Assembly: GCF_000012485.1 (NCBI RefSeq)
Contig: NC_007512.1
Coordinates: 1,117,001 to 1,181,000 of the forward strand
Length of the DNA stretch: 64,000 nt
From: Pelodictyon luteolum DSM 273
Lineage (GTDB): Bacteria > Bacteroidota > Chlorobiia > Chlorobiales > Chlorobiaceae
Direction of reading: 5' to 3'
Position 1 is the first letter of the stretch, and each line of letters starts with the position of its first letter. The notes under the pieces are model-generated. The model worked only from the letters and a program-made list of their open reading frames with translations, did no database searches and was not told the origin of the DNA. This document shows positions 1 to 64,000 of this stretch, in pieces. The position numbers were made by a program, and so were the translations under genes.

Positions 1-1
1 G

Positions 2-121
2 GATGCCGATTACGTTCGCCCACAGGACGGGACAGGACGGGGCGCCACAGAGTTCCAGGGCTCCGGGACAGGTGTTCGCAAGCTTGACGGCACAGGGCCG
101 GGTGCTGTTACAGCAGAATAA
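2..121 (+). CDS. C-terminal end of an unidentified protein (5' truncated by window)
   Basis: An open frame enters from the left edge and stops at TAA 119-121. The 39 visible residues are glycine/threonine rich, with a repeated D-G-T-G pattern (QDGTG, LDGTGPG) and a few charged residues, suggesting a low-complexity or extended tail. Ten bases after the stop lies a strong intrinsic terminator, which supports this frame over the competing ORF that runs through the terminator. No family can be named from such a short piece. Confidence 0.5.
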   Translation, partial: DADYVRPQDGTGRGATEFQGSGTGVRKLDGTGPGAVTAE

Positions 122-130
122 GATGACTGC

Positions 131-159
131 AGGGACCCCGGAGCGGGTCCCTTTTTTTT
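131..159 (+). terminator. Rho-independent terminator
   Basis: An 8-bp perfect stem (AGGGACCC / GGGTCCCT) with a 6-base loop is followed directly by a run of T. It ends the transcript of the truncated gene at the left edge and separates it from the ferritin-like genes. Confidence 0.85.
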
Positions 160-265
160 CCTGCCTTCCCGTCTCACCTAAAAAAGAATTTCGCACTGGA
201 TTTGTCATATATTATATGCAGATGCAGCGTGCCGATATTCCCCTTACCCCCTGATTCCGTGCTCC

Positions 266-529
266 ATGTCCCTTTCCTCCATTACCAGTAAAGACCTTCT
301 CGGCAGGCTTCAAAATGCCATCTACCTCGAGGAAACCGGGATAGCCCTCTATACGAAACATCTTGCCAACACGCTCTTTTTTTCTGGATTCAGCGCTTCC
401 AAACGTTTACGGATGCAGGAAATACTTGCTCTGCTTGCCTCCGAGTCCAAAGGACATGAGGCCGCCCTCTATAACGTCATCGAATTCGTCAATTCATCCG
501 GTCTAGATGTTTACCCAAGAGAGTTTTAA
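266..529 (+). CDS. Half-size ferritin-like helical protein A
   Basis: This 87-residue, all-helical protein has two helices: the first carries Glu-Glu (LEETGIALY, residues about 21-29), the second E-x-x-x-H-E (ESKGHEA, about 60-66). That spacing of acidic and His residues is typical of one half of a ferritin/rubrerythrin di-iron four-helix bundle. It overlaps the next gene by 23 bases, and that gene encodes another two-helix protein with the same logic. The two may pair to form a full bundle. The family assignment is an inference from helix content and Glu/His placement; a non-metal helical role cannot be excluded. Confidence 0.55.
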   Translation: MSLSSITSKDLLGRLQNAIYLEETGIALYTKHLANTLFFSGFSASKRLRMQEILALLASESKGHEAALYNVIEFVNSSGLDVYPREF

Positions 530-704
530 CGAATACTTCCAGCAGCTGTTGGAACTTGAGCAGATGATGCACCGGGAGGCTTCTGAGCTTGCGGCATACC
601 TGCCCGAAGGGAAATACTCACTGCTGATGCGTCATGTGGCAGAGGATGAAGCCCGCCATGTAGAACTTGTCGAAGAGCTGATCCGTCTTTCACGGGAAGC
701 CTGA
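507..704 (+). CDS. Half-size ferritin-like helical protein B
   Basis: This 65-residue protein is predicted to form two helices: LELEQMMHREASEL (about residues 16-29) and AEDEARHVELVEEL (about 45-58). The second contains E-x-x-H (EARH) with flanking acids, the standard ferritin-like metal-ligand pattern. Its start lies inside the end of protein A, and its TGA overlaps the ATG of the TPR/barrel gene (TGATG at 702-706), so translation of A, B and the exporter is probably coupled. The linkage of a ferritin-like pair to a polysaccharide cassette is unexpected and unexplained. Confidence 0.55.
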   Translation: MFTQESFNEYFQQLLELEQMMHREASELAAYLPEGKYSLLMRHVAEDEARHVELVEELIRLSREA

Positions 705-2374
705 TGCGCCGACGCATTTTTAAATCCGCCGCTCATCTCTGGATTGTTGCAGCCTCTGCTGCGGCTGTGGCAGGATCGACGGCAGCCATCTTCCTCAGCA
801 CGCAGGATACTTCCCAGCCCTGGGGCCGGTTCGCGGCTATGTATACTCAGCCTCCGGTCGTTGGCATCCCGCATCGTCCGGGCGATATGGTCCTGGATGA
901 GATGGACTTTGCTCCAGCTCCCTCAAGCATATCTGCCGGACCAGTGCCTTCTGTCGGGCTCTCACAGGAAGTTCCGGGAGTCATGGGTCCATATTCCGTC
1001 GAGCAGCATGCGGTGCCTGTTATGGCCCCAGCAGGAGATGATGCGCTGTGGCGTGCACGGCGGTTGAGCTGGCGTCGTCAGTTCCGCCCCGCCCTCGCCC
1101 TCTATGACAGCCTGCTTGCTGCCGGCGATGAACCCCTCGTTCTCTTGCGTGAAAAAGCCCGTGTGCTAGGCTGGATGGGTCGGTACGGGGAGGCCCTTGA
1201 ATGCTACGGCGAAACGGTCCGCCGCTACCCTGACAGCGCGGCTGCTGCCGCAGAGGCGGATGCAAAAGCAGCCCTGTATGACGGACGGTACCGGGACGGT
1301 GTCCGGGCTTACCGCCGGTGGCTGGATCTGGAGCCGGAGAGCCCCGAGGCGCTCTTCGATCTCTCACAGCTCCAGTATGGACAGCAGCGATGGGCTGATG
1401 CCATAGCCCTGACCGACCGTTTGCTCAAGGAGATTCCCGGTCATGATGCTGCCCGTCAGGTGAGGCGGAAGGCTCTCTTCCATGCCGAGGGTACGCCGCT
1501 TTATTCCGAGGCCGTGTTTTTCCATTCCGAAGGCGGTACGCGTCAGGCGGAGCTCGAATACCTCTCGATTGCCTCCTCGGTTGCACGTCCGCTCAATCCT
1601 GCACTGATGGCCGCCATCAAGGTCGATACCCGCTTTTACAGGTTTAGCGGAAGCAATCCGGATCCTATGGCCATCACGACATCTGCCGCATTAACCTACC
1701 GCCGGAGGCCGGATGCTGCAGTCGAAGGGTTCATCGGCAGCACCATGAAATCTAACGGCCCCGACAATACTGTTACCGGGGGACTCGGAGTTCAATCTTC
1801 GCCTCTCGATGACCTGCATCTCGCTTTCCGCTACCGTCACGGAGATGTTGTGGAAAATGCCGCCACATTCCTTGACGGCCTCAGCGAAAACTCCCTCACC
1901 GTCCAGACGCTATACCGGCCCTCCAGAAAATGGCAGGCGGGCCTTGAGGGATTTCGTTCATGGTATTCAGACGGCAATGTGCGCACCGATTACGGCGTTG
2001 AACTCCGCTCCCATCTCTCCTACGAACCTACCCGCCTTACCCTGTTCTGGCGCTGGGACTCGTTCGGCTACAATCAGGAGCAGCCGGACTATTTTACACC
2101 CGGCACATTCAATGTCCATCATGCGGGAGTTGATGCCATCCATTACTTTAAGGGCGATGCACTCTACGGGGGAGGCAACAATACCTCCATCAGGATGCGA
2201 GGCAGCTTGAACTTCGAACCCTCCGGCGGCCGCTCTAAAAGTGTGCTTGCGGAGTTCCGTCATGATTGGAACGACCGGTTGAGTTCATCTCTTCTCTACG
2301 ACCGGACATGGAATGATGAGTCCGGTGTCTACAGCGCAGACAGGATGGCGGCTTCATTGCTCTGGTATTTTTAA
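704..2374 (+). CDS. TPR and outer-membrane beta-barrel protein, polysaccharide exporter-like
   Basis: This 556-residue protein starts with basic residues and a hydrophobic segment (about 12-30), a signal peptide or anchor. A proline-rich stretch follows, then TPR-like repeats (about 115-260: WRARRLSWRRQFRPALALYD, MGRYGEALECYGETV, PESPEALFDLSQLQYGQQRW). The C-terminal half (about 270-556) has alternating aromatic/polar strands and ends in ...LLWYF, with the terminal Phe usual for BAM-inserted barrels. This layout resembles, at smaller scale, exporters such as BcsC or PgaA. It is followed after 33 bases by a GT2 synthase and then a GH8 enzyme, so it is probably the outer-membrane exit for the glycan they make. 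Confidence 0.7.
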   Translation: MRRRIFKSAAHLWIVAASAAAVAGSTAAIFLSTQDTSQPWGRFAAMYTQPPVVGIPHRPGDMVLDEMDFAPAPSSISAGPVPSVGLSQEVPGVMGPYSVEQHAVPVMAPAGDDALWRARRLSWRRQFRPALALYDSLLAAGDEPLVLLREKARVLGWMGRYGEALECYGETVRRYPDSAAAAAEADAKAALYDGRYRDGVRAYRRWLDLEPESPEALFDLSQLQYGQQRWADAIALTDRLLKEIPGHDAARQVRRKALFHAEGTPLYSEAVFFHSEGGTRQAELEYLSIASSVARPLNPALMAAIKVDTRFYRFSGSNPDPMAITTSAALTYRRRPDAAVEGFIGSTMKSNGPDNTVTGGLGVQSSPLDDLHLAFRYRHGDVVENAATFLDGLSENSLTVQTLYRPSRKWQAGLEGFRSWYSDGNVRTDYGVELRSHLSYEPTRLTLFWRWDSFGYNQEQPDYFTPGTFNVHHAGVDAIHYFKGDALYGGGNNTSIRMRGSLNFEPSGGRSKSVLAEFRHDWNDRLSSSLLYDRTWNDESGVYSADRMAASLLWYF

Positions 2375-2407
2375 TCGGCAGGCATAAATTCTGGATCAAG
2401 GGATAGT

Positions 2408-3913
2408 ATGAGAAAAGCGCCGATCTCCGGCCTCTTTGTGGTGCTGGTCGTTCTGCTCTTCATTGCGCTGGCGGTCTATGTGGCTGTCCGTGGTTATTTT
2501 CTGGTCGTTTCCGATTATCCTCTTGTTGAGCGCATCTACGGATTTGTGTTTTTTGCCGCCGAACTGTTCGTCCTTCTGCACGGGTTCGGCTATTTCACCA
2601 ATGTGCTTGCGCTCTCCATCAAGCCTTATCGTAATCAGCAGGCTGCGTCTCAGGAACAGCCCGCGGTGGCCATCCTCATACCTGCACGCCATGAGCCAAA
2701 GGAGGTTCTTGAACAGACCCTTCTGGCATGCCGCAACCTCGGCTACCCGAACAAAACGATCTACATCCTTGACGACTCCTCGATTCTCTCCTACAAGGAT
2801 GAAGCGCGGGAACTAGCCTCCCGCTTCAATGTCGAACTCTTCAGCAGGGATGGAAACCGCGGTGCGAAGGCCGGGATGCTCAATGACGCACTTGCCCACA
2901 TCAATGCGAAGTACATCGCAGTATTCGATGCCGACCAGAATCCCATGCCGGGATTTCTGCAGAAAATCGTTCCCGTGCTCGAAGCCGACAGTCGTCTGGC
3001 ACTGGTCCAGACACCCCAGTTCTACACCAATACGGAAGAGAGCCGGGTTGCATGGTCGAGCAACATCCAGCAGGCGGTTTTCTACGAGTACATCAGCGAG
3101 GGCAAATCGGTAAAAAACGCCATGTTCTGCTGCGGCACGAATTTCGTAATGCGAAAAGATGCACTTGATAGTGTCGGCGGATTCGAGGAGGGTTCGGTCA
3201 CCGAGGATGTGGCCACTACCCTCAAACTCCACATGGCAGGCTGGAAATCTCTCTATTATGAGCACGCATACGTTTTCGGTATGGCACCTGAAAACCTCGG
3301 ATCGTATTTCATGCAGCAGAACCGGTGGGCCATGGGCAGTGCACAGCTTTTCAGGAAGGCTGCAGGGTTGTTCCTCAGGCTTCCGGGAAGCCTTTCCCCT
3401 CTCCAGTGGTTCGAGTATTTTCTTTCCGGCAGCTACTATTTCATTGGATGGGCCTACCTGATCCTCCTTTCGGCGCCGATCAGCTACATCCTTTTCGATA
3501 CCCCTTCATATTTCATGGACCCTTCGGTGTTCATGCTCACCTTCATACCCTATTTCATTCTTTCAGTGCTGCTGTTCTATTCGGGCCTTGAGATGCGCCA
3601 TTTCTCTCCCTTCAACCTCATCAAGGGGCAGATGCTTGCCATGATTTCCATTCCGGTCTACATGCGTGCCGTCGTGCAGGGCGTCCTCAACATTTCCGTA
3701 CCTTTCCAGGTCACGCCCAAAGACGGAGCCGGAGCGCTGTCCTACACACAACTTGTCCCTCAGCTCATGCTCTGGGTACTGCACCTCGCCTCTCTCTGCT
3801 GGGGTCTTCTGCGGATCTATTATGAACAGGATATCTCACTTTTCATCAATGTCTTCTGGATCGGGTACCACCTGTTTCTTTTCAGCGGGCTCTTTTATTT
3901 CAACGAAGAATGA
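2408..3913 (+). CDS. Membrane glycosyltransferase family 2, cellulose-synthase-like
   Basis: This 501-residue processive beta-glycan synthase has two N-terminal membrane segments (about 8-30 and 42-65) and a cytosolic GT2 domain. The catalytic motifs are in order: ILDDSS (first Asp), VFDADQNP (D-x-D), SVTEDVATT (T-E-D base) and QQNRWAMGS (Q-x-x-R-W). Four or more membrane segments follow. It stops soon after the last membrane segment, and no PilZ (c-di-GMP) domain with R-x-x-x-R follows, unlike enterobacterial BcsA (about 870 residues). The GH8 gene starts within its stop codon (ATGA). A cellulose-like or other beta-1,4-glycan product is inferred; the sugar is not determined by sequence. Confidence 0.85.
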   Translation: MRKAPISGLFVVLVVLLFIALAVYVAVRGYFLVVSDYPLVERIYGFVFFAAELFVLLHGFGYFTNVLALSIKPYRNQQAASQEQPAVAILIPARHEPKEVLEQTLLACRNLGYPNKTIYILDDSSILSYKDEARELASRFNVELFSRDGNRGAKAGMLNDALAHINAKYIAVFDADQNPMPGFLQKIVPVLEADSRLALVQTPQFYTNTEESRVAWSSNIQQAVFYEYISEGKSVKNAMFCCGTNFVMRKDALDSVGGFEEGSVTEDVATTLKLHMAGWKSLYYEHAYVFGMAPENLGSYFMQQNRWAMGSAQLFRKAAGLFLRLPGSLSPLQWFEYFLSGSYYFIGWAYLILLSAPISYILFDTPSYFMDPSVFMLTFIPYFILSVLLFYSGLEMRHFSPFNLIKGQMLAMISIPVYMRAVVQGVLNISVPFQVTPKDGAGALSYTQLVPQLMLWVLHLASLCWGLLRIYYEQDISLFINVFWIGYHLFLFSGLFYFNEE

Positions 3914-5058
3914 GGTCCCGCAGCAGCATGCTCATTGTTGGGTTGCTGGCCCTTGCCACAGTCTGGCTGGTGTCATGCTGGCCGGCTGAAACCGATGATG
4001 CCATCGTTCTCCGCAAATCATGGGCCGGATACCTGCACACGTTTGTCCAGGATGGCAGGGTGGTAAGGCCCCGGAACGGCTTCGACACCGTCTCTGAAGG
4101 TCAGGCCTACGCCATGATCCGGGCGGTGACGGCGTCCGACCGGACCTCGTTCGATGCCATTCTCCTCTGGACTGAGAAAAACCTCTCCCGAAGAGAACAG
4201 AGCGGTGACAACCTTCTGGCCTGGCATTATGCCGATGGTAGGGTCGTTGACTGGCAAGCGGCATCTGACGCAGACATCGATTATGCATACAGCCTCCTGC
4301 TTGCCGGAAGGAAATGGGGGGATCCATCCTATGCCAGGCTCGCACGAAAGGTGCTCGCCGATATTCTCCGCCTGGAAACCATCTCCTATGAAGGCAGGCT
4401 CCGCCTGCTTCCCTGGAACCGGAAACCCACGGACGGGAATGGTTATGTGGTCCAGAACCCATCCTATTATTCACCAGCCCAGTTCAAGCTGTTCTTTGCC
4501 GAGACAGGTGACGGGCGATGGCTTGAGCTTGCCGCAACCGGCTATGACCTGCTTGACCGGCTGCAGGAGCCGGCCGGCGGCGGTGCCTTCCTCGTGCCGG
4601 ACTGGTGCCGAATAGGCGAAGGGGGTGATTTGAGGGAGCTTGAAGGCTATTCATCGCTCTACGGCTGGGATGCGTTACGGGTCCCGATGCGCATTGCACT
4701 TGATCATGCACTTTTTCATGAGCCCAGAGCCGCCCGGGTGCTTGGGCGCTTTGCTGAATTCTATACCAGCGAATTCAAGCGGTTCGGTCATGTGCATTCC
4801 GTCTATTCAACCGGGGGCAGATCAGTGGTGTACGATGAAAACCCGCTTTCATATGCCGCTGCATACGCAGCCCTTGAGGCGTCAGGATCGCCTCTGGCGG
4901 AAACAGCGTACCGCCGTCTGCAGCGGTTCAGCCACCTGAAGAAAGGCCACATCTACTATCTGGACCGTAAGGATTACTATGCCAACAGCCTTTCCTGGCT
5001 TCCCTCCTATTACCGTCTTCTCCTGAACTCTCGAAAATCTTCCCTCCAGGACAGGTAG
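3910..5058 (+). CDS. Glycoside hydrolase family 8, BcsZ-type endoglucanase
   Basis: This 382-residue secreted enzyme has an N-terminal hydrophobic segment ending in VSC, a possible lipoprotein or signal-peptide site. GH8 hallmarks are visible: TVSEGQAYAM with the catalytic acid Glu, ASDADIDYAYSLL (substrate-binding Asp signature) and YGWDALRVP. Length matches BcsZ (about 370). In bacterial cellulose operons this enzyme trims nascent glucan in the periplasm, and here it overlaps the GT2 gene by 4 bases. This strongly suggests the three-gene set makes a beta-1,4-glucan-type polymer. Confidence 0.85.
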   Translation: MRSRSSMLIVGLLALATVWLVSCWPAETDDAIVLRKSWAGYLHTFVQDGRVVRPRNGFDTVSEGQAYAMIRAVTASDRTSFDAILLWTEKNLSRREQSGDNLLAWHYADGRVVDWQAASDADIDYAYSLLLAGRKWGDPSYARLARKVLADILRLETISYEGRLRLLPWNRKPTDGNGYVVQNPSYYSPAQFKLFFAETGDGRWLELAATGYDLLDRLQEPAGGGAFLVPDWCRIGEGGDLRELEGYSSLYGWDALRVPMRIALDHALFHEPRAARVLGRFAEFYTSEFKRFGHVHSVYSTGGRSVVYDENPLSYAAAYAALEASGSPLAETAYRRLQRFSHLKKGHIYYLDRKDYYANSLSWLPSYYRLLLNSRKSSLQDR

Positions 5059-5194
5059 TGTCCTACCGGGTTAAGTATGTTCGCATGCAATGTTCCAGCT
5101 GCAGGGGATGGATGGAGTACTTGCAGCAGCGTATTTAATTGGTTACCGTTAGAGAGGCCCCGTACTTTTCAAAACCCAGATGTTCCCGACGGAG

Positions 5195-6370
5195 ATGAAA
5201 TTCATCCACACCGCCGACTGGCAGCTCGGCAAGCCGTTTGCCGGCATCAGCGACAGCCTGAAACGGGCCCATGTCTCCCGTGAGCGGATCGAGGCTGTCA
5301 GGCGCATCGGGGAGGCTGCCGTTCGGGAGGGGGCGTCGTTCGTGCTTGTGGCCGGAGATCTGTTCGACTCGCTGACGCCTGAGAGGGCGACGGTTTCGGC
5401 AGCATGCCTGGCCGTCGGATCCATTCCGGTACCGGTGGTCGTCATTCCCGGCAACCACGATCACGGCGGCCCCGGCTCGATATGGACCCGCCCGTTTTTT
5501 CTCGCCGAACGTGATAGCCTTGCCCCAAATCTCATCGTCCTCCTTGAAGAGCGTCCATATGAGATTGAGGGTGCAGTCATTTTTCCATGCCCTCTGCTCC
5601 GGCGCAGTGCGGTATCGGATCCTGCTGCATGGCTTCGCGACAGGCAGGTGTTCAATGCATTCGGAGACCTGCGTCCGAGGATCCTCATGGCTCACGGCAG
5701 CATCGGGGAGTTTCAGTCCCTTGATGATGACGACCGGGTGGCAGGGATTTCATCCAGTTCCATCGATCTCGGGCGTCTGGACAGGGATGCATTCGATTAT
5801 GCCGCTCTCGGCGACTGGCACGGCACCAAGCAGGTAGGCACGAAAGCATGGTATGCAGGCACTCCTGAACAGGACCGTTTCAGCAAAGGGGAGGAGAACA
5901 GGCCCGGGAACATCCTCCTTGTCGAGGCCTCGAGAGGCGCTGTGCCGAAGGTGGACGTCCTTCGAACCTCTCGGCTCGGATGGGAGGCGCTTCATTATTC
6001 ATTCAGCAGCGACAGTGATCTGGAGCTGCTTTCCGGAATGCTGGACGGGCTGTTCCAGAAAGAACACGGCCGCTTCCTTCTCAATCTTGTGCTCGAGGGT
6101 TCGCTCGGCCTTGAGGCATCGGTCCGCCTTGAGCAGCTGCTCCAGTCCCTTGAAGCGCGCCTCCTGCGCCTGAAGCTCGAGAACCGGGTACGGACAGCAC
6201 CCGGCCCTGTCGAGATTGAAGCGCTTACGGGCAATGCCTCCGATCCTCTGACGGCAAGGGTGGCGGGAAGGCTTGCCGGGATGGCTGCCGGCGAGGGCGA
6301 TGAGGCTCAATTGGCCGCTCTCGCCCTCAGGGAGCTGCATGGGCTCTTCATTCTGGAGGGCGGTCGATGA
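5195..6370 (+). CDS. sbcD: SbcD/Mre11-like DNA double-strand-break nuclease subunit
   Basis: This is a metallophosphoesterase of about 391 residues. All metal motifs are present: FIHTADWQLG (D-x-H region, with Gln where His is usual), VAGDLFD, PGNHDHG, MAHGS and LGDWHGTKQ. It acts with the SMC-like ATPase encoded next, whose ATG overlaps this stop codon (ATGA at 6367-6370). The start at 5195 begins directly with the conserved strand; an in-frame ATG at 5180 would add five residues and cannot be excluded. The domain layout (nuclease then short cap) could also match the YhaO branch of the family. Confidence 0.85.
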   Translation: MKFIHTADWQLGKPFAGISDSLKRAHVSRERIEAVRRIGEAAVREGASFVLVAGDLFDSLTPERATVSAACLAVGSIPVPVVVIPGNHDHGGPGSIWTRPFFLAERDSLAPNLIVLLEERPYEIEGAVIFPCPLLRRSAVSDPAAWLRDRQVFNAFGDLRPRILMAHGSIGEFQSLDDDDRVAGISSSSIDLGRLDRDAFDYAALGDWHGTKQVGTKAWYAGTPEQDRFSKGEENRPGNILLVEASRGAVPKVDVLRTSRLGWEALHYSFSSDSDLELLSGMLDGLFQKEHGRFLLNLVLEGSLGLEASVRLEQLLQSLEARLLRLKLENRVRTAPGPVEIEALTGNASDPLTARVAGRLAGMAAGEGDEAQLAALALRELHGLFILEGGR

Positions 6371-9099
6371 GGCTTATTTCCGCAACAGTCAGGAACTACC
6401 GCATCCACCGTGATACCCGGGTGGAGTTCGACCCTTCGCGCACAATCATCGGTGGAGGGAATGAAACCGGCAAAAGTACCCTGGTTGAAGCACTCCACCG
6501 CGGGCTGTTCCTGAAGGCCAGAACCGTCGGGGAGATCAGGGCATTGATGCTTCCGATGCACGCGGCAGCTGCCCCTGAAGTCGAAATCACCTTTGAGGCG
6601 GGAGGCACCCGGTACCATCTCATGAAGCGCTTTTCGGGTGCATCGGGAACAACACAGCTGAGCGATGCTGCCGGATCAGTCTGGCGTGGAGAAGAGGCTG
6701 AGAGCCGTCTTCTTGCCCTCGTCGGGGTGACTGAGCTGCAGCGGGCTACAAAAGATCGACTGCAGGAACAGTGGGCGCATCTCTGGGTATGGCAGGGGCA
6801 GGGTATGCAGGACCCCTCCCTCAGGGACTCCCCGGAGCAGGACCGCCTGATCAGGCGGCTGCAGGAGGAAGGCGGGGCAATCGTCACCCAGTCCGATGCC
6901 GATACCGGCATCTTCCGGGCTCTGGAGCAGCGCTACCGGGAGTTTTATACCGCAACCGGCATGATGAAAGCCGGCTCGGGTCTGAAAACGGCCATGGAGG
7001 CCCGCGACGCAGCTGAAGAGCAGCGTATGGCAGCGCATGCGGCATATCTGCGCCTTCTCTCCGCAATAAACGAGGTAGAAACAGCTGAAGCCGAGGGGCG
7101 GCAGTGCAGGGAGCAGGATGCCATGCTCCAGATGGATCATGCGGCGGTATCGGCAGGGCTCACAAAGGCCGGCGAACTTACCGCGGGCATCGTCAAGAAA
7201 GAGGCGGAAGCAAAACTTGCGGAAGCTTCGTGGAAGGCACTCCTCGAAGAGCGGGAGCGCTTTCTGGAGCTGAAGCGGGATATTTCAGCGTATGAAGAGT
7301 CGCTCGCTCCGCTCGATGCCATGCATGAAGAGCTGAAGCAGAGCGTCGCCGAGGCCGCCCGGGCATATGAGGACGCCGCAGAACGTTCCCGCCTGAGCGC
7401 TTCGGCAACTGCCCCGGCAGAGACGACGATGGAGTGTATTCGTGCATGGGTGGCGCTGTTTGCGGCCGAAGAGGCCCATCGGCGGATTGCGGAGCTCATG
7501 AAGCAGGCTGAAGGGTACGTCAAGAGGTCAAGGTCATTGCAGCAGGACATGTCACTGCTTCCTGCAGTGGACGGGGCGGCTTTAACCGCTCTGCGTGAGG
7601 CACATTCGGAGCTTGACCGTGCCGATGCAGGCCTGCAGGCCATGGCTTCCGGTGTTACCGTGCTCGAGGGCGACAGCTCAGTAAGTATCGGCGGCAAGCC
7701 GCTCAGGGAAGGGGAGTCGGTGCTGCTCGACGATGCTGCCGAAATCGAGGCCGGTGGACGGTTCAGGTTCATGATCCGGCCGGGTGGGGGAAACCGCCTG
7801 CTTGAAGCACGCATCAGGGCCGAAGAGGTAAGAAGCCGTTTCGCATCCATGCTTGAGGGGTACGGTGTCGCTTCCATGGAGGCGGCCGTGGACGCAAACA
7901 TCCGCCGTCAGGAACTGTATGGCGAAAAAATGAAGGCTGATGCTTCTCTGAAAGCACTTGATCCGGACGGAGCGCTTCGTATGCGCTTCGAAGCATCCGG
8001 GCTGCAGCTGGAAGATGCCCGTTCCTCCGCATCAATGAGCGCAGGCCGTTCCGGCGGACTTCCCCGTCCGGGGACGGAGGCCGATGCCCTGGCGCTATTG
8101 GAAACTGCCGCGGCCCGTCTTGGAGAGGCCCGGAAACAGGAGCGGGAAGAACATGAGGGCATGGTTGCCTCTGGAGCCCTGTTCCAGAGCCTTCAGACTG
8201 AGCTGCAGCTGAAAACCGAAGAATCCTCCCTCCGCCGTCAGGGGCTGGAAGCGTGCCGGAATGAGCTGGAACGGCTTGAACGACGCCATGGCGGAGACGC
8301 GCTTCTGCAGGCAGCACTTGGCCTGGCATTGGCCGCAAAAAGCGAAGCGGACGCAGCACTGGCAGCGCTTCAGCTATCCTACAGTAACCTCCAGCCCCGC
8401 CAGCTTGAACATGACATGGAGCGGCTGGACCGGGCATTGAGGCTCAACCAGCAACGCCTCCAGGAGTGTCGGGAACGTTCTCTAAGCCAGCGGGCGGTGC
8501 TTGAACGTGATGGCTCCGATGATCCTTTCGGAACCCTCTATGCCGCTACTGAGGTTGCCCGGCAGGCCGAAGAACAGTTCCGGAGGGTAGAGCAGCGTGC
8601 AAGGGCCACAAAACTGCTCTATGAGCTATACCGTGAAGAGCAGGCTCTTGATGCCAGGCGCTTCAGCCGCCCCCTGGCAGAGAAGATCACCGGCTACCTC
8701 TGCTGCATGTTCGGACCCGGCCTCGAAGCCGCCGTCGACTACACCGGCAAGTCGTTCAGCAACATAAGGATCCAGCGCGGCGGCACCGGGTCGATAGGGT
8801 TTTCAGGTCTGAGCGGCGGCATGAAGGAGCAGGTGGCCGCAGCGGTGCGGCTTTCCATTGCCGAACTCCTGGCTGAGGGCTACGGGGGCACGCTGCCCGT
8901 TGTGTTCGATGATGCGTTCACCAACACCGATCCGCAGCGGGTGCAGCTCCTGCAGCGGATGCTGGACCGGGCTGCTTCGCAGGGCCTGCAGATCATCATT
9001 CTCAGCTGCAATCCCGGTGAATATTCCTCACTCGGGGCTACGCCGGTCAGCCTTGAGGTAACGGCACACAGGGAAGAGGGCGGGGAACGTGGCCTTTAA
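6367..9099 (+). CDS. sbcC: SbcC/Rad50-like AAA ATPase (YhaN branch possible)
   Basis: This 910-residue partner of SbcD is an SMC-type ATPase. Walker A is GGGNETGKST near the N-terminus (about residue 30). A long coiled-coil region spans about 170-780, and the C-terminal ATPase half holds the signature LSGGMKEQ and Walker B LPVVFDDAF. The coiled coil lacks the C-x-x-C zinc hook of Rad50/SbcC, an omission shared with YhaN-type proteins. The gene ends 11 bases inside recC. The complex would process DNA ends or hairpins next to RecBCD. Confidence 0.82.
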   Translation: MRLISATVRNYRIHRDTRVEFDPSRTIIGGGNETGKSTLVEALHRGLFLKARTVGEIRALMLPMHAAAAPEVEITFEAGGTRYHLMKRFSGASGTTQLSDAAGSVWRGEEAESRLLALVGVTELQRATKDRLQEQWAHLWVWQGQGMQDPSLRDSPEQDRLIRRLQEEGGAIVTQSDADTGIFRALEQRYREFYTATGMMKAGSGLKTAMEARDAAEEQRMAAHAAYLRLLSAINEVETAEAEGRQCREQDAMLQMDHAAVSAGLTKAGELTAGIVKKEAEAKLAEASWKALLEERERFLELKRDISAYEESLAPLDAMHEELKQSVAEAARAYEDAAERSRLSASATAPAETTMECIRAWVALFAAEEAHRRIAELMKQAEGYVKRSRSLQQDMSLLPAVDGAALTALREAHSELDRADAGLQAMASGVTVLEGDSSVSIGGKPLREGESVLLDDAAEIEAGGRFRFMIRPGGGNRLLEARIRAEEVRSRFASMLEGYGVASMEAAVDANIRRQELYGEKMKADASLKALDPDGALRMRFEASGLQLEDARSSASMSAGRSGGLPRPGTEADALALLETAAARLGEARKQEREEHEGMVASGALFQSLQTELQLKTEESSLRRQGLEACRNELERLERRHGGDALLQAALGLALAAKSEADAALAALQLSYSNLQPRQLEHDMERLDRALRLNQQRLQECRERSLSQRAVLERDGSDDPFGTLYAATEVARQAEEQFRRVEQRARATKLLYELYREEQALDARRFSRPLAEKITGYLCCMFGPGLEAAVDYTGKSFSNIRIQRGGTGSIGFSGLSGGMKEQVAAAVRLSIAELLAEGYGGTLPVVFDDAFTNTDPQRVQLLQRMLDRAASQGLQIIILSCNPGEYSSLGATPVSLEVTAHREEGGERGL

Positions 9100-12000
9100 C
9101 ATCCATACATCGAACCGGACGGAAGTACTCGCCGCCGATCTTGCTTCGTATTTCGCGGCATCGCCACCCGCTTCCCCTTTTTCGCGCGAAGTGGTCGTGG
9201 TCCAGAGCCGGGGGATGCAGCGATGGCTCTCCATGGAGCTTGCCCGGCGGCTCGGGGTATGGGCCGGTGCCCGATACCCCTTTCCGAACGCTGTTGTCTC
9301 GGAGCTCTTCCGGCATGTTTTCCCCTCTAAGGAGGACGAGGCCGGGAGGTACGATCCCGAGTGTACGACCTGGAGCATCATGCGCCTCCTGCCCTCCATG
9401 CTCCGGGACGAACCCTTTGCGATACTCAGCCGCTACCTTTCCGGGAGCTCGGCACCGCTCCGTCTGTACCAGCTTGCGACGAAGATCGCCGACTCGTTCG
9501 ACCAGTACACCCTGTTCCGCCCAGAGATGCTTGCCCTGTGGGAAGCCGGCGAGGGCACCGCGGGACCCGACGGATGGCAGTCGATCCTCTGGCGTCGCCT
9601 GAATGCCGAGCTGGGAGGGCGTCACCGCGGTATCCTGAAGGAGGCGTTCTGCAGGAACGGAACGCTTCCCGATGCGGTGTTCCCCCGACGAATCGCGCTG
9701 TTCGGCATCTCCTACCTGCCGCAGTTCCATCTCGACATCCTCTCTGCCATCGCCCGCCACAGGGAGGTCAATCTGTTCGTCCTCAGCCCTACCGAGGAGT
9801 ACTGGGGGGACATCGTCTCCCGCCGTACGCTCTCCGGCATGACGCATGCCGAACGGGAACTTCATGCCGAGGGCAATCCGCTGCTGGCGTCTCTCGGCCG
9901 GATAGGCCGCGACTTCTCCGACATGGTGCTGGAGATCCCCGATGAGCAGAACAGGACGGTTGAGCGCTACATCGATCCCCGACGCGACACCCTTCTGCAT
10001 GCCATCCAGTCGGACATCCTCACACTATCGGGCACCGGGGAGGGAGAACGCCCTGTGTGTTCCGCCACAGACCGCTCGGTACAGGTGCATGCATGCCACT
10101 CCCCGCAACGCGAGGTCGAGGTGCTGCACGACCGCATGCTTGACATGCTGGAGTCCATTCCGGGGCTTGCCCCACGGGACATCGTGGTGATGGCGCCCGA
10201 CATCGAAACCTACTCTCCGTTCATCACTGCGGTGTTCGGCTCCGCCGCCGAAGGCCGCATTCCTTTTTCCGTTGCTGACCGCCGCCTCATGAATGAAGGC
10301 GAAGTCTCCTCGGCGGTCCTGCGTCTTCTTGAGCTCCACCGCAGCAGAGCTTCCGCTCCTGAACTCTTCGACCTGCTCTCCAGTCCACCCGTTGCCCGGC
10401 GCTTCGGCCTGGACGTATCCGCACTGCAGAGCATCCGTGGATGGATCGTCGATACCCGCATCAGATGGGGAATCGACGAAGAGGAGCGCAGCATGAACCA
10501 GCTCCCGGCGTTCCGCCAGAATACCTGGCGTGCCGGCATCGACCGGCTTCTGCTCGGTTATGCCATGGACAGCAGGGAGAGCTGCTGTGAGGGGATTCTC
10601 CCGTTTGAGGGGGTTGATGGCGGAGCGGCCGAAACCATCGGGCTGTTTGCCGATTTCATCGACGCTGTCGACAGATTCCGTCACGGGCTATCCAAAACCC
10701 GTACCCTTGAGGAGTGGCGGGTGTTCTTCATCTCCATGCTTGAGCACTTCATGCTGACAGAGGAGGACTCGACCCGGGAGTTTCTGGCAGTTCAGGACCT
10801 GATGGAGCGCATGGGCGAAATAAGCAGGCTTTCGGCCTACCACGACGAAGTTCCGCCTGAGGTCGTCATTGCCTGGCTGCAGGGGCGCCTTCAGCAGAAG
10901 GAGCAGGGGCTGGGGTTCATGACCGGGGGGGTCACCTTCTGTTCGATGCTTCCCATGCGGAGTGTCCCCTTCAGGGTTGTTGTTATGCTCGGTATGGATG
11001 ACGGAGCTTTTCCCCGCCAGCAGCATCCGCCCGGCTTCGATCTCATCTCCCGCCACCCGAAGCGCGCAGACCGCTCGGTGCGCGCTGAAGACCGGTATCT
11101 CTTCCTTGAAACCATTCTCTCTGCCCGCGATGTCCTCTATATCAGCTTTGTCGGCCGCAGCCGGAAGGACAGCAGCCCGATACCGCCCTCGGTGCTGGTG
11201 AGCGAACTTTTCGACGCCATCGACAGGGGGTTCCTGCTGCCGGAAGGGGTAAGGGCGGAGGAGATGCTTCTTTTCAGTCACCCCCTGCAGCCATTCAGTC
11301 CGGCATGTTTCAGCGCCGGGGGCCCGCTGTTCAGCTACTCCGAAGAGAATTTCCTCCCGCACGCCGAGCATTCCGGTGCAGGTCCGGAGCCGCTGTTTAT
11401 GGACTCGCCGCTTCCTGAACCCGGTGAGCCTCTCCAGCGCGTCGAGCTCATGGACCTCATCGGCTTCTATGACAATCCCTCGGCGTTTTTCCTCCGCTAC
11501 CGCCTTGGGCTGCAGCCGGCAGGTCAGGTTCTTCCGCTCGATGAGCGGGAGCCGTTCGGCCTTGACGGGCTTGACGCCTACCGGATACGGGCCGAACTGG
11601 CAGAGGCCATGCTTCTGGAAGGTGACATCGGCCGGGTCCAGGATCGGTTCCGTGCCGAGGGCGTCCTGCCGCCCGCACTCTCTGGAGACCGGCTCTATCA
11701 ATCGCTTCTTGAAGATGCAGCCCGGTTTGTACGTTCGGTTCAGCGCCTTGCTCCAATATCCCTCCCGCTGCCGGCGCTTGATTTCGAACTGCCGCTTGGC
11801 CCCATGATCCTCAGCGGTCGGCTCGAGGGCCTCCGGAGCAGCGGCCAGCTGTTCGCCAGGCCGGCATCCATGAAGGCGAGGGAGCGCATGCGGAGCTGGA
11901 TATTCCATCTGGTCCTCTGCTCCCTCCGGCCCGAAGGGGTCGATCCGGAAACACTGCTGATCATGAACAATGGCGCCTACCGGCTCCGTCAGCCTGAAGC

Positions 12001-12316
12001 GCCAGGCCTGCTCCTGCAGGAGCTTCTTGAACGATACCGGTCGGGACAGCGCATGCCGCTGGCTTATTTCCCTGAAACCTCCTTCAGTTGGGAGGGAAAA
12101 CTGGAGAAAGGGGAGGGTGATGCGTTGAAAGCCGCCCGGGGGGCCTGGCGCACAAGCGGATTCGGGGGAGCCCGGGGCGAAGGCGATGACCCCGCTTTCA
12201 GGCGATGCTTCGGTGAAGCAGGGTTTGATAGTGAGGCTGCCGGCCCGCTTTACTTCCGCGAACTCGCCGCTGCCCTTGTCCGGCCGGTTCTTCAGCATTC
12301 GGAGGCCGTGAAATGA
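9089..12316 (+). CDS. recC: Exonuclease V subunit RecC
   Basis: This 1075-residue RecC begins with the characteristic N-terminal block (FSREVVVVQSRGMQRWLSME) and contains later conserved blocks such as LFGISYLPQFHLDIL and VTFCSMLPMRSVPFRVVVML. Length is close to the E. coli protein (1122). RecC recognises Chi in the RecBCD complex. The most likely start is GTG at 9089, inside the end of sbcC; there is no gap in which another start would fit well. recB begins within its stop codon (ATGATGA at 12313-12319), so the subunits are translationally coupled. Confidence 0.93.
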   Translation: MAFNIHTSNRTEVLAADLASYFAASPPASPFSREVVVVQSRGMQRWLSMELARRLGVWAGARYPFPNAVVSELFRHVFPSKEDEAGRYDPECTTWSIMRLLPSMLRDEPFAILSRYLSGSSAPLRLYQLATKIADSFDQYTLFRPEMLALWEAGEGTAGPDGWQSILWRRLNAELGGRHRGILKEAFCRNGTLPDAVFPRRIALFGISYLPQFHLDILSAIARHREVNLFVLSPTEEYWGDIVSRRTLSGMTHAERELHAEGNPLLASLGRIGRDFSDMVLEIPDEQNRTVERYIDPRRDTLLHAIQSDILTLSGTGEGERPVCSATDRSVQVHACHSPQREVEVLHDRMLDMLESIPGLAPRDIVVMAPDIETYSPFITAVFGSAAEGRIPFSVADRRLMNEGEVSSAVLRLLELHRSRASAPELFDLLSSPPVARRFGLDVSALQSIRGWIVDTRIRWGIDEEERSMNQLPAFRQNTWRAGIDRLLLGYAMDSRESCCEGILPFEGVDGGAAETIGLFADFIDAVDRFRHGLSKTRTLEEWRVFFISMLEHFMLTEEDSTREFLAVQDLMERMGEISRLSAYHDEVPPEVVIAWLQGRLQQKEQGLGFMTGGVTFCSMLPMRSVPFRVVVMLGMDDGAFPRQQHPPGFDLISRHPKRADRSVRAEDRYLFLETILSARDVLYISFVGRSRKDSSPIPPSVLVSELFDAIDRGFLLPEGVRAEEMLLFSHPLQPFSPACFSAGGPLFSYSEENFLPHAEHSGAGPEPLFMDSPLPEPGEPLQRVELMDLIGFYDNPSAFFLRYRLGLQPAGQVLPLDEREPFGLDGLDAYRIRAELAEAMLLEGDIGRVQDRFRAEGVLPPALSGDRLYQSLLEDAARFVRSVQRLAPISLPLPALDFELPLGPMILSGRLEGLRSSGQLFARPASMKARERMRSWIFHLVLCSLRPEGVDPETLLIMNNGAYRLRQPEAPGLLLQELLERYRSGQRMPLAYFPETSFSWEGKLEKGEGDALKAARGAWRTSGFGGARGEGDDPAFRRCFGEAGFDSEAAGPLYFRELAAALVRPVLQHSEAVK

Positions 12317-15300
12317 TGAGGGCACTGGAACACGCATCCGTCCCGCTCAGCGGAATGAACCTCATCGAGGCCAGTGCCGGAACGGGCAAGACCCATGCCA
12401 TCGGCTCGCTGTACCTTCGTCTTGTCGTCGAAGAAAGCCTCCTGCCCGACAGCATTCTCGTGGTCACCTATACCGAAGCAGCGAGCGGGGAGCTCAGGGG
12501 GAGGATCCGGGATCGCATCCGCGACACCCTTCATGCCCTCCGGGACCCTCAGTGTTCTCAGCAGGCGCTTTTGGAGATCGGCAGCGCCGCTGTTGCTGTC
12601 GGCGTGGAAGAAGCCGCCCGGCGGCTTGAGGGGGCGCTCGGCTCATTTGATACGGCAGCGGTGCACACCATCCATGCGTTCTGCTTGAGGGCACTGCAGG
12701 ATCATGCGTTTGAAAGCGGTTCGCTCTACGATACCGCGCTCGGAGCCGATCAGCATGAACTGCTGCAGGGGATTGTCGAGGATTTCTGGCGCCAGCGTTT
12801 CTTTTCCCCGGAATCGCCGCTCTCCGGCTATATCGGCTGGAAAAAGGATGTGACTCCTGAATCCTTCACCCGGCTTCTCTCTTCACTCCGTCCCGGCCCG
12901 TTCACCTGCATCAGGCCCGACTACCCCCCTGAAGAGCCGGCTGCCGCCGAAGCCCGCTGCACGGAGGCTTACCGGGCCGCGGCTGGTATGTGGAAGCAAG
13001 AGCGTGCCCTCATTGTCTCCATCCTCAATGACGATGCCGGACTGAGCCGTGCGGCCGGAGCCTATAAAAAAGAGGAGCTCATTCTACTCTTTGAGCGCAT
13101 GGACGCCTATCTCGAAAGCGGGAGCGTGTTTGACTGCTTCACCGGTTTTGAGCGCTTTACGTCCGCATCGCTGCGGGCAAACATGAAGAAGAAGTACGAG
13201 GCCCCCGTCCACCGTTTTTTCGATGCCGCTGAAGCGCTGCTCCGGGAACTCGACCTGCGCCTCCTGGTGTTGAAGTCTGAACTGGTCCGCTATTACCGCT
13301 CAGTACTGCCACGGCGCAAAGAGGAGCTGAATGTCAGGCTGTTCGACGATCTGCTCACTGATCTGTATCTGGCCCTTGAGGCTGAGGGTGGAGGAAGGCT
13401 GGGTGAGGTGCTCCGCTCATCCTACCCGGCGGCACTCATCGATGAGTTCCAGGATACCGATCCCGTGCAGTATGAGATCTTCAGGATGATCTATGCCGGT
13501 TCCGACCTCCCGCTGTTTCTTATCGGCGATCCCAAGCAGGCCATCTACAGCTTCCGTGGTGCAGACCTCTTCGCCTATCTCAAGGCCGCAGCGTCCGTGG
13601 ACGGCGATTGCCGCTTCACGCTCGAGAAGAACTGGCGTTCAGCGCCCCTCCTGCTCGAGGGGTTCAACACGCTGTTCCTGAAGGGTCCGAACCCTTTCCT
13701 GTACCCCGGCATTGCCTATCGCCCCGTCAGTTCCGGTGGCGGCGGTCCCCGGGACCCCTTCACGCATGAGGATGACAGGCATCCGGAACCGCTTCAGCTA
13801 TGGCTGCTTGATGCTCGGGATGCAAAGAACGGATGCCTCACCGTAGAGGCGGCTGAAGAGATGGCGGCAGCGGCGGTGGCCGGGGAGATCGTCCGCCTGC
13901 TCGGTGATGCCCGGGCAGGAAAAGCCCGCATCGGAGATGTGCCGCTTGCCGCTTCGGATATGGCAGTCATCGTCCGGACCCACCTGCAGGCGGCAAAGGT
14001 GCACGCCGCCCTCAGGGCGAGGGGTGTGCCGGCAGTCATGCAGAGCGACAGGAGCGTTTTCCTCTCTCCGGTTGCCGGTGAGGTGCTGCTGCTTCTCGAA
14101 GCCCTTCTGCACCCCTCCAGTGAAGGCAGGATCCGCAGCGCCCTCGTTACCACCATCCTCGGCCGGACAGGCAACGTCATCGCCGCATTGTCCGCTGACG
14201 GGGAGGAGTGGATTGCCTGTCTCCGAGACTTTGCACAGTGGAACCAGCTCTGGAGGACGCAAGGGTTCATGGCCATGACAAGGGCGTTCATGCGTAAGGA
14301 AGGGGTTCGCCGGAGAGTGCTGGCCCGGGAGGGCGGCCAGCGTACACTGACTGATATCCTCCACTGTTTCGAGCTCCTGCATCAGCATGAACATACCTCC
14401 AATGCAGGTCCTGAAGCGCTGCTGGCCTGGTTCAGCGAACGGTGCCTCGACACGACGGGAAGCGAGGATGCTTACCAGATGCGGCTTGAGACTGACGAGG
14501 CTGCCGTAAAGATCGTGACCGTTCATGTCAGCAAGGGGCTCCAGTATCCTCTGGTGTTCTGTCCGTATCTCTGGAAGGGCTCGACCTCGACGAAAGAAGT
14601 TGCCGCATTCCATGACGCTTCGGGTGAGGCAGTCCGGGATTTCGGTTCGCCGGGGTTTCCTGACGGCATGCTGCGTGCCGGAGAGGAGGCGATGGCCGAG
14701 GATCTCCGGCTTTTTTATGTCGCACTGACACGGGCGGAGCACCGCTGCTGTTTCATTTCGGCGAGGGTGTCGGGCGGCGTATCGGCACTGAATTACCTGC
14801 TGCATGCCGGGGAGTCGGTGCAGGAGCGGGTCGCAGGTGCCCCGGAGCGCCTTCTGGAAGCCATGGAGGCTTCCTCGCCCCTTCGGATGGAGGCAGATCT
14901 TCGTGCCCTCGCCGAAGAGTCCCGGGGGGCCGTCGGATTCCGTCTCCTCACACAGGATGACCTTCTGAGGGCAGCGCTTCCGGCGCCTAAGGATGATGGT
15001 TCGGGAGCCATTGGCCAGAATCTTCGCCGGTTCAGCGGCCGTATCGACAGCTCATGGAGGGTGTCGAGCTTCACCTCTTTCAGCCGTCAGGGCCACCGCC
15101 CGCAGGAACTGCCCGACCGTGATGAAACAGCCTCTGGCAGCTTGCCGCAGGATACGGTTTCAACTGAAGATGCGGAGGGGATATTCGCTTTCCCGAGGGG
15201 AGCGAAAGCGGGTCTCTTCATGCATGAAATTTTTGAGCATATCGACTTTTCAGCCCCCGATCCTCTGGCCATCCGCAAGCTGGTTGACACTTCGCTCCAG

Positions 15301-15924
15301 CGATACGGATACGAACCCAAATGGAGCGATGCCGTCACCGGGATGGTGGAGGGCGTGCTGCAGATGCCGCTGGGTGAAGGGGAGGATCCGTTCCGCCTCG
15401 GTGCACTGCAGCCGGGCAGCTGGGTTTCAGAGCTTGAGTTTTTCATGCCGATGTCGCTGCTGCAGACTGAAGCCCTTCAGAACCCCCTCCGCCGCCATGG
15501 TCTCATGCCGGAAGGGGCGGATTACCGGAAGCTCGCCGACAGCCTGGAGTTCCAGCCGGCAACGGGTATGCTTCTGGGGTTCATGGACATGGTGTTCGAA
15601 GCCGGCGGGCGGTTCTGGCTCCTTGACTGGAAATCAAACCATCTCGGCAACAGGGCATCGGATTACGCACAGGACGGGATGGAAGCCGCAATGGAAGAAC
15701 ACCGGTACCACCTCCAGTACCTCTTCTATCTTTCCGCCCTGAACCGCCATCTCACACTCCGGGTTCCGGGCTACACCTATCGGACACACTTTGGCGGAGT
15801 ACTCTATGTTTTTCTTCGCGGGGTGGACGGAAAGGGTAGAGGGACAGGTCTCTACCGGGTCCGTCCGCCAGCCGGGCTGATTGAGGAACTGACATTGGCA
15901 ATTGCCGGGGAGTTTGCATCATGA
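12313..15924 (+). CDS. recB: Exonuclease V subunit RecB (helicase/nuclease)
   Basis: This 1203-residue UvrD-type 3'-5' helicase has a C-terminal nuclease. It shows Walker A (EASAGTGKTHAIG), helicase motif II (LIDEFQDTDPVQYEIF), motif III (IGDPKQAIYSFRGAD) and motif VI (LRLFYVALTRAEHR). The nuclease domain near the C-terminus has LLDWKSNHLG, the D...K catalytic signature, and F-M-H-E-I-F-E-H-I-D before it. It overlaps recC and recD by 4 bases at each end. An alternative start at ATG 12316 would remove one residue. Confidence 0.95.
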   Translation: MMRALEHASVPLSGMNLIEASAGTGKTHAIGSLYLRLVVEESLLPDSILVVTYTEAASGELRGRIRDRIRDTLHALRDPQCSQQALLEIGSAAVAVGVEEAARRLEGALGSFDTAAVHTIHAFCLRALQDHAFESGSLYDTALGADQHELLQGIVEDFWRQRFFSPESPLSGYIGWKKDVTPESFTRLLSSLRPGPFTCIRPDYPPEEPAAAEARCTEAYRAAAGMWKQERALIVSILNDDAGLSRAAGAYKKEELILLFERMDAYLESGSVFDCFTGFERFTSASLRANMKKKYEAPVHRFFDAAEALLRELDLRLLVLKSELVRYYRSVLPRRKEELNVRLFDDLLTDLYLALEAEGGGRLGEVLRSSYPAALIDEFQDTDPVQYEIFRMIYAGSDLPLFLIGDPKQAIYSFRGADLFAYLKAAASVDGDCRFTLEKNWRSAPLLLEGFNTLFLKGPNPFLYPGIAYRPVSSGGGGPRDPFTHEDDRHPEPLQLWLLDARDAKNGCLTVEAAEEMAAAAVAGEIVRLLGDARAGKARIGDVPLAASDMAVIVRTHLQAAKVHAALRARGVPAVMQSDRSVFLSPVAGEVLLLLEALLHPSSEGRIRSALVTTILGRTGNVIAALSADGEEWIACLRDFAQWNQLWRTQGFMAMTRAFMRKEGVRRRVLAREGGQRTLTDILHCFELLHQHEHTSNAGPEALLAWFSERCLDTTGSEDAYQMRLETDEAAVKIVTVHVSKGLQYPLVFCPYLWKGSTSTKEVAAFHDASGEAVRDFGSPGFPDGMLRAGEEAMAEDLRLFYVALTRAEHRCCFISARVSGGVSALNYLLHAGESVQERVAGAPERLLEAMEASSPLRMEADLRALAEESRGAVGFRLLTQDDLLRAALPAPKDDGSGAIGQNLRRFSGRIDSSWRVSSFTSFSRQGHRPQELPDRDETASGSLPQDTVSTEDAEGIFAFPRGAKAGLFMHEIFEHIDFSAPDPLAIRKLVDTSLQRYGYEPKWSDAVTGMVEGVLQMPLGEGEDPFRLGALQPGSWVSELEFFMPMSLLQTEALQNPLRRHGLMPEGADYRKLADSLEFQPATGMLLGFMDMVFEAGGRFWLLDWKSNHLGNRASDYAQDGMEAAMEEHRYHLQYLFYLSALNRHLTLRVPGYTYRTHFGGVLYVFLRGVDGKGRGTGLYRVRPPAGLIEELTLAIAGEFAS

Positions 15925-17681
15925 AGTACATCAGGTACGAAGACGAACGGCCGATAGACCGCCAGTTCGGAGGGTTCATCATGCGGCTTTCGACGGGTCC
16001 CGGCAAGGGTGTCCTCCGGGTGCTCGCATCGCTCGTGAGCAGGGCTCTTGAGGGTGGGGACGTATGCCTTGATCTCCAGAGTGTTGCGGGCCGCGAGATC
16101 ATGACGGGTGAAGAGCATGTGTCGATACCCGAACTTCCGGAGCTCCTTGATGTGCTGAGCCGGAGCGGCGTCGTCTCCGACGGGGGCGGAAATCTGCCAC
16201 TGGTGAAGGGGAGAGGAAGCCTCCTCTACCTGCAGCGTTACCATGTTGCTGAATCGGGACTCGCCCGGGCAATTCTCAATCGGTGCCTGGAGCCTCAGGG
16301 TGACCCTGAAAAGGAGGCCCGGACGGCGCTGCTCCTGCAGCTTTTCCCCGCTGAATCGGAAGACGGCGGGGGGATGCAGAGAGCCGCTGCCCTGCAGGCA
16401 CTCCGGCGACGCTTTTCGGTGATCGCCGGCGGGCCCGGCACGGGCAAGACAACGACCGTGGTGAAGATCCTCGCCCTTCTGGCCGGTGAAGACGGCACGG
16501 GAGGAGGACGGATCGCCATGGCAGCACCGACCGGCAAGGCGGCACTGCGCCTCAGCGGATCAGTCAGGATGCAGAAGGCCGCACTCCATTGTACAGACGC
16601 GGCTCGCCGTGCGATTCCCGACGAAGCCTCCACCCTGCACCGTCTGCTTCAGGCCGTCCCCGGTACTGGTCGGTTCCGCCACGGCCCCCTTAACCCGCTG
16701 CCTTACGATACGGTCGTGGTCGACGAGGCCTCGATGGTCGCTCTTCCGCTGATGCATGCGTTCTTCTCCGCTCTTTCGCCTTCGTGCCGCCTGATCCTCC
16801 TCGGAGACCCTGACCAGCTCGCATCGGTCGAAGCCGGCGCCGTGCTCGGCGACATATGTGCCGCTGCGCGTCTCCCCGGTTCGGCGCTTCACGGTTCCGT
16901 CACCGTGCTTGAGAGGAACTACCGGTTCGATGGCGGTTCGGACATCAGTGATCTTGCCCGCGCTGTCAATGGGGGGAGGGTGGAGGAGTCGCTCGGGCTG
17001 CTTGCTCCTGATAGAGGAAACGGCGTCGTGCTCCGCCCTCCCTACGTCGGGTGGAATGAGCGGGACGGGGTGCCGGAGGAACTGGCTGATGCAATCATGG
17101 AAGGGTACCGGCCGTTTCTGGAAGCCGGAGACCCGCCCTCTGCGCTGCTGGCGTTCGACCGGTTCAGGATGCTTGGAGCCATCGGCGACGGTCCGGGGCT
17201 TTCGGGTGTCCGGGGACTCAATATGGCCGCAGAGCAGGTACTCAGGCGGGCGGGTCTCATCGACCCATCCTCTCCATTTTACCATGGCCGGCCGGTCATG
17301 GTCAGGGAGAATGATTACTCCATGCGCCTCTTCAACGGCGATACGGGCATCGTCTTCAATGATCCCGAATGTGATGCTCCATTGGTATGGTTCAATGCGC
17401 CGGACGGCTCGCTGCGAGCGGTAGCTCCGGAGCGGCTGCCAAAGCATGAAACAGCCTACGCCGTCACCATACACAAGAGCCAGGGTTCGGAGTTCGATGC
17501 CGTGCTGATGGTGCTCCCGCGACAGGATTCACCGCTGCTGTCGCGGGAGCTTCTCTATACGGCCATTACCCGTGCACGCCGCAGCGTGGAAATCAGGGCT
17601 GATCCTGAAGCGCTCTCAGCCGCCATCAGGAAAGGGACAGCGAGGGTGTCGGGCCTGAAAGACGCCCTGCTCAATCCGTAG
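15921..17681 (+). CDS. recD: Exonuclease V subunit RecD (5'-3' helicase)
   Basis: This 586-residue SF1B helicase has an N-terminal RecB-binding region. Motifs are Walker A (AGGPGTGKTTTVVK, about residue 170), APTGKAALR, Walker B (VVVDEASMV), LLGDPDQLASVEAG and the C-terminal HKSQGSEFD with LLYTAITRARRSVEI. The length fits E. coli RecD (608). Its last 11 bases overlap, tail to tail, with the 5-oxoprolinase gene on the other strand, so there is no room for a terminator between the two. Confidence 0.94.
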   Translation: MKYIRYEDERPIDRQFGGFIMRLSTGPGKGVLRVLASLVSRALEGGDVCLDLQSVAGREIMTGEEHVSIPELPELLDVLSRSGVVSDGGGNLPLVKGRGSLLYLQRYHVAESGLARAILNRCLEPQGDPEKEARTALLLQLFPAESEDGGGMQRAAALQALRRRFSVIAGGPGTGKTTTVVKILALLAGEDGTGGGRIAMAAPTGKAALRLSGSVRMQKAALHCTDAARRAIPDEASTLHRLLQAVPGTGRFRHGPLNPLPYDTVVVDEASMVALPLMHAFFSALSPSCRLILLGDPDQLASVEAGAVLGDICAAARLPGSALHGSVTVLERNYRFDGGSDISDLARAVNGGRVEESLGLLAPDRGNGVVLRPPYVGWNERDGVPEELADAIMEGYRPFLEAGDPPSALLAFDRFRMLGAIGDGPGLSGVRGLNMAAEQVLRRAGLIDPSSPFYHGRPVMVRENDYSMRLFNGDTGIVFNDPECDAPLVWFNAPDGSLRAVAPERLPKHETAYAVTIHKSQGSEFDAVLMVLPRQDSPLLSRELLYTAITRARRSVEIRADPEALSAAIRKGTARVSGLKDALLNP

Positions 17682-20600
17682 GAGGGGTCCCGTATCCTCC
17701 GCCTCCCGGCGTTGCTATCTCGACGCCTTCACCCGGCTGCATGACGCGCTCGATCCGGCCGCCTGCGGGGATGGATGTACCGTCCTGCAGTATGATCGCA
17801 TTGATGCCGCATGCTCCGCTGCCGCCCCCTTCAAGCCCGAATGGAGCTTTTTCCCTCCGTTCGGAAATCACGCTGAGCTGCATCGGCCTGTGGAACCTGA
17901 TTCTGCGCACAACACCCTCGCCCCCACGATGCATGCCGCTGCCTCCGCTTCCCCTGCGCAGGGCGAACCGCTCGATTTCAACTCCGGGATGCCGATCCTC
18001 GAGGATCTCGGGGTCGGTGATCCTGGTGTTGGTCATGTGTACCTGCACGGCCGAGGCGCCCTCACTCGAAGGTGTGGCGCCGGACCCGCCCGGGATGGTT
18101 TCATAGTACTGGCTGCCGCTGCCGTCCGGCGGGCCGAAGAGGAGGTTGTTCATGGTGCCCTGGGATGCCGCTGCGCTGCCGAACGCACCGAGGAGGACGT
18201 CGACTACGCGCTGTGAGGTTTCGACATTGCCGATGGCTACGGCAGCCTCCGGGGATGGGCTGAGGATACTGCCTTCGGGGATGATGATCTCGACCGGCTC
18301 AAGGCAGCCTGCGTTCAGCGGGATGTCCGCCCCGGCAAGAACCCTGAGCAGGTAGAGGACGGCGGCCCTTGTGACGGCTGGAGGCGCGTTCATGTTGCCG
18401 GGATCTTCGGGTGCGCTTCCGGTGAAATCGAACACTGCACGGGGATCTCCGCCCGGGGGGGCCGTGATGCTTATCCTGACCCGGATGGCAGCGCCGTTAT
18501 CCATGCTGTCGCTGCAGGATGCCATGAAAGAGCCGGTTTGGCCGGCGATCCTCCGGAAAAGCGCATGGACGGCATGCCGCGCATTCCGGCGGATGAAGTG
18601 CATGTAGCGCTCCACCTTCTGGCGGCCGTATCGCAGGAGCACGGCCTCAAGCTCCTGTTGCCCGCGGTTGTTGGCTGCCACCTGTGCCCGCAGGTCTGAG
18701 ATGCGTTCCGGGAGGTTGCGTGCCGGCCAGGGGCCGGAGGAAAGAAGTTCAAGCAGCTCCTTTTGGCGGAACCGGCCCTGGCGGACCAGATGGAAACTGC
18801 TGATGACAACCCCTTCTTCGGCAAGAGTGCGGCTGTAAGGAGGCATCGAGCCGGGAGTGATGCCGCCGATATCTGCATGGTGTCCCCGGTTGGCGAGGTA
18901 GAACGAGGGCTTACGGCCGAGACTGAAGACCGGCGTTACAACGGTCATGTCGGGAAGGTGCGAGCCCCCGCGGTGAGGGTTGTTGGCTAGCAGCACGTCG
19001 CCCGGCGCCATCTTTCCGGCATTGTCTTCGATGAGGTTCCGGACGGTTGCTTCCATGGCGCCGAGATGGACGGGGATATGCGGCGCATTGGACACCAGCC
19101 GGCCTTCAGTGTCGAAGAGGGCACAGGAAAAGTCGCGACGCTCTTTCATGTTGACGGAGTGCGCGGTGTTTTCCAGCGTACTGCCCATCTGTTCGGGAAT
19201 GTTCATGAAGAGGTTGTTGAACACCTCCAGTAGAACGGGATCGGGTTTCCCGCCCGATGTATCATCTGCACTCACGGGGAGCGGGCCCGCAGCGGCCACG
19301 CGCTCCATGACGATCGATCCTGCACGGTCGATGAGGGCATCATATCCCTGTTTCAGGAACAGTGTCAGCTGGGAGTCCACAATCATTGCCGGGCCGCTGA
19401 TGCGGCTTTTCTCAGAGAGCGATTCGAGCCAGAGGAGAGGGGCCTGTATAGTTGATCCCCCTTCCGTCCACAGCGCAGTGGTTTCGGACGGGGAAACCGC
19501 CCCCGGGTTTTCATCAGGGTCCGCAGGGGAAATGGGGTCCGGCGTCGTCATCCTGACTTCAATGCGCATGCTGACAACCTCGAGTGCGCCGGTATCGGGA
19601 ATGAATCCGTAGCGGGTGCGGTAGGTGTCGCTGAAGCGTGCAAGAATGGTTCGAAGGTCCGCAATCACCTCATTCGGCGCATCGGGGGATGCCGGCACCG
19701 ATAGCCATCTGTCGGTGCCTGATGGCCGGATGTCGAGGTGCAGGGAGGTGCTCGTTGTGCCCCCGGCTCCCTCGAGGCTTGCCGTGAGCTGCCGGGACCG
19801 GGCGGCAGCTTGTGTGCTGAGGCGCTCAAGCAGGGTACCGGTAAGCGGCATCATCACCGGCTCGATGCTCCGCTCGGTCTTGTCTGCCATTGCGATGCCC
19901 CAGGCTGAAAGCACGGAGGAGTGCCGGGGAACGACTACATGCGGAATTGAAAGGATGTCGGCGATGTCGCATGCGTGCTGTGCTGCGGCGCCGCCAAAAG
20001 CAATGAGCGCATGGCTGCGGAGGTCGTATCCCCGTGAGACCGAAATGCCTTTCATGGCACGGCTCATGATGCTGTTTGCTACGTCCAGGAACCCTGCGGC
20101 CAGCCCTTCTGGATCGTAGGGGGTGCCTGTCGCTTCCGTGACAGTGCGGGCAAGTTCGCTGAACAGCGCACGTGCTCTTCCGTCATCGAGGCGGGCGTCG
20201 CCCGAGGTACCGAAGGTGGCGGGGACCGAGGCGGGGACGAGGCGCCCGAGAATAAGGTTTGCATCGGTCAGGGTGAGCGGCCCTCCGAGGCCGTAACAGG
20301 CGGGGCCGGGTTTAGAGCCTGCCGACTGTGGTCCGACCCGAAGCCGCTGGCCGTCGAACCAGAGGACCGACCCGCCCCCGGCCGCCACGGTCTGCACGTC
20401 GAGCATTTCGGTATGGAACGGAACATTGTCGACAGTGGTCTCGAACCGGTGCAGAAGGGCGCCGCCGAAGCGCGAAACATCGGTCGAGGTTCCTCCCATG
20501 TCGAAGCCTATCGCCTCCGTGAACCCGAGGCGCCCGGCCTCTCCGGCATAGCCCAAAAGCCCTCCGGCAGGCCCGGAGAGAATGGTGTCGATGGCCCGGA

Positions 20601-21357
20601 GCCGGCACGCATCCCGCAAGCCGCCCGAACTCTGCATGAACTCGATCGGCACGTCACCCGCCAGGCGGCGGAGGGAGAGGATGTAGGAAAACAGGACGGG
20701 GGAGAGGTAGGCCTCGATCATGGCCGACTGACCCCGTTTGAGCATATTGATCTGCGGCATGGTCTCGTGCGATGTCACCACATGCGTAAAGCCGGCCCCG
20801 TCCAGCGCGAGCTCCTGTATGAGCTTTTCATGGCGGGGGTTTTTCCATGCATGCTTCAGTACGATGGCAAGGCTTTTGAATCCCAGTTCCCTGAGTTCAA
20901 GAAGGGATTCGAGTGCGGCTTCGGGATCCGGGGGACGGCGGACGGCACCGTCCGGCCCGATGGCCTCGTCGATTCCCCTGACAGCACTGTGAAGCGGCGG
21001 CTGTTTTGCAATGGAAAGGGCAAAAAGATCCGGCCGGGTTCCGTTGCCGATCTCGAGCAGGTCCTCGAAGCCTGCCGTCACGGCAAACGCGGCAGCAGCT
21101 CCCTTGCGTTCCAGCAAGGCATTGGTGGCCACCGTCGTGCCGACCCTGATCCTTTCAATCTTCCCGGTGCTGAGGGGCTCGGAGTCCTCAATCCCCATAA
21201 GGGCCCGGATGCCGGCAATGCCGGCGTCCTGCCATCTGCCGGACTCGGAGAGCAGTTTGATGGAGCGTACCGCACCCTCCGGATCGATGCCGATGACGTC
21301 GGTGAAGGTACCGCCCCGGTCCACGGCGAACTTCCAGCGCGCACCCGTTCTCTTCAT
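17671..21357 (-). CDS. 5-oxoprolinase (single-chain hydantoinase A/B type)
   Basis: This large enzyme of 1228 residues hydrolyses 5-oxo-L-proline to glutamate with ATP, or a related cyclic amide. Its N-terminal half is hydantoinase A-like: [46 protein letters not shown]. The C-terminal half is hydantoinase B-like: [49 protein letters not shown] place the start at ATG 21357 ([16 protein letters not shown]), one base after the stop of the upstream winged-helix gene, because the frame upstream of it is that gene's territory. This gives the family's usual length and a two-gene operon. The 3' end overlaps recD by 11 bases. Confidence 0.9.
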
Positions 21358-21358
21358 C

Positions 21359-21538
21359 TCAGGCTTTGGGCTCCCAGTAGCAGCGCTTCGGAGACAGAAT
21401 GGCCCCCTCATCCTTCAGCTGCTTCATCGCCTTGTCAACATCTTTACGCTCAAGTCCGCTCTTTTCGGCGATCTGTCCTGCGCTCAAGGGCGCACCTTCT
21501 TTCTTCAATACATCAAGCACTGTTTCCTTGCTGTCCAT
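21359..21538 (-). CDS. Small winged-helix-like DNA-binding protein
   Basis: A 59-residue reading frame starts [15 protein letters not shown] and ends CYWEPKA. The pattern is helix - turn - helix ([11 protein letters not shown] - [16 protein letters not shown]) followed by a short basic strand, which matches a minimal winged-helix domain such as those that read DNA in small regulators. It sits one base upstream of the oxoprolinase start, so it may regulate or be co-made with that enzyme. The gene is too short for the usual ORF length cut-off. Function is inferred from fold pattern only. Confidence 0.7.
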
Positions 21539-21575
21539 AATGCGGTGAATGGTTGCTGTTAGGGGGGATTAGGTG

Positions 21576-21597
21576 CCCCGGGGGACACCCGGGGGGG
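21576..21597. other. GC-only hairpin in the mgsA-winged-helix gap
   Basis: The segment can fold into a stem made only of G and C (CCCCGGG / CCCGGGG with a 5-base loop, read on the minus strand), flanked by further runs of six to seven G on the plus strand. There is no T run on either side, so a standard terminator is not supported. It may stop or slow transcription coming from mgsA, or form other structure. Confidence 0.4.
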
Positions 21598-21661
21598 TCA
21601 GCAAATGTAATGAAAATTGTTTATTCCTCCGTTTTCAGGGTGATTCTTCTTCTGGTGCAGG

Positions 21662-22102
21662 TCAGATAGTCGGGTACCAGCCGCTGAAGGTCCGCTCCAT
21701 CAGCGGGGAGGATATCATGAAGTCGGCAGAAGCAGGGTTGCAGGCTGCCGGGATGTTCCATTCGACCGCCATGCGGAGCAGCACCTTCACGTCGGGATCA
21801 TGCGGCGGCAGCTCAAGGGGATCCCGGAAAAAGATGAGGAAATCGAGTTCCTCCCCGGCAATGATTGCGCCGATCTGCCGATCGCCGCCGAGCGGACCGC
21901 TCATAAGCCTGTGGACTGTGATGCGGAATTCGAGTTCGGATACTTGCACCGTTGTTCCTGTGGCAAAGAGGGTATGGCGTTCCAGCAGGTCGCGGCTGTA
22001 TTTGGCCCATGCCTGAAGATCGGCATTCTTGCTGAGGTGTGCGACAAGGGCAATCTTCTTCGAGCTTTCCATCGTAGCTTCTGTTTTCCTGCATCGTTTC
22101 AT
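21662..22102 (-). CDS. mgsA: Methylglyoxal synthase
   Basis: This 146-residue cytosolic enzyme converts dihydroxyacetone phosphate to methylglyoxal and phosphate. Family signatures are clear: LVAHLSKN, LFATGTT, MSGPLGGDRQIGA (with the catalytic Asp), FLIFFRDPLELPPHDPDVKVLLRMA, IPAACNPASADFMISSPLM. A second in-frame ATG at 22072 (MESSKKIALVAH) begins just before the conserved core and has AGGA about 13 bases upstream, so the true start may be 22072. The usual length is 130-152 residues, which permits both. Confidence 0.93.
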   Translation of the reverse strand: MKRCRKTEATMESSKKIALVAHLSKNADLQAWAKYSRDLLERHTLFATGTTVQVSELEFRITVHRLMSGPLGGDRQIGAIIAGEELDFLIFFRDPLELPPHDPDVKVLLRMAVEWNIPAACNPASADFMISSPLMERTFSGWYPTI

Positions 22103-22405
22103 CGGTTTGGTTTGTTGGTCATCATGCGTCAGTTCATTTGCTGTGTCTCTGGGTAATATCGACAGTTAACGGGCTGGACGGACAGGGTTTCGGGGAACGT
22201 CTGCCTCCCCGTAACTTATTGTTTCATAATTGTTAACTGTTGTCTGGCGTTCCGCTTTTCGTATTTTACTATTGTTGCCGGCCGTCATGTATCCGTCATG
22301 CATCCGTCATGAATCAGCACACTATGCACCGGTCGCAGCAATGCTCACCAACCGGGCTTTGATCTTTCCGATCAGCCCATCAACAATTCACAAGGAGAAA
22401 TACAT
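22103..22405. promoter_or_regulatory. Divergent intergenic region with operator-like repeats
   Basis: This 303-base gap between mgsA (minus) and the DsrE-like gene (plus) holds no gene. It contains an inverted pair ACAGTTAAC (22162-22170) and GTTAACTGT (22232-22240), then three head-to-tail 11-base units CCGTCATGNAT (22282-22314), and a good Shine-Dalgarno AAGGAG at 22392-22397 before ATG 22406. TTGTTAACT..TATTTT at about 22230-22270 could be a promoter. The arrangement looks like binding sites for one or two regulators of the DsrE-like gene. Confidence 0.5.
22282..22314 (+). repeat. Three tandem 11-bp repeats
   Basis: The units are CCGTCATGTAT, CCGTCATGCAT and CCGTCATGAAT, identical except at position 9. 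The 11-base period equals about one turn of B-DNA, so the same face of the helix is presented three times, as in arrays of operator half-sites. They lie 92 bases before the start codon of the DsrE-like gene. Confidence 0.85.
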
Positions 22406-22870
22406 ATGAAAGCGTTTCTGAAACTGTTTTCCCTCGCAGCCCTCATGCTGGCGCTGACTGGACCCTCACCCTCCATGGCTGCCAATGCCCCGGCACAGAC
22501 CGAAGCTGCTGATGCAAACGGGATTTTTGTCGTGCTTACCGATGCCGAACCGATGACGCAGATGATGGCTCTCGTGCTCTCGACCCAGACCCTGCAGCAG
22601 GGTCGTCAGGTGCAGGTGCTTCTTTGCGGCCCTGCCGGCAGCCTTGCCCTGAAGAGCAGCAGCCAAAAGATGTTCAAGCCGCTCGACAAGTCGCCGCAGA
22701 TGCTTCTCAAGGGGCTCATCGCCAAAGGCGTGAAGGTCGAGCTCTGCCCGCTCTACCTCCCCAATACCGGAAAGAGCGCCGGGGAGATGATTGAAGGAGT
22801 CACCATCGCCAAGCCTCCTGTCGTCGCCGCTTCCATGGCTGCCGAGGGTATGAAGCTGTTCACGTTCTGA
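22406..22870 (+). CDS. Periplasmic DsrE/DsrF-like protein
   Basis: This 154-residue protein has a clear signal peptide (MKAFLKLFSLAALMLALTG...SMAANA, cleavage about residue 26). The core pattern (GIFVVLTDAEPMTQMMALVLSTQ, VQVLLCGPAG, KGLIAKGVKVELCPLYLPN) is the DsrE/DsrF-like fold of small sulfur-relay proteins. Two cysteines, C-G-P and L-C-P-L, could be functional, but the canonical active Cys context of DsrE is not certain. Its own promoter region, strong Shine-Dalgarno and terminator make it a monocistronic unit. In sulfur-oxidising bacteria such proteins carry sulfur or metal groups; the exact substrate is not evident. Confidence 0.75.
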   Translation: MKAFLKLFSLAALMLALTGPSPSMAANAPAQTEAADANGIFVVLTDAEPMTQMMALVLSTQTLQQGRQVQVLLCGPAGSLALKSSSQKMFKPLDKSPQMLLKGLIAKGVKVELCPLYLPNTGKSAGEMIEGVTIAKPPVVAASMAAEGMKLFTF

Positions 22871-22904
22871 GCTGAAAGGGCTGAACTGACCAAAAAGGAC
22901 ATGC

Positions 22905-22938
22905 AATAAGAAAAGCGCCGTTGGGCGCTTTTCTTATT
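22905..22938. terminator. Bidirectional intrinsic terminator
   Basis: A perfect 15-bp stem (AATAAGAAAAGCGCC and its complement) surrounds a 4-base loop. A/T tracts form the outer stem in both directions, so it can end both the DsrE-like transcript (plus) and the YdcF-like transcript (minus). Confidence 0.88.
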
Positions 22939-22983
22939 AGGGGAGAGATTTCCCTCTGCAGTCGATCACTTCAGCCGGTCATC

Positions 22984-23574
22984 TCAATAGTAGACGAGAG
23001 CATAGAAGAGGTTCTTTTTGAGCTCGCTGTAGACAAACCGCGAGCTGATGCTGTTTTTCCACCACAGGACGGGGTTCCACCATTCCGGGCTGGTCGCAAT
23101 GAGGATGAAACTCCGCGGTGTTTTCCTGAACGCCTGCATCCAGGTGCTCTTCAGACGGAACATGTGCGGCGGGTCACTGACAACAAGGGCTTTTTTCCAG
23201 CCATTTCTTTTCATTGTCTCTGCGGTATTGAATGCCTCCTCCCAGGTGGTTTCAGAACGGCTGTCGACGCTGATTGCGCTGAGCGGGACTCCGAGTGCGA
23301 CCATTCTCTTCTGGCGCCAGTTGAGCTTTCCGGGCCGGTAATAGCGTTCATCGATACCGGTGAGGATGACCCGGGGAGCGTATCCATTCCTGTACAGTTC
23401 TGCGCCTTTGCGGACGCGCCGTCCGCTGTCGCCGCCGAGGATGACGATGACATCGGTTTTTTCGGGGGTACCTGCCTGGCATGAGAGCAGAAAGCCCAGT
23501 GAGAGAAATCCTGCGCCGGCGAGAATGGCTGCAACCAGCAGAATGTTGATGGTGGTTTTGAGCAGTTGTATCAT
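22984..23574 (-). CDS. YdcF/SanA-like DUF218 membrane-anchored protein
   Basis: This protein of about 196 residues has an N-terminal membrane anchor (LLKTTINILLVAAILAGAGF) and a DUF218 domain. The domain shows the start motif DVIVILGGDSGRR, VILTG, the serine/threonine-rich RSETTWEEAFN and VVSDPPHMFRL. DUF218 proteins are linked to envelope polysaccharide or vancomycin-type barrier functions, with unknown chemistry. The start is placed at MIQLLK; an upstream in-frame ATG at 23610 adds 12 residues with no membrane feature. It may be the last gene of the CHAD-ParA-MltF unit, 150 bases downstream. Confidence 0.8.
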   Translation of the reverse strand: MIQLLKTTINILLVAAILAGAGFLSLGFLLSCQAGTPEKTDVIVILGGDSGRRVRKGAELYRNGYAPRVILTGIDERYYRPGKLNWRQKRMVALGVPLSAISVDSRSETTWEEAFNTAETMKRNGWKKALVVSDPPHMFRLKSTWMQAFRKTPRSFILIATSPEWWNPVLWWKNSISSRFVYSELKKNLFYALVYY

Positions 23575-23724
23575 CGTCGTGCAGCGTTCGGTGTTACTCC
23601 CGGCTGTCAATCCTCAAGAGTGGGGCCGGATGGGCAGTTTATGATGGCATTAATTGCCGAATCATCCAAACATAATCTTCCCTACCAGACCGCTGTCCGC
23701 TAATGTTCGGCGGGGGAGACTCTT

Positions 23725-25119
23725 TCAGAGGGGGATGGCCTGGCTGTAGAGGCTGTAGCGGGAGAGTATGTTCCGGGCGTAGCGGACGGGCATGCCGCCA
23801 TTGCAGTACCCGTATTTCGATGCTTCGTCACGATAATAGAGCGGCCTGGACTTCAGCCGGAGATAGTGTTCGACATTTTCTTCCCAGAGGTTAGGGTCCT
23901 TGCCGAACTTCTTTGCCAGCGCCTGTGCATCACGCACATGCCCCGGGCCTACATTGTAGGATGCGAGAATGAATTTCATCCGTGTTTCAGGATCGGCTAT
24001 GTCCTGCCACTCTTTCTGCAATGAGAGGATGTAGAGTGTGCCGGCCTTGATGTTGGAGTCGGGGTCGAGCAGGTTATGGATGCCGTACATGCCTGCGGTT
24101 TGAGGCATCAGCTGCATGAGGCCGGATGCTCCTGCCCATGAGACCGCTCCCGGGTCGAACTGCGACTCTTCATAGATGAGCGAAGCCAGCAGTCTCCAGT
24201 CCCATCCCACCGTGGCCGCATAGCGCCTGATCAGGCGGTCATAGGGCGATATTTCCCCTTGTTTTCCGGAATAGAAAATACTGATGGCCCGTTTTCTGAA
24301 GGTGTACTGCTGCAGATAGTATTTCAGGTGGAGTACGCTGAAGAGGGTCGCCGTCGAGCTCTCGGAGAGCCACCCGTTGAGCGCATGAAGGAGTTCCGGC
24401 GAATGTCGACCGACAGCCCACGCAAGTGGCTGGCTCAGGCTGACCGGCACGGAAGCCTCAATGTCCGGAAAGAGGGTGCGATGGGCGGTGGCGATGTCAC
24501 GGTCTGCTACCGTATAGCTGATGGCTCCTCTGGATACATCCCGGATGAGCTCGCTCGTCGTCCGCTCTCCCGGAACCGTTACGATCTCCACATCGATTCC
24601 CTCTTCCCGCCGGAGCCTCATGAGCTCGGTATAGTAGGCTGACTCCTTGCGGACATGCACCTGCCTGCCATCAAGTTCGCGGACGCTCCGGAGCGGGCTG
24701 CCGCGCGGGTTCTTTTTCTGGATCAGGACCTGCCGGGTGTAGCTGATAGGATCTGAAAACTCGACCATGGTTCGCCGGCCGGAGGTGATGGTGAGGTTGT
24801 GGGCGACGAGGTCGCCTTCTCCCGACTGCAGCCGGTCGAGCTGGCTGTTGAGATCCCTGACGACCACCACCTCCATCTGGAGCCCAAGGCTGGTGCAGAA
24901 GCTTTTGGCTGCCTCATAGCTGTATCCCATCGGGGTTCCGCGGTAAATGAAATAGTTGATGGGGTCGTAACTGAGCAGCACCCTTACCGTACCGGATTTC
25001 TTGATCGCATCAAGATCCCTGTGGCTGCGAAAAAACAGCAGATAGAGCAGTGGCAGCAAAAGGACTGCCAGCAACGGAATGAGCTGTTTCAGGGTCGATG
25101 ACGGGGTATCGGTTTTCAT
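23725..25119 (-). CDS. mltF: MltF-type membrane-bound lytic murein transglycosylase
   Basis: This 464-residue protein has one N-terminal membrane segment (about 11-31). A solute-binding-like domain follows (GTVRVLLSYDPINYFIYRG, VEFSDPISYTRQVLI), then an SLT catalytic domain (LLASLIYEESQFDPGAVSW with catalytic Glu, GASGLMQLMPQTA, FILASYNVGPGHVRDA). This is the MltF layout: cleavage of peptidoglycan glycan strands to 1,6-anhydromuropeptides, controlled by the binding domain. The gene lies 21 bases after parA on the same strand and is probably co-transcribed with it. Confidence 0.9.
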   Translation of the reverse strand: MKTDTPSSTLKQLIPLLAVLLLPLLYLLFFRSHRDLDAIKKSGTVRVLLSYDPINYFIYRGTPMGYSYEAAKSFCTSLGLQMEVVVVRDLNSQLDRLQSGEGDLVAHNLTITSGRRTMVEFSDPISYTRQVLIQKKNPRGSPLRSVRELDGRQVHVRKESAYYTELMRLRREEGIDVEIVTVPGERTTSELIRDVSRGAISYTVADRDIATAHRTLFPDIEASVPVSLSQPLAWAVGRHSPELLHALNGWLSESSTATLFSVLHLKYYLQQYTFRKRAISIFYSGKQGEISPYDRLIRRYAATVGWDWRLLASLIYEESQFDPGAVSWAGASGLMQLMPQTAGMYGIHNLLDPDSNIKAGTLYILSLQKEWQDIADPETRMKFILASYNVGPGHVRDAQALAKKFGKDPNLWEENVEHYLRLKSRPLYYRDEASKYGYCNGGMPVRYARNILSRYSLYSQAIPL

Positions 25120-25140
25120 GGGGTGGTGCAGGTCGGCGTA

Positions 25141-25887
25141 TTATCTGCCGGGGTCCGTTGCCGTAATTTCGTCCCAGAGCAGGCGGTAAGCTTTTGCAGC
25201 TGCAGAAGCTGGTCGGACAGCGTTCAGCGGTGCGCGGTAGATGCCCATTTTCTCGACTTCTGCACTGTTGGGGATCTGCTGGCGGAGGAACCCGGCGGTG
25301 TTCTGGTGTTCTTCGATGATCTCGGCGTGCATCGATTTGCGCTTTTCGACCATGGTGAAGAATGCCCTGATCCTGGACCGGTCCAGATCGTGCTCATTGA
25401 AGAAGTCAAGGAGCTGGGCATAGGTGCGGATGGACAGGGTGGTCGGGATCAGGGGGACGAGTATGAGGTCGGAAGCCGCAAAGACGCTTTCGGAAAGGAG
25501 GGTGAGGTTCGGGGGGCAGTCGAAAAAGACATGCCGGTAATCCTCAGCGAGTGCCTCGAGGTTTTTTCTGAGCTTTTTCTGCGGTTTTTTTGCTTCCGAA
25601 AGCTCGATGTCAAGGTTCCGGTATGAGAAATCCGAGGGGAGAATATCCAGGTTGTCGAAATCCGTTGCCTTGATGTGTTCGTACATCCGGCTTTTCCCCT
25701 TCAGGAACTTCTCGCTGTTGTATTTGCGCGATGCGCTGATCCTGAAATAGTAGGAGCTCGCCCCCTGGGAGTCGAGGTCGCAGAGCAGGCTCGGCTCTCC
25801 CTGGAGTGAAGCCAGGTAGGCCATGTTGACGGCTGAAGCAGTCTTTCCCACGCCGCCCTTGATGCTGTAGAGTGCTATTGTTTTCAT
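25141..25887 (-). CDS. ParA-family partition ATPase
   Basis: This 248-residue P-loop ATPase has the deviant Walker A ([14 protein letters not shown]) with the signature Lys, the switch [12 protein letters not shown] and Walker [14 protein letters not shown]. There is no N-terminal HTH and no adjacent parB, so it is a small orphan ParA of the type that positions protein or storage-granule cargo on the nucleoid. The start is taken at ATG 25887; an upstream TTG at 25893 is in frame. It lies 14 bases after a CHAD protein gene, and CHAD domains bind polyphosphate granules in other bacteria. This suggests, as inference, that the cargo could be polyphosphate. Confidence 0.88.
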
Positions 25888-25901
25888 CGGCAATCACCGG
25901 C

Positions 25902-27476
25902 TTAACCGGTTGTGAGTTGTTCAAAGAGTTCTGTGGTCCTGTCGTCCTGGAACCGTGAAAATGCCTTGTGGAACTCCTTGCGGGCCTGTTCCTGCCGTTC
26001 ATGCAGTACGGCCATGAGTCCTCCGAGTGCAGCCGCCAGCTGGACATCGTTCCGGCCTGTTACGGCCGTTTCGAGCTGTTCACTGAGGAATGCCAGCTGC
26101 ACGGAGCAGTCGACGAAGCTGCCGAGATTGTCCTGCAGCCCTTTGAGATGGCGGATGGCCGGCGTGATTGTTTTTGGCGGGTAGAGGGAGATGAAGAACT
26201 CCAGAAGGTAGCGCAGCTTCTTGCAGTCGATACGCATGGCATGCAGTTCGTCATCAGTGGTCTCGCGACTGACCATGCGCCCGTGGCGGATGAGCTTTTT
26301 CCAGGATTTGCGGATGGTCCTGCGCGCTACGGTGATTGTCGGGAGGGACGCATTGGGCGCCGGCAGGGGATCGGGGGTTGCCGAATCGGTGATGAAGGCG
26401 TTCCACAGGTTGAGGAGCGCAACGTATTCGGGTGAGTCGAGATAGCTGCTGAATGAGCGCTGCAGAACTTTCCGGCGGCGGCTGAGCGCGGCAAAAAAGG
26501 TGTCGAGACCGGGATGGAGGGCTTCCGGGAGCCAGGAGCGGAACTGCTCTTTTTCAAGAAGATAGACGTCAAGGTCGCGAAGCGGGCCTGTTTTTGCGGC
26601 AACCGCCTTCAGGGCTTTCGAGGCGGGGAGTGCGGTTTCGGGGGGGAAGACCCCCTTGAGCTGTGCCAGTATTGAGCGGGCTCTGCGTATGGCGACCCGG
26701 TAGTCGTGGAGGAATTCGGTGTCGATGGACTTTCTGATGCCATCCTCATTCAAGCGCATGATGGACGTGGTGAACCGGAGAAGGCTTAGGGCGCTCAGCT
26801 GCACCGGGGCTTCGGGGTCCAGCTGGAGTGCGATTTTTGAGCTGTAGCCTCCGACCTGAAAGCCGGCATCGGTCATTGCATCAATAAACAGCCGGCGAAC
26901 ACCGCGGCCGTCGCTGCAGTGGGCCTCCGGATCAAGCAATGCCGCGGCTTCAAGCATTTCCTCCTGATAGCCCCTCAGCGGGTTCAGCGAAATGAATGAG
27001 GCAGAAGGGACAATCTTTTCCGTTTGCACACCCCTCCAGCATTCCACATTCACCGTTCCCAGAGTTTTTTCCTCACGGTCGAGAAGCTTCCACGACCGGA
27101 GGCTTATATGCAGCGTTGTGAGCCTGCTGAAGGCCCGTATGGCGGAGGCCTCAAGGAGGCGCTTGCGCAGGGTTCCCTCAGGCAGATCGCCGGCAAAAAA
27201 CGAGCAGGGGGCGGAGAAGCGCGCGGAATCTGCCGTGCGGCCGGATTCAAGGTCGTAAAGGTAAAGAACCTTCCCTACTGATGCGAGCGAGAATCCCTTG
27301 TCGAATGCCTGCCATTCAAAGGTGTCATAGTATGTACGGACTTCCTCCCGGAATAAGGATTCCCTCAGCCGGTATCCGTCCTGCAGGAACGCCTCCGTCA
27401 TATGCGGTGCGGCTAAGGCGTCGACGGGGTTAAGGATGCGGAATTGCTGGTATCCTGGCATTCTCGGGATGATCAT
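25902..27476 (-). CDS. CHAD-domain protein with divergent CYTH-like N-terminus
   Basis: This protein of about 524 residues has a C-terminal CHAD domain (about 240-510) with the conserved histidine/basic helices HDYRVAIRRARSILAQ, TGPLRDLDVYL, HAMRIDCKKLRYLLEFF and LKGLQDNLGSFVDC. The N-terminal half (YYDTFEWQAFDKGFSLASVG) resembles a worn CYTH triphosphatase domain, but I see no E-x-E-x-K motif, so catalysis is unlikely. CHAD domains bind inorganic polyphosphate. The start at ATG 27476 has GAGG about 9 bases upstream; ATG 27491 is also in frame but has a poorer site. ppk1 is about 9 kb away in the same window. Confidence 0.85.
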   Translation of the reverse strand: MIIPRMPGYQQFRILNPVDALAAPHMTEAFLQDGYRLRESLFREEVRTYYDTFEWQAFDKGFSLASVGKVLYLYDLESGRTADSARFSAPCSFFAGDLPEGTLRKRLLEASAIRAFSRLTTLHISLRSWKLLDREEKTLGTVNVECWRGVQTEKIVPSASFISLNPLRGYQEEMLEAAALLDPEAHCSDGRGVRRLFIDAMTDAGFQVGGYSSKIALQLDPEAPVQLSALSLLRFTTSIMRLNEDGIRKSIDTEFLHDYRVAIRRARSILAQLKGVFPPETALPASKALKAVAAKTGPLRDLDVYLLEKEQFRSWLPEALHPGLDTFFAALSRRRKVLQRSFSSYLDSPEYVALLNLWNAFITDSATPDPLPAPNASLPTITVARRTIRKSWKKLIRHGRMVSRETTDDELHAMRIDCKKLRYLLEFFISLYPPKTITPAIRHLKGLQDNLGSFVDCSVQLAFLSEQLETAVTGRNDVQLAAALGGLMAVLHERQEQARKEFHKAFSRFQDDRTTELFEQLTTG

Positions 27477-27694
27477 TACAGTGTTCCTCATAACAAGAGG
27501 ATTGTACTATCAAATATAGGAACATCTCCGGGATGATCACCTTTTTTACACGAATGTAACCATTCCGGCTGCGTGAAAAAGCAGTCGGGAGCGGTCTATC
27601 TTTTTTCAAAAGAGCGGGATTTTGGTAACTTAACGTTTTCCTAATGAAAAGAGGCTCCCCGGGGCCCCCTGAATTCCATTCTACAGCATACGGG

Positions 27695-28741
27695 ATGAAG
27701 TACTTCCACACGGTGTTCCTTCTCTGGGCGGTTCTGCTTGCAGGCTGCGCTCAAAATCCTTCCGGTACCGGAAGCGGTTCACCCAAGACCAGCGAAGGTC
27801 CCCTTCGGGTCGGACTGGTGTTCGATGTCGGCGGACGTGGAGACAGGGCATTCAACGATCTGGCATACAGCGGCCTTGAACAGGCGAAAAAAGAACTTGG
27901 AGTCGATTTCATCTATGTCGAACCCGGTGGAGAGGGGGGCGAGCGCGAGGCGGCTCTCCGCCAGATGGCCGATGATCCCGAAATCGGGATGGTCATCGGC
28001 GTCGGCCTTCTTTTCAGTGAAGACATTACGGCACTGGCCGGTGAGTATCCCTCAAAGAAATTCGCCTGTGTCGATTACATGCCGGTTAAAGGAGCGGCTC
28101 TTCCTTCCAACCTTTCCGGGATGACCTTTGAGGAGAAAAAGGGATCATTCCTTGCCGGCGCACTTGCCGGACTGATGACCCGCTCGAACACTGTCGGGTT
28201 CATCGGCGGGATGGATTCCGGCATCATCAGGAAGTTCGAGACAGGATTCAGGGAGGGAGTGCATTTCGTCAATCCCCGCGCAACCCTCATCTCCGGCTTC
28301 ATCGGCATGACCGGCAGCGCGTTTGCCAATCCGGCAAAAGGCAGGGAGCTGGCTCTCGGCCAGTATGGCAGGGGAGCAGACATCATCTATCAGGCCGCCG
28401 GTGCCAGCGGCCTCGGCGTGCTTGAGGCCGCTGGCGAGACCGGCCGCCTGGTGATCTGTACGGACTGCGACCCTGAGACGCTGAAGGACAGCCGGATTCT
28501 CGGCAGCATGACGAAGGCGGTCGACCGGTCGGTATTCAGTACGGTTGCCTCCGCAGCAGACGGCTCGTTTGAAGGCGGCAGGGCAGTGGTGTACGGCCTT
28601 GATGATCGCTATACGGACCTTGTCTACAGTGTCTCTAACAAAGACCGCATTCCTCCCTCCGTGCTTGGACGGATCGAAGCGCTCAGAACAAAGATTCTTT
28701 CCGGAGAAATTGCCCTTGATGAAACCGCCGCCCTCCGGTAG
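27695..28741 (+). CDS. BMP/PnrA-type substrate-binding lipoprotein
   Basis: This lipoprotein of 348 residues has the signal peptide MKYFHTVFLLWAVLLAGC, with Cys of the lipobox L-A-G-C as the lipidation site. The Bmp domain is clear: VGLVFDVGGRGDRAFNDLAYSGL, VIGVGLLFSEDI, GFIGGMDSGIIRKFETGF, ADIIYQAAGASGLGVLEAA. Members bind nucleosides or related ligands for ABC import. The start at ATG 27695 is chosen because it directly opens the signal peptide; an upstream ATG at 27644 would place 17 unrelated residues in front. No permease or ATPase gene lies next to it. It is divergent from the CHAD gene across a 218-base gap. Confidence 0.88.
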   Translation: MKYFHTVFLLWAVLLAGCAQNPSGTGSGSPKTSEGPLRVGLVFDVGGRGDRAFNDLAYSGLEQAKKELGVDFIYVEPGGEGGEREAALRQMADDPEIGMVIGVGLLFSEDITALAGEYPSKKFACVDYMPVKGAALPSNLSGMTFEEKKGSFLAGALAGLMTRSNTVGFIGGMDSGIIRKFETGFREGVHFVNPRATLISGFIGMTGSAFANPAKGRELALGQYGRGADIIYQAAGASGLGVLEAAGETGRLVICTDCDPETLKDSRILGSMTKAVDRSVFSTVASAADGSFEGGRAVVYGLDDRYTDLVYSVSNKDRIPPSVLGRIEALRTKILSGEIALDETAALR

Positions 28742-28809
28742 CCGGACGGTTTCCTCCGGGCCGTCTGAAGCGGCCCGATGATCGTTAATTGATTGACAAG
28801 ACTTACACG

Positions 28810-29805
28810 GTGAACAAAAAAATCCTGGTGACCGGAGCGACCGGTTTCATTGGATCACGCCTCGTGATCAAACTGGCCTCGACTGCAGATGATGTGGCGA
28901 TTCTTGTCCGCAAAAGTTCCGACTTGAGCTCCCTTTCCGGGGTTCTCGACCGGATCCGCATCATCCACGGCGACATTACAGACAAAGCCTCTCTTCTGAC
29001 GGCAATGCAGGGCATTGACCAGGTCTACCACTCCGCTGGCCTCACCTACATGGGGGACAGGAAGAACGACCTGCTCTACCGCATCAATGTTGATGGGACC
29101 CGGAACATCCTTGACGCGGCCATGGCGGCCGGTGTGAAACGGGTGGTGCACGTCAGTTCCATAACCGCCGTTGGAATCGCCGGAAAAAACAGGCCGGTTG
29201 ACGAGACCACCCCATGGAATTTCGATGCCATCAGTCTCGAGTACGCACGTACCAAGCACCTTGGAGAGCTTGCCGTGGCCGAGGCCGTAAAAAAAGGTTT
29301 GGACTGCGTCATCGTCAACCCCGCATTCGTGTTCGGCGCCGGCGACATCAACTTCAACGCAGGGCGCATCATCAAGGATGTCTATAACCGCCGCCTGCCG
29401 TTCTATCCCCTTGGGGGGATCTGTGTCGTCGATGTCGACATCGTCGCCGAGACCATCATGGCCGCCATGGAGAAGGGACGGACCGGAGAACGCTACATCA
29501 TCGGTGGTGACAATGTGACCTACCACCAGCTTGCCGACACCATCAGCAGGGTCACCGGAGCTCCCCGTGTGCGCTTCCCCCTTCCGTTCTTCCTTGCCAA
29601 GGTGCTCAAGTCGCTTCTTGACAGGAAAAAGGACCGCAACAGCATTTCGAAGCTTTTCAACATGTCCATGTTCCGGGTCGCTTCGGAATTTCTCTTCTAT
29701 CGCTCCGACAAGGCCGCAAGGGAGCTTGGCATGCGCTATGCGCCGCATGAAGAGAGCATCCGGAGCGCGTTCGAGTGGTACCGCGACAGGAAGATGCTCG
29801 GCTAG
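28810..29805 (+). CDS. NAD(P)-dependent epimerase/dehydratase (extended SDR)
   Basis: This protein of 331 residues has the Rossmann motif ILVTGATGFIGSRL and the SDR triad residues Ser (VHVSSITAVG) and Tyr-x-x-x-Lys (YARTKHLGE). The later region (RYIIGGDNVTYHQLADTISRVTG) is typical of dihydroflavonol-reductase/HpnA-type SDRs that act on sugar nucleotides, sterol-like or isoprenoid substrates. The start GTG 28810 immediately precedes the beta strand; TTG 28789 would add seven residues. Substrate unknown; no linked pathway gene settles it. Confidence 0.82.
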   Translation: MNKKILVTGATGFIGSRLVIKLASTADDVAILVRKSSDLSSLSGVLDRIRIIHGDITDKASLLTAMQGIDQVYHSAGLTYMGDRKNDLLYRINVDGTRNILDAAMAAGVKRVVHVSSITAVGIAGKNRPVDETTPWNFDAISLEYARTKHLGELAVAEAVKKGLDCVIVNPAFVFGAGDINFNAGRIIKDVYNRRLPFYPLGGICVVDVDIVAETIMAAMEKGRTGERYIIGGDNVTYHQLADTISRVTGAPRVRFPLPFFLAKVLKSLLDRKKDRNSISKLFNMSMFRVASEFLFYRSDKAARELGMRYAPHEESIRSAFEWYRDRKMLG

Positions 29806-29867
29806 CCGGATTGCTCTCTGCATTGCCTCTGTTTTGCGAACCTGACTCACCCGATAAAGAGAGTGCC

Positions 29868-31817
29868 ATGCCTTCAAACACCATCGTCGAGCGGGTAGCC
29901 GCCGATCTTTCCAAATACCCTCCGTTCGACAAGCTCGCCCCCGAAGTACTCGGTGAGCTTGCCTCCGCGGTCAGCGTCAGCTACCATGAAGAGGGGGAGC
30001 TGCTGTTCAAAAAGGATGATCCCCTTAAAGGCGCCGCCTTCATGGTCATGAAAGGGGCTGTAAAGCTCTATGACCGCATTGACGGGGAGGAGGTGCTTGT
30101 CGACCTGTACGATGAGGGTGACGTGTTCGGCGTGCGCGCCATATTCGGCGGCCATGGTTACCTGCTCTATGCACAGGTTGCTGAAGAGAGCCTCATCTAT
30201 GATATTCCCGTCGGGAAAATAAAAGAGCTCATTGCCGCCGATGCCGGCGTGTCGATGTTTTTTGCCGGCGAGTTTGCCAAAAGCGTTCAGGAAATCGAGC
30301 GGACGCTCTCCTCTGCATTCTCCCTTCGCCGCCAGGGGGCGCCAGGCCCCTCCTGCAGCAGTTTTCTCGAGCATGAGACCCTCGAAGTCAAGCCTGTCGT
30401 CAACGTCGTAACCTGCCCGGAAGACATCAGCGTGCGGGAGGCGGCCGTCATCATGGCTGAATGCAACATCGGCTCCATCCTTGTCGTTTCCCCGGAAGGG
30501 CACCCCCGGGGCATCATCACCGACACCGATCTCCGCAAAAAGGTCGTAGCCGTGTCAGGGCCCGTCAACGAGCGGCCGGTACGCGATATCATGAGCAGCC
30601 CCGTCTACACAATCACGGGAGGCAAGACCGTTGCCGATATGGTGATGCTGATGGTGAAGACGAAGCTCCGCCACTTCTGCATCACTCTTGACGGCACCAT
30701 CGACACCCCGGTCCGGGGGATCATATCCGAGCATGACATCATAACCTCCGAAGGCAACAACCCGGCAGTCATCATGAAGGAGATCATGGCGGCTGAGGGT
30801 GTGGAACAGTTCAAAGCCGAGCGCGACAAGGCCGAAAACCTCCTCGGAACGTACATGAGCCAGAACGTCGCGGTTCATTTCATGACGAGCATCATCACCG
30901 AAATCAACGACGCCATCATTACCCGCGCAATCCGCACGACGATTGCCGCCCTGCAGGCTGAAGGGCGCCCGCTCCCTTCAGTGCCGTTCTCCTGGCTCTC
31001 GCTTGGCAGTGAAGGCCGCAAGGAGCAGCTCCTGAGGACCGACCAGGACAACGCACTCCTGTATGCAGATCCCGAAGAGTCAGAACGGGAGTCGGTCCGT
31101 GAGTTTTTCCTGGAGCTCGCCAGAAGGGTGACCGGTATGCTGGAGGGTGCGGGATTCGTCCGCTGCCCGGCCGAAGTCATGGCTTCAAATCCGAAATGGT
31201 GCCTGCCGCTCACTGAATGGAAAAGCTGTTTCAGGCGGTGGATTGAAACGCCGGAGCCGAAAGCGGTGATGCACTCCACAATCTTTTTTGATTTCAGGCC
31301 GGTATACGGTGATGGTGCGCTGGCAGGGGAGCTGAAACGGGACGTGTTCGAAAGCATTGCCAGAGGGCGTGGCTTTCTTGAGTTCTTTGCCAAAAACGCC
31401 CTGCAGAACCCTCCGCCGCTCGGGTTTTTCCGGAACTTCATGGTGGAGAAAAGCCGCGACCACGCCAATGAGTTCGACATCAAATCCCGGGCGATGATGC
31501 CGCTGGCCGATGCCGCACGCGTGCTCAGCTATCAGCTCAGGATCCCCGAGTATTTCAGCACTGTCGAGCGCTTCCGACGTATCGGCGAGCTCGAGCCGGC
31601 CCTCTCCGGGCTCTGTCTTGAAGCAGCTGCCGCCTATGAGTTCCTGATGAAGCTGCGCGCCCTCAACGGCCTTGAGCACTCGAGCTCCGGCCGCTACATC
31701 AAACCCGAAAGCCTCAACAAGCTTGACCGGCAGATGCTCCGCAATGTCTTCACTACCATCGGCGAGATCCAGCAAACCCTGAACCTGAGGTTCCAGCTTG
31801 ACTATATCCGCGACTGA
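29868..31817 (+). CDS. cNMP-binding/CBS/DUF294 nucleotidyltransferase-like signalling protein
   Basis: This 649-residue protein has three parts. First is a cyclic-nucleotide-binding-like beta-roll (about 10-140: GELLFKKDDPLKGAAFMVMK). Next is a CBS pair (about 170-305: IMAECNIGSILVVS, GIITDTDLRKKV, ISEHDIIT). Last is a DUF294 nucleotidyltransferase domain (about 380-500: LGSEGRKEQLLRTDQDNALL) with a DUF294 C-terminal region. The start ATG 29868 is preceded by AAAGAGAG; longer frames run through the previous gene. The next gene, one base on, is a DnaQ-like exonuclease, a pairing repeatedly seen in this family. The role is presumed regulatory. Confidence 0.87.
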   Translation: MPSNTIVERVAADLSKYPPFDKLAPEVLGELASAVSVSYHEEGELLFKKDDPLKGAAFMVMKGAVKLYDRIDGEEVLVDLYDEGDVFGVRAIFGGHGYLLYAQVAEESLIYDIPVGKIKELIAADAGVSMFFAGEFAKSVQEIERTLSSAFSLRRQGAPGPSCSSFLEHETLEVKPVVNVVTCPEDISVREAAVIMAECNIGSILVVSPEGHPRGIITDTDLRKKVVAVSGPVNERPVRDIMSSPVYTITGGKTVADMVMLMVKTKLRHFCITLDGTIDTPVRGIISEHDIITSEGNNPAVIMKEIMAAEGVEQFKAERDKAENLLGTYMSQNVAVHFMTSIITEINDAIITRAIRTTIAALQAEGRPLPSVPFSWLSLGSEGRKEQLLRTDQDNALLYADPEESERESVREFFLELARRVTGMLEGAGFVRCPAEVMASNPKWCLPLTEWKSCFRRWIETPEPKAVMHSTIFFDFRPVYGDGALAGELKRDVFESIARGRGFLEFFAKNALQNPPPLGFFRNFMVEKSRDHANEFDIKSRAMMPLADAARVLSYQLRIPEYFSTVERFRRIGELEPALSGLCLEAAAAYEFLMKLRALNGLEHSSSGRYIKPESLNKLDRQMLRNVFTTIGEIQQTLNLRFQLDYIRD

Positions 31818-31818
31818 C

Positions 31819-32508
31819 ATGCTGCTTCTCCAGGCCGCCCTCTGGCGGTGCCGGAGCGGGAAACTTCCCGGAACAGTCTGCCGTTATCTGCAGTCGATGA
31901 AGGATCGTCCGAAGGGGAATACCCCCTTAGAATCAGTGCGCATGGTGGTGTTCGATACGGAGACGACAGGGTTCGACCTGAAGACGGACGGGGTCATCTC
32001 CATCGGTGCCGTGGCCATAAACGGGCTTTCGATCAACGTTGCCGACTCGTTCGAAGTTCTTGTCCGCCAGGACCGGGTCGGCCGCAGCGAGGCCGTTGCG
32101 GTTCACGGGCTCCTGAAAAAAGACATAGCTGGCGGGGCAGGTGAGGTTGAGGCTGCAGAAGCGTTCCTGGAGTACATCGGCTCATCGATCCTTGTCGCCC
32201 AGCATGCATCGTTTGATGTAGCCATGCTGAACAGGATTCTTTCCGAGACTTTCCGCATACGGCTTTTCAATGGTGTTGTCGATACCGCCAGCCTTGCCAA
32301 GCGTCTCGAAAAAGGGCCCTACTACAACCTTGCCCACAAAGCCGGCGAGTACCGTCTCGATCATCTCTGCCAGCGCTACGGCATCCGCCTCTACGACCGC
32401 CATACTGCCGCCGGTGACGCCTTCCTCACCGCACAGCTTCTCCAGCGGCTCCTTTCAAAGGGTCGCAGCGCGGGCATCACAACGGCAGGTCGCCTGCTCA
32501 TGCAGTGA
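31819..32508 (+). CDS. DnaQ-like 3'-5' exonuclease (DEDDh)
   Basis: This 229-residue exonuclease has the DEDDh motifs: VVFDTETTGFDLKTDGVISIG (Exo I, D and E), VAQHASFDVAMLNRIL (Exo II, D) and HTAAGDAFLTAQLL (Exo III, H and D). It is similar to the proofreading subunit epsilon and to PolC exonuclease, but as a stand-alone domain. ATG 31819 follows the DUF294 stop by one base; an in-frame ATG at 31798 would overlap that gene by 20 bases. The pair is clearly one operon. Confidence 0.88.
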   Translation: MLLLQAALWRCRSGKLPGTVCRYLQSMKDRPKGNTPLESVRMVVFDTETTGFDLKTDGVISIGAVAINGLSINVADSFEVLVRQDRVGRSEAVAVHGLLKKDIAGGAGEVEAAEAFLEYIGSSILVAQHASFDVAMLNRILSETFRIRLFNGVVDTASLAKRLEKGPYYNLAHKAGEYRLDHLCQRYGIRLYDRHTAAGDAFLTAQLLQRLLSKGRSAGITTAGRLLMQ

Positions 32509-32532
32509 GGGCTATAGTTCTGGCCGTGCAGG

Positions 32533-33321
32533 TCAGTCTTTTCTGGAAAGAAGGATCAGTCGCAAAGAGTGGTCGGGGTCGAACGGTTCGCCATTGTAGC
32601 TGCCGGAGATGCTCTGGAGGTTGAGCCCCGCTTCGCTGAGCATTCCGGAGATGGTATCCGGCCGGAACAGCTGCACGGATTCAGTGAAGGATACGGTTTC
32701 ACCCGAGTCGCTTGTAATTGTGATGTCCTTCCAGATCCGCCCGCCTTCGATTTTGCGCGATTCTTCAACCTCCAGATCCCCCGAGCGTCTTACCGAGTGC
32801 GGCACGAGGGTTCTTTCCAGATGCAGGGGGTTGATGAGGTCAAGTGCATACCATCCACCCGGAACAAGGGCCCTATGGACTGCCTTGAGCACCATGCGGT
32901 CGTCTTCGGGCGTATCGAAATACCCGAAACTGGTGAACAGCTGCACGACGAGGCCGTAAGCTGCCGTCTCGTCGATGCGGCGCATGTCACGGCAGGTGAA
33001 AAGGATGTCGAGCGACTGGTGCGCGGCTTCGATGCGGGCCTGTTCGAGGAGGTAAGGGGAGAGGTCGTTCGCCGTGACCCTGCATCCGAGTTTCCGGAGC
33101 TCCAGTGCGTGGCGACCTGCCCCGCAGGCGATGTCGAGCACATCAAGACCGGATGGTACGGCGCGTTCAAGCTCAGTCAGCCGCAGGATGGAGCGGACGC
33201 AGCGGGCGGCTTCATCCCTGTCCCTGTGGCTGTAGATCCTGAGGTAGAACGGATGGTTGAACCAGTCCTGAAACCATTCCCCCGATGGTGCTTTTCCTGA
33301 CGGGGATGGATCTCTCTGCAT
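32533..33321 (-). CDS. SAM-dependent methyltransferase
   Basis: This 262-residue class I methyltransferase shows motif I VLDIACGAGRHALEL, motif post-I VTANDLSPYLLEQA, an acidic D-M-R motif and the motif-IV-type region YGLVVQLFTSFGYF. Substrate is unknown: a UbiE/COQ5-like small molecule or a cell-wall compound is possible. Its 3' end faces the exonuclease gene across 24 bases. Confidence 0.82.
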   Translation of the reverse strand: MQRDPSPSGKAPSGEWFQDWFNHPFYLRIYSHRDRDEAARCVRSILRLTELERAVPSGLDVLDIACGAGRHALELRKLGCRVTANDLSPYLLEQARIEAAHQSLDILFTCRDMRRIDETAAYGLVVQLFTSFGYFDTPEDDRMVLKAVHRALVPGGWYALDLINPLHLERTLVPHSVRRSGDLEVEESRKIEGGRIWKDITITSDSGETVSFTESVQLFRPDTISGMLSEAGLNLQSISGSYNGEPFDPDHSLRLILLSRKD

Positions 33322-33344
33322 ATGCTGTTCTCGCTCTCTTGTGT

Positions 33345-33373
33345 GCCCCCCTCATCCAGAGAGAAGAGGGGGC
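33345..33373. other. GC-rich hairpin after the small basic protein gene
   Basis: GCCCCCCTC and GAGGGGGC form a stem of about 8 bp with a 12-base loop, in the 131-base gap between the methyltransferase and the 64-residue protein gene (both on the minus strand). No T run follows, so it is at best a weak terminator or a structured spacer. Confidence 0.45.
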
Positions 33374-33452
33374 GCAGGGAATGTAGGAAGTATCGGGGGG
33401 ACGTGCGTCAAGAGGGGCCTTGAAAGCACCCTGCCGTGAGACGGGGAACCGC

Positions 33453-33647
33453 TTACTTTACGGAGTCGCTGATTGCCTTGGTGAGGATTGCCTGGTCGTT
33501 TTCTCCGTTGGGAATGCGGACATTCTTTTCAACGAACTTCCATGCATTGCGTTTTTCGGATTTCACGGAAAACACGAGCTTAGCTACCTTGAAATCGCTG
33601 GTGCCGCCTTTCTTGTTTTTATCGCCGAACGACTGTTTCTTTGCCAT
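33453..33647 (-). CDS. Conserved small basic protein
   Basis: This 64-residue protein is rich in Lys (MAKKQSFGDKNKKGG...). The middle part (FKVAKLVFSVKSEKRNAWKFVEKNVRIP) looks like a beta hairpin plus helix. The basic N-terminus and small size suggest a nucleic-acid- or ribosome-associated protein. I recall similar short proteins in green sulfur bacteria and related Bacteroidota/Chlorobiota but cannot name a family. The gene is isolated, with hairpin-forming sequence after it. Confidence 0.65.
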   Translation of the reverse strand: MAKKQSFGDKNKKGGTSDFKVAKLVFSVKSEKRNAWKFVEKNVRIPNGENDQAILTKAISDSVK

Positions 33648-33726
33648 GGTTGGTGAGGTGGTTCTGTTTGTTGTCTAAAAAGAAAACGAAAGTAATAAAA
33701 ATTAATACCATAACCAAGATCGGACT

Positions 33727-35076
33727 TCACCCTTCCGGGGCGTCAATTATGCCCCGGGCGCTTGCAGTAAGTCGGCCCTTGTGGAAGATTCCCATAGGGC
33801 GGCCTTTCAGCTGGCGGCCGATGAACGGGGTGTTGGCGGATTTGGAGCGGAGATGATCGGCAGATACGGTCCAGACGGCTTCAGGATCGATGAGGGTGAA
33901 GTTGGCTTTTTCCCCTTCGCGGATGCGGATGGGGGGGAGCCGCAGGATTCTTCTCGGATTGACCGACAGAAGTTCAATAGCCCGATGCATCGTGATGACT
34001 CCTTTCATCACCAGCTCCGTCATGGTGAGGCCCAGCGAGGTTTCCAGTCCGATGATGCCGAACGAAGCTTCGCCGGGGGGGCACTCCTTTTCGTGGAGGG
34101 CATGCGGCGCATGGTCGGTGGCAATGGCGTCCGCTGTGCCGTCGGCAAGGGCTTCCAGCACCGCGTCCCGGTTTTTCGGGGAGGTAAGCGGAGGCTTCAT
34201 GATGAAGTTGCCTTTCTTTTCGGCCAGGTAGAGGTCCTGGTCGGTCAGGGTGAAGTGGTGCGGGGTGACCTCGCAGGTCACCTGCAGGCCGTCCCGCTTG
34301 GCTTCCCGGATCAGCTGGAGCGATGCTGCCGTGCTGACGTGGGCTGCGTGGTATCGGGGGCGGCAGAGCGGGTCGTGCAGCTTGTGCTCTTCGAGCCAGC
34401 GGAGCAGCATGAGGTCACGGGCAAGCATCATGGCCTCTGAGATGTCGGGGATTCCCTTGAGTCCGAGTTTCGACGACCACATTCCTTCATTCATGACTCC
34501 TCCCGTCGTCAGGGACCGGTCTTCACAGTGCTGGATGATGAGCATGTCGAAGTTGGAGGCGTATTCAAACGCCAGGCGCATCGACTGGCTTGCCTGGATG
34601 GCGGTGCCGTCATCCGAGACGGCCCTCACTCCGTAGGCTTTCAGGCTTCCGAACGCCGTGAGCTTCTCACCGCGGCTTCCTTCCGTCATGGAGGCAATCA
34701 CCTCAAGGTCGACAGGGAGGTTCCCGGCATGGTAGCCGATGAAGGTGACCCCAAGAGGGCTGTCGATGACGGGCGTGGTGTTCGGCATCAGCGCCACTCC
34801 GGTGAATCCTCCGGCTGCGGCGGCGGCCGAGCCGCTCAGAAGCGTCTCCTTGTATTCCTGTCCGGGTTCGCGGAAATGGCAGTGCATGTCGAAAAGGCCG
34901 GGGGAGAGTATTTTACCCCTCATAGCAATGACTTTTTCTTCTGCATAAGGCTCAAGCGGGGTCTCTCCAATCGAGAGGGTCTCGATGACCCCGCTGTCGG
35001 ATACCCTGATTGAGCCCCTGGCGTCAATGCCGTCAGAGGGGCTGATGATATGCGCCTCCTGAAAAACTATGCTCAT
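33727..35076 (-). CDS. pyrC: Dihydroorotase
   Basis: This 449-residue class I (PyrC/AllB-type) dihydroorotase makes dihydroorotate from carbamoyl aspartate in pyrimidine synthesis. Metal and substrate motifs are visible: LFDMHCHFREPGQEYKET (H-x-H), MPNTTPVIDS, the His-containing VTCEVTPHHFTLTD and the Asp-containing ATDHAPHALHEKECP. The next gene on the same strand starts 18 bases upstream of this start and encodes an FAH-family protein, so they likely share a transcript. Confidence 0.92.
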   Translation of the reverse strand: MSIVFQEAHIISPSDGIDARGSIRVSDSGVIETLSIGETPLEPYAEEKVIAMRGKILSPGLFDMHCHFREPGQEYKETLLSGSAAAAAGGFTGVALMPNTTPVIDSPLGVTFIGYHAGNLPVDLEVIASMTEGSRGEKLTAFGSLKAYGVRAVSDDGTAIQASQSMRLAFEYASNFDMLIIQHCEDRSLTTGGVMNEGMWSSKLGLKGIPDISEAMMLARDLMLLRWLEEHKLHDPLCRPRYHAAHVSTAASLQLIREAKRDGLQVTCEVTPHHFTLTDQDLYLAEKKGNFIMKPPLTSPKNRDAVLEALADGTADAIATDHAPHALHEKECPPGEASFGIIGLETSLGLTMTELVMKGVITMHRAIELLSVNPRRILRLPPIRIREGEKANFTLIDPEAVWTVSADHLRSKSANTPFIGRQLKGRPMGIFHKGRLTASARGIIDAPEG

Positions 35077-35093
35077 GGATATGGGGTACGTGG

Positions 35094-35843
35094 TTATGGG
35101 TTCAGCTCTTCGGCCACTGTGGCTTCAAGAACGGCCAGCTCTTTCGTTCCGCCGGATGCATCAGGCATCGCAAGCGATGCCCGGAGGGTGTCTCCGGGGG
35201 AGACGGGCCCTACTCCTGCCGGCGTGCCGGTAAATATAAGGTCACCCCGACGCAGTCCGTAAAGATACGACAAATAGTGGACAAGAGCGGAAGGGGTATG
35301 GATCATTTCCCCGAGCGCCGCATGCTGGCACAAAACGCCGTTGCTGTGGAGTGTAATCGTCCAGTCGTCTGCCGGGAGGGCTTCGCTGAGGGGAACGAGG
35401 TCGGAAACGAGTGCGCTTCGGCGGAATCCCTTGCTTTTCAGCCACGGGTTGCCGGCTTTTTTTGCTTCAAGCTGCACATCGCGAAGCGTCATGTCGAGGC
35501 CTGCGCCGATTGCCGAGATGTATTCCATGGCGGTTTCTTCAGTACATCCGTCGGTGTCGCGCCCGACCAGGAGTACTATTTCAGCCTCGTAGTGCATCAA
35601 GCGTGAGAGTGGTCGGCCTTCGAAGTACGGCATCATGATCCTCGAGTCACCGGCAAGTGCTGTGCCAGGCTTCATGAAGATGATGGGCTCCGGTTCGGGG
35701 GTTTCCGTAGTTCCGGGGGTTGCGCCTTCCATCATGAGCATCTCAAGGGCGTGCAGGCGGTAGTTCTTTCCGACACAGAAGATCGAACGGGGAGCGAGCG
35801 GACGGCGTGCGATGAGGGTTGAGGAATCGCTCATGGTATCCAT
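35094..35843 (-). CDS. Fumarylacetoacetate hydrolase family protein
   Basis: This 249-residue protein shows the FAH/YcgM-like signature: IFCVGKNYRLHALEM, IIFMKPGTAL, LMHYEAEIVLLVGRD (metal-ligand Glu pair), GLDMTLRDVQLEAKKAGNPW, GDLIFTGTPAGVGPV. Such enzymes hydrolyse acylpyruvates or decarboxylate oxaloacetate; the sequence does not decide which. An internal ATG at 35834 (MSDSS) is an alternative start. Upstream genes diverge from here. Confidence 0.87.
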   Translation of the reverse strand: MDTMSDSSTLIARRPLAPRSIFCVGKNYRLHALEMLMMEGATPGTTETPEPEPIIFMKPGTALAGDSRIMMPYFEGRPLSRLMHYEAEIVLLVGRDTDGCTEETAMEYISAIGAGLDMTLRDVQLEAKKAGNPWLKSKGFRRSALVSDLVPLSEALPADDWTITLHSNGVLCQHAALGEMIHTPSALVHYLSYLYGLRRGDLIFTGTPAGVGPVSPGDTLRASLAMPDASGGTKELAVLEATVAEELNP

Positions 35844-36011
35844 GCTGACTGTGTTGCAATTGTGTTAATTGGGTTCCGCTCTGTCCTGTTTCGGCTGTTC
35901 TGAGGGGCAGGGGAGGGGGGAAACCCTTTCGTTTTATTATCTTATTGTATGATAACCGAGGTATGATTCCAACAGTTTATTTCTCCTGATTTTTCTTTTA
36001 CCGGGGGCGTG

Positions 36012-36653
36012 ATGCCGCATCGACACAAGGCCGGAATACGTGCCTGCGCCATCAGGGCGCGAAAATCAATCCCCGCCACAGAGGCTCTGGCCATGAGCCG
36101 GGCTGCGGCACTCCGGGCATTGGCGGAGAGAGAGCTGAAGGGAGCCCGCGCGGTGCACCTCTACCTTCCGATGAAAGCGGCTGTGGAGATGGACACGGCT
36201 TCACTGGCCTGCGGTCTCGCTGCTATGGATATACCCCTCATGGTCCCGGTCATTGATTGCGGGAATGATTACCGGAATGAGGATGAGGAGGGGGGGCGAC
36301 TGGTTTCGGTCGTGTACCGTCCCGGCATGCCGCTTGTGCGGTCCTGTTTCGGCAGCCCTGAGCCCCTGGAGCGCTCTTTGGGTGATGAATATATGATCGA
36401 TGCCGTTGTCGTTCCACTGGTCGCCGTGGACCGGAGCGGGTATCGTCTCGGATACGGAAAAGGGTTTTATGACCGCTTTCTTGCGCGTCTCCAGCATATG
36501 GGCGTTCGCCCCTGCCGTATCGGGTTCGGGTTCAGCATGCAGCTTCATGACAGACTGCCGTGTGATCCATGGGACGAGCCGCTCGACCTTTTTGTTGATG
36601 AAAATGCCGTAACGAGATTTTATCCATACCAAGACAAAGCATGTCATGAGTGA
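36012..36653 (+). CDS. 5-formyltetrahydrofolate cyclo-ligase
   Basis: This protein of 213 residues belongs to the MTHFS family, converting 5-formyl-THF to methenyl-THF. It shows the family signature [17 protein letters not shown], the N-terminal basic region ([15 protein letters not shown]) and [19 protein letters not shown] at 36009 directly before ATG 36012 is also in frame; GGGGG at 36003-36007 serves either. The C-terminus overlaps the ppk1 start by 8 bases, so the two form an operon. Confidence 0.88.
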
Positions 36654-38781
36654 AGAAATGCCAGATGCGATGCTTCCCCAAAGCCTGGAACGGCAAGCTG
36701 ATTTCAAGGATGAGGACCTGTACGTAAACCGCGAGCTGAGCTGGATTTATTTCAATCAGAGAGTTCTCGAAGAGGCGGTGAACGCCGGCGCACATCCGCT
36801 TCTTGAACGGGTCAAATTCATTTCCATCTTCAGCTCCAACCTCGACGAATACTTCATGATCCGCGTGGCGGGAATAGAAGACCAGTATGAAGCCGGCATT
36901 CAGGACCGTACCATCGACGGATTCACCCCCATTGAGCAGCTCGACAGCATCCGCGAGATGGTCACCCGCCAGATCATCCAGCGCAACAACTGCTTTTACA
37001 ACGACCTGCTTCCCGCAATGCAGAAGGAGGGTATCAGTTTCTTGTGCTTCAATGATCTCGACGCTTCCCGACAAGAGGCGCTGAGAGGGTATTTCCGCCA
37101 GGAGATCTATCCGGTGCTGACGCCGCTGGCGTTTGACACCGGCCACCCGTTTCCGTTCATGTCGAACCTTTCGCTCAATCTCGCCATAGAGCTTGAAGAT
37201 GCAGAAACCGGCATGAAGCGGTTTGCAAGGGTGAAGGTGCCGAGCATCCTTCCGAGGATGCTTCCGTTCAGCAGCATCGACGGCCTTTGTTTCGATGACA
37301 GCACAACCCGGTTCATCTGGCTCGAGGATCTCATTCTCAACAACCTCGACATGCTCTTTCCGAAGATGCGGATCATCAAGTCCCATCTTTTCCGCCTGGT
37401 CCGCGATGCTGACATCGAAATCGAGGAGGACGAGGCAGGCGATCTGCTTGAGACAATCGAGCAGGGAATCCGTTCACGACGCTACGGCAAGGTTGTCCGG
37501 CTCGACATCAGTCCTGAAATGCCTGATTCGGTTCGCAAGCTCCTCATGAAGAACCTCCAGGTATCGGAGCGCAACGTCTATGCGATCGAAGGCATCCTCG
37601 GCCTCGGATGCCTGATCGAGCTGCTCCGCATAGAGCGCCCCGACCTCAAGGATGAGCCGTTTGTTCCGGCCAGCCCCATCGAAGAGCAGTACGGCCGGAA
37701 CATTTTCGCAGCAATCCGGACCCGGGACCAGCTTCTCTGCCATCCATACGACTCGTTCCAGCCGGTTGTGGATTTCATCGCTCAGGCGGCAGCCGATCCC
37801 GACGTGCTCTCAATCAAACAGACCCTTTACCGCGTCGGCAGCAACTCGCCGATCGTCAAGGCCCTCATGAAGGCTGCCGAATCCGGCAAGCAGGTCGCCG
37901 TTCTCGTTGAGCTGAAAGCCCGTTTCGACGAGGAGAACAACATTGTCTGGGCAAGAGCGCTTGAAGATGTCGGAGCTCATGTCATCTACGGCCTGCCGGG
38001 CCTTAAAACACACGCCAAGCTGACCCTCATCGTGCGCCGCGAGTACCACAAACTGCAGCGCTACCTCCATCTCGGTACCGGCAATTACAACCCGGCGACA
38101 GGGAAAATCTATACCGACTACAGTCTCTTCACCTCAAACGACGAAATAGCCGACGATGTCGCTGAACTCTTCAACTCCCTGACCGGTTATTCAAGAAATA
38201 CCGAGTACCGGAAGCTGATTGTTTCGCCAATCAGCACCCGCAGGCGCATCATTGAGATGATTGAGGGTGAGGTGGAGCTGCACAGGAGGAACGGGGGAGG
38301 GAGAATCATCATGAAAATGAACGCTCTTGTCGACGGCCGCATCATTCGTTCGCTCTACCGGGCATCGGGCGCCGGCGTGCGGATCGATCTCATAATCCGC
38401 GGAATATGCTGCCTCAAACCCGGCATTCCGGGCGTCAGCGAGAACATTTGTGTGAAAAGTGTCATCGGAAGATTTCTGGAACACAGTCGCGCGTATTATT
38501 TTGAGAACGGAGGCATTCCCGCAGTGTATCTTGGAAGTGCCGACCTTATGCCGAGAAATCTCGACCACCGGGTCGAAACGCTCTTTCCCGTACTGGATTC
38601 TTCCATCGCTGCAGATGTGAAGGCTGATCTGGAGCTGATCCTTGCCGACAACATGAAGTCCTGGCTGATGCAGCCGGACGGCACCTACACTCCTTTTGCG
38701 GGAGAAGGCGAGCCGGTCAACAGCCAGGCAGCGTTCCTGCACCGGTCCGCGAGGAAGAAGCCGCTTTTTAACCTCAAGTAG
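36646..38781 (+). CDS. ppk1: Polyphosphate kinase 1
   Basis: This 711-residue protein has the full PPK1 layout. The N-terminal and head domains begin with [19 protein letters not shown], and the two catalytic C-domains hold [12 protein letters not shown] (the His that is phosphorylated), [21 protein letters not shown] and later [12 protein letters not shown]. It reversibly polymerises phosphate from ATP. It overlaps the folate gene and is followed 7 bases later by rpiB. Its product is a plausible ligand for the CHAD protein encoded at 25902-27476. Confidence 0.95.
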
Positions 38782-38788
38782 CAACATC

Positions 38789-39223
38789 ATGAACATTGCA
38801 GTAGCAAGCGACCATGCCGGCGTCGAATTCAAGAAAGATATCGTAGCCTGGCTCGAGAGCCATGGCCATGCCTGCACGGACATGGGGCCGTACACGGAGG
38901 ATTCGGTCGATTACCCCGACTATGCCCATAAAGTAGGGCACTCTGTGGCTTCCGGAGAGAGCGATCAGGGGATCCTGCTCTGCGGTACCGGCATCGGTGT
39001 TTCGATCTCGGCAAACAAGATTCCCGGCATCCGTGCGGCACTCTGCTGCCGCCCTGAGTTCGCAACCCTTGCACGTCAGCACAACGATGCCAATATTCTC
39101 TGCTTCTCGGCACGTTTCACAGACCTGGCCAGCATTCATGAAAGCCTCGACAACTGGTTTTCCGCTGATTTTGAAGGCGGACGGCACCAGCGCAGGGTTG
39201 ATAAGATAGATCCATGCTCCTGA
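38789..39223 (+). CDS. rpiB: Ribose-5-phosphate isomerase B
   Basis: This 144-residue protein has the RpiB core: NIAVASDHAGVEFKKDI, DSVDYPDYAHKV, GILLCGTGIGVSISANK (with the catalytic Cys), IRAALCCRPEFATLARQHNDANIL. It interconverts ribose-5-phosphate and ribulose-5-phosphate in the pentose phosphate/Calvin-type network. The start ATG 38789 sits 7 bases after ppk1. The longer frame that begins inside ppk1 has no similarity and is rejected. Its last 10 bases overlap the CBS-protein gene. Confidence 0.93.
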   Translation: MNIAVASDHAGVEFKKDIVAWLESHGHACTDMGPYTEDSVDYPDYAHKVGHSVASGESDQGILLCGTGIGVSISANKIPGIRAALCCRPEFATLARQHNDANILCFSARFTDLASIHESLDNWFSADFEGGRHQRRVDKIDPCS

Positions 39224-39906
39224 GCGACTGCATGGCGCACTGCCTTGAGAGGCACTATCCCGCTTTCGAGGACACGACGCAGGCCGACGTTGTTCTTGGC
39301 GTCCTGCGTCGTGAAGGACTCGAAGCCGTTCCGGTCCTTCGCGACAGGAAGTTCGTGGCGCTCGTCTCATACGCCGATTTCTACAGGATTCTTGAGAAAA
39401 AAGGTACGCTGGAGGGGTTGACGATGCGTAAGCTTGGCCTCAAGAAGGCACCGGCTGTTGCATCCGGTGATGACCTGTTCGTGTTCTTTTCCCGTCTGGG
39501 GAGCATTTCGGGGCCGGTCATCCCGGTGGTCGACGAGGGCGGGGTATTCGAAGGTGTCATCCGGAAGGACAGGCTGCTTGGAAGGGTTGCCGAGATCTTT
39601 CATCTCGGTGCCGAAGGTATGACGCTTGAGCTTGAAGTGCCGGCGTTCGGCATGAAGATTTCCGAAGTGGTCGATGCCATCGAGAAAAACGATGCCACGG
39701 TCCAGAGCTTCGGTTCCTATATCCCTTCGCCTGAAGGGGAAGGGATGGTGATCATCCTGCGGCTGATTGCCCAGGATCCTTTCCGGCTGGTCAAGAACCT
39801 CGAGAAGTATGGCTACGTGATCCGCTATGCCGCACCGCTCTCTGCCGTCACCGACGAGGACCTGAAAGAAAAGGCGCTTGAGTTCATCCGCTTCATGGAC
39901 CTTTAG
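39214..39906 (+). CDS. CBS-pair regulatory protein
   Basis: This 230-residue protein has an N-terminal CBS pair (VVLGVLRREGLEAVPVL, FVALVSYADFYRILEKK, VIPVVDEGGVFEGVIRKDRLL). A C-terminal domain (VIILRLIAQDPFRLVKNLEKYGYVIRYA) resembles an ACT-like fold. CBS pairs bind adenosine nucleotides; the target is unknown. It overlaps rpiB and ends 4 bases before the convergent XRE-S24 repressor gene. Confidence 0.8.
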   Translation: MLLSDCMAHCLERHYPAFEDTTQADVVLGVLRREGLEAVPVLRDRKFVALVSYADFYRILEKKGTLEGLTMRKLGLKKAPAVASGDDLFVFFSRLGSISGPVIPVVDEGGVFEGVIRKDRLLGRVAEIFHLGAEGMTLELEVPAFGMKISEVVDAIEKNDATVQSFGSYIPSPEGEGMVIILRLIAQDPFRLVKNLEKYGYVIRYAAPLSAVTDEDLKEKALEFIRFMDL

Positions 39907-39910
39907 CGGC

Positions 39911-40648
39911 TTACCGGTACTGCCTTACTGCCGCGAGCACAACCCCCATGATCCTGAAGTCGCTGTCCGGAGGTACCGGAATAGGATGGTACTTCCTGTT
40001 TTCAGGTGCAAGCGCAACGGCTCCACCCGCACTGATGCAGAGTGTTTTCACCGTTACCTCAGAATTCAGGCTCGCAATCACCACCTGCCCGTCCCGTGCG
40101 GTTTCTCTTGCTTCGACAAGCAGGGTGTCGCCTGGCATGATGCCGATATCCATCATGCTGTCTCCGCTGACGGTAAGGGCATAGATGTTTTTCTTGCCTT
40201 TGGTCCATGACCGGGGGAAATCAACAGAGCACTCCACCTCGTCGGCTGCGGCTGCAGGCATGCCTGCCGGAACGGCGCTGCTGTAGAGCGGGACCTGGAC
40301 GACAGCTTCATCCTCCCCGGTCTCTTCACGGTCTGTAGTGGCAGTCCCCATGATCCTGCCAACCCTCTCTTCGAGCAGAAGCAGGCGATGGGAGAGGTCA
40401 TTTTCATCACGAGACTTTTCCGCCTTCTCCAGCATCTCTCCCTTGCCGGAAAGCACCCATTGATGTCTCACTGAAAAAGCGGCGCAGAGCGCCTGGACAA
40501 CGCCGGCGCCGGTTCCGCCCTTTCCGTTTTCAAGTTCCGAGACCCTGTTTCCAGAAATCCCGATCTTTTCTCCGAACTCTTCCTGGGTCTCTCTGTAGTG
40601 GCGCCGGACGGCCCGTATTCTCTCTCCGAGTGCTGATGGCTGGTGCAT
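39911..40648 (-). CDS. XRE-S24 repressor with self-cleavage domain (LexA/CI-like)
   Basis: This 245-residue protein has an N-terminal XRE helix-turn-helix (ETQEEFGEKIGISGNRVSEL), then a linker. The C-terminal S24 peptidase domain has Ser in TVSGDSMMDIG and Lys in EVTVKTL. An Ala-Gly cleavage site is likely at VPAG, as in LexA, UmuD and phage CI proteins. In this organism type it could act as an SOS-like or stress repressor, or be a domesticated prophage repressor. It is alone on its strand, divergent from the M20 peptidase gene across 206 bases that could hold its operator. Confidence 0.85.
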   Translation of the reverse strand: MHQPSALGERIRAVRRHYRETQEEFGEKIGISGNRVSELENGKGGTGAGVVQALCAAFSVRHQWVLSGKGEMLEKAEKSRDENDLSHRLLLLEERVGRIMGTATTDREETGEDEAVVQVPLYSSAVPAGMPAAAADEVECSVDFPRSWTKGKKNIYALTVSGDSMMDIGIMPGDTLLVEARETARDGQVVIASLNSEVTVKTLCISAGGAVALAPENRKYHPIPVPPDSDFRIMGVVLAAVRQYR

Positions 40649-40854
40649 ATCGTCTCCTGTTTGTTATGAGGCCGCACAGTTGCCGGGTTCCGGCACTTCC
40701 TTAAAATCGTGAAATATTCCATAAATTCCGAACATCTTCTTTTGATCGTCCTCGTCGCTGCTGTTTTTGCATTGTGCGTGTTATTCGTACCTTTTATCAC
40801 CAACGTGCGTCACCCTCCTGTGCCGCTGCACTGATTCAACAGAAATAACCCGTT

Positions 40855-42078
40855 ATGACTCCTGATCGTACGTCCGGCCTTTCCATGAGGATCCGGGAAC
40901 AGGCCGAAGCTGTTTTTCCCGTCATCCAGGCCATCCGCCGGGATATCCATGCCCATCCGGAACTCTCGTATGAGGAGTTCCGCACCAGCGCAATCATCCA
41001 TGAATATTTCAAGGCTCTTGGCATAGAGCCTGAACCGCAGTTTCTGGAAACCGGGGTCGTCGCGCTGTTGCAGGGAAGGGCGGAGGGTCCGCTTATCGCG
41101 CTCCGTGCCGACATAGACGCCCTGCCGCTTTCGGAAGAAAATGCCTGCGCGTACAGCTCTCAGCATCCGGGCACCATGCATGCATGCGGCCACGACATGC
41201 ACACCGCCATGCTGCTTGGCGCAGCATCCATTCTCGCCGGCATGCGTGATGAACTTTCAGGCAGCGTACTCTTCATATTCCAGCCTGCAGAGGAAAAAGC
41301 GCCGGGCGGTGCCAGGCCACTCATTGAAGCCGGTCTCTTCAAGCGCTTCAACCCTTCTGCCGTCATCGGCCAGCATTGCTTCCCGAATGTTCCGTCCGGG
41401 AAGGTCGCCCTCTGCAGGGGCAGCTTCATGGCTGCCGCCGATGAGCTTTATTTTACGGTATCGGGGCAGGGCGGCCACGCATCAGCACCGCACAAGGCGT
41501 CGGACCCGGTGCTTGCCGCAGCCCATATCATCACGGCCGCCCAGCATCTGGTCAGCAGGGTAGCGCCTCCGCATGAGCCTGCTGTTGTGTCAATCTCTTC
41601 AATCCAGGGCGGACATGCTCCGAACGTCATCCCCTCGAAGGTCGTGATGAGCGGCACCATGAGGACGATGAACGAGGATCTGCGCAGGCTCCTGCATGAA
41701 AAACTGCACGAGACCGTACGCCATGTCGGCGAAGGGCTTGGTGTTGAGGCAGAAGTCGAAATACGGCAGGGCTATCCGGTGCTGTACAATGATCCGGAAA
41801 TCACCCGCCATGCGGCGATCGCCTGTTCGGAATATCTCGGAAGGGAGAACGTCATCGACAGCGAGCCGCTCATGACGGCTGAGGATTTCGCATACTACCT
41901 GCAGGAGAAACCCGGTACGTTCTGGCAGATCGGTACAGGCCTTCCGGAGCAGGACCGATCCAACATGCTGCACTCTCCGACTTTTGACCCTGACGAAAAC
42001 GCCCTGTCCACAGGAGCAGGGCTTCTGGCCTACTCGGCAATCCGCTTCATGGATTACTTTGCAGGAGAAAAGGGCTGA
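40855..42078 (+). CDS. M20-family amidohydrolase
   Basis: This 407-residue cytosolic metal-dependent amidohydrolase shows IRRDIHAHPELSYEEF, LRADIDALPLSEEN, HACGHDMHTAMLLGAA (metal His/Asp), FQPAEEKAPGGARPL (catalytic Glu), GQHCFPNVPSGK and the C-terminal MTAEDFAYYLQEKPGTFW. It is of the hippurate/N-acyl amino acid hydrolase type (AmhX/HipO/IAA-amino acid hydrolase); the substrate is unresolved. It is followed by a terminator shared with fba. Confidence 0.88.
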   Translation: MTPDRTSGLSMRIREQAEAVFPVIQAIRRDIHAHPELSYEEFRTSAIIHEYFKALGIEPEPQFLETGVVALLQGRAEGPLIALRADIDALPLSEENACAYSSQHPGTMHACGHDMHTAMLLGAASILAGMRDELSGSVLFIFQPAEEKAPGGARPLIEAGLFKRFNPSAVIGQHCFPNVPSGKVALCRGSFMAAADELYFTVSGQGGHASAPHKASDPVLAAAHIITAAQHLVSRVAPPHEPAVVSISSIQGGHAPNVIPSKVVMSGTMRTMNEDLRRLLHEKLHETVRHVGEGLGVEAEVEIRQGYPVLYNDPEITRHAAIACSEYLGRENVIDSEPLMTAEDFAYYLQEKPGTFWQIGTGLPEQDRSNMLHSPTFDPDENALSTGAGLLAYSAIRFMDYFAGEKG

Positions 42079-42116
42079 GGCGGGGAACCCGACCTGCCGC
42101 ATGGCAGACCATAATG

Positions 42117-42147
42117 AAAAAAGGCGCCCTTCTGGAGCGCCTTTTTC
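42117..42147. terminator. Bidirectional intrinsic terminator
   Basis: AAAAAGGCGC and GCGCCTTTTT form a 10-bp stem around a 9-base loop, between the convergent M20 gene and fba. A/T tracts at both outer edges allow termination in both directions. Confidence 0.85.
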
Positions 42148-42173
42148 TTTATGGACCGGTTGAGAGCTTCGCC

Positions 42174-43148
42174 TCAGGCCTTACCGTTGGATCCCAGCAC
42201 GTTGATGATCTTGTGCATGTAGAGCTGCTTCAGGGAGTCGCGGGCAGGACCGAGGTATTTGCGGGGATCGAACTCCTCGGGCTTTTCGTCAAACACCTTG
42301 CGGACCGCTGCGGTCATTGCCAGGCGGCCGTCCGAATCGATGTTGATCTTGCAGACTGCCGATTTTGCGGCAAGGCGAAGCTGGTCCTCGCCGATGCCGA
42401 TGGCATCCTTGAGCCGTCCACCATGCTCGTTGATGGTTTTCACCAGTTCCTGGGGAACCGATGAGGCACCGTGCAGAACGATGGGGAAGCCGGGAATGCG
42501 CTTTTCGATCTCTTCTAGGATGTCGAGGCGGATCTTGGGATCTTCGCCGGGTTTGAACTTGAATGCGCCGTGCGAGGTTCCAATCGAGATGGCGAGACTG
42601 TCGACGCCGGTCTTGGCAACGAAGTCCTCAACCTCTTCAGGCTGGGTGTAGGTATGGGCGGCGTGGGAGACTTCATCCTCGATGCCGGCAAGGACGCCGA
42701 GCTCGCCTTCAACCGTCACATCAAACTGGTGTGCGTACTCGACAACTTTTTTCGTCAGTGCGACGTTCTCTTCATACGGGAGGTGTGAACCATCGATCAT
42801 GACGGAGGAAAAGCCCGACTCGATGCAGTCCTTGCAGAGTTCGAAGCTGTCGCCGTGATCGAGGTGAAGCACGATGGGGATGGGGCTTCCAAGCTCTTCG
42901 GCATACGCTACCGCACCCTGGGCAAGAAAGCGCAGGAGGGTTTCGTTGGCATAGCTCCTGGCACCTTTTGAGACCTGGAGGATGACGGGGGACTTGGTCT
43001 CGGCACAGGCCATGATGATAGCCTGCAGCTGCTCGAGGTTGTTGAAATTGTAGGCCGGAATGGCGTAGCCGCCGGAGACCGCCTTCTGGAAAAGCTCCCT
43101 GCTGTTGCAGAGGCCCAATGATTTATAACTAACTGCTTGCTTTTGCAT
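42174..43148 (-). CDS. fba: Class II fructose-bisphosphate aldolase
   Basis: This zinc-dependent aldolase of 324 residues shows GYAIPAYNFNNLEQLQ, VLHLDHGDSFELCKDC (zinc His and catalytic Asp), MIDGSHLPYEEN, VEGELGVLAG, AISIGTSHGAFKF and VLHGASSVP (zinc His). The start ATG 43148 (MQKQAVSYKSLG) has a good site, AAAGGGAGCG, 6-14 bases upstream. A longer frame from 43238 is possible on paper but its 30 extra residues are unrelated. It serves glycolysis, gluconeogenesis or a carbon-fixation cycle. Confidence 0.94.
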   Translation of the reverse strand: MQKQAVSYKSLGLCNSRELFQKAVSGGYAIPAYNFNNLEQLQAIIMACAETKSPVILQVSKGARSYANETLLRFLAQGAVAYAEELGSPIPIVLHLDHGDSFELCKDCIESGFSSVMIDGSHLPYEENVALTKKVVEYAHQFDVTVEGELGVLAGIEDEVSHAAHTYTQPEEVEDFVAKTGVDSLAISIGTSHGAFKFKPGEDPKIRLDILEEIEKRIPGFPIVLHGASSVPQELVKTINEHGGRLKDAIGIGEDQLRLAAKSAVCKINIDSDGRLAMTAAVRKVFDEKPEEFDPRKYLGPARDSLKQLYMHKIINVLGSNGKA

Positions 43149-43314
43149 TGAATGCGCTCCCTTTTGTATTATTATGTGCGTAAATACCGGTATTCTCCTG
43201 CCTGTATCGTACCTGAGGTTTTTTTCAGGCTGACGCAATATAATAATTTGTCTTTCATTACCGATTCACTGCTGCAAGAGCAGCTTAACACTTAAGACCA
43301 TTTCATACCCGACG

Positions 43315-45438
43315 ATGTTCCGAAAAATCCTCCCGATCTTCATTGTTGCAGTTCTTGCAGGCCTTTCGCCTCTCTTTGCAAACAATGTGAAAACTCCTGT
43401 AAAGAAAGCACCGGCACCGGCCGTGCTTCGGGCCACTCCCGCCCAGGAGGAGGCCGCGAGGTATATCAGCCAGTACCTGCTGGAAAACCATTACCGCAAG
43501 GTGGCGGTCGGCGATTCGCTTTCCCGGGAGGTTTTTTCAAGATACATGGACAACCTTGACGGCAGCCGTAGCTATTTTATGGCCGGAGAGGTCGAGCATC
43601 TCCGCAATGCATACGGCAATCGCATAGACGACGATTTTCTCTCTGGCAAACCTACATCAGGTTTTGCGATCTACAACCGCTTCCTGAAGCGTGCATATGA
43701 GAAAATGCGCTACATGAGGGCAGCGGCCGATACCGTCAAGTTCAATTTTGCCGCACCTGAAACCCTCGCCGTGCAGCGCAAGGACGATCCGTGGCCCCGC
43801 ACCCGCGGTGAACTCACTTCACTCTGGCGCAAAGAGCTGAAATACCAGTGGCTCAACCTGAAATACTCCGGGGAAAGCCCAAAGACCATCCGCACGACGC
43901 TCGCCAAAAGCTTCACGAGCAGGATGAACCTTCTTCGCAGACAGAAGCCGGAAGATGCGTTCCATGCCTATACCTATGCATTGACAACATCGTTCGACCC
44001 GCATACGGACTACTTCTCACCGGATGAGTACGAGAACTTCCAGATTGATATGAGCCGCTCGCTGGAGGGTATAGGAGCAAAGCTGCAGACAGAAAGCGAA
44101 TACACCATTGTCAACGAGGTCATTCCCGGTGGGCCCGCCTACAGGAGCAACCTGCTCAAGAAAGGTGACAAGATCATCGGCGTCGGGCAGGGTCGTATTA
44201 CGGAAATCGTCGATGTTGTCGGCTGGCGCATCAATGACGTCGTCAAGCTCATAAGGGGCAAGAAGGGAACGGTTGTCCGCATCAAGATCCTTCCTGCAAG
44301 CCAGGCCGGCAGGGGACCGGCCAAGGTCATTATGCTGACACGTGACAAGGTTGATCTGGAGGAGCAGGCTGCACACAAGACCATCATCCAGCAGAACGGA
44401 AAGAAGATCGGTGTCATCACCATACCTTCGTTCTACCTTGATTTTGAAGCGCAGAAGCAGAATGACGGATCCTACAACAGCACGAGCCGTGACGTCGCCC
44501 GCATACTTGGAGAACTTTCGGCTGCCGCGGTCGACGGCGTGGTGATCGATCTTCGCGACAACGGAGGCGGCTCCCTGGAGGAAGCCGTCAATGTGACCGG
44601 GCTGTTCATCACCACGGGGCCTGTCGTCCAAATCAGCAATTCAACCGGAGGAAAGATGGTCCTGCGCGACGAGGACCGCCAGATGGCCTATCCCGGGCCG
44701 CTTGTCGTGCTCGTTAACCGTTACAGCGCCTCGGCTTCGGAGATCTTTGCCGCAGCCATCCAGGACTACGGCAGGGGAGTCGTCGTCGGAGAACGGACGT
44801 TTGGAAAAGGTACCGTCCAGAGCATCATCAACCTCCAGCGGCCGTACTCGCTTTTCCCTCGTCAGCCGAACCTCGGCCAGATGAAACTGACGATCGCGAA
44901 GTTCTACAGGATTTCGGGCGAGAGCACCCAGCACAAGGGCGTTGTGCCGGACATCACCATCCCCTCCCTGATTGATGCCTCGGCCATCGGTGAGGACACC
45001 TACACCAGCAGCCTTCCATGGAGCACGGTTACACGGACCCTCTACCGTCCTGTCGACGACGTGATGGCTCCGGACATACTTCTGCTCCGCCAGAAGTTCC
45101 AGTCCCGGGCTCTCGCTAACAGGCGCTATCAGAGCTATCTCTCGGATCTTGCGACCCTGAACCGCATACGGAAGAAAAAGTCGGTATCCTTGAAGGAGTC
45201 GACGTTCAGGGTAGAGACGGAAAAGATCAAGCAGATCGAGAAACTCTGGGCGACGGACGGCGGGGAGGAGCAGGACGCGAAGAAAGCCCCGCAGCCACCA
45301 CTCAAACAGACCGATGTAGTACTCAATGAGGCGGCGGCAATCACCACCGACCTTGCCGTACTTGAAGCAGCCAAAAGCCAGACCATCGTCCGGAGGGCGG
45401 CTGTGGTTCCGGCAGGAGTTCTTTTACTGAAGAAATAA
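43315..45438 (+). CDS. prc: C-terminal processing (tail-specific) protease
   Basis: This 707-residue periplasmic S41 protease has a signal peptide (about 1-23: MFRKILPIFIVAVLAGLSPLFA), an N-terminal helical domain and a PDZ domain (about 248-340, with EGIGAKLQTESEYTIV). The S41 core has the catalytic Ser in NRYSASASEIFA (about 469) and Lys in RTFGKGTVQ (about 497). A DUF3340-like tail follows. It resembles E. coli Prc in length and order. It trims or degrades proteins with apolar C-termini in the periplasm. Confidence 0.92.
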   Translation: MFRKILPIFIVAVLAGLSPLFANNVKTPVKKAPAPAVLRATPAQEEAARYISQYLLENHYRKVAVGDSLSREVFSRYMDNLDGSRSYFMAGEVEHLRNAYGNRIDDDFLSGKPTSGFAIYNRFLKRAYEKMRYMRAAADTVKFNFAAPETLAVQRKDDPWPRTRGELTSLWRKELKYQWLNLKYSGESPKTIRTTLAKSFTSRMNLLRRQKPEDAFHAYTYALTTSFDPHTDYFSPDEYENFQIDMSRSLEGIGAKLQTESEYTIVNEVIPGGPAYRSNLLKKGDKIIGVGQGRITEIVDVVGWRINDVVKLIRGKKGTVVRIKILPASQAGRGPAKVIMLTRDKVDLEEQAAHKTIIQQNGKKIGVITIPSFYLDFEAQKQNDGSYNSTSRDVARILGELSAAAVDGVVIDLRDNGGGSLEEAVNVTGLFITTGPVVQISNSTGGKMVLRDEDRQMAYPGPLVVLVNRYSASASEIFAAAIQDYGRGVVVGERTFGKGTVQSIINLQRPYSLFPRQPNLGQMKLTIAKFYRISGESTQHKGVVPDITIPSLIDASAIGEDTYTSSLPWSTVTRTLYRPVDDVMAPDILLLRQKFQSRALANRRYQSYLSDLATLNRIRKKKSVSLKESTFRVETEKIKQIEKLWATDGGEEQDAKKAPQPPLKQTDVVLNEAAAITTDLAVLEAAKSQTIVRRAAVVPAGVLLLKK

Positions 45439-45498
45439 TCCGCTGAGGAAATTTTCTTCTTGTAAACCACCGTTAATAAAGGTAAACTCCATACATAA

Positions 45499-45519
45499 AT
45501 CAGCCAATGGTTGGCTGAT
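45499..45519. promoter_or_regulatory. Short perfect hairpin in the RRM gene leader
   Basis: ATCAGCCAA-TGG-TTGGCTGAT forms a 9-bp stem with a 3-base loop, about 80 bases upstream of the RRM start. No T run follows, so regulation or mRNA structure in a long A+T-rich leader is more likely than termination. Cold-regulated RNA-binding proteins often have structured leaders, but this link is an inference. Confidence 0.6.
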
Positions 45520-45596
45520 CGCGCTATCAAGTAATTGGTGCTTTGGTTACTTGCCTGCTCTCTTTTTATCAATGCACGCGTATACTGAGACTGATA

Positions 45597-45869
45597 ATGA
45601 ACATTTATGTTGGCAATCTGCCTTACACCATTTCCGAAGATGACCTTCGTGACGCTTTCTCCGAGTTTGGAGAAGTAGCAAGCGCAAACATCATCACTGA
45701 CAAATTCTCCGGCCGCTCCAAGGGCTTCGGTTTTGTCGAGATGCCTGATGACGATGCAGCTCGCGAAGCCATTGAGTCCATGCACAACAAGGACTTCAAG
45801 GGCCGTTCCATCATGGTCAACGAGGCTAAGCCCCGCGAAGAACGAGCTCCCCGCCGCGATCGTTACTGA
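45597..45869 (+). CDS. RRM-type RNA-binding protein
   Basis: This small protein of 90 residues is a single RNA recognition motif. RNP2 is NIYVGNLPYTI and RNP1 is KGFGFVEMPD, followed by a short basic tail (PREERAPRRDRY). Such proteins bind single-stranded RNA and are cold-induced in some bacteria, notably cyanobacteria. The start ATG 45597 begins directly with the first strand. It is monocistronic: a leader hairpin precedes it and a terminator follows. Confidence 0.93.
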   Translation: MNIYVGNLPYTISEDDLRDAFSEFGEVASANIITDKFSGRSKGFGFVEMPDDDAAREAIESMHNKDFKGRSIMVNEAKPREERAPRRDRY

Positions 45870-45895
45870 TCCCTGCTGAATAGCAAAAGCTTCCA

Positions 45896-45936
45896 GGCCG
45901 GACAGGATCTTTTTCCTGCCCGGCTTTTTTTTTTGC
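45896..45936 (+). terminator. Intrinsic terminator of the RRM gene
   Basis: GCCGGACAGG pairs with CCTGCCCGGC (one mismatch) around a short T-containing loop, followed by a run of ten T. The sensor kinase gene starts only about 12 bases beyond, so the kinase needs read-through or a promoter very near the terminator. Confidence 0.8.
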
Positions 45937-45948
45937 GTATATTTACGC

Positions 45949-47997
45949 ATGATCTCCCTCTCCAAATCCATCCGATGGCTTTTCTGCCTTCTTTTGACCC
46001 TTGCCGCAGCTTTTCCGGCACCAGCGATCAGCGCTGCCGCTGCTGAACCTCTTGCTCTCGGATCCAGCGAATTTTATTACCTCGCAGGCCATATGGAAGT
46101 GCTGAAGGATCCATCTCGAAGCATGGATTTCAAGAAAGCCCTTGAAGCATACGGTCGAGGTGAGTTCCTTCCTCTGCCTGGTACACTAAACGCTGGCTAT
46201 GGTCGAAATGCCTACTGGATACATTTCACTCTCAAGCGGGGAGTGGCGTTCCCTGAAAAATCGATGCTAAGCCTTTCACCAAGTTACACGAACAGCGTCA
46301 AGGTTTATGTCCAGCGTCAAGGCCGATCTCCGCTTCTTCCGTCCTCCTTCAGTCCCGTCCTGCTCGGCAGTGACGTGCCCGTCGCCGAGCGCCCGGTGCT
46401 GAATCCCAATTTTGTCATCCCGCTGGACCTTCAGGCTGACGAACCAGTGGAAGTGTTCGTGAGGGTATACTCGAAAGGCTCAATCAGTCTGACGGGGCAG
46501 GTCGCCACCTATGGGAGCCTCAGGAACAGCACCTATTACAGTATCATGATACAGTTCGGTTACCTCGGCATCGCTGCGGTCCTCTGCGTCATGAACCTTA
46601 TTTTTTTCTTTGCCATCAGGGATCGACTGTTACTGTATCTCGTTCTCTATGTCTTTACAGTTCTTGTCAACAATCTTGCCGTATCGGGGATGAGCACCCT
46701 CTTATTCCCGAACCATGCGCATCTCATCTCCGACTACATGGTATATATGGGAATCGGTGCGCAGGTGCTTGTCTTTTCTGAATTCAGCTACCACCTTTTC
46801 CATGATTTCGCCGGTCTTTGGCTGCTTCGTTACATTCGATTTATGTCAGTTGTTGGTGTACTGACTATTATTTCTGTTTCACTGGGATTCTATGCGTCAG
46901 TAGTGCCTTTCGCCCTTATCGGCATCATTATTCTCATTACTATGCTGCTTCTGACCAGCAAAAAGCTTTTGGTCAGCATGCCGCAGAGCGGCATTTTCAT
47001 CACCGTAGCGTTCGGAATCAGTATGCTGGGGTATTTCTTCCAGATCTTCCGTCTCATCGGCATCATTCCCCTTGAGCCGGGATGGGAGATCAATATGGTT
47101 GAACCCGCCACATTGGTCCATATGGTTCTGATTTCCATCGCACTCTCCGAACGGTTCCGCATCACGGAGAGGCAGTTGGCTGATGCCTCGCGACTTTCTG
47201 AAAAAAGGGCTGTTGAAATAGCTGAGGACATGACTGGCGAACTGAGGGAAAATAAGGAGCGCCTGGAGGTGGCTTTGGCCGCAGAGCATCTGTCTGCCGA
47301 GCGGCAGAACCAGTTCCTCACAATGCTTTCCCATGAGTACCGTACACCTCTGGCCATCATCCAGGGCAATCTGGACATCCTGGCAATCAATTCGGAAAAT
47401 GGTGGCGAAGAGGAGTCCCAGGAACTTCAGAAAATGCGCAGGGCAGTCGCCCGACTGGTCGATGTAATGGATGTGTCACTCATGCAGAACCGCATGCTGG
47501 ACTTGCAGGTCGTCGGGACGTCAACAATAATATGCGCCGATGAATTCATCCGTCAGCAGGTGGATGCCGTCAGGTGGATGTGGCCAGAGCGAAGCTTCAC
47601 CCTTCATTCCGAGCTTGTCGAGGAGAGCGTATTCGGCGAAGCGCCGTTGCTCAATACAGCGCTGTTCAACATTCTTGACAATGCCCAGAAGTACTCTCCC
47701 TGCGATACGGCCATTGAAATCCGGACATGGGCAGATGGTGATTTTGTCATGATCTCCGTATCAAACGGGATTGCAGGTATCTCAATCGGCGATTCGGAGT
47801 CGCTGTTCGACAAATACCGAAGAGGAGCATGTAGTCATGATACCTCAGGGGCCGGTGTCGGGTTGTGGCTTGTCCGCAAGATCATAGAGGAGCATGGTGG
47901 CACGGTTAAGATGAACTCGGCCGCTCATGGCCGGATAAGCGTCGGACTCGCCATACCCGTCGAACGGGGAGAGACCCCGTATTGTCAGAAAAAGTAG
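45949..47997 (+). CDS. 7TMR-DISM sensor histidine kinase
   Basis: This 682-residue membrane kinase has a signal peptide (about 1-33, ...APAISAAAAE) and an extracellular 7TMR-DISMED2-type beta domain (about 40-190, with YWIHFTLKRG). Seven membrane segments follow (about 195-400, including YLGIAAVLCVMNLIFFFAI). A short coiled coil leads into HisKA with the phospho-accepting His in FLTMLSHEYRTPLAI (about 462). The HATPase_c domain has the N box NILDNAQKYS (about 574) and a G box GAGVGLWLVRK (about 634). DISMED2 domains are thought to sense sugars or other extracellular ligands. It likely controls the adjacent secreted-protein genes with the next-encoded regulator. Confidence 0.92.
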   Translation: MISLSKSIRWLFCLLLTLAAAFPAPAISAAAAEPLALGSSEFYYLAGHMEVLKDPSRSMDFKKALEAYGRGEFLPLPGTLNAGYGRNAYWIHFTLKRGVAFPEKSMLSLSPSYTNSVKVYVQRQGRSPLLPSSFSPVLLGSDVPVAERPVLNPNFVIPLDLQADEPVEVFVRVYSKGSISLTGQVATYGSLRNSTYYSIMIQFGYLGIAAVLCVMNLIFFFAIRDRLLLYLVLYVFTVLVNNLAVSGMSTLLFPNHAHLISDYMVYMGIGAQVLVFSEFSYHLFHDFAGLWLLRYIRFMSVVGVLTIISVSLGFYASVVPFALIGIIILITMLLLTSKKLLVSMPQSGIFITVAFGISMLGYFFQIFRLIGIIPLEPGWEINMVEPATLVHMVLISIALSERFRITERQLADASRLSEKRAVEIAEDMTGELRENKERLEVALAAEHLSAERQNQFLTMLSHEYRTPLAIIQGNLDILAINSENGGEEESQELQKMRRAVARLVDVMDVSLMQNRMLDLQVVGTSTIICADEFIRQQVDAVRWMWPERSFTLHSELVEESVFGEAPLLNTALFNILDNAQKYSPCDTAIEIRTWADGDFVMISVSNGIAGISIGDSESLFDKYRRGACSHDTSGAGVGLWLVRKIIEEHGGTVKMNSAAHGRISVGLAIPVERGETPYCQKK

Positions 47998-48055
47998 GAA
48001 TGGCAAAACACGGGTTCTGTTTAGAATGAAAAGAGCATCCTAACACAATCGAACC

Positions 48056-48775
48056 ATGATAAAGTTCAGCTCAAAGTCTCGGCGGGTCATCATCGTCGAA
48101 GACGACCACGATTTGCGTGAAAGCATCATCAAATACCTTAAGCTAAAGGGGTTTGATGTTGTCGGGGTCGGAACCGCCCTCAACTTCTATGCTGAAGTGG
48201 CAGCAAGCGCCTATGCCGTTGCGATACTTGATCTCGCCCTGCCGGATCAGGACGGTCTGGTTATCGCCAAGTTTATACGCGCGAACAGCCGTATGCGGAT
48301 TCTCATGCTCACGGCAAGAATGACGCTTGACGATAGACTTGCAGGCTACGAGTCAGGGGCCGACATCTATCTCGTCAAACCGGTCGATTTCCGTGAACTG
48401 GCTGCATCGCTTGAGAGTCTATTCGGACGCATTGGCGAAGACGTTCACGAGGCTAGTGTAGAACATGCTTGCGGGCCTGAACGTTGGCTGTTGAGCAAAG
48501 AGCGTTGGCTGCTACTCTGCCCTGATGGGAATTCCGTAAAGTTGACGGCAAAGGAATACCTCTTCCTCAGCTGTCTGGCTGAATTTCCGGGCCTGGTTAT
48601 ATCCAGGGCCGATCTGCTTTCCTCTCTTGGTTACCCCCACACGGAGTCCTCCAACCGCTCCCTCGAGTCTCTCGTCTACCGGATGCGCAAAAAAGTGTCG
48701 CCGACCCTTGATACCCCAATCAAGGCCGTAAGCGGCGAAGGCTATACCTTCTGCTCGCCGATTGCATTCGATTAA
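48056..48775 (+). CDS. OmpR/PhoB-type response regulator
   Basis: This 239-residue protein has a receiver domain (RRVIIVEDDHDLRES with the acidic pair; phosphorylation Asp in AILDLALPDQDG, about 58; Lys in YLVKPVDF). Its C-terminal winged-helix domain has VKLTAKEYLFLSCLAEFPG and RSLESLVYRMRKK...KAVSGEGYTF. It is encoded 58 bases after the kinase. A secreted-protein gene follows 117 bases on, so the pair probably regulates the cassette from 48893 on. Confidence 0.93.
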   Translation: MIKFSSKSRRVIIVEDDHDLRESIIKYLKLKGFDVVGVGTALNFYAEVAASAYAVAILDLALPDQDGLVIAKFIRANSRMRILMLTARMTLDDRLAGYESGADIYLVKPVDFRELAASLESLFGRIGEDVHEASVEHACGPERWLLSKERWLLLCPDGNSVKLTAKEYLFLSCLAEFPGLVISRADLLSSLGYPHTESSNRSLESLVYRMRKKVSPTLDTPIKAVSGEGYTFCSPIAFD

Positions 48776-48819
48776 TGGACCTCTCTCCAGCTGTCAGAAA
48801 ATATCAGTATACGTTTGTT

Positions 48820-48890
48820 GATTCGTCGGTCACTATTGACCAACTTGGGTTTGTGAGGATTATCTCCCCCAACATTATCCCCGACGAATC
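48820..48890 (+). promoter_or_regulatory. Nested inverted repeats in the lectin-gene leader
   Basis: GATTCGTCGG (48820-48829) is an exact reverse complement of CCGACGAATC (48881-48890), and inside it TTGGG (48845-48849) matches CCCAA (48868-48872). The right arm ends two bases before ATG 48893, where no Shine-Dalgarno site is visible. The layout suggests an mRNA structure, or a protein site, that controls translation or transcription of the lectin gene. Confidence 0.6.
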
Positions 48891-48892
48891 CA

Positions 48893-50059
48893 ATGAAACA
48901 CCCATTCATTCAATTCAAGCGTTCAAGGCTTTCGGCAGGACTGATTGGCCTGTCGCTCGCCCTGCCGATGGCCTTCACGCCACAGATTACTAATGCCTAT
49001 ATCTGGGATGACGCCATACATGTGGGTAAAAGTGTGACCGATATAGGGTCATCGGCATACAAGAAGGCGAAGAGCGCTGCATCATCAGCTGCGAAAATTG
49101 CCGGAGATTCAGCTGTCAAGGCCGGCACAATGGCTGCGAGTGCAGATTATGACAAGGTTGCTGATATCGTGATTGATGCAGCATCAAACCCTGCTCCGTT
49201 CCGCAATGCGGTTCTTGATGAGCTCAGCAAACTCCCCCCTGGAAAGCTCGGTGAATTAAGCGGATCAGCCGCTGGTGTCTATAAGAATATTGACGACCAG
49301 TACGGGGAAGCTAAGGCGGCCACCTATAAAAGCTTATACAAGACTTACAAAGGCGATCTGCAAGAACTCATACGCCGTGCAAAAGAAAAGGATTTCGATA
49401 TCAGTGAATACCGGAAATACTCACTTTACTACGGCATAGCGACAGCTGACTGGAGTAATCCAACAAAGGCGGCAACTGAAATTGCCAAGAATCAGTATAC
49501 GGCGTTCTCATTCTACAGCAAGCATACCCTTCGAGGTACAGCGACTACAGAAACACGTAATCATATCGGCCTTACCAATGAGCGGATCGCTGAAGGCTTG
49601 AAGGAGCTACAGGAAGAACTCAAGGGAATCAATGCTGGTAAGGCAGGGCTAGCCATAATGTCCGAGTTTATGGGATCTGCCAGGAAGTCATACATCGGAC
49701 CTGGAGAATATTTGCCGTCGGGGAGTTTCATCATTTCCGATAACGGCAAATACTCAGTTGTTTTCCAGAAAGACGGAAATCTGGTTTACCAAGGGGAAAT
49801 CATGTTCGGACTCTTGAGCCACAATCGTCATGGGGATTTCGGGAAATACCGCGCACCGAGATGTATCCAGCAGTCTGACGGGAACCTCGTTGTCTATAAC
49901 GGGAGCAGTGTTGTTGGGGCGACTCTGGCTCACGGCAAGGCGGGCGGCAAGTATTTTACGATCGTTCAGAATGACGGCAACGTCGTGACCTATCCCGGAA
50001 CAGGCCCGTCGGACGTTCACGGCCCTGCCATCTGGTCATCGGGGACTGTCGTTAAGTAG
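48893..50059 (+). CDS. Secreted protein: unknown helical domain + bulb-type lectin domain
   Basis: This 388-residue protein has a signal peptide (about 1-35, ...FTPQITNAYIW). Its alpha-helical domain of unknown family (about 40-265) contains YKNIDDQYGEAK, DISEYRKYSLYYG, ATADWSNP and FYSKHTLRG. The C-terminal domain (about 270-388) is a bulb-type, D-mannose-binding lectin fold: three Q-x-D-x-N-x-V-x-Y-like repeats occur at FQKDGNLVYQG (about 289), QQSDGNLVVYNG (about 325) and VQNDGNVVTYPG (about 358), the usual three-fold symmetry. The helical domain recurs in the chagasin gene at 53718. Likely exported and glycan-binding. Confidence 0.8.
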   Translation: MKHPFIQFKRSRLSAGLIGLSLALPMAFTPQITNAYIWDDAIHVGKSVTDIGSSAYKKAKSAASSAAKIAGDSAVKAGTMAASADYDKVADIVIDAASNPAPFRNAVLDELSKLPPGKLGELSGSAAGVYKNIDDQYGEAKAATYKSLYKTYKGDLQELIRRAKEKDFDISEYRKYSLYYGIATADWSNPTKAATEIAKNQYTAFSFYSKHTLRGTATTETRNHIGLTNERIAEGLKELQEELKGINAGKAGLAIMSEFMGSARKSYIGPGEYLPSGSFIISDNGKYSVVFQKDGNLVYQGEIMFGLLSHNRHGDFGKYRAPRCIQQSDGNLVVYNGSSVVGATLAHGKAGGKYFTIVQNDGNVVTYPGTGPSDVHGPAIWSSGTVVK

Positions 50060-50103
50060 GATCATAAATATGCTCATTTATTTGTAAAACAGAAGGGGAT
50101 CAC

Positions 50104-53100
50104 TTGGCTGTTATGGCTAAAGCGGTTGAACGGCCCAGTGGCACTAGATTTTCCTTAACCCAAACAGTGCCAGCAATGAAGTATTCAGTGAGAAGGCATC
50201 CAGTCATCCAAGCTTCGCTGCTCCTTGCCATTTCTAGCCCTGCCCCAGTGGGCGCGGAAGCCATCAACCCATTCAGTGAAGCGATTTCACAGAAGATACA
50301 GGCCGAGAAAGGCCATACCCCAAGCAGCCATGCGCACGCTTTCATGACGCCGACGAATGGTCTGTTCCGAGCCGCGGTGCCTGCGGCAATGACTCCGTCC
50401 GCGTCATCGGCTCATGCCGTTTATTCATCTTCGGCATCATGGCACAGCGAGGCGGAGTTCCTTGCCGGAGCCAGGGCCAACGGCGATGCTTGGGAGGCGA
50501 AAGGGCTGGTCGGGCCTGAGATTAAGACCATGCATTTGCGCCTAAGGTATGCTTATACCTATGATTTCGTCTATAACGACCGCGGATCCGGAGCTAAGGC
50601 AAATATCGCCATCTGGCGTCCCCGGGTTCCTGACGGGTGGGTACGCCTTGGTGATTACGCGCAGCCGGGAGCAAACTATAATGAATCCCAGCCAACCGGT
50701 AAGCCGCCTTGTCTTATCGTCATGTGGGACGACCGGTTTCCCCAGGGTGATTCGAAGAACGCCCCGTACCTTAAGCCGGCTACGGGCTTTACAAAGGCAT
50801 GGGATGATACGAAGACCCATGGCAAGATGGACGGAAGTTTCTGGGTACCCATAAGTGCGAAAGGGTACGCACCTGTCGGCTGTGTTGCGAACGGGAGTCA
50901 CAGCGCCCCAGCCGACCTCAACTGTGTCTACACGGTCAATACCGACTTGCTTACATGGACAGGGAACAGCTGGATCGGTCAGATATGGACCGACAGGAAA
51001 TCTGGTGGAGTACATGACTGTGCTCTTTGGGCCTGGAAGCAGGATTCCCCGTCCGATAAAATCCTCCCCGGCATTCCGACCAACTCATTTTGGGCCGTCG
51101 GTTCCTACACGAAGAGTTTGGGTAGAGCCCCTGGAATGATCCTTGGCTTGAAGCCCGATATCGCAAGGTCTGAGGCAAGCAATGCGCTCATCGACACATA
51201 TAGGCGGACATTAATCAGCGGTGTGAAGAAGGTCTATCAGGATAGTGCCACCGTTAAGCTTAAGCTCCTTGAAGCCAGTGTGAAAGCGAGGGCGAACGAA
51301 GCTGCCGGAGGAGGGGGCTCATTTGCGTCGATAGCGTCGGACTCCTTCATCAGTCCGGAGCTGAACGCCAAGATCAAAGCGCTGCCTGCAGTCGGTGCAA
51401 ACGGGGGGACGACGGTATCAAATGATATGCCGACGGTCTCCTATGCAGCAACAATGTTCACTGGAAAGGCGAACCAGATTGCAGCTCTTGGCCGTTCTGT
51501 CGACCTGGGTCAGCTGCCTGGATTCGACAGCATCATGCAGCTCAAGGGGGTTACCGTAACCAATGCCAGTTTCAGTCAGGGGAGTATCACTTCTGGCAAG
51601 GAAAAAGGACAGCCTTGGATGTGCCTCAGCGGAGACGTTACCATTTCGACCCAGAAGTTCGGATCGGTTTCAGGCAAAGTGGTCGCCTTGTCGCGGCTCT
51701 ACCAAAAGGAAGGCCTTCGCACCGGCTATGTGATTAGTGTTCCCTCAGCAGATGTGACGTCGAAGTTGCCGGCATTCGGGGCTCCTCCTCTAAATGCAGT
51801 CAAGTTTTCCGACGCCGCAATTACCTTCGGTCAGGAAGCCCATAGCTGGGAAGTAAGCGAATTGCCGACTGAAGTGAAGGATTTGCTGTCAGTCTATGTG
51901 CCTACGGGGAAAGAGGCGCTCAGGTTCCCCAAAGGAGAAAATGTCTGGCTTGTTTCTTCTGTTGCAGGCAACAGCCTGTTCAGTGCTCCGTTTAGCGTCC
52001 TTGATGCAGCCCCCCCGAAGGTGCTCTTTTCGGCGATCTTTCCAGACAAGCCTGCGGATTCGTTCAAGTTGCGGGCAAAGTTGCTTAGCAGTTACAAGGC
52101 GGCTTTTCTTCCTCATGGAATCAAGATTGACACGCCTGACCTGGAGATTAGCTCAGGTCCTTTTAATGGGGTAACGCTATGGTCAAACCTGCACATTGAC
52201 CTTTCGAAGCAGTTCCAAGTCGATCTTCCAGCGCGGATTGATATTCCTGTAGGAGCGAATCCCCTTGCAGGAATAAGCGTATCGGGCCTTATTCCCGGGA
52301 GCTGGAAGAATCCCATGGGGCTGAAAGGCCTTGAATTGGATTCCATGAGGGTTGGCGGCACGTTTGGCGGCGTTTCGCCGAGTCTTGGCCTGGGAGGAAT
52401 CTTGGACCTTGGTCAAGGATGGAAGTTCGATCTAGCCGGTTCATTCTCATTCGCTTCGCCTGTGGCTCTTTCAGGCATGAGCTGCTCACTTGACCGCGAT
52501 CTTTCACTGGGTGACCTGGTTTCCCTTTACGGGATCGTCTTGAAGGCGGCTACCCCTTCTGCGCAGCTACCTGCGCCGTCGACGGTCGATCTGCCCCTTG
52601 CCAACCTCAAGGTGATGAAGCCGAGCTTCGCAATTGCCGAATTTGACATCCCTGCCATGAACCTTCGTCAGGGGTTGACCTTTGATGGGGGCCTAAGCAT
52701 CGGAACTGCCCAGCTGGGATCTGCTTCAGTCTGGATGCTTGCCGGCAAGGGGCTGGACTGCAAAGGGTGGATTTCTCCGTTTTCGTTTGGTCCGTTCAAG
52801 GTCAGCGGGAATGGCAAGGACAAGCTCTACAATACTCGTGATGATGCCCCTTATCTTGACCTGGAGTATACCCCGAAAACCGCGTACAGTGTCAGCCAAC
52901 ACTGTTACCTAAGTGGCCGGACTATGGTGGCCGGAGCCCCCATGAACATCCAGCTTAACCTGGGCAAGGATAATCTGGCAGTAGATATCGATGGCAAGCT
53001 GGGAGGCCTTTTCGATGCCCATATCGGCGCACAGGGAACCCAAGCGGTACTCTCCGATATCAGCAAGGGAGGAAGCCTCGCTTTTCAGGCAGAAATGAGG

Positions 53101-53688
53101 AACTCAGGCATTGATGCTCTTGCAGGGAAAATCGACGGCCAGCTGGGATCCAGCTCTGTTGTAAAAAAAGCCATTGATCTTGTCGGGGGGGGATTCGCTA
53201 TTCGCTCTGTCCAGTTCTCCGGAACACTTGACGGAATCAATGCTGGAGCAATTTCCGGCGGATCAGTCAAGGCGAGTGCATTCGGCAGGCCTGCCGATAT
53301 TTCGTTCAGTGCGACGAATGTACCAGGGCTTGAATCGCTGGTATCCGGTCTGATGGTCAAAAAGGTTGAAAGTATTGCGATGGCGGTGCTGAAGGATCCG
53401 CTCGCATTCTTCGGGAATGTCTGCACGAATATGGGTGATCTGGGGACCGATGTCCTTTCCGGTGTTACCAGTAAGTTGCAGAAAAGCCCGACGCAGTACT
53501 TCACTGATGCCCAGACCGCAGCTACATCGGCTGGGGATCAGGCGTATCAAGCTGCCAGTGCTGCGGCGACTGTAGCAAAAGAGACGGCTGACAAGGCAGC
53601 AAGGGCTGCCGAACAGGCGGCCAAAAAAATGGCTGAGACCCTGAAGAAGATCGCGGAAGAGGCCTGGAAAGCTGTACGATTCTGGTAA
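50104..53688 (+). CDS. Very large secreted Vps62/DUF946-like protein (copy 1)
   Basis: This protein of up to 1194 residues is secreted (hydrophobic stretch ASLLLAISSPAPVGA, about 38-52). Its N-terminal domain (about 113-338) matches the Vps62/DUF946 pattern of three lobes: NDRGSGAKANIAIWRPRVP, DGSFWVPISAKGYAPVGC and IWTDRKSGG. A long beta-rich body (about 450-1100) follows with repeated short motifs (e.g. LKGVTVTNASF, FSDAAITFGQE, GWKFDLAGSFSF), and an alanine-rich helical tail ends in AWKAVRFW. The start is uncertain. TTG 50104 has AAGGGG 5 bases upstream, but ATG 50113 and ATG 50176 are also possible; the last directly precedes the signal peptide but has no visible site. The function is not known. 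The paralogue is at 57740. Confidence 0.72.
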   Translation: MAVMAKAVERPSGTRFSLTQTVPAMKYSVRRHPVIQASLLLAISSPAPVGAEAINPFSEAISQKIQAEKGHTPSSHAHAFMTPTNGLFRAAVPAAMTPSASSAHAVYSSSASWHSEAEFLAGARANGDAWEAKGLVGPEIKTMHLRLRYAYTYDFVYNDRGSGAKANIAIWRPRVPDGWVRLGDYAQPGANYNESQPTGKPPCLIVMWDDRFPQGDSKNAPYLKPATGFTKAWDDTKTHGKMDGSFWVPISAKGYAPVGCVANGSHSAPADLNCVYTVNTDLLTWTGNSWIGQIWTDRKSGGVHDCALWAWKQDSPSDKILPGIPTNSFWAVGSYTKSLGRAPGMILGLKPDIARSEASNALIDTYRRTLISGVKKVYQDSATVKLKLLEASVKARANEAAGGGGSFASIASDSFISPELNAKIKALPAVGANGGTTVSNDMPTVSYAATMFTGKANQIAALGRSVDLGQLPGFDSIMQLKGVTVTNASFSQGSITSGKEKGQPWMCLSGDVTISTQKFGSVSGKVVALSRLYQKEGLRTGYVISVPSADVTSKLPAFGAPPLNAVKFSDAAITFGQEAHSWEVSELPTEVKDLLSVYVPTGKEALRFPKGENVWLVSSVAGNSLFSAPFSVLDAAPPKVLFSAIFPDKPADSFKLRAKLLSSYKAAFLPHGIKIDTPDLEISSGPFNGVTLWSNLHIDLSKQFQVDLPARIDIPVGANPLAGISVSGLIPGSWKNPMGLKGLELDSMRVGGTFGGVSPSLGLGGILDLGQGWKFDLAGSFSFASPVALSGMSCSLDRDLSLGDLVSLYGIVLKAATPSAQLPAPSTVDLPLANLKVMKPSFAIAEFDIPAMNLRQGLTFDGGLSIGTAQLGSASVWMLAGKGLDCKGWISPFSFGPFKVSGNGKDKLYNTRDDAPYLDLEYTPKTAYSVSQHCYLSGRTMVAGAPMNIQLNLGKDNLAVDIDGKLGGLFDAHIGAQGTQAVLSDISKGGSLAFQAEMRNSGIDALAGKIDGQLGSSSVVKKAIDLVGGGFAIRSVQFSGTLDGINAGAISGGSVKASAFGRPADISFSATNVPGLESLVSGLMVKKVESIAMAVLKDPLAFFGNVCTNMGDLGTDVLSGVTSKLQKSPTQYFTDAQTAATSAGDQAYQAASAAATVAKETADKAARAAEQAAKKMAETLKKIAEEAWKAVRFW

Positions 53689-53717
53689 TTCTACCTCCAA
53701 AAAAACGCATCATCATC

Positions 53718-54848
53718 ATGAAAATCGAAAAGCTGTTTGCAACCGTTGCTTTGACAGGCATGGTCCTGTTCCAGCCTCAGTCTAGTGTCTATAGCTGGCC
53801 AAGTATTCCTCATCCAAAACCACCTGTTCCGATTCCGCATCCCCCCATTCCGAATCCGCCGGTGCCGGTTCCTGTACCCAAGCCTCCAGTCAATCCGGCA
53901 GAGCAGATCCGTCATGCCACAGAGGCTGCCACGAAAACCATGAACAAGGCTGCTTCGGGGGATTTCGATGGCGTCGCTGACGACTGTATTGGGGCGGCAT
54001 CGAATCCCGCCCCGTTCAGGGACGTTGCACTGAAAGCACTTGTTCGTGCAACCCCCTCCCAGCTCCGGGGAGTGTCCGAGAAAGCGACATCTATCTACAA
54101 AAACCTTGATGACCAGTACGGACAGATAAAGGCGGATACTTATCGCTCTCTTTACGAATCCTACAAGGGCGACTTCAAAGAAATTGCCGCCCGGATTGAA
54201 AAGGGCGACTACGATATCAGCGAGTACAGGAAATACGCGCTGGCATACGGGCTGGCTACTGCCGACTGGAGCAATCCAGCGGCAGCTGTCGAAAAGATCG
54301 CCAGTAACCAGTATGCAGTCTACTCCTGGTACAGCAAGCATACCATTCGGGGTGCGGCCATAAGTGCAACCCGCAACCACTTCGGTGCTGACGATGCCGC
54401 TGTAGAGGGGGGGATCCGGCAGTTGGCCCAAAACCTCAAGGAGGCAAACGCCGGAGTGGCCGGTGGGGCAATCATGGCTGAGTTCGTCAAGAATCTCAGA
54501 ATCATAACCGTTACGGTCAAGCCTCAGGAGGAGACACTAATAGAACTTCCAGCAAATCCTTCGACAGGGTATTCTTGGTCGTTCGTGAGTCTCGATCCCG
54601 GTGTGGTTACATTTAACGTCTTAGACAAGTCTGCTGTGGCAACCGGAATCGCGAAGAATACATGGATGCCATTTAAACCCCCAATACATCCAGTCAAGCC
54701 TGTCGTAGTAGGGAAGGCAGATGCCGTCCACATCAAAATCAGGGCGAATAAGGCTGGATCCGGTCGGATCTTGGGTCTCTACTCCCGCCCTTGGGACAAG
54801 GAGACTGGAGAGCTCACTGAGATAAGGGTCATCTCCGACAACCGATAA
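53718..54848 (+). CDS. Secreted protein: helical domain + chagasin-type protease inhibitor
   Basis: This 376-residue protein has a signal peptide (MKIEKLFATVALTGMVLF...) and a proline-rich linker of repeated P-x-P (about 28-60). Its helical domain (about 61-265) is nearly the same as in the lectin gene (YKNLDDQYGQIKAD, DISEYRKYALAYG, ATADWSNP, YSKHTIRGA). The C-terminal domain (about 266-376) carries chagasin/I42 marks: NPSTGYSW (loop BC, about 279), GSG (loop DE) and the R-P-W motif in LYSRPWDKE (about 356). Chagasin-like proteins inhibit papain-type cysteine proteases. The gene begins 29 bases after the Vps62 gene and belongs to the same cassette. Confidence 0.78.
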   Translation: MKIEKLFATVALTGMVLFQPQSSVYSWPSIPHPKPPVPIPHPPIPNPPVPVPVPKPPVNPAEQIRHATEAATKTMNKAASGDFDGVADDCIGAASNPAPFRDVALKALVRATPSQLRGVSEKATSIYKNLDDQYGQIKADTYRSLYESYKGDFKEIAARIEKGDYDISEYRKYALAYGLATADWSNPAAAVEKIASNQYAVYSWYSKHTIRGAAISATRNHFGADDAAVEGGIRQLAQNLKEANAGVAGGAIMAEFVKNLRIITVTVKPQEETLIELPANPSTGYSWSFVSLDPGVVTFNVLDKSAVATGIAKNTWMPFKPPIHPVKPVVVGKADAVHIKIRANKAGSGRILGLYSRPWDKETGELTEIRVISDNR

Positions 54849-54909
54849 CCGGCTCCACTATTAAAAGCATTCGTCCATCCCTCAAAAAAATCGAGTCGTA
54901 TTGATCAAT

Positions 54910-54954
54910 GCCAACGCAAGAACTCAAAATTATCTCTTGAAGGCTTGCGTTGGC
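54910..54954 (+). repeat. Inverted repeat upstream of the secretin gene
   Basis: GCCAACGCAAG (54910-54920) and CTTGCGTTGGC (54944-54954) are exact complements separated by 23 bases. It lies in the 217-base gap after the chagasin gene and about 110 bases before the secretin start, with no T run, so it may be an operator or mRNA structure. Confidence 0.7.
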
Positions 54955-55065
54955 CATTATACGCATGCAATTTTACTTCGCCTGCCTGCACATTTTAACT
55001 CAAACTGCGGGAGTATTCCTGATTGCAATTGTAGGTTATCAATAACTGCATCACCCCCATTTTAC

Positions 55066-56832
55066 ATGCCTGTCTTTACATCCGGACTCATAAGGGCTGT
55101 ACTGGCCATAATTCTTCTTCAGTCTGTTCTCGTAACAGCCGGTCCTGTTTACGCGGGAAAGAAAAAGTCTGAAACACGGGAGCTTGCCGGCAAGGGCATC
55201 ACCGAACTCCAGTCCGGTGATTTCATCAAGGCCAACGAGTATTTCAACCGGGCCCTGAAGCTCGATCCCACGTCCTCGCAGCTGAACTTCCTCAACGCCC
55301 TGACCTACCACGCCCGCACCGGCAGCGAAGGCGTGCAGAACTACGATCTTGCCGACGAAGGCTACCAGATAGCCATCCGCCATGATGATACCAATTGGCT
55401 GTACTATTACACTTATGGCTTGAGCCGGCTTGATCGCAAGCAATACAGTTCAGCAACCCAGCTTCTTGCTGACGCAGTTTTACTTAATGACCGTGAACCG
55501 GATCTCCTATATGCATTAGTGTATGCCGCCTATTATGCATCTGATTTATCAAGTGCCAATGCTGCAATGTATCGACTAAGCGCTCTTGAGCCTGAAAGCC
55601 GAAGGGTAAAAGCAGCTAAAATACTGCTGGCAGCGGCATCCGGTGACAATATCAGTGCGAGTAAGGAACTATCCTCATATGAGCGCCTCTTCCCTGATGA
55701 TGATTCCCTGCGAAATTTGAAAATCAGGGCAGGCGAGTGGAATCATATGATTGAGTATATCCGTAGTAATCCGGATTCCATGAGTGAGGGACAAAATCCC
55801 GGAGCCGCCTCAATGGAGGAAAATTTGCCTATGCCGGACATGGTAATCATTGATGCCGTGATCTTGCGGAATGAAGACGAGATAACTCATAGTAAAGGGG
55901 TCAACCTTCTTAATGGTCTCTCGCTTCAGTTCGGCAACTCATCAAACCCAGCAATCTCATTCAATAGGGCATATTCAAGTTCATGGACACATAATCCGGA
56001 TGGTACAGACGATACCATAGCTAAAAGCATAACCAATACCATTACAGGCATTATTTCAGTGCCGGCACTGACCTATAGCATGAACATTTTCAATATGGGC
56101 AGTTCGAAGATTGATGTTATTGCCAGACCGACGCTCACCGGTATGCTGAATATTGACTCCGAATTCTTTTCTGGAAATCAGATTGATGCTGCAGTTGCTG
56201 GAAGCGCGGATTCAAGCCCAATATCCATCAACAAAGAAATCGGAGTTACCATGCATGTCCGACCCAATGAAATTACCCGCAACAAGGTAAAACTTCATGT
56301 CGAAGTATCCCGATCATTTCTTGATACAACGGATAAAGATAAAATCACTTATCAGTATATGGTCACCACATCAAATACCAAGGTGACAACTGATGTGGAT
56401 ATCGCATTCGGTGAAACCATGATTCTTAGCGGCCTATATGAGCGCGAAGCTGTAGATACGCGGGACGGCGTGCCAATTCTTCAAGACATCCCACTATTGC
56501 AGTACTTGTTCTCTAAAAAGACTGAGCGATTGTTTCAGCGCTCGGTCATCATTCTTTTGACTCCATACATCAACCCGAAGTCATACAATTTTAACACAAG
56601 GGCCACCGTCGTCCAAGATCTTAAAAAAAACAAGTCCCTAATAAAATTACGAAAGAAGCACCCGGACTGGTATGTCGATGTTGACATGACCAGCGACAGG
56701 ATTTTGGAACATTTACAGCATAATCATTTTGTTAAAGAATTTCGTAGCGGTGATTTAATCCGGTATAAAATGGTCAATCCAGCAAATCTTGACTATAGGG
56801 TAGGAAGGGGTTTTGGGTTCCTGTATTACTGA
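55066..56832 (+). CDS. TPR-secretin outer-membrane channel protein
   Basis: This protein of 588 residues has a signal peptide (about 1-30, ...SVLVTAGPVYA). Tetratricopeptide-like repeats span about 35-235 (LAGKGITELQSGDFIKANEYFNRALKLDP, TNWLYYYTYGLSRLDRKQYSSATQLL). The C-terminal secretin domain (about 260-520) has the family marks VDIAFGETMILSGLYE and GVPILQDIPLLQYLF before VIILLTPYI. There are no N-domains of the GspD type. Start ATG 55066 is preferred over 54901 because it begins with the signal peptide. No ATPase, pseudopilin or GspE gene lies nearby, so it is a stand-alone secretin. It is plausibly the export pore for the neighbouring large secreted proteins. Base composition here is clearly more A+T-rich than upstream genes. 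Confidence 0.82.
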   Translation: MPVFTSGLIRAVLAIILLQSVLVTAGPVYAGKKKSETRELAGKGITELQSGDFIKANEYFNRALKLDPTSSQLNFLNALTYHARTGSEGVQNYDLADEGYQIAIRHDDTNWLYYYTYGLSRLDRKQYSSATQLLADAVLLNDREPDLLYALVYAAYYASDLSSANAAMYRLSALEPESRRVKAAKILLAAASGDNISASKELSSYERLFPDDDSLRNLKIRAGEWNHMIEYIRSNPDSMSEGQNPGAASMEENLPMPDMVIIDAVILRNEDEITHSKGVNLLNGLSLQFGNSSNPAISFNRAYSSSWTHNPDGTDDTIAKSITNTITGIISVPALTYSMNIFNMGSSKIDVIARPTLTGMLNIDSEFFSGNQIDAAVAGSADSSPISINKEIGVTMHVRPNEITRNKVKLHVEVSRSFLDTTDKDKITYQYMVTTSNTKVTTDVDIAFGETMILSGLYEREAVDTRDGVPILQDIPLLQYLFSKKTERLFQRSVIILLTPYINPKSYNFNTRATVVQDLKKNKSLIKLRKKHPDWYVDVDMTSDRILEHLQHNHFVKEFRSGDLIRYKMVNPANLDYRVGRGFGFLYY

Positions 56833-56922
56833 TTTACATCTAACAATAATAGCAAAGAATCCCTTGAATTGTGAGTCTTTCAGTGCCCGCAAGGCTATGA
56901 TCTAGAATAAATGGAGGATTTA

Positions 56923-57678
56923 ATGGCTCTTATGTTTGCTGTTCTATTTGGAACGGCGATGTTTGCCGTTACCGGAGCATTCATCACTAGAAAGTTTTTC
57001 GGGTATAAAGTACTGGAGAAAAACAATGATGTAGCAGGCTTCATTTATGGCGTTCTGGGTGTGATGTACTCCGTTTTCCTTGCATTCGTAATCATTGACG
57101 AATGGGAAATTCGCCGTGATGCAGAATCAAACATTCAGCAAGAGGTCAACAGCCTTGCATCGGTGTATCGTGGCCTAAATCTCCTTGAAAATCCTCAGGT
57201 AACGCGAATTCAGAGCACCATAGAAGAATATTTCAGGGTTGTAGCAAATAATGAATGGCCCCTCATGGCTGAAGGAAAGGCAAGTGTTGCGGCAGAGAGG
57301 CAATCTATTGACATTATTCAGTCTATTTACCACATAGAGCCACGGTCAAGATTTGAAGAACTTTGGCTCGTGCGTATCATAAGCGATCTTGATGCATTTG
57401 AATCTGCACGCTTATCAAGAATAATGTCTGCAAAATATACCCTTAATGTTTTTTTCTGGGCAGTCTTGGTAAGTGGTGCCATTCTGACCATTGGATTTGC
57501 ATGGTTGTTTGGCACCCCTAATTTTTTGGCGCAGTCAATCATGATGGCTTTTCTCGGCGCTGTGATGGCAATGCTGATCTGCATTGCCCTTTCCCTTGAC
57601 CATCCATTCAAGGGAATCATACCTCTTGATTACGATGAGTTTCTCAACCAATCGGAATTAATCAAAGGGGATGGATAG
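56923..57678 (+). CDS. DUF4239-type integral membrane protein
   Basis: This protein of about 251 residues has four probable membrane segments: two near the N-terminus (about 1-23, 42-62) and two near residues 170-190 and 200-220. Between them lies a long soluble helical region (EWEIRRDAESNIQQEVNSLASVYRGLN, EEYFRVVANNEWPLM). This pattern and the C-terminal SLDHPFKG fit DUF4239 (bestrophin-like). The start at ATG 56923 follows GGAGG by 5 bases; ATG 56911 lies upstream of that site and is less likely. A+T-rich like the secretin gene. Role in the cassette unknown; it may be a channel or scaffold. Confidence 0.78.
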   Translation: MALMFAVLFGTAMFAVTGAFITRKFFGYKVLEKNNDVAGFIYGVLGVMYSVFLAFVIIDEWEIRRDAESNIQQEVNSLASVYRGLNLLENPQVTRIQSTIEEYFRVVANNEWPLMAEGKASVAAERQSIDIIQSIYHIEPRSRFEELWLVRIISDLDAFESARLSRIMSAKYTLNVFFWAVLVSGAILTIGFAWLFGTPNFLAQSIMMAFLGAVMAMLICIALSLDHPFKGIIPLDYDEFLNQSELIKGDG

Positions 57679-57739
57679 ACCTTTGACTGTCGGTGTTCAT
57701 TGATTAGCTGTATATCCCAATAATATAATCATTTCGACC

Positions 57740-60700
57740 ATGTTATTATTCCATTGGCTCATTAGGTCGTTGCCGACAAGGGGGATTAAGGTTCTTTTTG
57801 TTTCATCAATGTTAGTGCTGGTGCCTGTCTTAAGCGCAGATGGAGGTGGTATTCATATACGCCCCATTGGCGTCCCCCTGCGGGAACCGGTCATCCCACA
57901 TTTCATTTTTGATGTTATATCTGATCCGCTGACTCAGGATCAGGTCAACAAGGGAAATACCAATCCGTCAACTTGGACGAATCATGACCAATTTCTAGCT
58001 GGTGCCACTCTTGCAGCCAAGCAATATGAAGCTAAAGGATTGGTTGGTCCGGAAATCAAGACACAGCATCTTATCGTCCGCTATTCATATCATTACGATA
58101 AGCAGATCTGGAATGACAGCGGAAGCGGTGCCTACAGCAACATTGCATTTTGGCGTCCATCGGTTCCTCCCGGGTGGGTAAGGCTCGGAGACTATCCGGA
58201 ACCAGGGGCGAATTACGCCGGAGTTGCGCCATATCCCCCCTGTCTTATTGTCATGTGGGATGACCGGTTCCCGCAGGGGGACGCCAATGGAGCATATATG
58301 AAAAGGCCCTTGCGTTACGATTGGTCATGGGACGATTCAGGCTCTGGCGGTAGATATAATGGTTCATTTTGGCTCCCAGTTAGTCCGAATGGATACTCTC
58401 CCGTAGGTTTTGTTTGCTCAGGAGAAGCTATTGACGGGAATGGTCATAATGTCCCGACAGATATGACCTTGGCCTATTGCGTGAGAAACGATCTTTTGAC
58501 CTGGACAGGATCCAAATGGATCGGTCCGCTTTGGACTGATGAGGGCTCTGGGGCAAGGGGGCAGTGCTCCGTGATGAGTTGGACCCAGACTCCTGAGGGA
58601 GCTGCGATTGACCCTGGTGTGGTGACGAGTTCATTCTGGAATATCCAGTGGACACGTCATCCCAATATGGCAGCATCCGGGCCAGGAATGATTCGTCTCT
58701 TAAGGCCAGAGCAGGCGCAATCGAAAGCGATTGCTAAGGCTACCAAAATTCATGCCACAGGTTTATCTCAAGGAATTCAAGCAGTAGTGCAGACAGCGCT
58801 CAAAGCGCATCAGGACTCTCTGACACTCGTTACAAACCAACTCCATGCAACGATCCCCTCTGATCCGGATAAGATCTCGCGTCCTGCCCAGATTAGTGGT
58901 AATGAAAAGCTGATAGGAGGAGATACGGCCAGCCAATCTATCCCTGCAGTAACCCATTCGCCAAGCCAGTTTTCAGCAACCGGCAGCATGCTGGCCGGCA
59001 TCGGCAATTCCATTGGCCTTGACCAGCTTCCCGGATTTAATCAGATTCCATTGCTGAAGGGCGTTAGGGTCACTGATGCAGAGTTTACGCAGGGAACCAT
59101 CGCCACAGGCCCAGAAGCAGGCCAGCCCTGGATGTGTCTCAGCGGAAATGTCACGGTACAAACCAATCGGTTCGGATCTGTCAGCGGTCAGGTGATCGCT
59201 CTCTCCAGGCTCTATAAAAAGGAAGGCTTGCGGACCGGTTATGTCATTAAAGTGCCAACAACGGCGGTAGCGTCAAAACTGCCCGGCTTAAACAGCGATC
59301 CTTTGAATGCGCTGCATTTTTCCGATGCTGCAGTTACCTTTGGTCAGGAGACTCATTCCTGGAATGTTGCCGATCTACCGGTAGAGGTCAAAACTGCATT
59401 GCAGGCATATGCTCCAACCGGAAAAGAACTCATCACCTTCCCGAAAGGAGAGAATGTCTGGCTTGTAGCATCAGTACAAAGCAACAGCCTGTTGGCAGCA
59501 CCATTCACAGTGCTTAATGCAGCGCCTGCCAAAGTACTCTTTACAGCGATTTTCCCTGAAAAACCGACTGATCCGTTCAAACTCAGGGCAACCCTCCAGA
59601 CTAAATACAAAACGACGGGCTTTCTTCCTTCCGGAATCAATCTGGATATGCCTGACATGGAAATCAGTACGGGTTCATTCAATGGTGTGACGCTGTGGTC
59701 CGACCTGCACCTGAACCTCTCAAAAAAACTGCATGTCGACCTGCCGGCCCGTCTTGATTTTCCGGTTGGCGTCAATCCGCTTTCGGGCATCAGCGTTTCA
59801 GGTATCATCCCTGGAACATGGAAAGACCCCATGGGCCTCAAGGGCTTGTCGCTGTCTGAGATGAAGATTTCCGGCACCTTCGGGTCACTGCCGAATCTTG
59901 GACTTGCTGCGAATATGAACCTCGGTCAAGGCTGGGATCTGGATTTAGCTGGTGCACTGTCCTTTACCTCACCGGTAGCGCTAACAGGTTTACGATGCGA
60001 TATACCACGCGACCTCAGTCTTGGTGATCTGATTTCGCTGCATGGCATCATCATGAAAGCTGCCATACCATCAGCTCAAATTCCGAGTCTTGCGACGCTG
60101 AAGTTGCCAATAGATGTAGTTAAAATCACCAAGCCCTCGTTTTCGATTGCGGAAGTAGATATGCCTGCTCTCAACTTCAGGCAGGGGATAAGCTTTAACG
60201 GAGGCTTGAAGCTCGGGACAGCAGATCTGGGCTCTGCCTATTTATGGATGCTTGCCGATAAAGGCCTGGAATGCACGGGATGGGTCTCGCCGTTCAATGT
60301 CGGTCCCATAAAGATCAGTGGTGCCGGGCCGGACAAGCGCTCCGGGACTCCGGATGACAAACCGATGCTCGACTTGAAGTATACTCCAAAGTCGGCCTTT
60401 GATGTCTCACAGCGTTGCTACTTGAGCGGAACGGCTAGTATTCCGGGTGTTGGGCTTGATGCCTTTGTGGATATCGGGAAAGATAACTTGAAGATGAATC
60501 TTGATGGGATGCTGGCCGGAGTCCTTGATGCCCAGATTGTAGCATCGGGAACACAGGCCGTGCTTACAGATGTCACAAAGGGAGGGGATATGGCATTTGA
60601 AGGGTTCCTTCGTACCCACGCGGTCCAGAACATTAAGAATGCCGTGAACAATTCCATTGGAGGCAATAGTGTAGTAAAGAAAGCCATTGACTTTATCGGT

Positions 60701-61192
60701 GGAGGCATTGATATCCGATCGGTACGTGTCAAGGGATCACTTGATGGTCTTTCAAAAGGGACTCTGGCGAGCGGCTCTGTTCATGCTGCAGCATTCGGAA
60801 AAGCAATCAATATTGATTTTGCGCAGGTATCCATTGCCGATTTCAACACAAGCATAGCATCCCAAATTGGCGCTAGGGTCATCACTATTGCTCAAGACCT
60901 AATCACTAATCCTGGTGCATATTTTAAGGCACTTTGTGATCTGTCAGTTGAACTGGGGGGGGACGTCGTCAAGCTGTTCAAAATGGATCCCACGCAATAT
61001 TACTCACAAGCGACACAGGACATAGCCAGTGTCGGTATTAAAGCTTTTGATTCGGCCAAGCAAGGAGCCCAGTTTGCGCAGAACACGGCCAAGGAAGCCG
61101 CAAAAGCTGCAGAAGGTGCTGCGAAAAAGGTTGAAAAGGTTCTGTCCGACATTGCTAGTGGAGCCTTGAAACTGCTCAAAAGCTTTTTTTGA
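57740..61192 (+). CDS. Very large secreted Vps62/DUF946-like protein (copy 2)
   Basis: This 1150-residue paralogue of the protein at 50104 has a signal peptide (about 12-33, ...VLFVSSMLVLVPVLSADGG). Its Vps62-like domain (about 80-307) has three lobes: WNDSGSGAYSNIAFWRP, WDDSGSGGRYNGSFWLP and WTDEGSGARGQCSVMSW. A beta-rich body follows with motifs that match copy 1 at equal spacing (GVRVTDAEFTQG, FSDAAVTFGQETHSW, KGENVWLVASV, DLSLGDLISLHGI, QRCYLSGTASI). The alanine/lysine-rich helical tail ends in ALKLLKSFF. Both copies end in an aromatic pair. The two are similar but not identical throughout, so this is an old duplication. No enzyme motif is visible. Confidence 0.75.
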   Translation: MLLFHWLIRSLPTRGIKVLFVSSMLVLVPVLSADGGGIHIRPIGVPLREPVIPHFIFDVISDPLTQDQVNKGNTNPSTWTNHDQFLAGATLAAKQYEAKGLVGPEIKTQHLIVRYSYHYDKQIWNDSGSGAYSNIAFWRPSVPPGWVRLGDYPEPGANYAGVAPYPPCLIVMWDDRFPQGDANGAYMKRPLRYDWSWDDSGSGGRYNGSFWLPVSPNGYSPVGFVCSGEAIDGNGHNVPTDMTLAYCVRNDLLTWTGSKWIGPLWTDEGSGARGQCSVMSWTQTPEGAAIDPGVVTSSFWNIQWTRHPNMAASGPGMIRLLRPEQAQSKAIAKATKIHATGLSQGIQAVVQTALKAHQDSLTLVTNQLHATIPSDPDKISRPAQISGNEKLIGGDTASQSIPAVTHSPSQFSATGSMLAGIGNSIGLDQLPGFNQIPLLKGVRVTDAEFTQGTIATGPEAGQPWMCLSGNVTVQTNRFGSVSGQVIALSRLYKKEGLRTGYVIKVPTTAVASKLPGLNSDPLNALHFSDAAVTFGQETHSWNVADLPVEVKTALQAYAPTGKELITFPKGENVWLVASVQSNSLLAAPFTVLNAAPAKVLFTAIFPEKPTDPFKLRATLQTKYKTTGFLPSGINLDMPDMEISTGSFNGVTLWSDLHLNLSKKLHVDLPARLDFPVGVNPLSGISVSGIIPGTWKDPMGLKGLSLSEMKISGTFGSLPNLGLAANMNLGQGWDLDLAGALSFTSPVALTGLRCDIPRDLSLGDLISLHGIIMKAAIPSAQIPSLATLKLPIDVVKITKPSFSIAEVDMPALNFRQGISFNGGLKLGTADLGSAYLWMLADKGLECTGWVSPFNVGPIKISGAGPDKRSGTPDDKPMLDLKYTPKSAFDVSQRCYLSGTASIPGVGLDAFVDIGKDNLKMNLDGMLAGVLDAQIVASGTQAVLTDVTKGGDMAFEGFLRTHAVQNIKNAVNNSIGGNSVVKKAIDFIGGGIDIRSVRVKGSLDGLSKGTLASGSVHAAAFGKAINIDFAQVSIADFNTSIASQIGARVITIAQDLITNPGAYFKALCDLSVELGGDVVKLFKMDPTQYYSQATQDIASVGIKAFDSAKQGAQFAQNTAKEAAKAAEGAAKKVEKVLSDIASGALKLLKSFF

Positions 61193-61224
61193 TTAATACT
61201 GCTTACAGCCAGCACCCATCAGAC

Positions 61225-61258
61225 ACAGCATATATGCGATTCATCGCATATATGCTGT
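61225..61258. repeat. Long perfect hairpin after Vps62 copy 2
   Basis: ACAGCATATATGCGAT and ATCGCATATATGCTGT are exact complements over 16 bases with a 2-base centre (functional loop about 4 bases). It lies 33 bases after the stop of the large paralogue. There is no clear T run, so it may act as a transcript 3' end stabiliser, an inefficient terminator or a protein site. Confidence 0.8.
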
Positions 61259-61271
61259 CACTAGTGTCCGG

Positions 61272-61520
61272 TTATATCTTAAATACATTCGACTGGTTAT
61301 CGGTATAGGTATTCTCGATTGTGCCGCCTGAATTCGTAACTAGTTGTAAAATATCGACTTTCTTGAATACGCTGACGCTCAAGATCTCGGCGTGATTTTT
61401 GGGTGATGTCGCGAAACGGGTTTCCAATAAACTACAGCCCGCTTCCGGTTGTTTGATTTGCTGACCAGTACATTTCCCCGCGATTGTGAATTGATGTCGT
61501 GAAACACAGGGTTTCAATAG
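61272..61520 (-). pseudogene. Probable IS4-type transposase C-terminal remnant
   Basis: The minus-strand frame reads ...FATSPKNHAEILSVSVFKKVDILQLV...DNQSNVFKI and stops just before CCGGACA. An 'ILS-S-FxK-xILQ' block followed by a short hydrophilic tail ending N-Q-x-x-x-F resembles the C-termini of IS4-family transposases as I remember them. The FATSPKN part resembles a conserved segment normally found further upstream, suggesting an internal deletion. No intact catalytic D-D-E region or paired terminal repeats are visible. Confidence 0.35.
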
Positions 61521-61524
61521 GCTA
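61404..61524. repeat. Imperfect direct repeat with internal GAAAC/GTTTC dyad
   Basis: Unit 1 (61404-61434) and unit 2 (61492-61524) share TGATGTCG-(C/T)-GAAAC, then GGGTTTC, AATA and CTA, with a 3-base insertion in unit 2. Each contains GAAAC and GTTTC as a small inverted repeat. They are 57 bases apart. Two units of unequal length do not make a CRISPR array; a binding site or element-end duplication is more likely. Confidence 0.6.
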
Positions 61525-61842
61525 TATTAATGTATGGAGGGCCGCTGGAGAGCAGTGGAGCGGGAGCGAAACCGCTCTCCCTCTTGCCCTCTCCACCTCC
61601 TACTGGGAAATTCAGTATTCCCTCACGGGTCGGCCTACAGTTTTCCAGCGGTTACGTTTATTCGAGAGCTCGCTTTCACAAGTTGGTTCCCCTTGGTGGG
61701 ATAATAGGCAGCGGAGGATATTGGTCAATAAAAGACCTGTTTTTATTACAGCCCCCCCCTGCATCCTTGATATCCGTCCATTATGTCAGTTGCTGGAGGA
61801 GCAGCGCAAAAATTCCCGTTTAAATCATCTCATCGGCAAAAA

Positions 61843-62760
61843 ATGAACCATCAGGAATTAATGCCCGGGATCATTGCTGATCCGGTTACCGTCGAGACCA
61901 AGGCCGGTATAATTGAATATTCATTGACAGGATCGAATGGTCCGGTCGTCATGGTCGTGCATGGTGGCCTTGGAGGTTATGACCAGGCACGGGTCATGGC
62001 TGCACGATGGATTAATGAGAACAACTTTCGCATCCTGTGCCCGTCCCGCCCCGGTTACCTTGGCACTCCGCTTGAGAGTGGCCGGAGCATGGAAGAGCAG
62101 GCCGACCTCTTCGCTTCACTTCTGGACCATCTCGGGATCGAGAAGGTGGTTGTCGTCAGTGCATCTGCAGGAGGCCCTCCAGGCTATGTTTTCGCAATGC
62201 GCCATCCCGAACGGGTATCAGCCATGATTGCCATCGACTGTGTCAGTGGTTATTACGACCTTCCGGAAAAGGTCGGCCCGGTTGCCGAAGCGCTCTTTCT
62301 CAACAGCTTTGGTCAAAAGCTAACAAGCATGATGGAAAAGATCAGTCCGGCTTCATTCCTGAAGCAGCTGTTCGTTACCGAGGCGTATTACACCAAGGAG
62401 CAGATGAAAACGCATATCGACTTTGCCATCAATACTCCATCCGCCCTTGAATTCGTAGATGCCTTCATGAACACCATGTACCCGTACAAGCCCCGTAAGG
62501 CCGGAACGGATAATGATATGGCAATCTACAGGACCTATACCCGACTGCCATTGAGCGGCATACAATGCCCGACGCTCATCATCCATGGGACCCATGATGC
62601 CGATGTCAAGTTCTACGATGGTGTCTATGCATATGAAAGCATTGAGGGGGCAGAACGCCACTGGATTGAATTCGGATCGCATGTCGGATTCTGGGTCAGT
62701 CCAGGCTCTGCTGCTGCCCAGAAACATGCTGCAGCTTTTCTCGAACGCCATGCCGGCTGA
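61843..62760 (+). CDS. Alpha/beta hydrolase
   Basis: This protein of 305 residues has an alpha/beta-hydrolase core: oxyanion region VVMVVHGGLGGYDQA, CPSRPGYLGTPL, nucleophile elbow VVVSASAGGPPG (S-x-S-x-G-G in place of the usual G-x-S-x-G), the acid in LIIHGTHDADVKF and the His in GSHVGFW. The start ATG 61843 (MNHQELMPG) opens the core; an in-frame ATG at 61783 adds 20 residues without features. It could be an esterase, haloperoxidase-like or C-C bond hydrolase. No neighbours define the substrate. Confidence 0.85.
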   Translation: MNHQELMPGIIADPVTVETKAGIIEYSLTGSNGPVVMVVHGGLGGYDQARVMAARWINENNFRILCPSRPGYLGTPLESGRSMEEQADLFASLLDHLGIEKVVVVSASAGGPPGYVFAMRHPERVSAMIAIDCVSGYYDLPEKVGPVAEALFLNSFGQKLTSMMEKISPASFLKQLFVTEAYYTKEQMKTHIDFAINTPSALEFVDAFMNTMYPYKPRKAGTDNDMAIYRTYTRLPLSGIQCPTLIIHGTHDADVKFYDGVYAYESIEGAERHWIEFGSHVGFWVSPGSAAAQKHAAAFLERHAG

Positions 62761-62842
62761 TACCCGGAGCATTGTAGCGTGCCTGCCCACACCTCCGTAA
62801 CCCCCATCCCTGGGGTATCTTCTCTGCCCGCCTTACCTATGC

Positions 62843-62875
62843 GATGCCGGAGCGATCATAAACCGTTCCGGCATC
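62843..62875. repeat. Hairpin downstream of the hydrolase gene
   Basis: GATGCCGGA (62843-62851) and TCCGGCATC (62867-62875) are exact complements around a 15-base loop. No T run follows on the plus strand. It could end the hydrolase transcript weakly, or mark the boundary of the decayed segment that begins here. Confidence 0.6.
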
Positions 62876-63047
62876 AGTTTCGCAGGGTGGCTCCTGAGAT
62901 GTGGAGGTATTTCAGGACATAGACCCGGTATCTGGTTACGCCGCCTTTGGTGGTTACCAGCTAGTCCAAACCGCCAAGGAGCCAGCGGTGCCAACGGGTG
63001 AGGTACTGCCAGAGACTGTGTTGGGTTTTCTTGCTGTATTGGGTAAC
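62874..63047 (-). pseudogene. Decayed coding fragment with an in-frame stop
   Basis: On the minus strand a frame of 58 codons reads YSKKTQHSLWQYLTRWHRW, then LLGGLD, a TAG stop, and then KGGVTRYRVYVLKYLHISG up to a TGA. The amino-acid composition (Trp, Arg, Leu, Tyr rich) looks like the C-terminus of a basic, nucleic-acid-acting protein. I cannot name the family and the coding nature is uncertain. Confidence 0.3.
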
Positions 63048-63334
63048 TTATTGAAGTAGTCGTGATTGTAATAGTTGGATACATTCAACCATTGGGATCA
63101 AAAGGAGACCCTCATGTCATTAGAGCAGGCAGAAGCGTTCCCCGAGAGCAGATTATGAGCATCGAGGATGCTGCCGGACGCCTTCCCTTCATCCACATTG
63201 AGGGATTGAGGATTGTCATGATGACTGGCTCCCAAGATAGGTTCAGTGCCAAGTGATTCTTCGGCCTTGGAATATCTCCTGCTGCACCTTATGCAATGAT
63301 TACAAGCCGGGGTCTTTGGCTTCTTAACCTGTCC

Positions 63335-64000
63335 ATGTCTTTCTTGCAACTCCAGTCCCTCGGTGCCATGCACGAACGCCAGCGATCAACAGGTTCCTTA
63401 CTGTTCCAGGCATTCAGCCTGATGGTTGTTGTTGCGCTGCTTTCCCTTGCTGCATATCCTTCCCTGCTCCATGCAGAACCCCCGCTTAAAAAAGCTTCCC
63501 TCATTCCTCTCTGGAGCCCGCAGGCACAGTTTGCCGGGTATTATGTTGCCCTTGAAAAAGGGCTGTACCGCCGTTACGGGGTTGAACTGAGTATCCTGAA
63601 CGGAGGCTCGGGCAATTCGCCAGTCGAGGCCCTCCAGAGCGGCAGGGCCGACTATGCGGTGATGTGGCTGACCACGGCGTTGCGGCATCGTGATGCAGGG
63701 ATACGTCTTGTGAACATAAGTCAGGTTATCCAGCGCTCTTCGATGATGCTTATTTCCAGGAAATCCAGCAGGATTGATTCATTGCAGGGGATGAACGGAA
63801 AAAAGGTCGGACTGTGGGACGGAGATTTATCGATTCCACCACTGACGTTGTTTTCCCGCAGGGGCATTACGATCCGTCAGGTACCGCTAACAAATACGGT
63901 GAACCTGTTCCTGCGCGGGGGGATTGAGGTGACCTCGGCGATGTGGTACAACGAGTATCACGTGATCCTGAACTCAGGGGTGGACGCCGATGAACTCAAT
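63335..64000 (+). CDS. NMT1/THI5-like periplasmic binding protein, N-terminal part
   Basis: The gene runs off the right edge; 222 codons are visible. A signal peptide or anchor (FQAFSLMVVVALLSLAAYPSLLHA) is followed by an NMT1/THI5-like solute-binding domain: SLIPLWSPQAQFAGYYVALEKGLY, LNGGSGNSPVEALQSGRADYAVM, GMNGKKVGLWDGD, MWYNEYHVIL. Such domains bind pyrimidine precursors, sulfonates or nitrate; in some proteins they are fused to sensor kinases, which cannot be judged here. ATG 63368 is an alternative start; 63335 gives an extra 11 residues. Confidence 0.8.
   Translation, partial: MSFLQLQSLGAMHERQRSTGSLLFQAFSLMVVVALLSLAAYPSLLHAEPPLKKASLIPLWSPQAQFAGYYVALEKGLYRRYGVELSILNGGSGNSPVEALQSGRADYAVMWLTTALRHRDAGIRLVNISQVIQRSSMMLISRKSSRIDSLQGMNGKKVGLWDGDLSIPPLTLFSRRGITIRQVPLTNTVNLFLRGGIEVTSAMWYNEYHVILNSGVDADELN

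What the first reader, a model, noticed from the sequence alone, without database searches (positions are those of the whole stretch)
45949..61192. Candidate undescribed secreted-protein cassette: sensor pair, lectin, inhibitor, two giant Vps62-type proteins, secretin, DUF4239
Seen: eight consecutive same-strand genes with short gaps: 7TMR-DISM kinase, OmpR regulator, helical+lectin protein, giant Vps62-like protein, helical+chagasin protein, TPR-secretin, DUF4239 membrane protein, second giant Vps62-like protein. All non-regulatory products except DUF4239 carry signal peptides. Known: lectins bind glycans, chagasins inhibit papain-like proteases, secretins form export pores, 7TMR-DISM kinases sense extracellular ligands. 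Inference: a surface or exported system for contact with other cells (attachment, defence against predators, or antagonism), regulated by an external ligand. I know of no named system with this set.
Basis: partly seen in the sequence, partly recalled or inferred. Interest (0 to 1): 0.92.

Follow-up and report, generated by a model that had tools for sequence, protein, structure and literature searches.

The report
Swappable sensor-controlled secreted-protein gene block
A green sulfur bacterium carries, behind a conserved pair of sensor genes, a so far unique block of secreted proteins (a lectin, a protease inhibitor, two giant target-binding-type proteins and an outer-membrane pore) at a spot where its close relatives carry quite different secretion genes, which suggests a plug-in site for tools used on other cells.

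Summary
Eight consecutive + strand genes lie at 45949-61192, and family searches confirm every named domain. One name needs correcting. The "Vps62" domain is a β-tripod, and it aligns to the insecticidal protein GNIP1Aa with three DxG[ST]G motifs in register. The two giants (50-60% identical) share an orphan body of about 600 aa and an amphipathic C-terminal helix. The lectin and chagasin proteins share an orphan helical domain (54% identical). New evidence for a unit came from the same chromosomal address in relatives. DNA identity to sister G025 is 95-99% outside and about 75% or unalignable inside. There the orthologous sensor pair precedes DUF4402 pilin-like genes; in G028 it precedes a Nif11/NHLM peptide exporter. 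Two other relatives show scars. So this is an exchangeable, probably horizontally acquired export/surface module behind a conserved sensor. That the secretin exports the giants, and that they bind other cells, is inferred. Both structure predictions failed (pLDDT about 30).

The parts
45949..47997 (+). Sensor histidine kinase (P0001): 7TMR-DISMED2 + 7TMR-DISM_7TM + HisKA + HATPase. Left edge of the variable block lies at about its start codon.
   Evidence: Pfam; DNA identity to G025 drops from 99% to 75% here
48056..48775 (+). OmpR/PhoB-family response regulator (P0002)
   Evidence: Pfam; orthologues follow the kinase in G025 (55%) and G028 (65%)
48792..48816 (+). Candidate regulator-binding site TGTCAGAAAATATCAGTATACGTTT (TGTCAG/TATCAG direct repeat, 10-bp period), conserved at the same offset after the regulator stop in G025
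   Evidence: no hit at 3 mismatches or fewer in G028; inference only
48893..50059 (+). P0003: signal-like N-terminus + orphan helical domain + mannose-binding bulb-lectin domain (two exact QxDxNxVxY sites, one degenerate)
50176..53688 (+). P0004: first beta-tripod giant (ORF from 50104; likely start 50176)
53718..54848 (+). P0005: signal-like N-terminus + the same helical domain + chagasin I42 domain (NPSTG and RPW loops present, GxGG loop degenerate)
   Evidence: motif definition from PMC5014320
55066..56832 (+). P0006: TPR-secretin (ORF from 54901; likely start 55066)
   Evidence: Pfam; homologue with the same architecture on an Asticcacaulis plasmid
56911..57678 (+). P0007: bestrophin-like (PF14023, formerly DUF4239) membrane protein, four predicted TM segments
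57740..61192 (+). P0008: second beta-tripod giant, with three canonical DxGSGxxx[N/Q] motifs at residues 126, 199 and 267
61225..61258 (.). Near-perfect 34-bp inverted repeat after the last gene; hairpin, possible transcription terminator
   Evidence: self-match on the minus strand
61388..61475 (.). 88-bp remnant of the end of an IS element (97.7% identical to the end of an IS3-like transposase gene at the same address in G029)
   Evidence: IS3 assignment read from the translation

Best explanation
A sensor-controlled, exchangeable surface/secretion cassette. The 7TMR-DISM kinase reads an extracellular, perhaps sugar-like, cue and its OmpR partner switches on the module behind it. The module makes four Sec-exported binding proteins in two paralogous sets. 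Each set is a small protein of helical domain plus exchangeable tip (lectin or chagasin) and a giant of beta-tripod plus orphan body plus amphipathic tail. I infer that they cross the outer membrane through the stand-alone TPR-secretin, and that they act at the cell surface or outside, binding glycans and proteins of other cells and blunting papain-like proteases, mainly for attachment or protection. Shown: gene order, domains, duplication, block boundaries, and module replacement behind the same sensor in two relatives. Inferred: regulation, export route, target.
For: Block edges match the gene set: identity to G025 is mostly 95-99% upstream to about 45950 and 97% from about 61855, but 75% or none between. 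Sensor orthologues at the same address precede DUF4402-pilin, chaperone-like and 1188-aa genes in G025 and a Nif11 peptide/NHLM exporter in G028. Related sensor pairs elsewhere precede TpsB (G010, G084, G085; TpsA in G010) and DUF4402-like genes (G018). GC3 is 0.43-0.60 inside versus 0.66-0.73 in most upstream genes. Beta-tripod: 6fbm_A, 1.3e-8. Lectin. Chagasin. Two matched paralogous sets: 54% helical domain, 50% tripod, 60% body. Amphipathic C-termini: mean moment 0.44 and 0.46, above every one of 300 shuffles. The genome's other two secretins sit in Tad-type loci with their own ATPases. The secretin relative in Asticcacaulis also lies among signal-bearing unknown proteins. Precedents: a DISMED2 domain binds carbohydrates (PMC8544897); a secreted bacterial chagasin-like protein inhibits papain-like host proteases (PMC5014320).
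Against: The set recurs nowhere searched, so no conserved neighbourhood ties the genes together. Only some sensor-pair loci surveyed have a secretion or surface gene directly downstream (about 7 of 18 or 19); others are followed by unrelated genes. The chaperone-like and usher-like genes of G025 match no curated family. Secretins normally work with an inner-membrane machine, and none is in the block. No structure could be predicted.
Confidence: 0.45

Rival explanations
1. Antagonism or anti-predator system: the beta-tripod giants are toxins or parts of toxins aimed at protists or competing microbes. The lectin and beta-tripod recognise the target, the body acts on its membrane, and the chagasin protects the proteins from lysosomal cysteine proteases.
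For: The beta-tripod is the proposed target-recognition part of the insecticidal MACPF protein GNIP1Aa. The lectin resembles lectin-like bacteriocins. Chagasins target papain-like proteases. In G028 the same address holds a RiPP export module, often antimicrobial.
Against: No MACPF or other toxic domain is detected. No immunity gene is recognisable. The body has no known relative.
Confidence: 0.25
2. An island of unrelated genes: HGT and IS activity brought the secretin, bestrophin-like protein and secreted proteins together without a shared function.
For: GC3 differs between parts: secretin, bestrophin and second giant 0.43-0.50, first lectin/giant/chagasin set 0.53-0.58. IS remnant at the right edge. 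Secretin and bestrophin-like gene sit between the members of the second paralogous set.
Against: Same strand, short gaps, intact ORFs, and two matched paralogous sets in one block behind a conserved sensor.
Confidence: 0.2
3. The TPR-secretin serves another system (for example a Tad pilus of the genome), while the giants are periplasmic or outer-membrane structural proteins.
For: Two Tad-type loci with ATPases exist in the genome. Signal-like N-termini alone bring proteins only to the periplasm. The C-terminal amphipathic helices could hold the giants to a membrane.
Against: Each Tad-type locus has its own secretin. The TPR-secretin is absent from other Chlorobia, whose secretins match only distantly (20-34%).
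Confidence: 0.1

Closest known systems
Beta-tripod proteins (GNIP1Aa, PDB 6fbm; Pfam Vps62 PF06101)
   Same: Beta-tripod with three DxG[ST]G motifs aligned in register; putative target-recognition role
   Different: GNIP1Aa is a 536-aa MACPF pore former with the tripod at its C-terminus; here the tripod is N-terminal, no MACPF is detected, and a body of about 600 aa and an amphipathic tail have no known relatives
Lectin-like bacteriocins (putidacin L1, pyocin L1) and plant bulb lectins
   Same: Bulb-lectin domain with QxDxNxVxY sugar sites
   Different: One lectin unit fused to an orphan helical domain with a signal-like N-terminus; scores 41.7 bits against the putidacin family cut-off of 275
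Bacterial secreted chagasin-like inhibitors (Cip1 of Pseudomonas syringae)
   Same: I42 domain with a signal-like N-terminus, NPxTG and RPW loops
   Different: GxGG loop degenerate; fused to the helical domain
Type II / Tad / type IV pilus secretins
   Same: C-terminal secretin domain (PF00263)
   Different: N-terminal TPR repeats; far below the GspD, PilQ and MshL cut-offs; no GspE/F or pseudopilin partners in the block
Sensor-linked TPS, fimbrial-like and NHLM/RiPP loci in Chlorobiaceae
   Same: Related 7TMR-DISM kinase and OmpR regulator directly upstream; two of them (G025, G028) at the same chromosomal address
   Different: A secretin with beta-tripod giants takes the place of TpsB/TpsA, DUF4402 pilin-like or Nif11/NHLM genes

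Membership tests
Beta-tripod domain (Pfam Vps62) | Sequence similarity to the GNIP1Aa tripod and DxG[ST]G repeated three times | tested here: met
   P0008: 6fbm_A 1.3e-8, three motifs. P0004: one canonical motif plus two degenerate
MACPF/CDC pore-forming toxin | MACPF domain | tested here: not met
   No MACPF match in P0004 or P0008
Putidacin L1-family bacteriocin | Full-length family score | tested here: not met
   41.7 versus cut-off 275; lectin domain only
Bulb lectin | QxDxNxVxY sites | tested here: met
   Two exact, one degenerate; PDB matches
Chagasin I42 | Family score and the NPTTG, GxGG, RPW loops | tested here: inconclusive
   Pfam 7.7e-11 above cut-off; NPSTG and RPW present, GxGG not
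Type II secretion system | GspD-level secretin plus GspE/F/pseudopilins nearby | tested here: not met
   TIGR02517 72.7 versus 351; the two clear T2SSE ATPases of the genome lie in Tad-type loci
7TMR-DISM receptor kinase | DISMED2 + 7TM + kinase | tested here: met
One secretion system | Secretin needed for export of the giants | not testable with these tools
   needs a mutant

The most novel reading that the evidence does not exclude
A new one-step outer-membrane export system: a stand-alone TPR-secretin that releases giant beta-tripod proteins and their helical lectin/inhibitor partners without a type II machine, carried as one alternative at a sensor-controlled exchange site where Chlorobia swap whole secretion systems.
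Probability: 0.2. Interest if true: 0.8.

Novelty: new variant of a known kind. Interest (0 to 1): 0.55.

Why it matters
Green sulfur bacteria live in dense layers with grazers and partners, yet little is known of the proteins they use on other cells. A conserved sensor with swapped secretion modules would show how such tools are acquired and put under existing control, and gives a defined place in each genome to look for new ones. The giant body and the helical domain are orphan protein families. The stand-alone TPR-secretin makes the question whether a secretin can export without a type II machine directly testable.

Tried and rejected
Structure prediction of P0008 and P0003 with two-sequence alignments gave pLDDT 29.7 and 32.1, so no fold search was run. 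A 90-column hit of the giant profile in G252 (2.8e-5) falls in a repeat-rich adhesin that reads like an MBG-repeat protein; too weak to use. Back-translated pattern scans of 84,980 genomes and of viral contigs found no relative, but that method reaches mainly close relatives. G029 was first taken for a clean empty site; it is an IS element next to the conserved flank. Internal repeats in the giant body were sought and not found. A VPS13-type lipid-transfer reading from the Vps62 name was rejected: the name is a misnomer. No shared operator in G028 at 3 mismatches or fewer.

Full report
Observation. The eight genes are real, on one strand and close together, and their domains are confirmed. The window lies in a one-contig genome of 2,364,842 bases. 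Likely starts are 50176 for the first giant and 55066 for the secretin.

What the proteins are. The Pfam name Vps62 is misleading: the literature explains it as a spurious alignment and calls the domain a β-tripod (PMC7613979; PMC8624791). A direct search of PDB sequences with P0008 finds one entry, GNIP1Aa (6fbm, 1.3e-8), and the alignment puts the three DxG[ST]G motifs in register. P0004 keeps one motif clearly. Both giants continue into a body of about 600 aa with no relative in Pfam, NCBIfam or PDB and end in an amphipathic, alanine-rich helix. Its mean hydrophobic moment is 0.44 and 0.46, against 0.20 on average in shuffles, and above all 300 of them. P0003 and P0005 share a helical domain (100 of 186 residues identical) with no known relatives. 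It is followed in one by a bulb lectin with two exact sugar motifs and in the other by a chagasin domain with two of three loops intact. So the block holds two paralogous sets, lectin protein + giant and chagasin protein + giant, with the secretin and the bestrophin-like gene inside the second set.

Is the set found elsewhere? Not in the collections searched. The giants and the helical proteins have no homologue in the other Chlorobia among 98 genomes or in 394 sampled Bacteroidota, apart from a weak 90-column hit in G252. In plasmids only the tripod and lectin domains match, and the helical-chagasin protein nothing; in phages the giant finds nothing. The secretin's only good relative is on a plasmid of Asticcacaulis (28% over 512 aa, 5e-42, same TPR-secretin plan), beside signal-bearing unknown proteins; none was found in the Bacteroidota sample at 1e-15. 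Bestrophin-like relatives occur in 12 other genomes of the genus. The giants and the helical domain are thus orphan so far, and an origin outside the phylum is likely; GC3 of 0.43-0.60 against 0.66-0.73 in most upstream genes agrees.

The address. The closest genome, G025, matches mostly at 95-99% up to the kinase start codon and at 97% from about 61855, whereas the kinase is at about 75% DNA identity and the rest up to the hydrolase is unrelated except parts of the regulator. Between regulator and hydrolase G025 has a DUF4402 protein, a 293-aa protein that reads like a periplasmic chaperone and a 1188-aa protein that reads like an usher; only DUF4402 is supported by a curated model. In G028 the same flanks (tail-specific protease, RRM gene, hydrolase) and the same sensor pair enclose a Nif11-type RiPP precursor, a radical SAM maturase and an NHLM exporter. 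Although the protease genes of G028 and the window are only 73% identical, the hydrolase is 93%, which points to recombination at the right edge. In G022 a fragment of the kinase remains; in G029 an IS3-like element follows the left flank, and 88 bp of its end lie at 61388-61475 in the window. Related sensor pairs elsewhere in the family are followed by TpsB (G010, G084, G085), by TpsA in G010, or by DUF4402-like genes (G018), but others by unrelated genes.

How it most likely works. The kinase senses something outside the cell; a DISMED2 domain in another protein is reported to bind carbohydrates (PMC8544897). The regulator switches on the module; a 25-bp element with a 10-bp-spaced direct repeat lies at the same distance after the regulator stop in the window and G025 although the genes behind differ. 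It is a candidate operator only, and G028 lacks a match. The products reach the periplasm by Sec and, I infer, leave through the TPR-secretin. The genome's other two secretins are in Tad-type loci with ATPases, so no type II machine is evident for it. Outside, lectin and tripod would bind glycans or proteins of another cell, and the chagasin would blunt papain-like proteases, as Cip1 of P. syringae does (PMC5014320). Whether the purpose is attachment, protection from grazers or antagonism cannot be settled from sequence.

Confidence. That this is an exchangeable module behind a conserved sensor: about 0.75. That the secretin exports the giants: about 0.4. That the target is another cell: about 0.6. 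As a best single account of the whole: 0.45.

Noticed in passing
L076 (G028) 5280-14900: At the same address another Chlorobium carries a Nif11-like RiPP precursor (Cys-rich core after a GG site), NHLM exporter genes and a radical SAM maturase: a small peptide cluster behind the same sensor.
   Followed up: partly
L077 (G010), whole locus: A related sensor pair is followed by a TpsB transporter and a TpsA-type protein (1982 aa, cut by the end of the stretch) with MBG repeats.
   Followed up: partly
window 61577-61659: 83-bp piece repeated at 83% identity in the genome near C1:753,800 (L093), some kilobases from a Tad-type locus; nature unknown.
   Followed up: no
L091 (G000 C1:1249500-1262000): Own paralogous sensor pair followed by two copies of a 203-aa signal-bearing protein with the same N-terminal 45 residues but for one, a single receiver domain and an 881-aa protein without curated family.
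   Followed up: no
L100 (Asticcacaulis sp. AND118 plasmid) 12563-19458: Five-gene group around a TPR-secretin: a TPR protein, a Tat-like signal protein, the secretin and two signal-bearing unknowns; may be a second example of a stand-alone secretin system.
   Followed up: partly
window 63296-64000: NMT1/THI5-like periplasmic protein, cut by the window end; its neighbour in G025 was not analysed.
   Followed up: no
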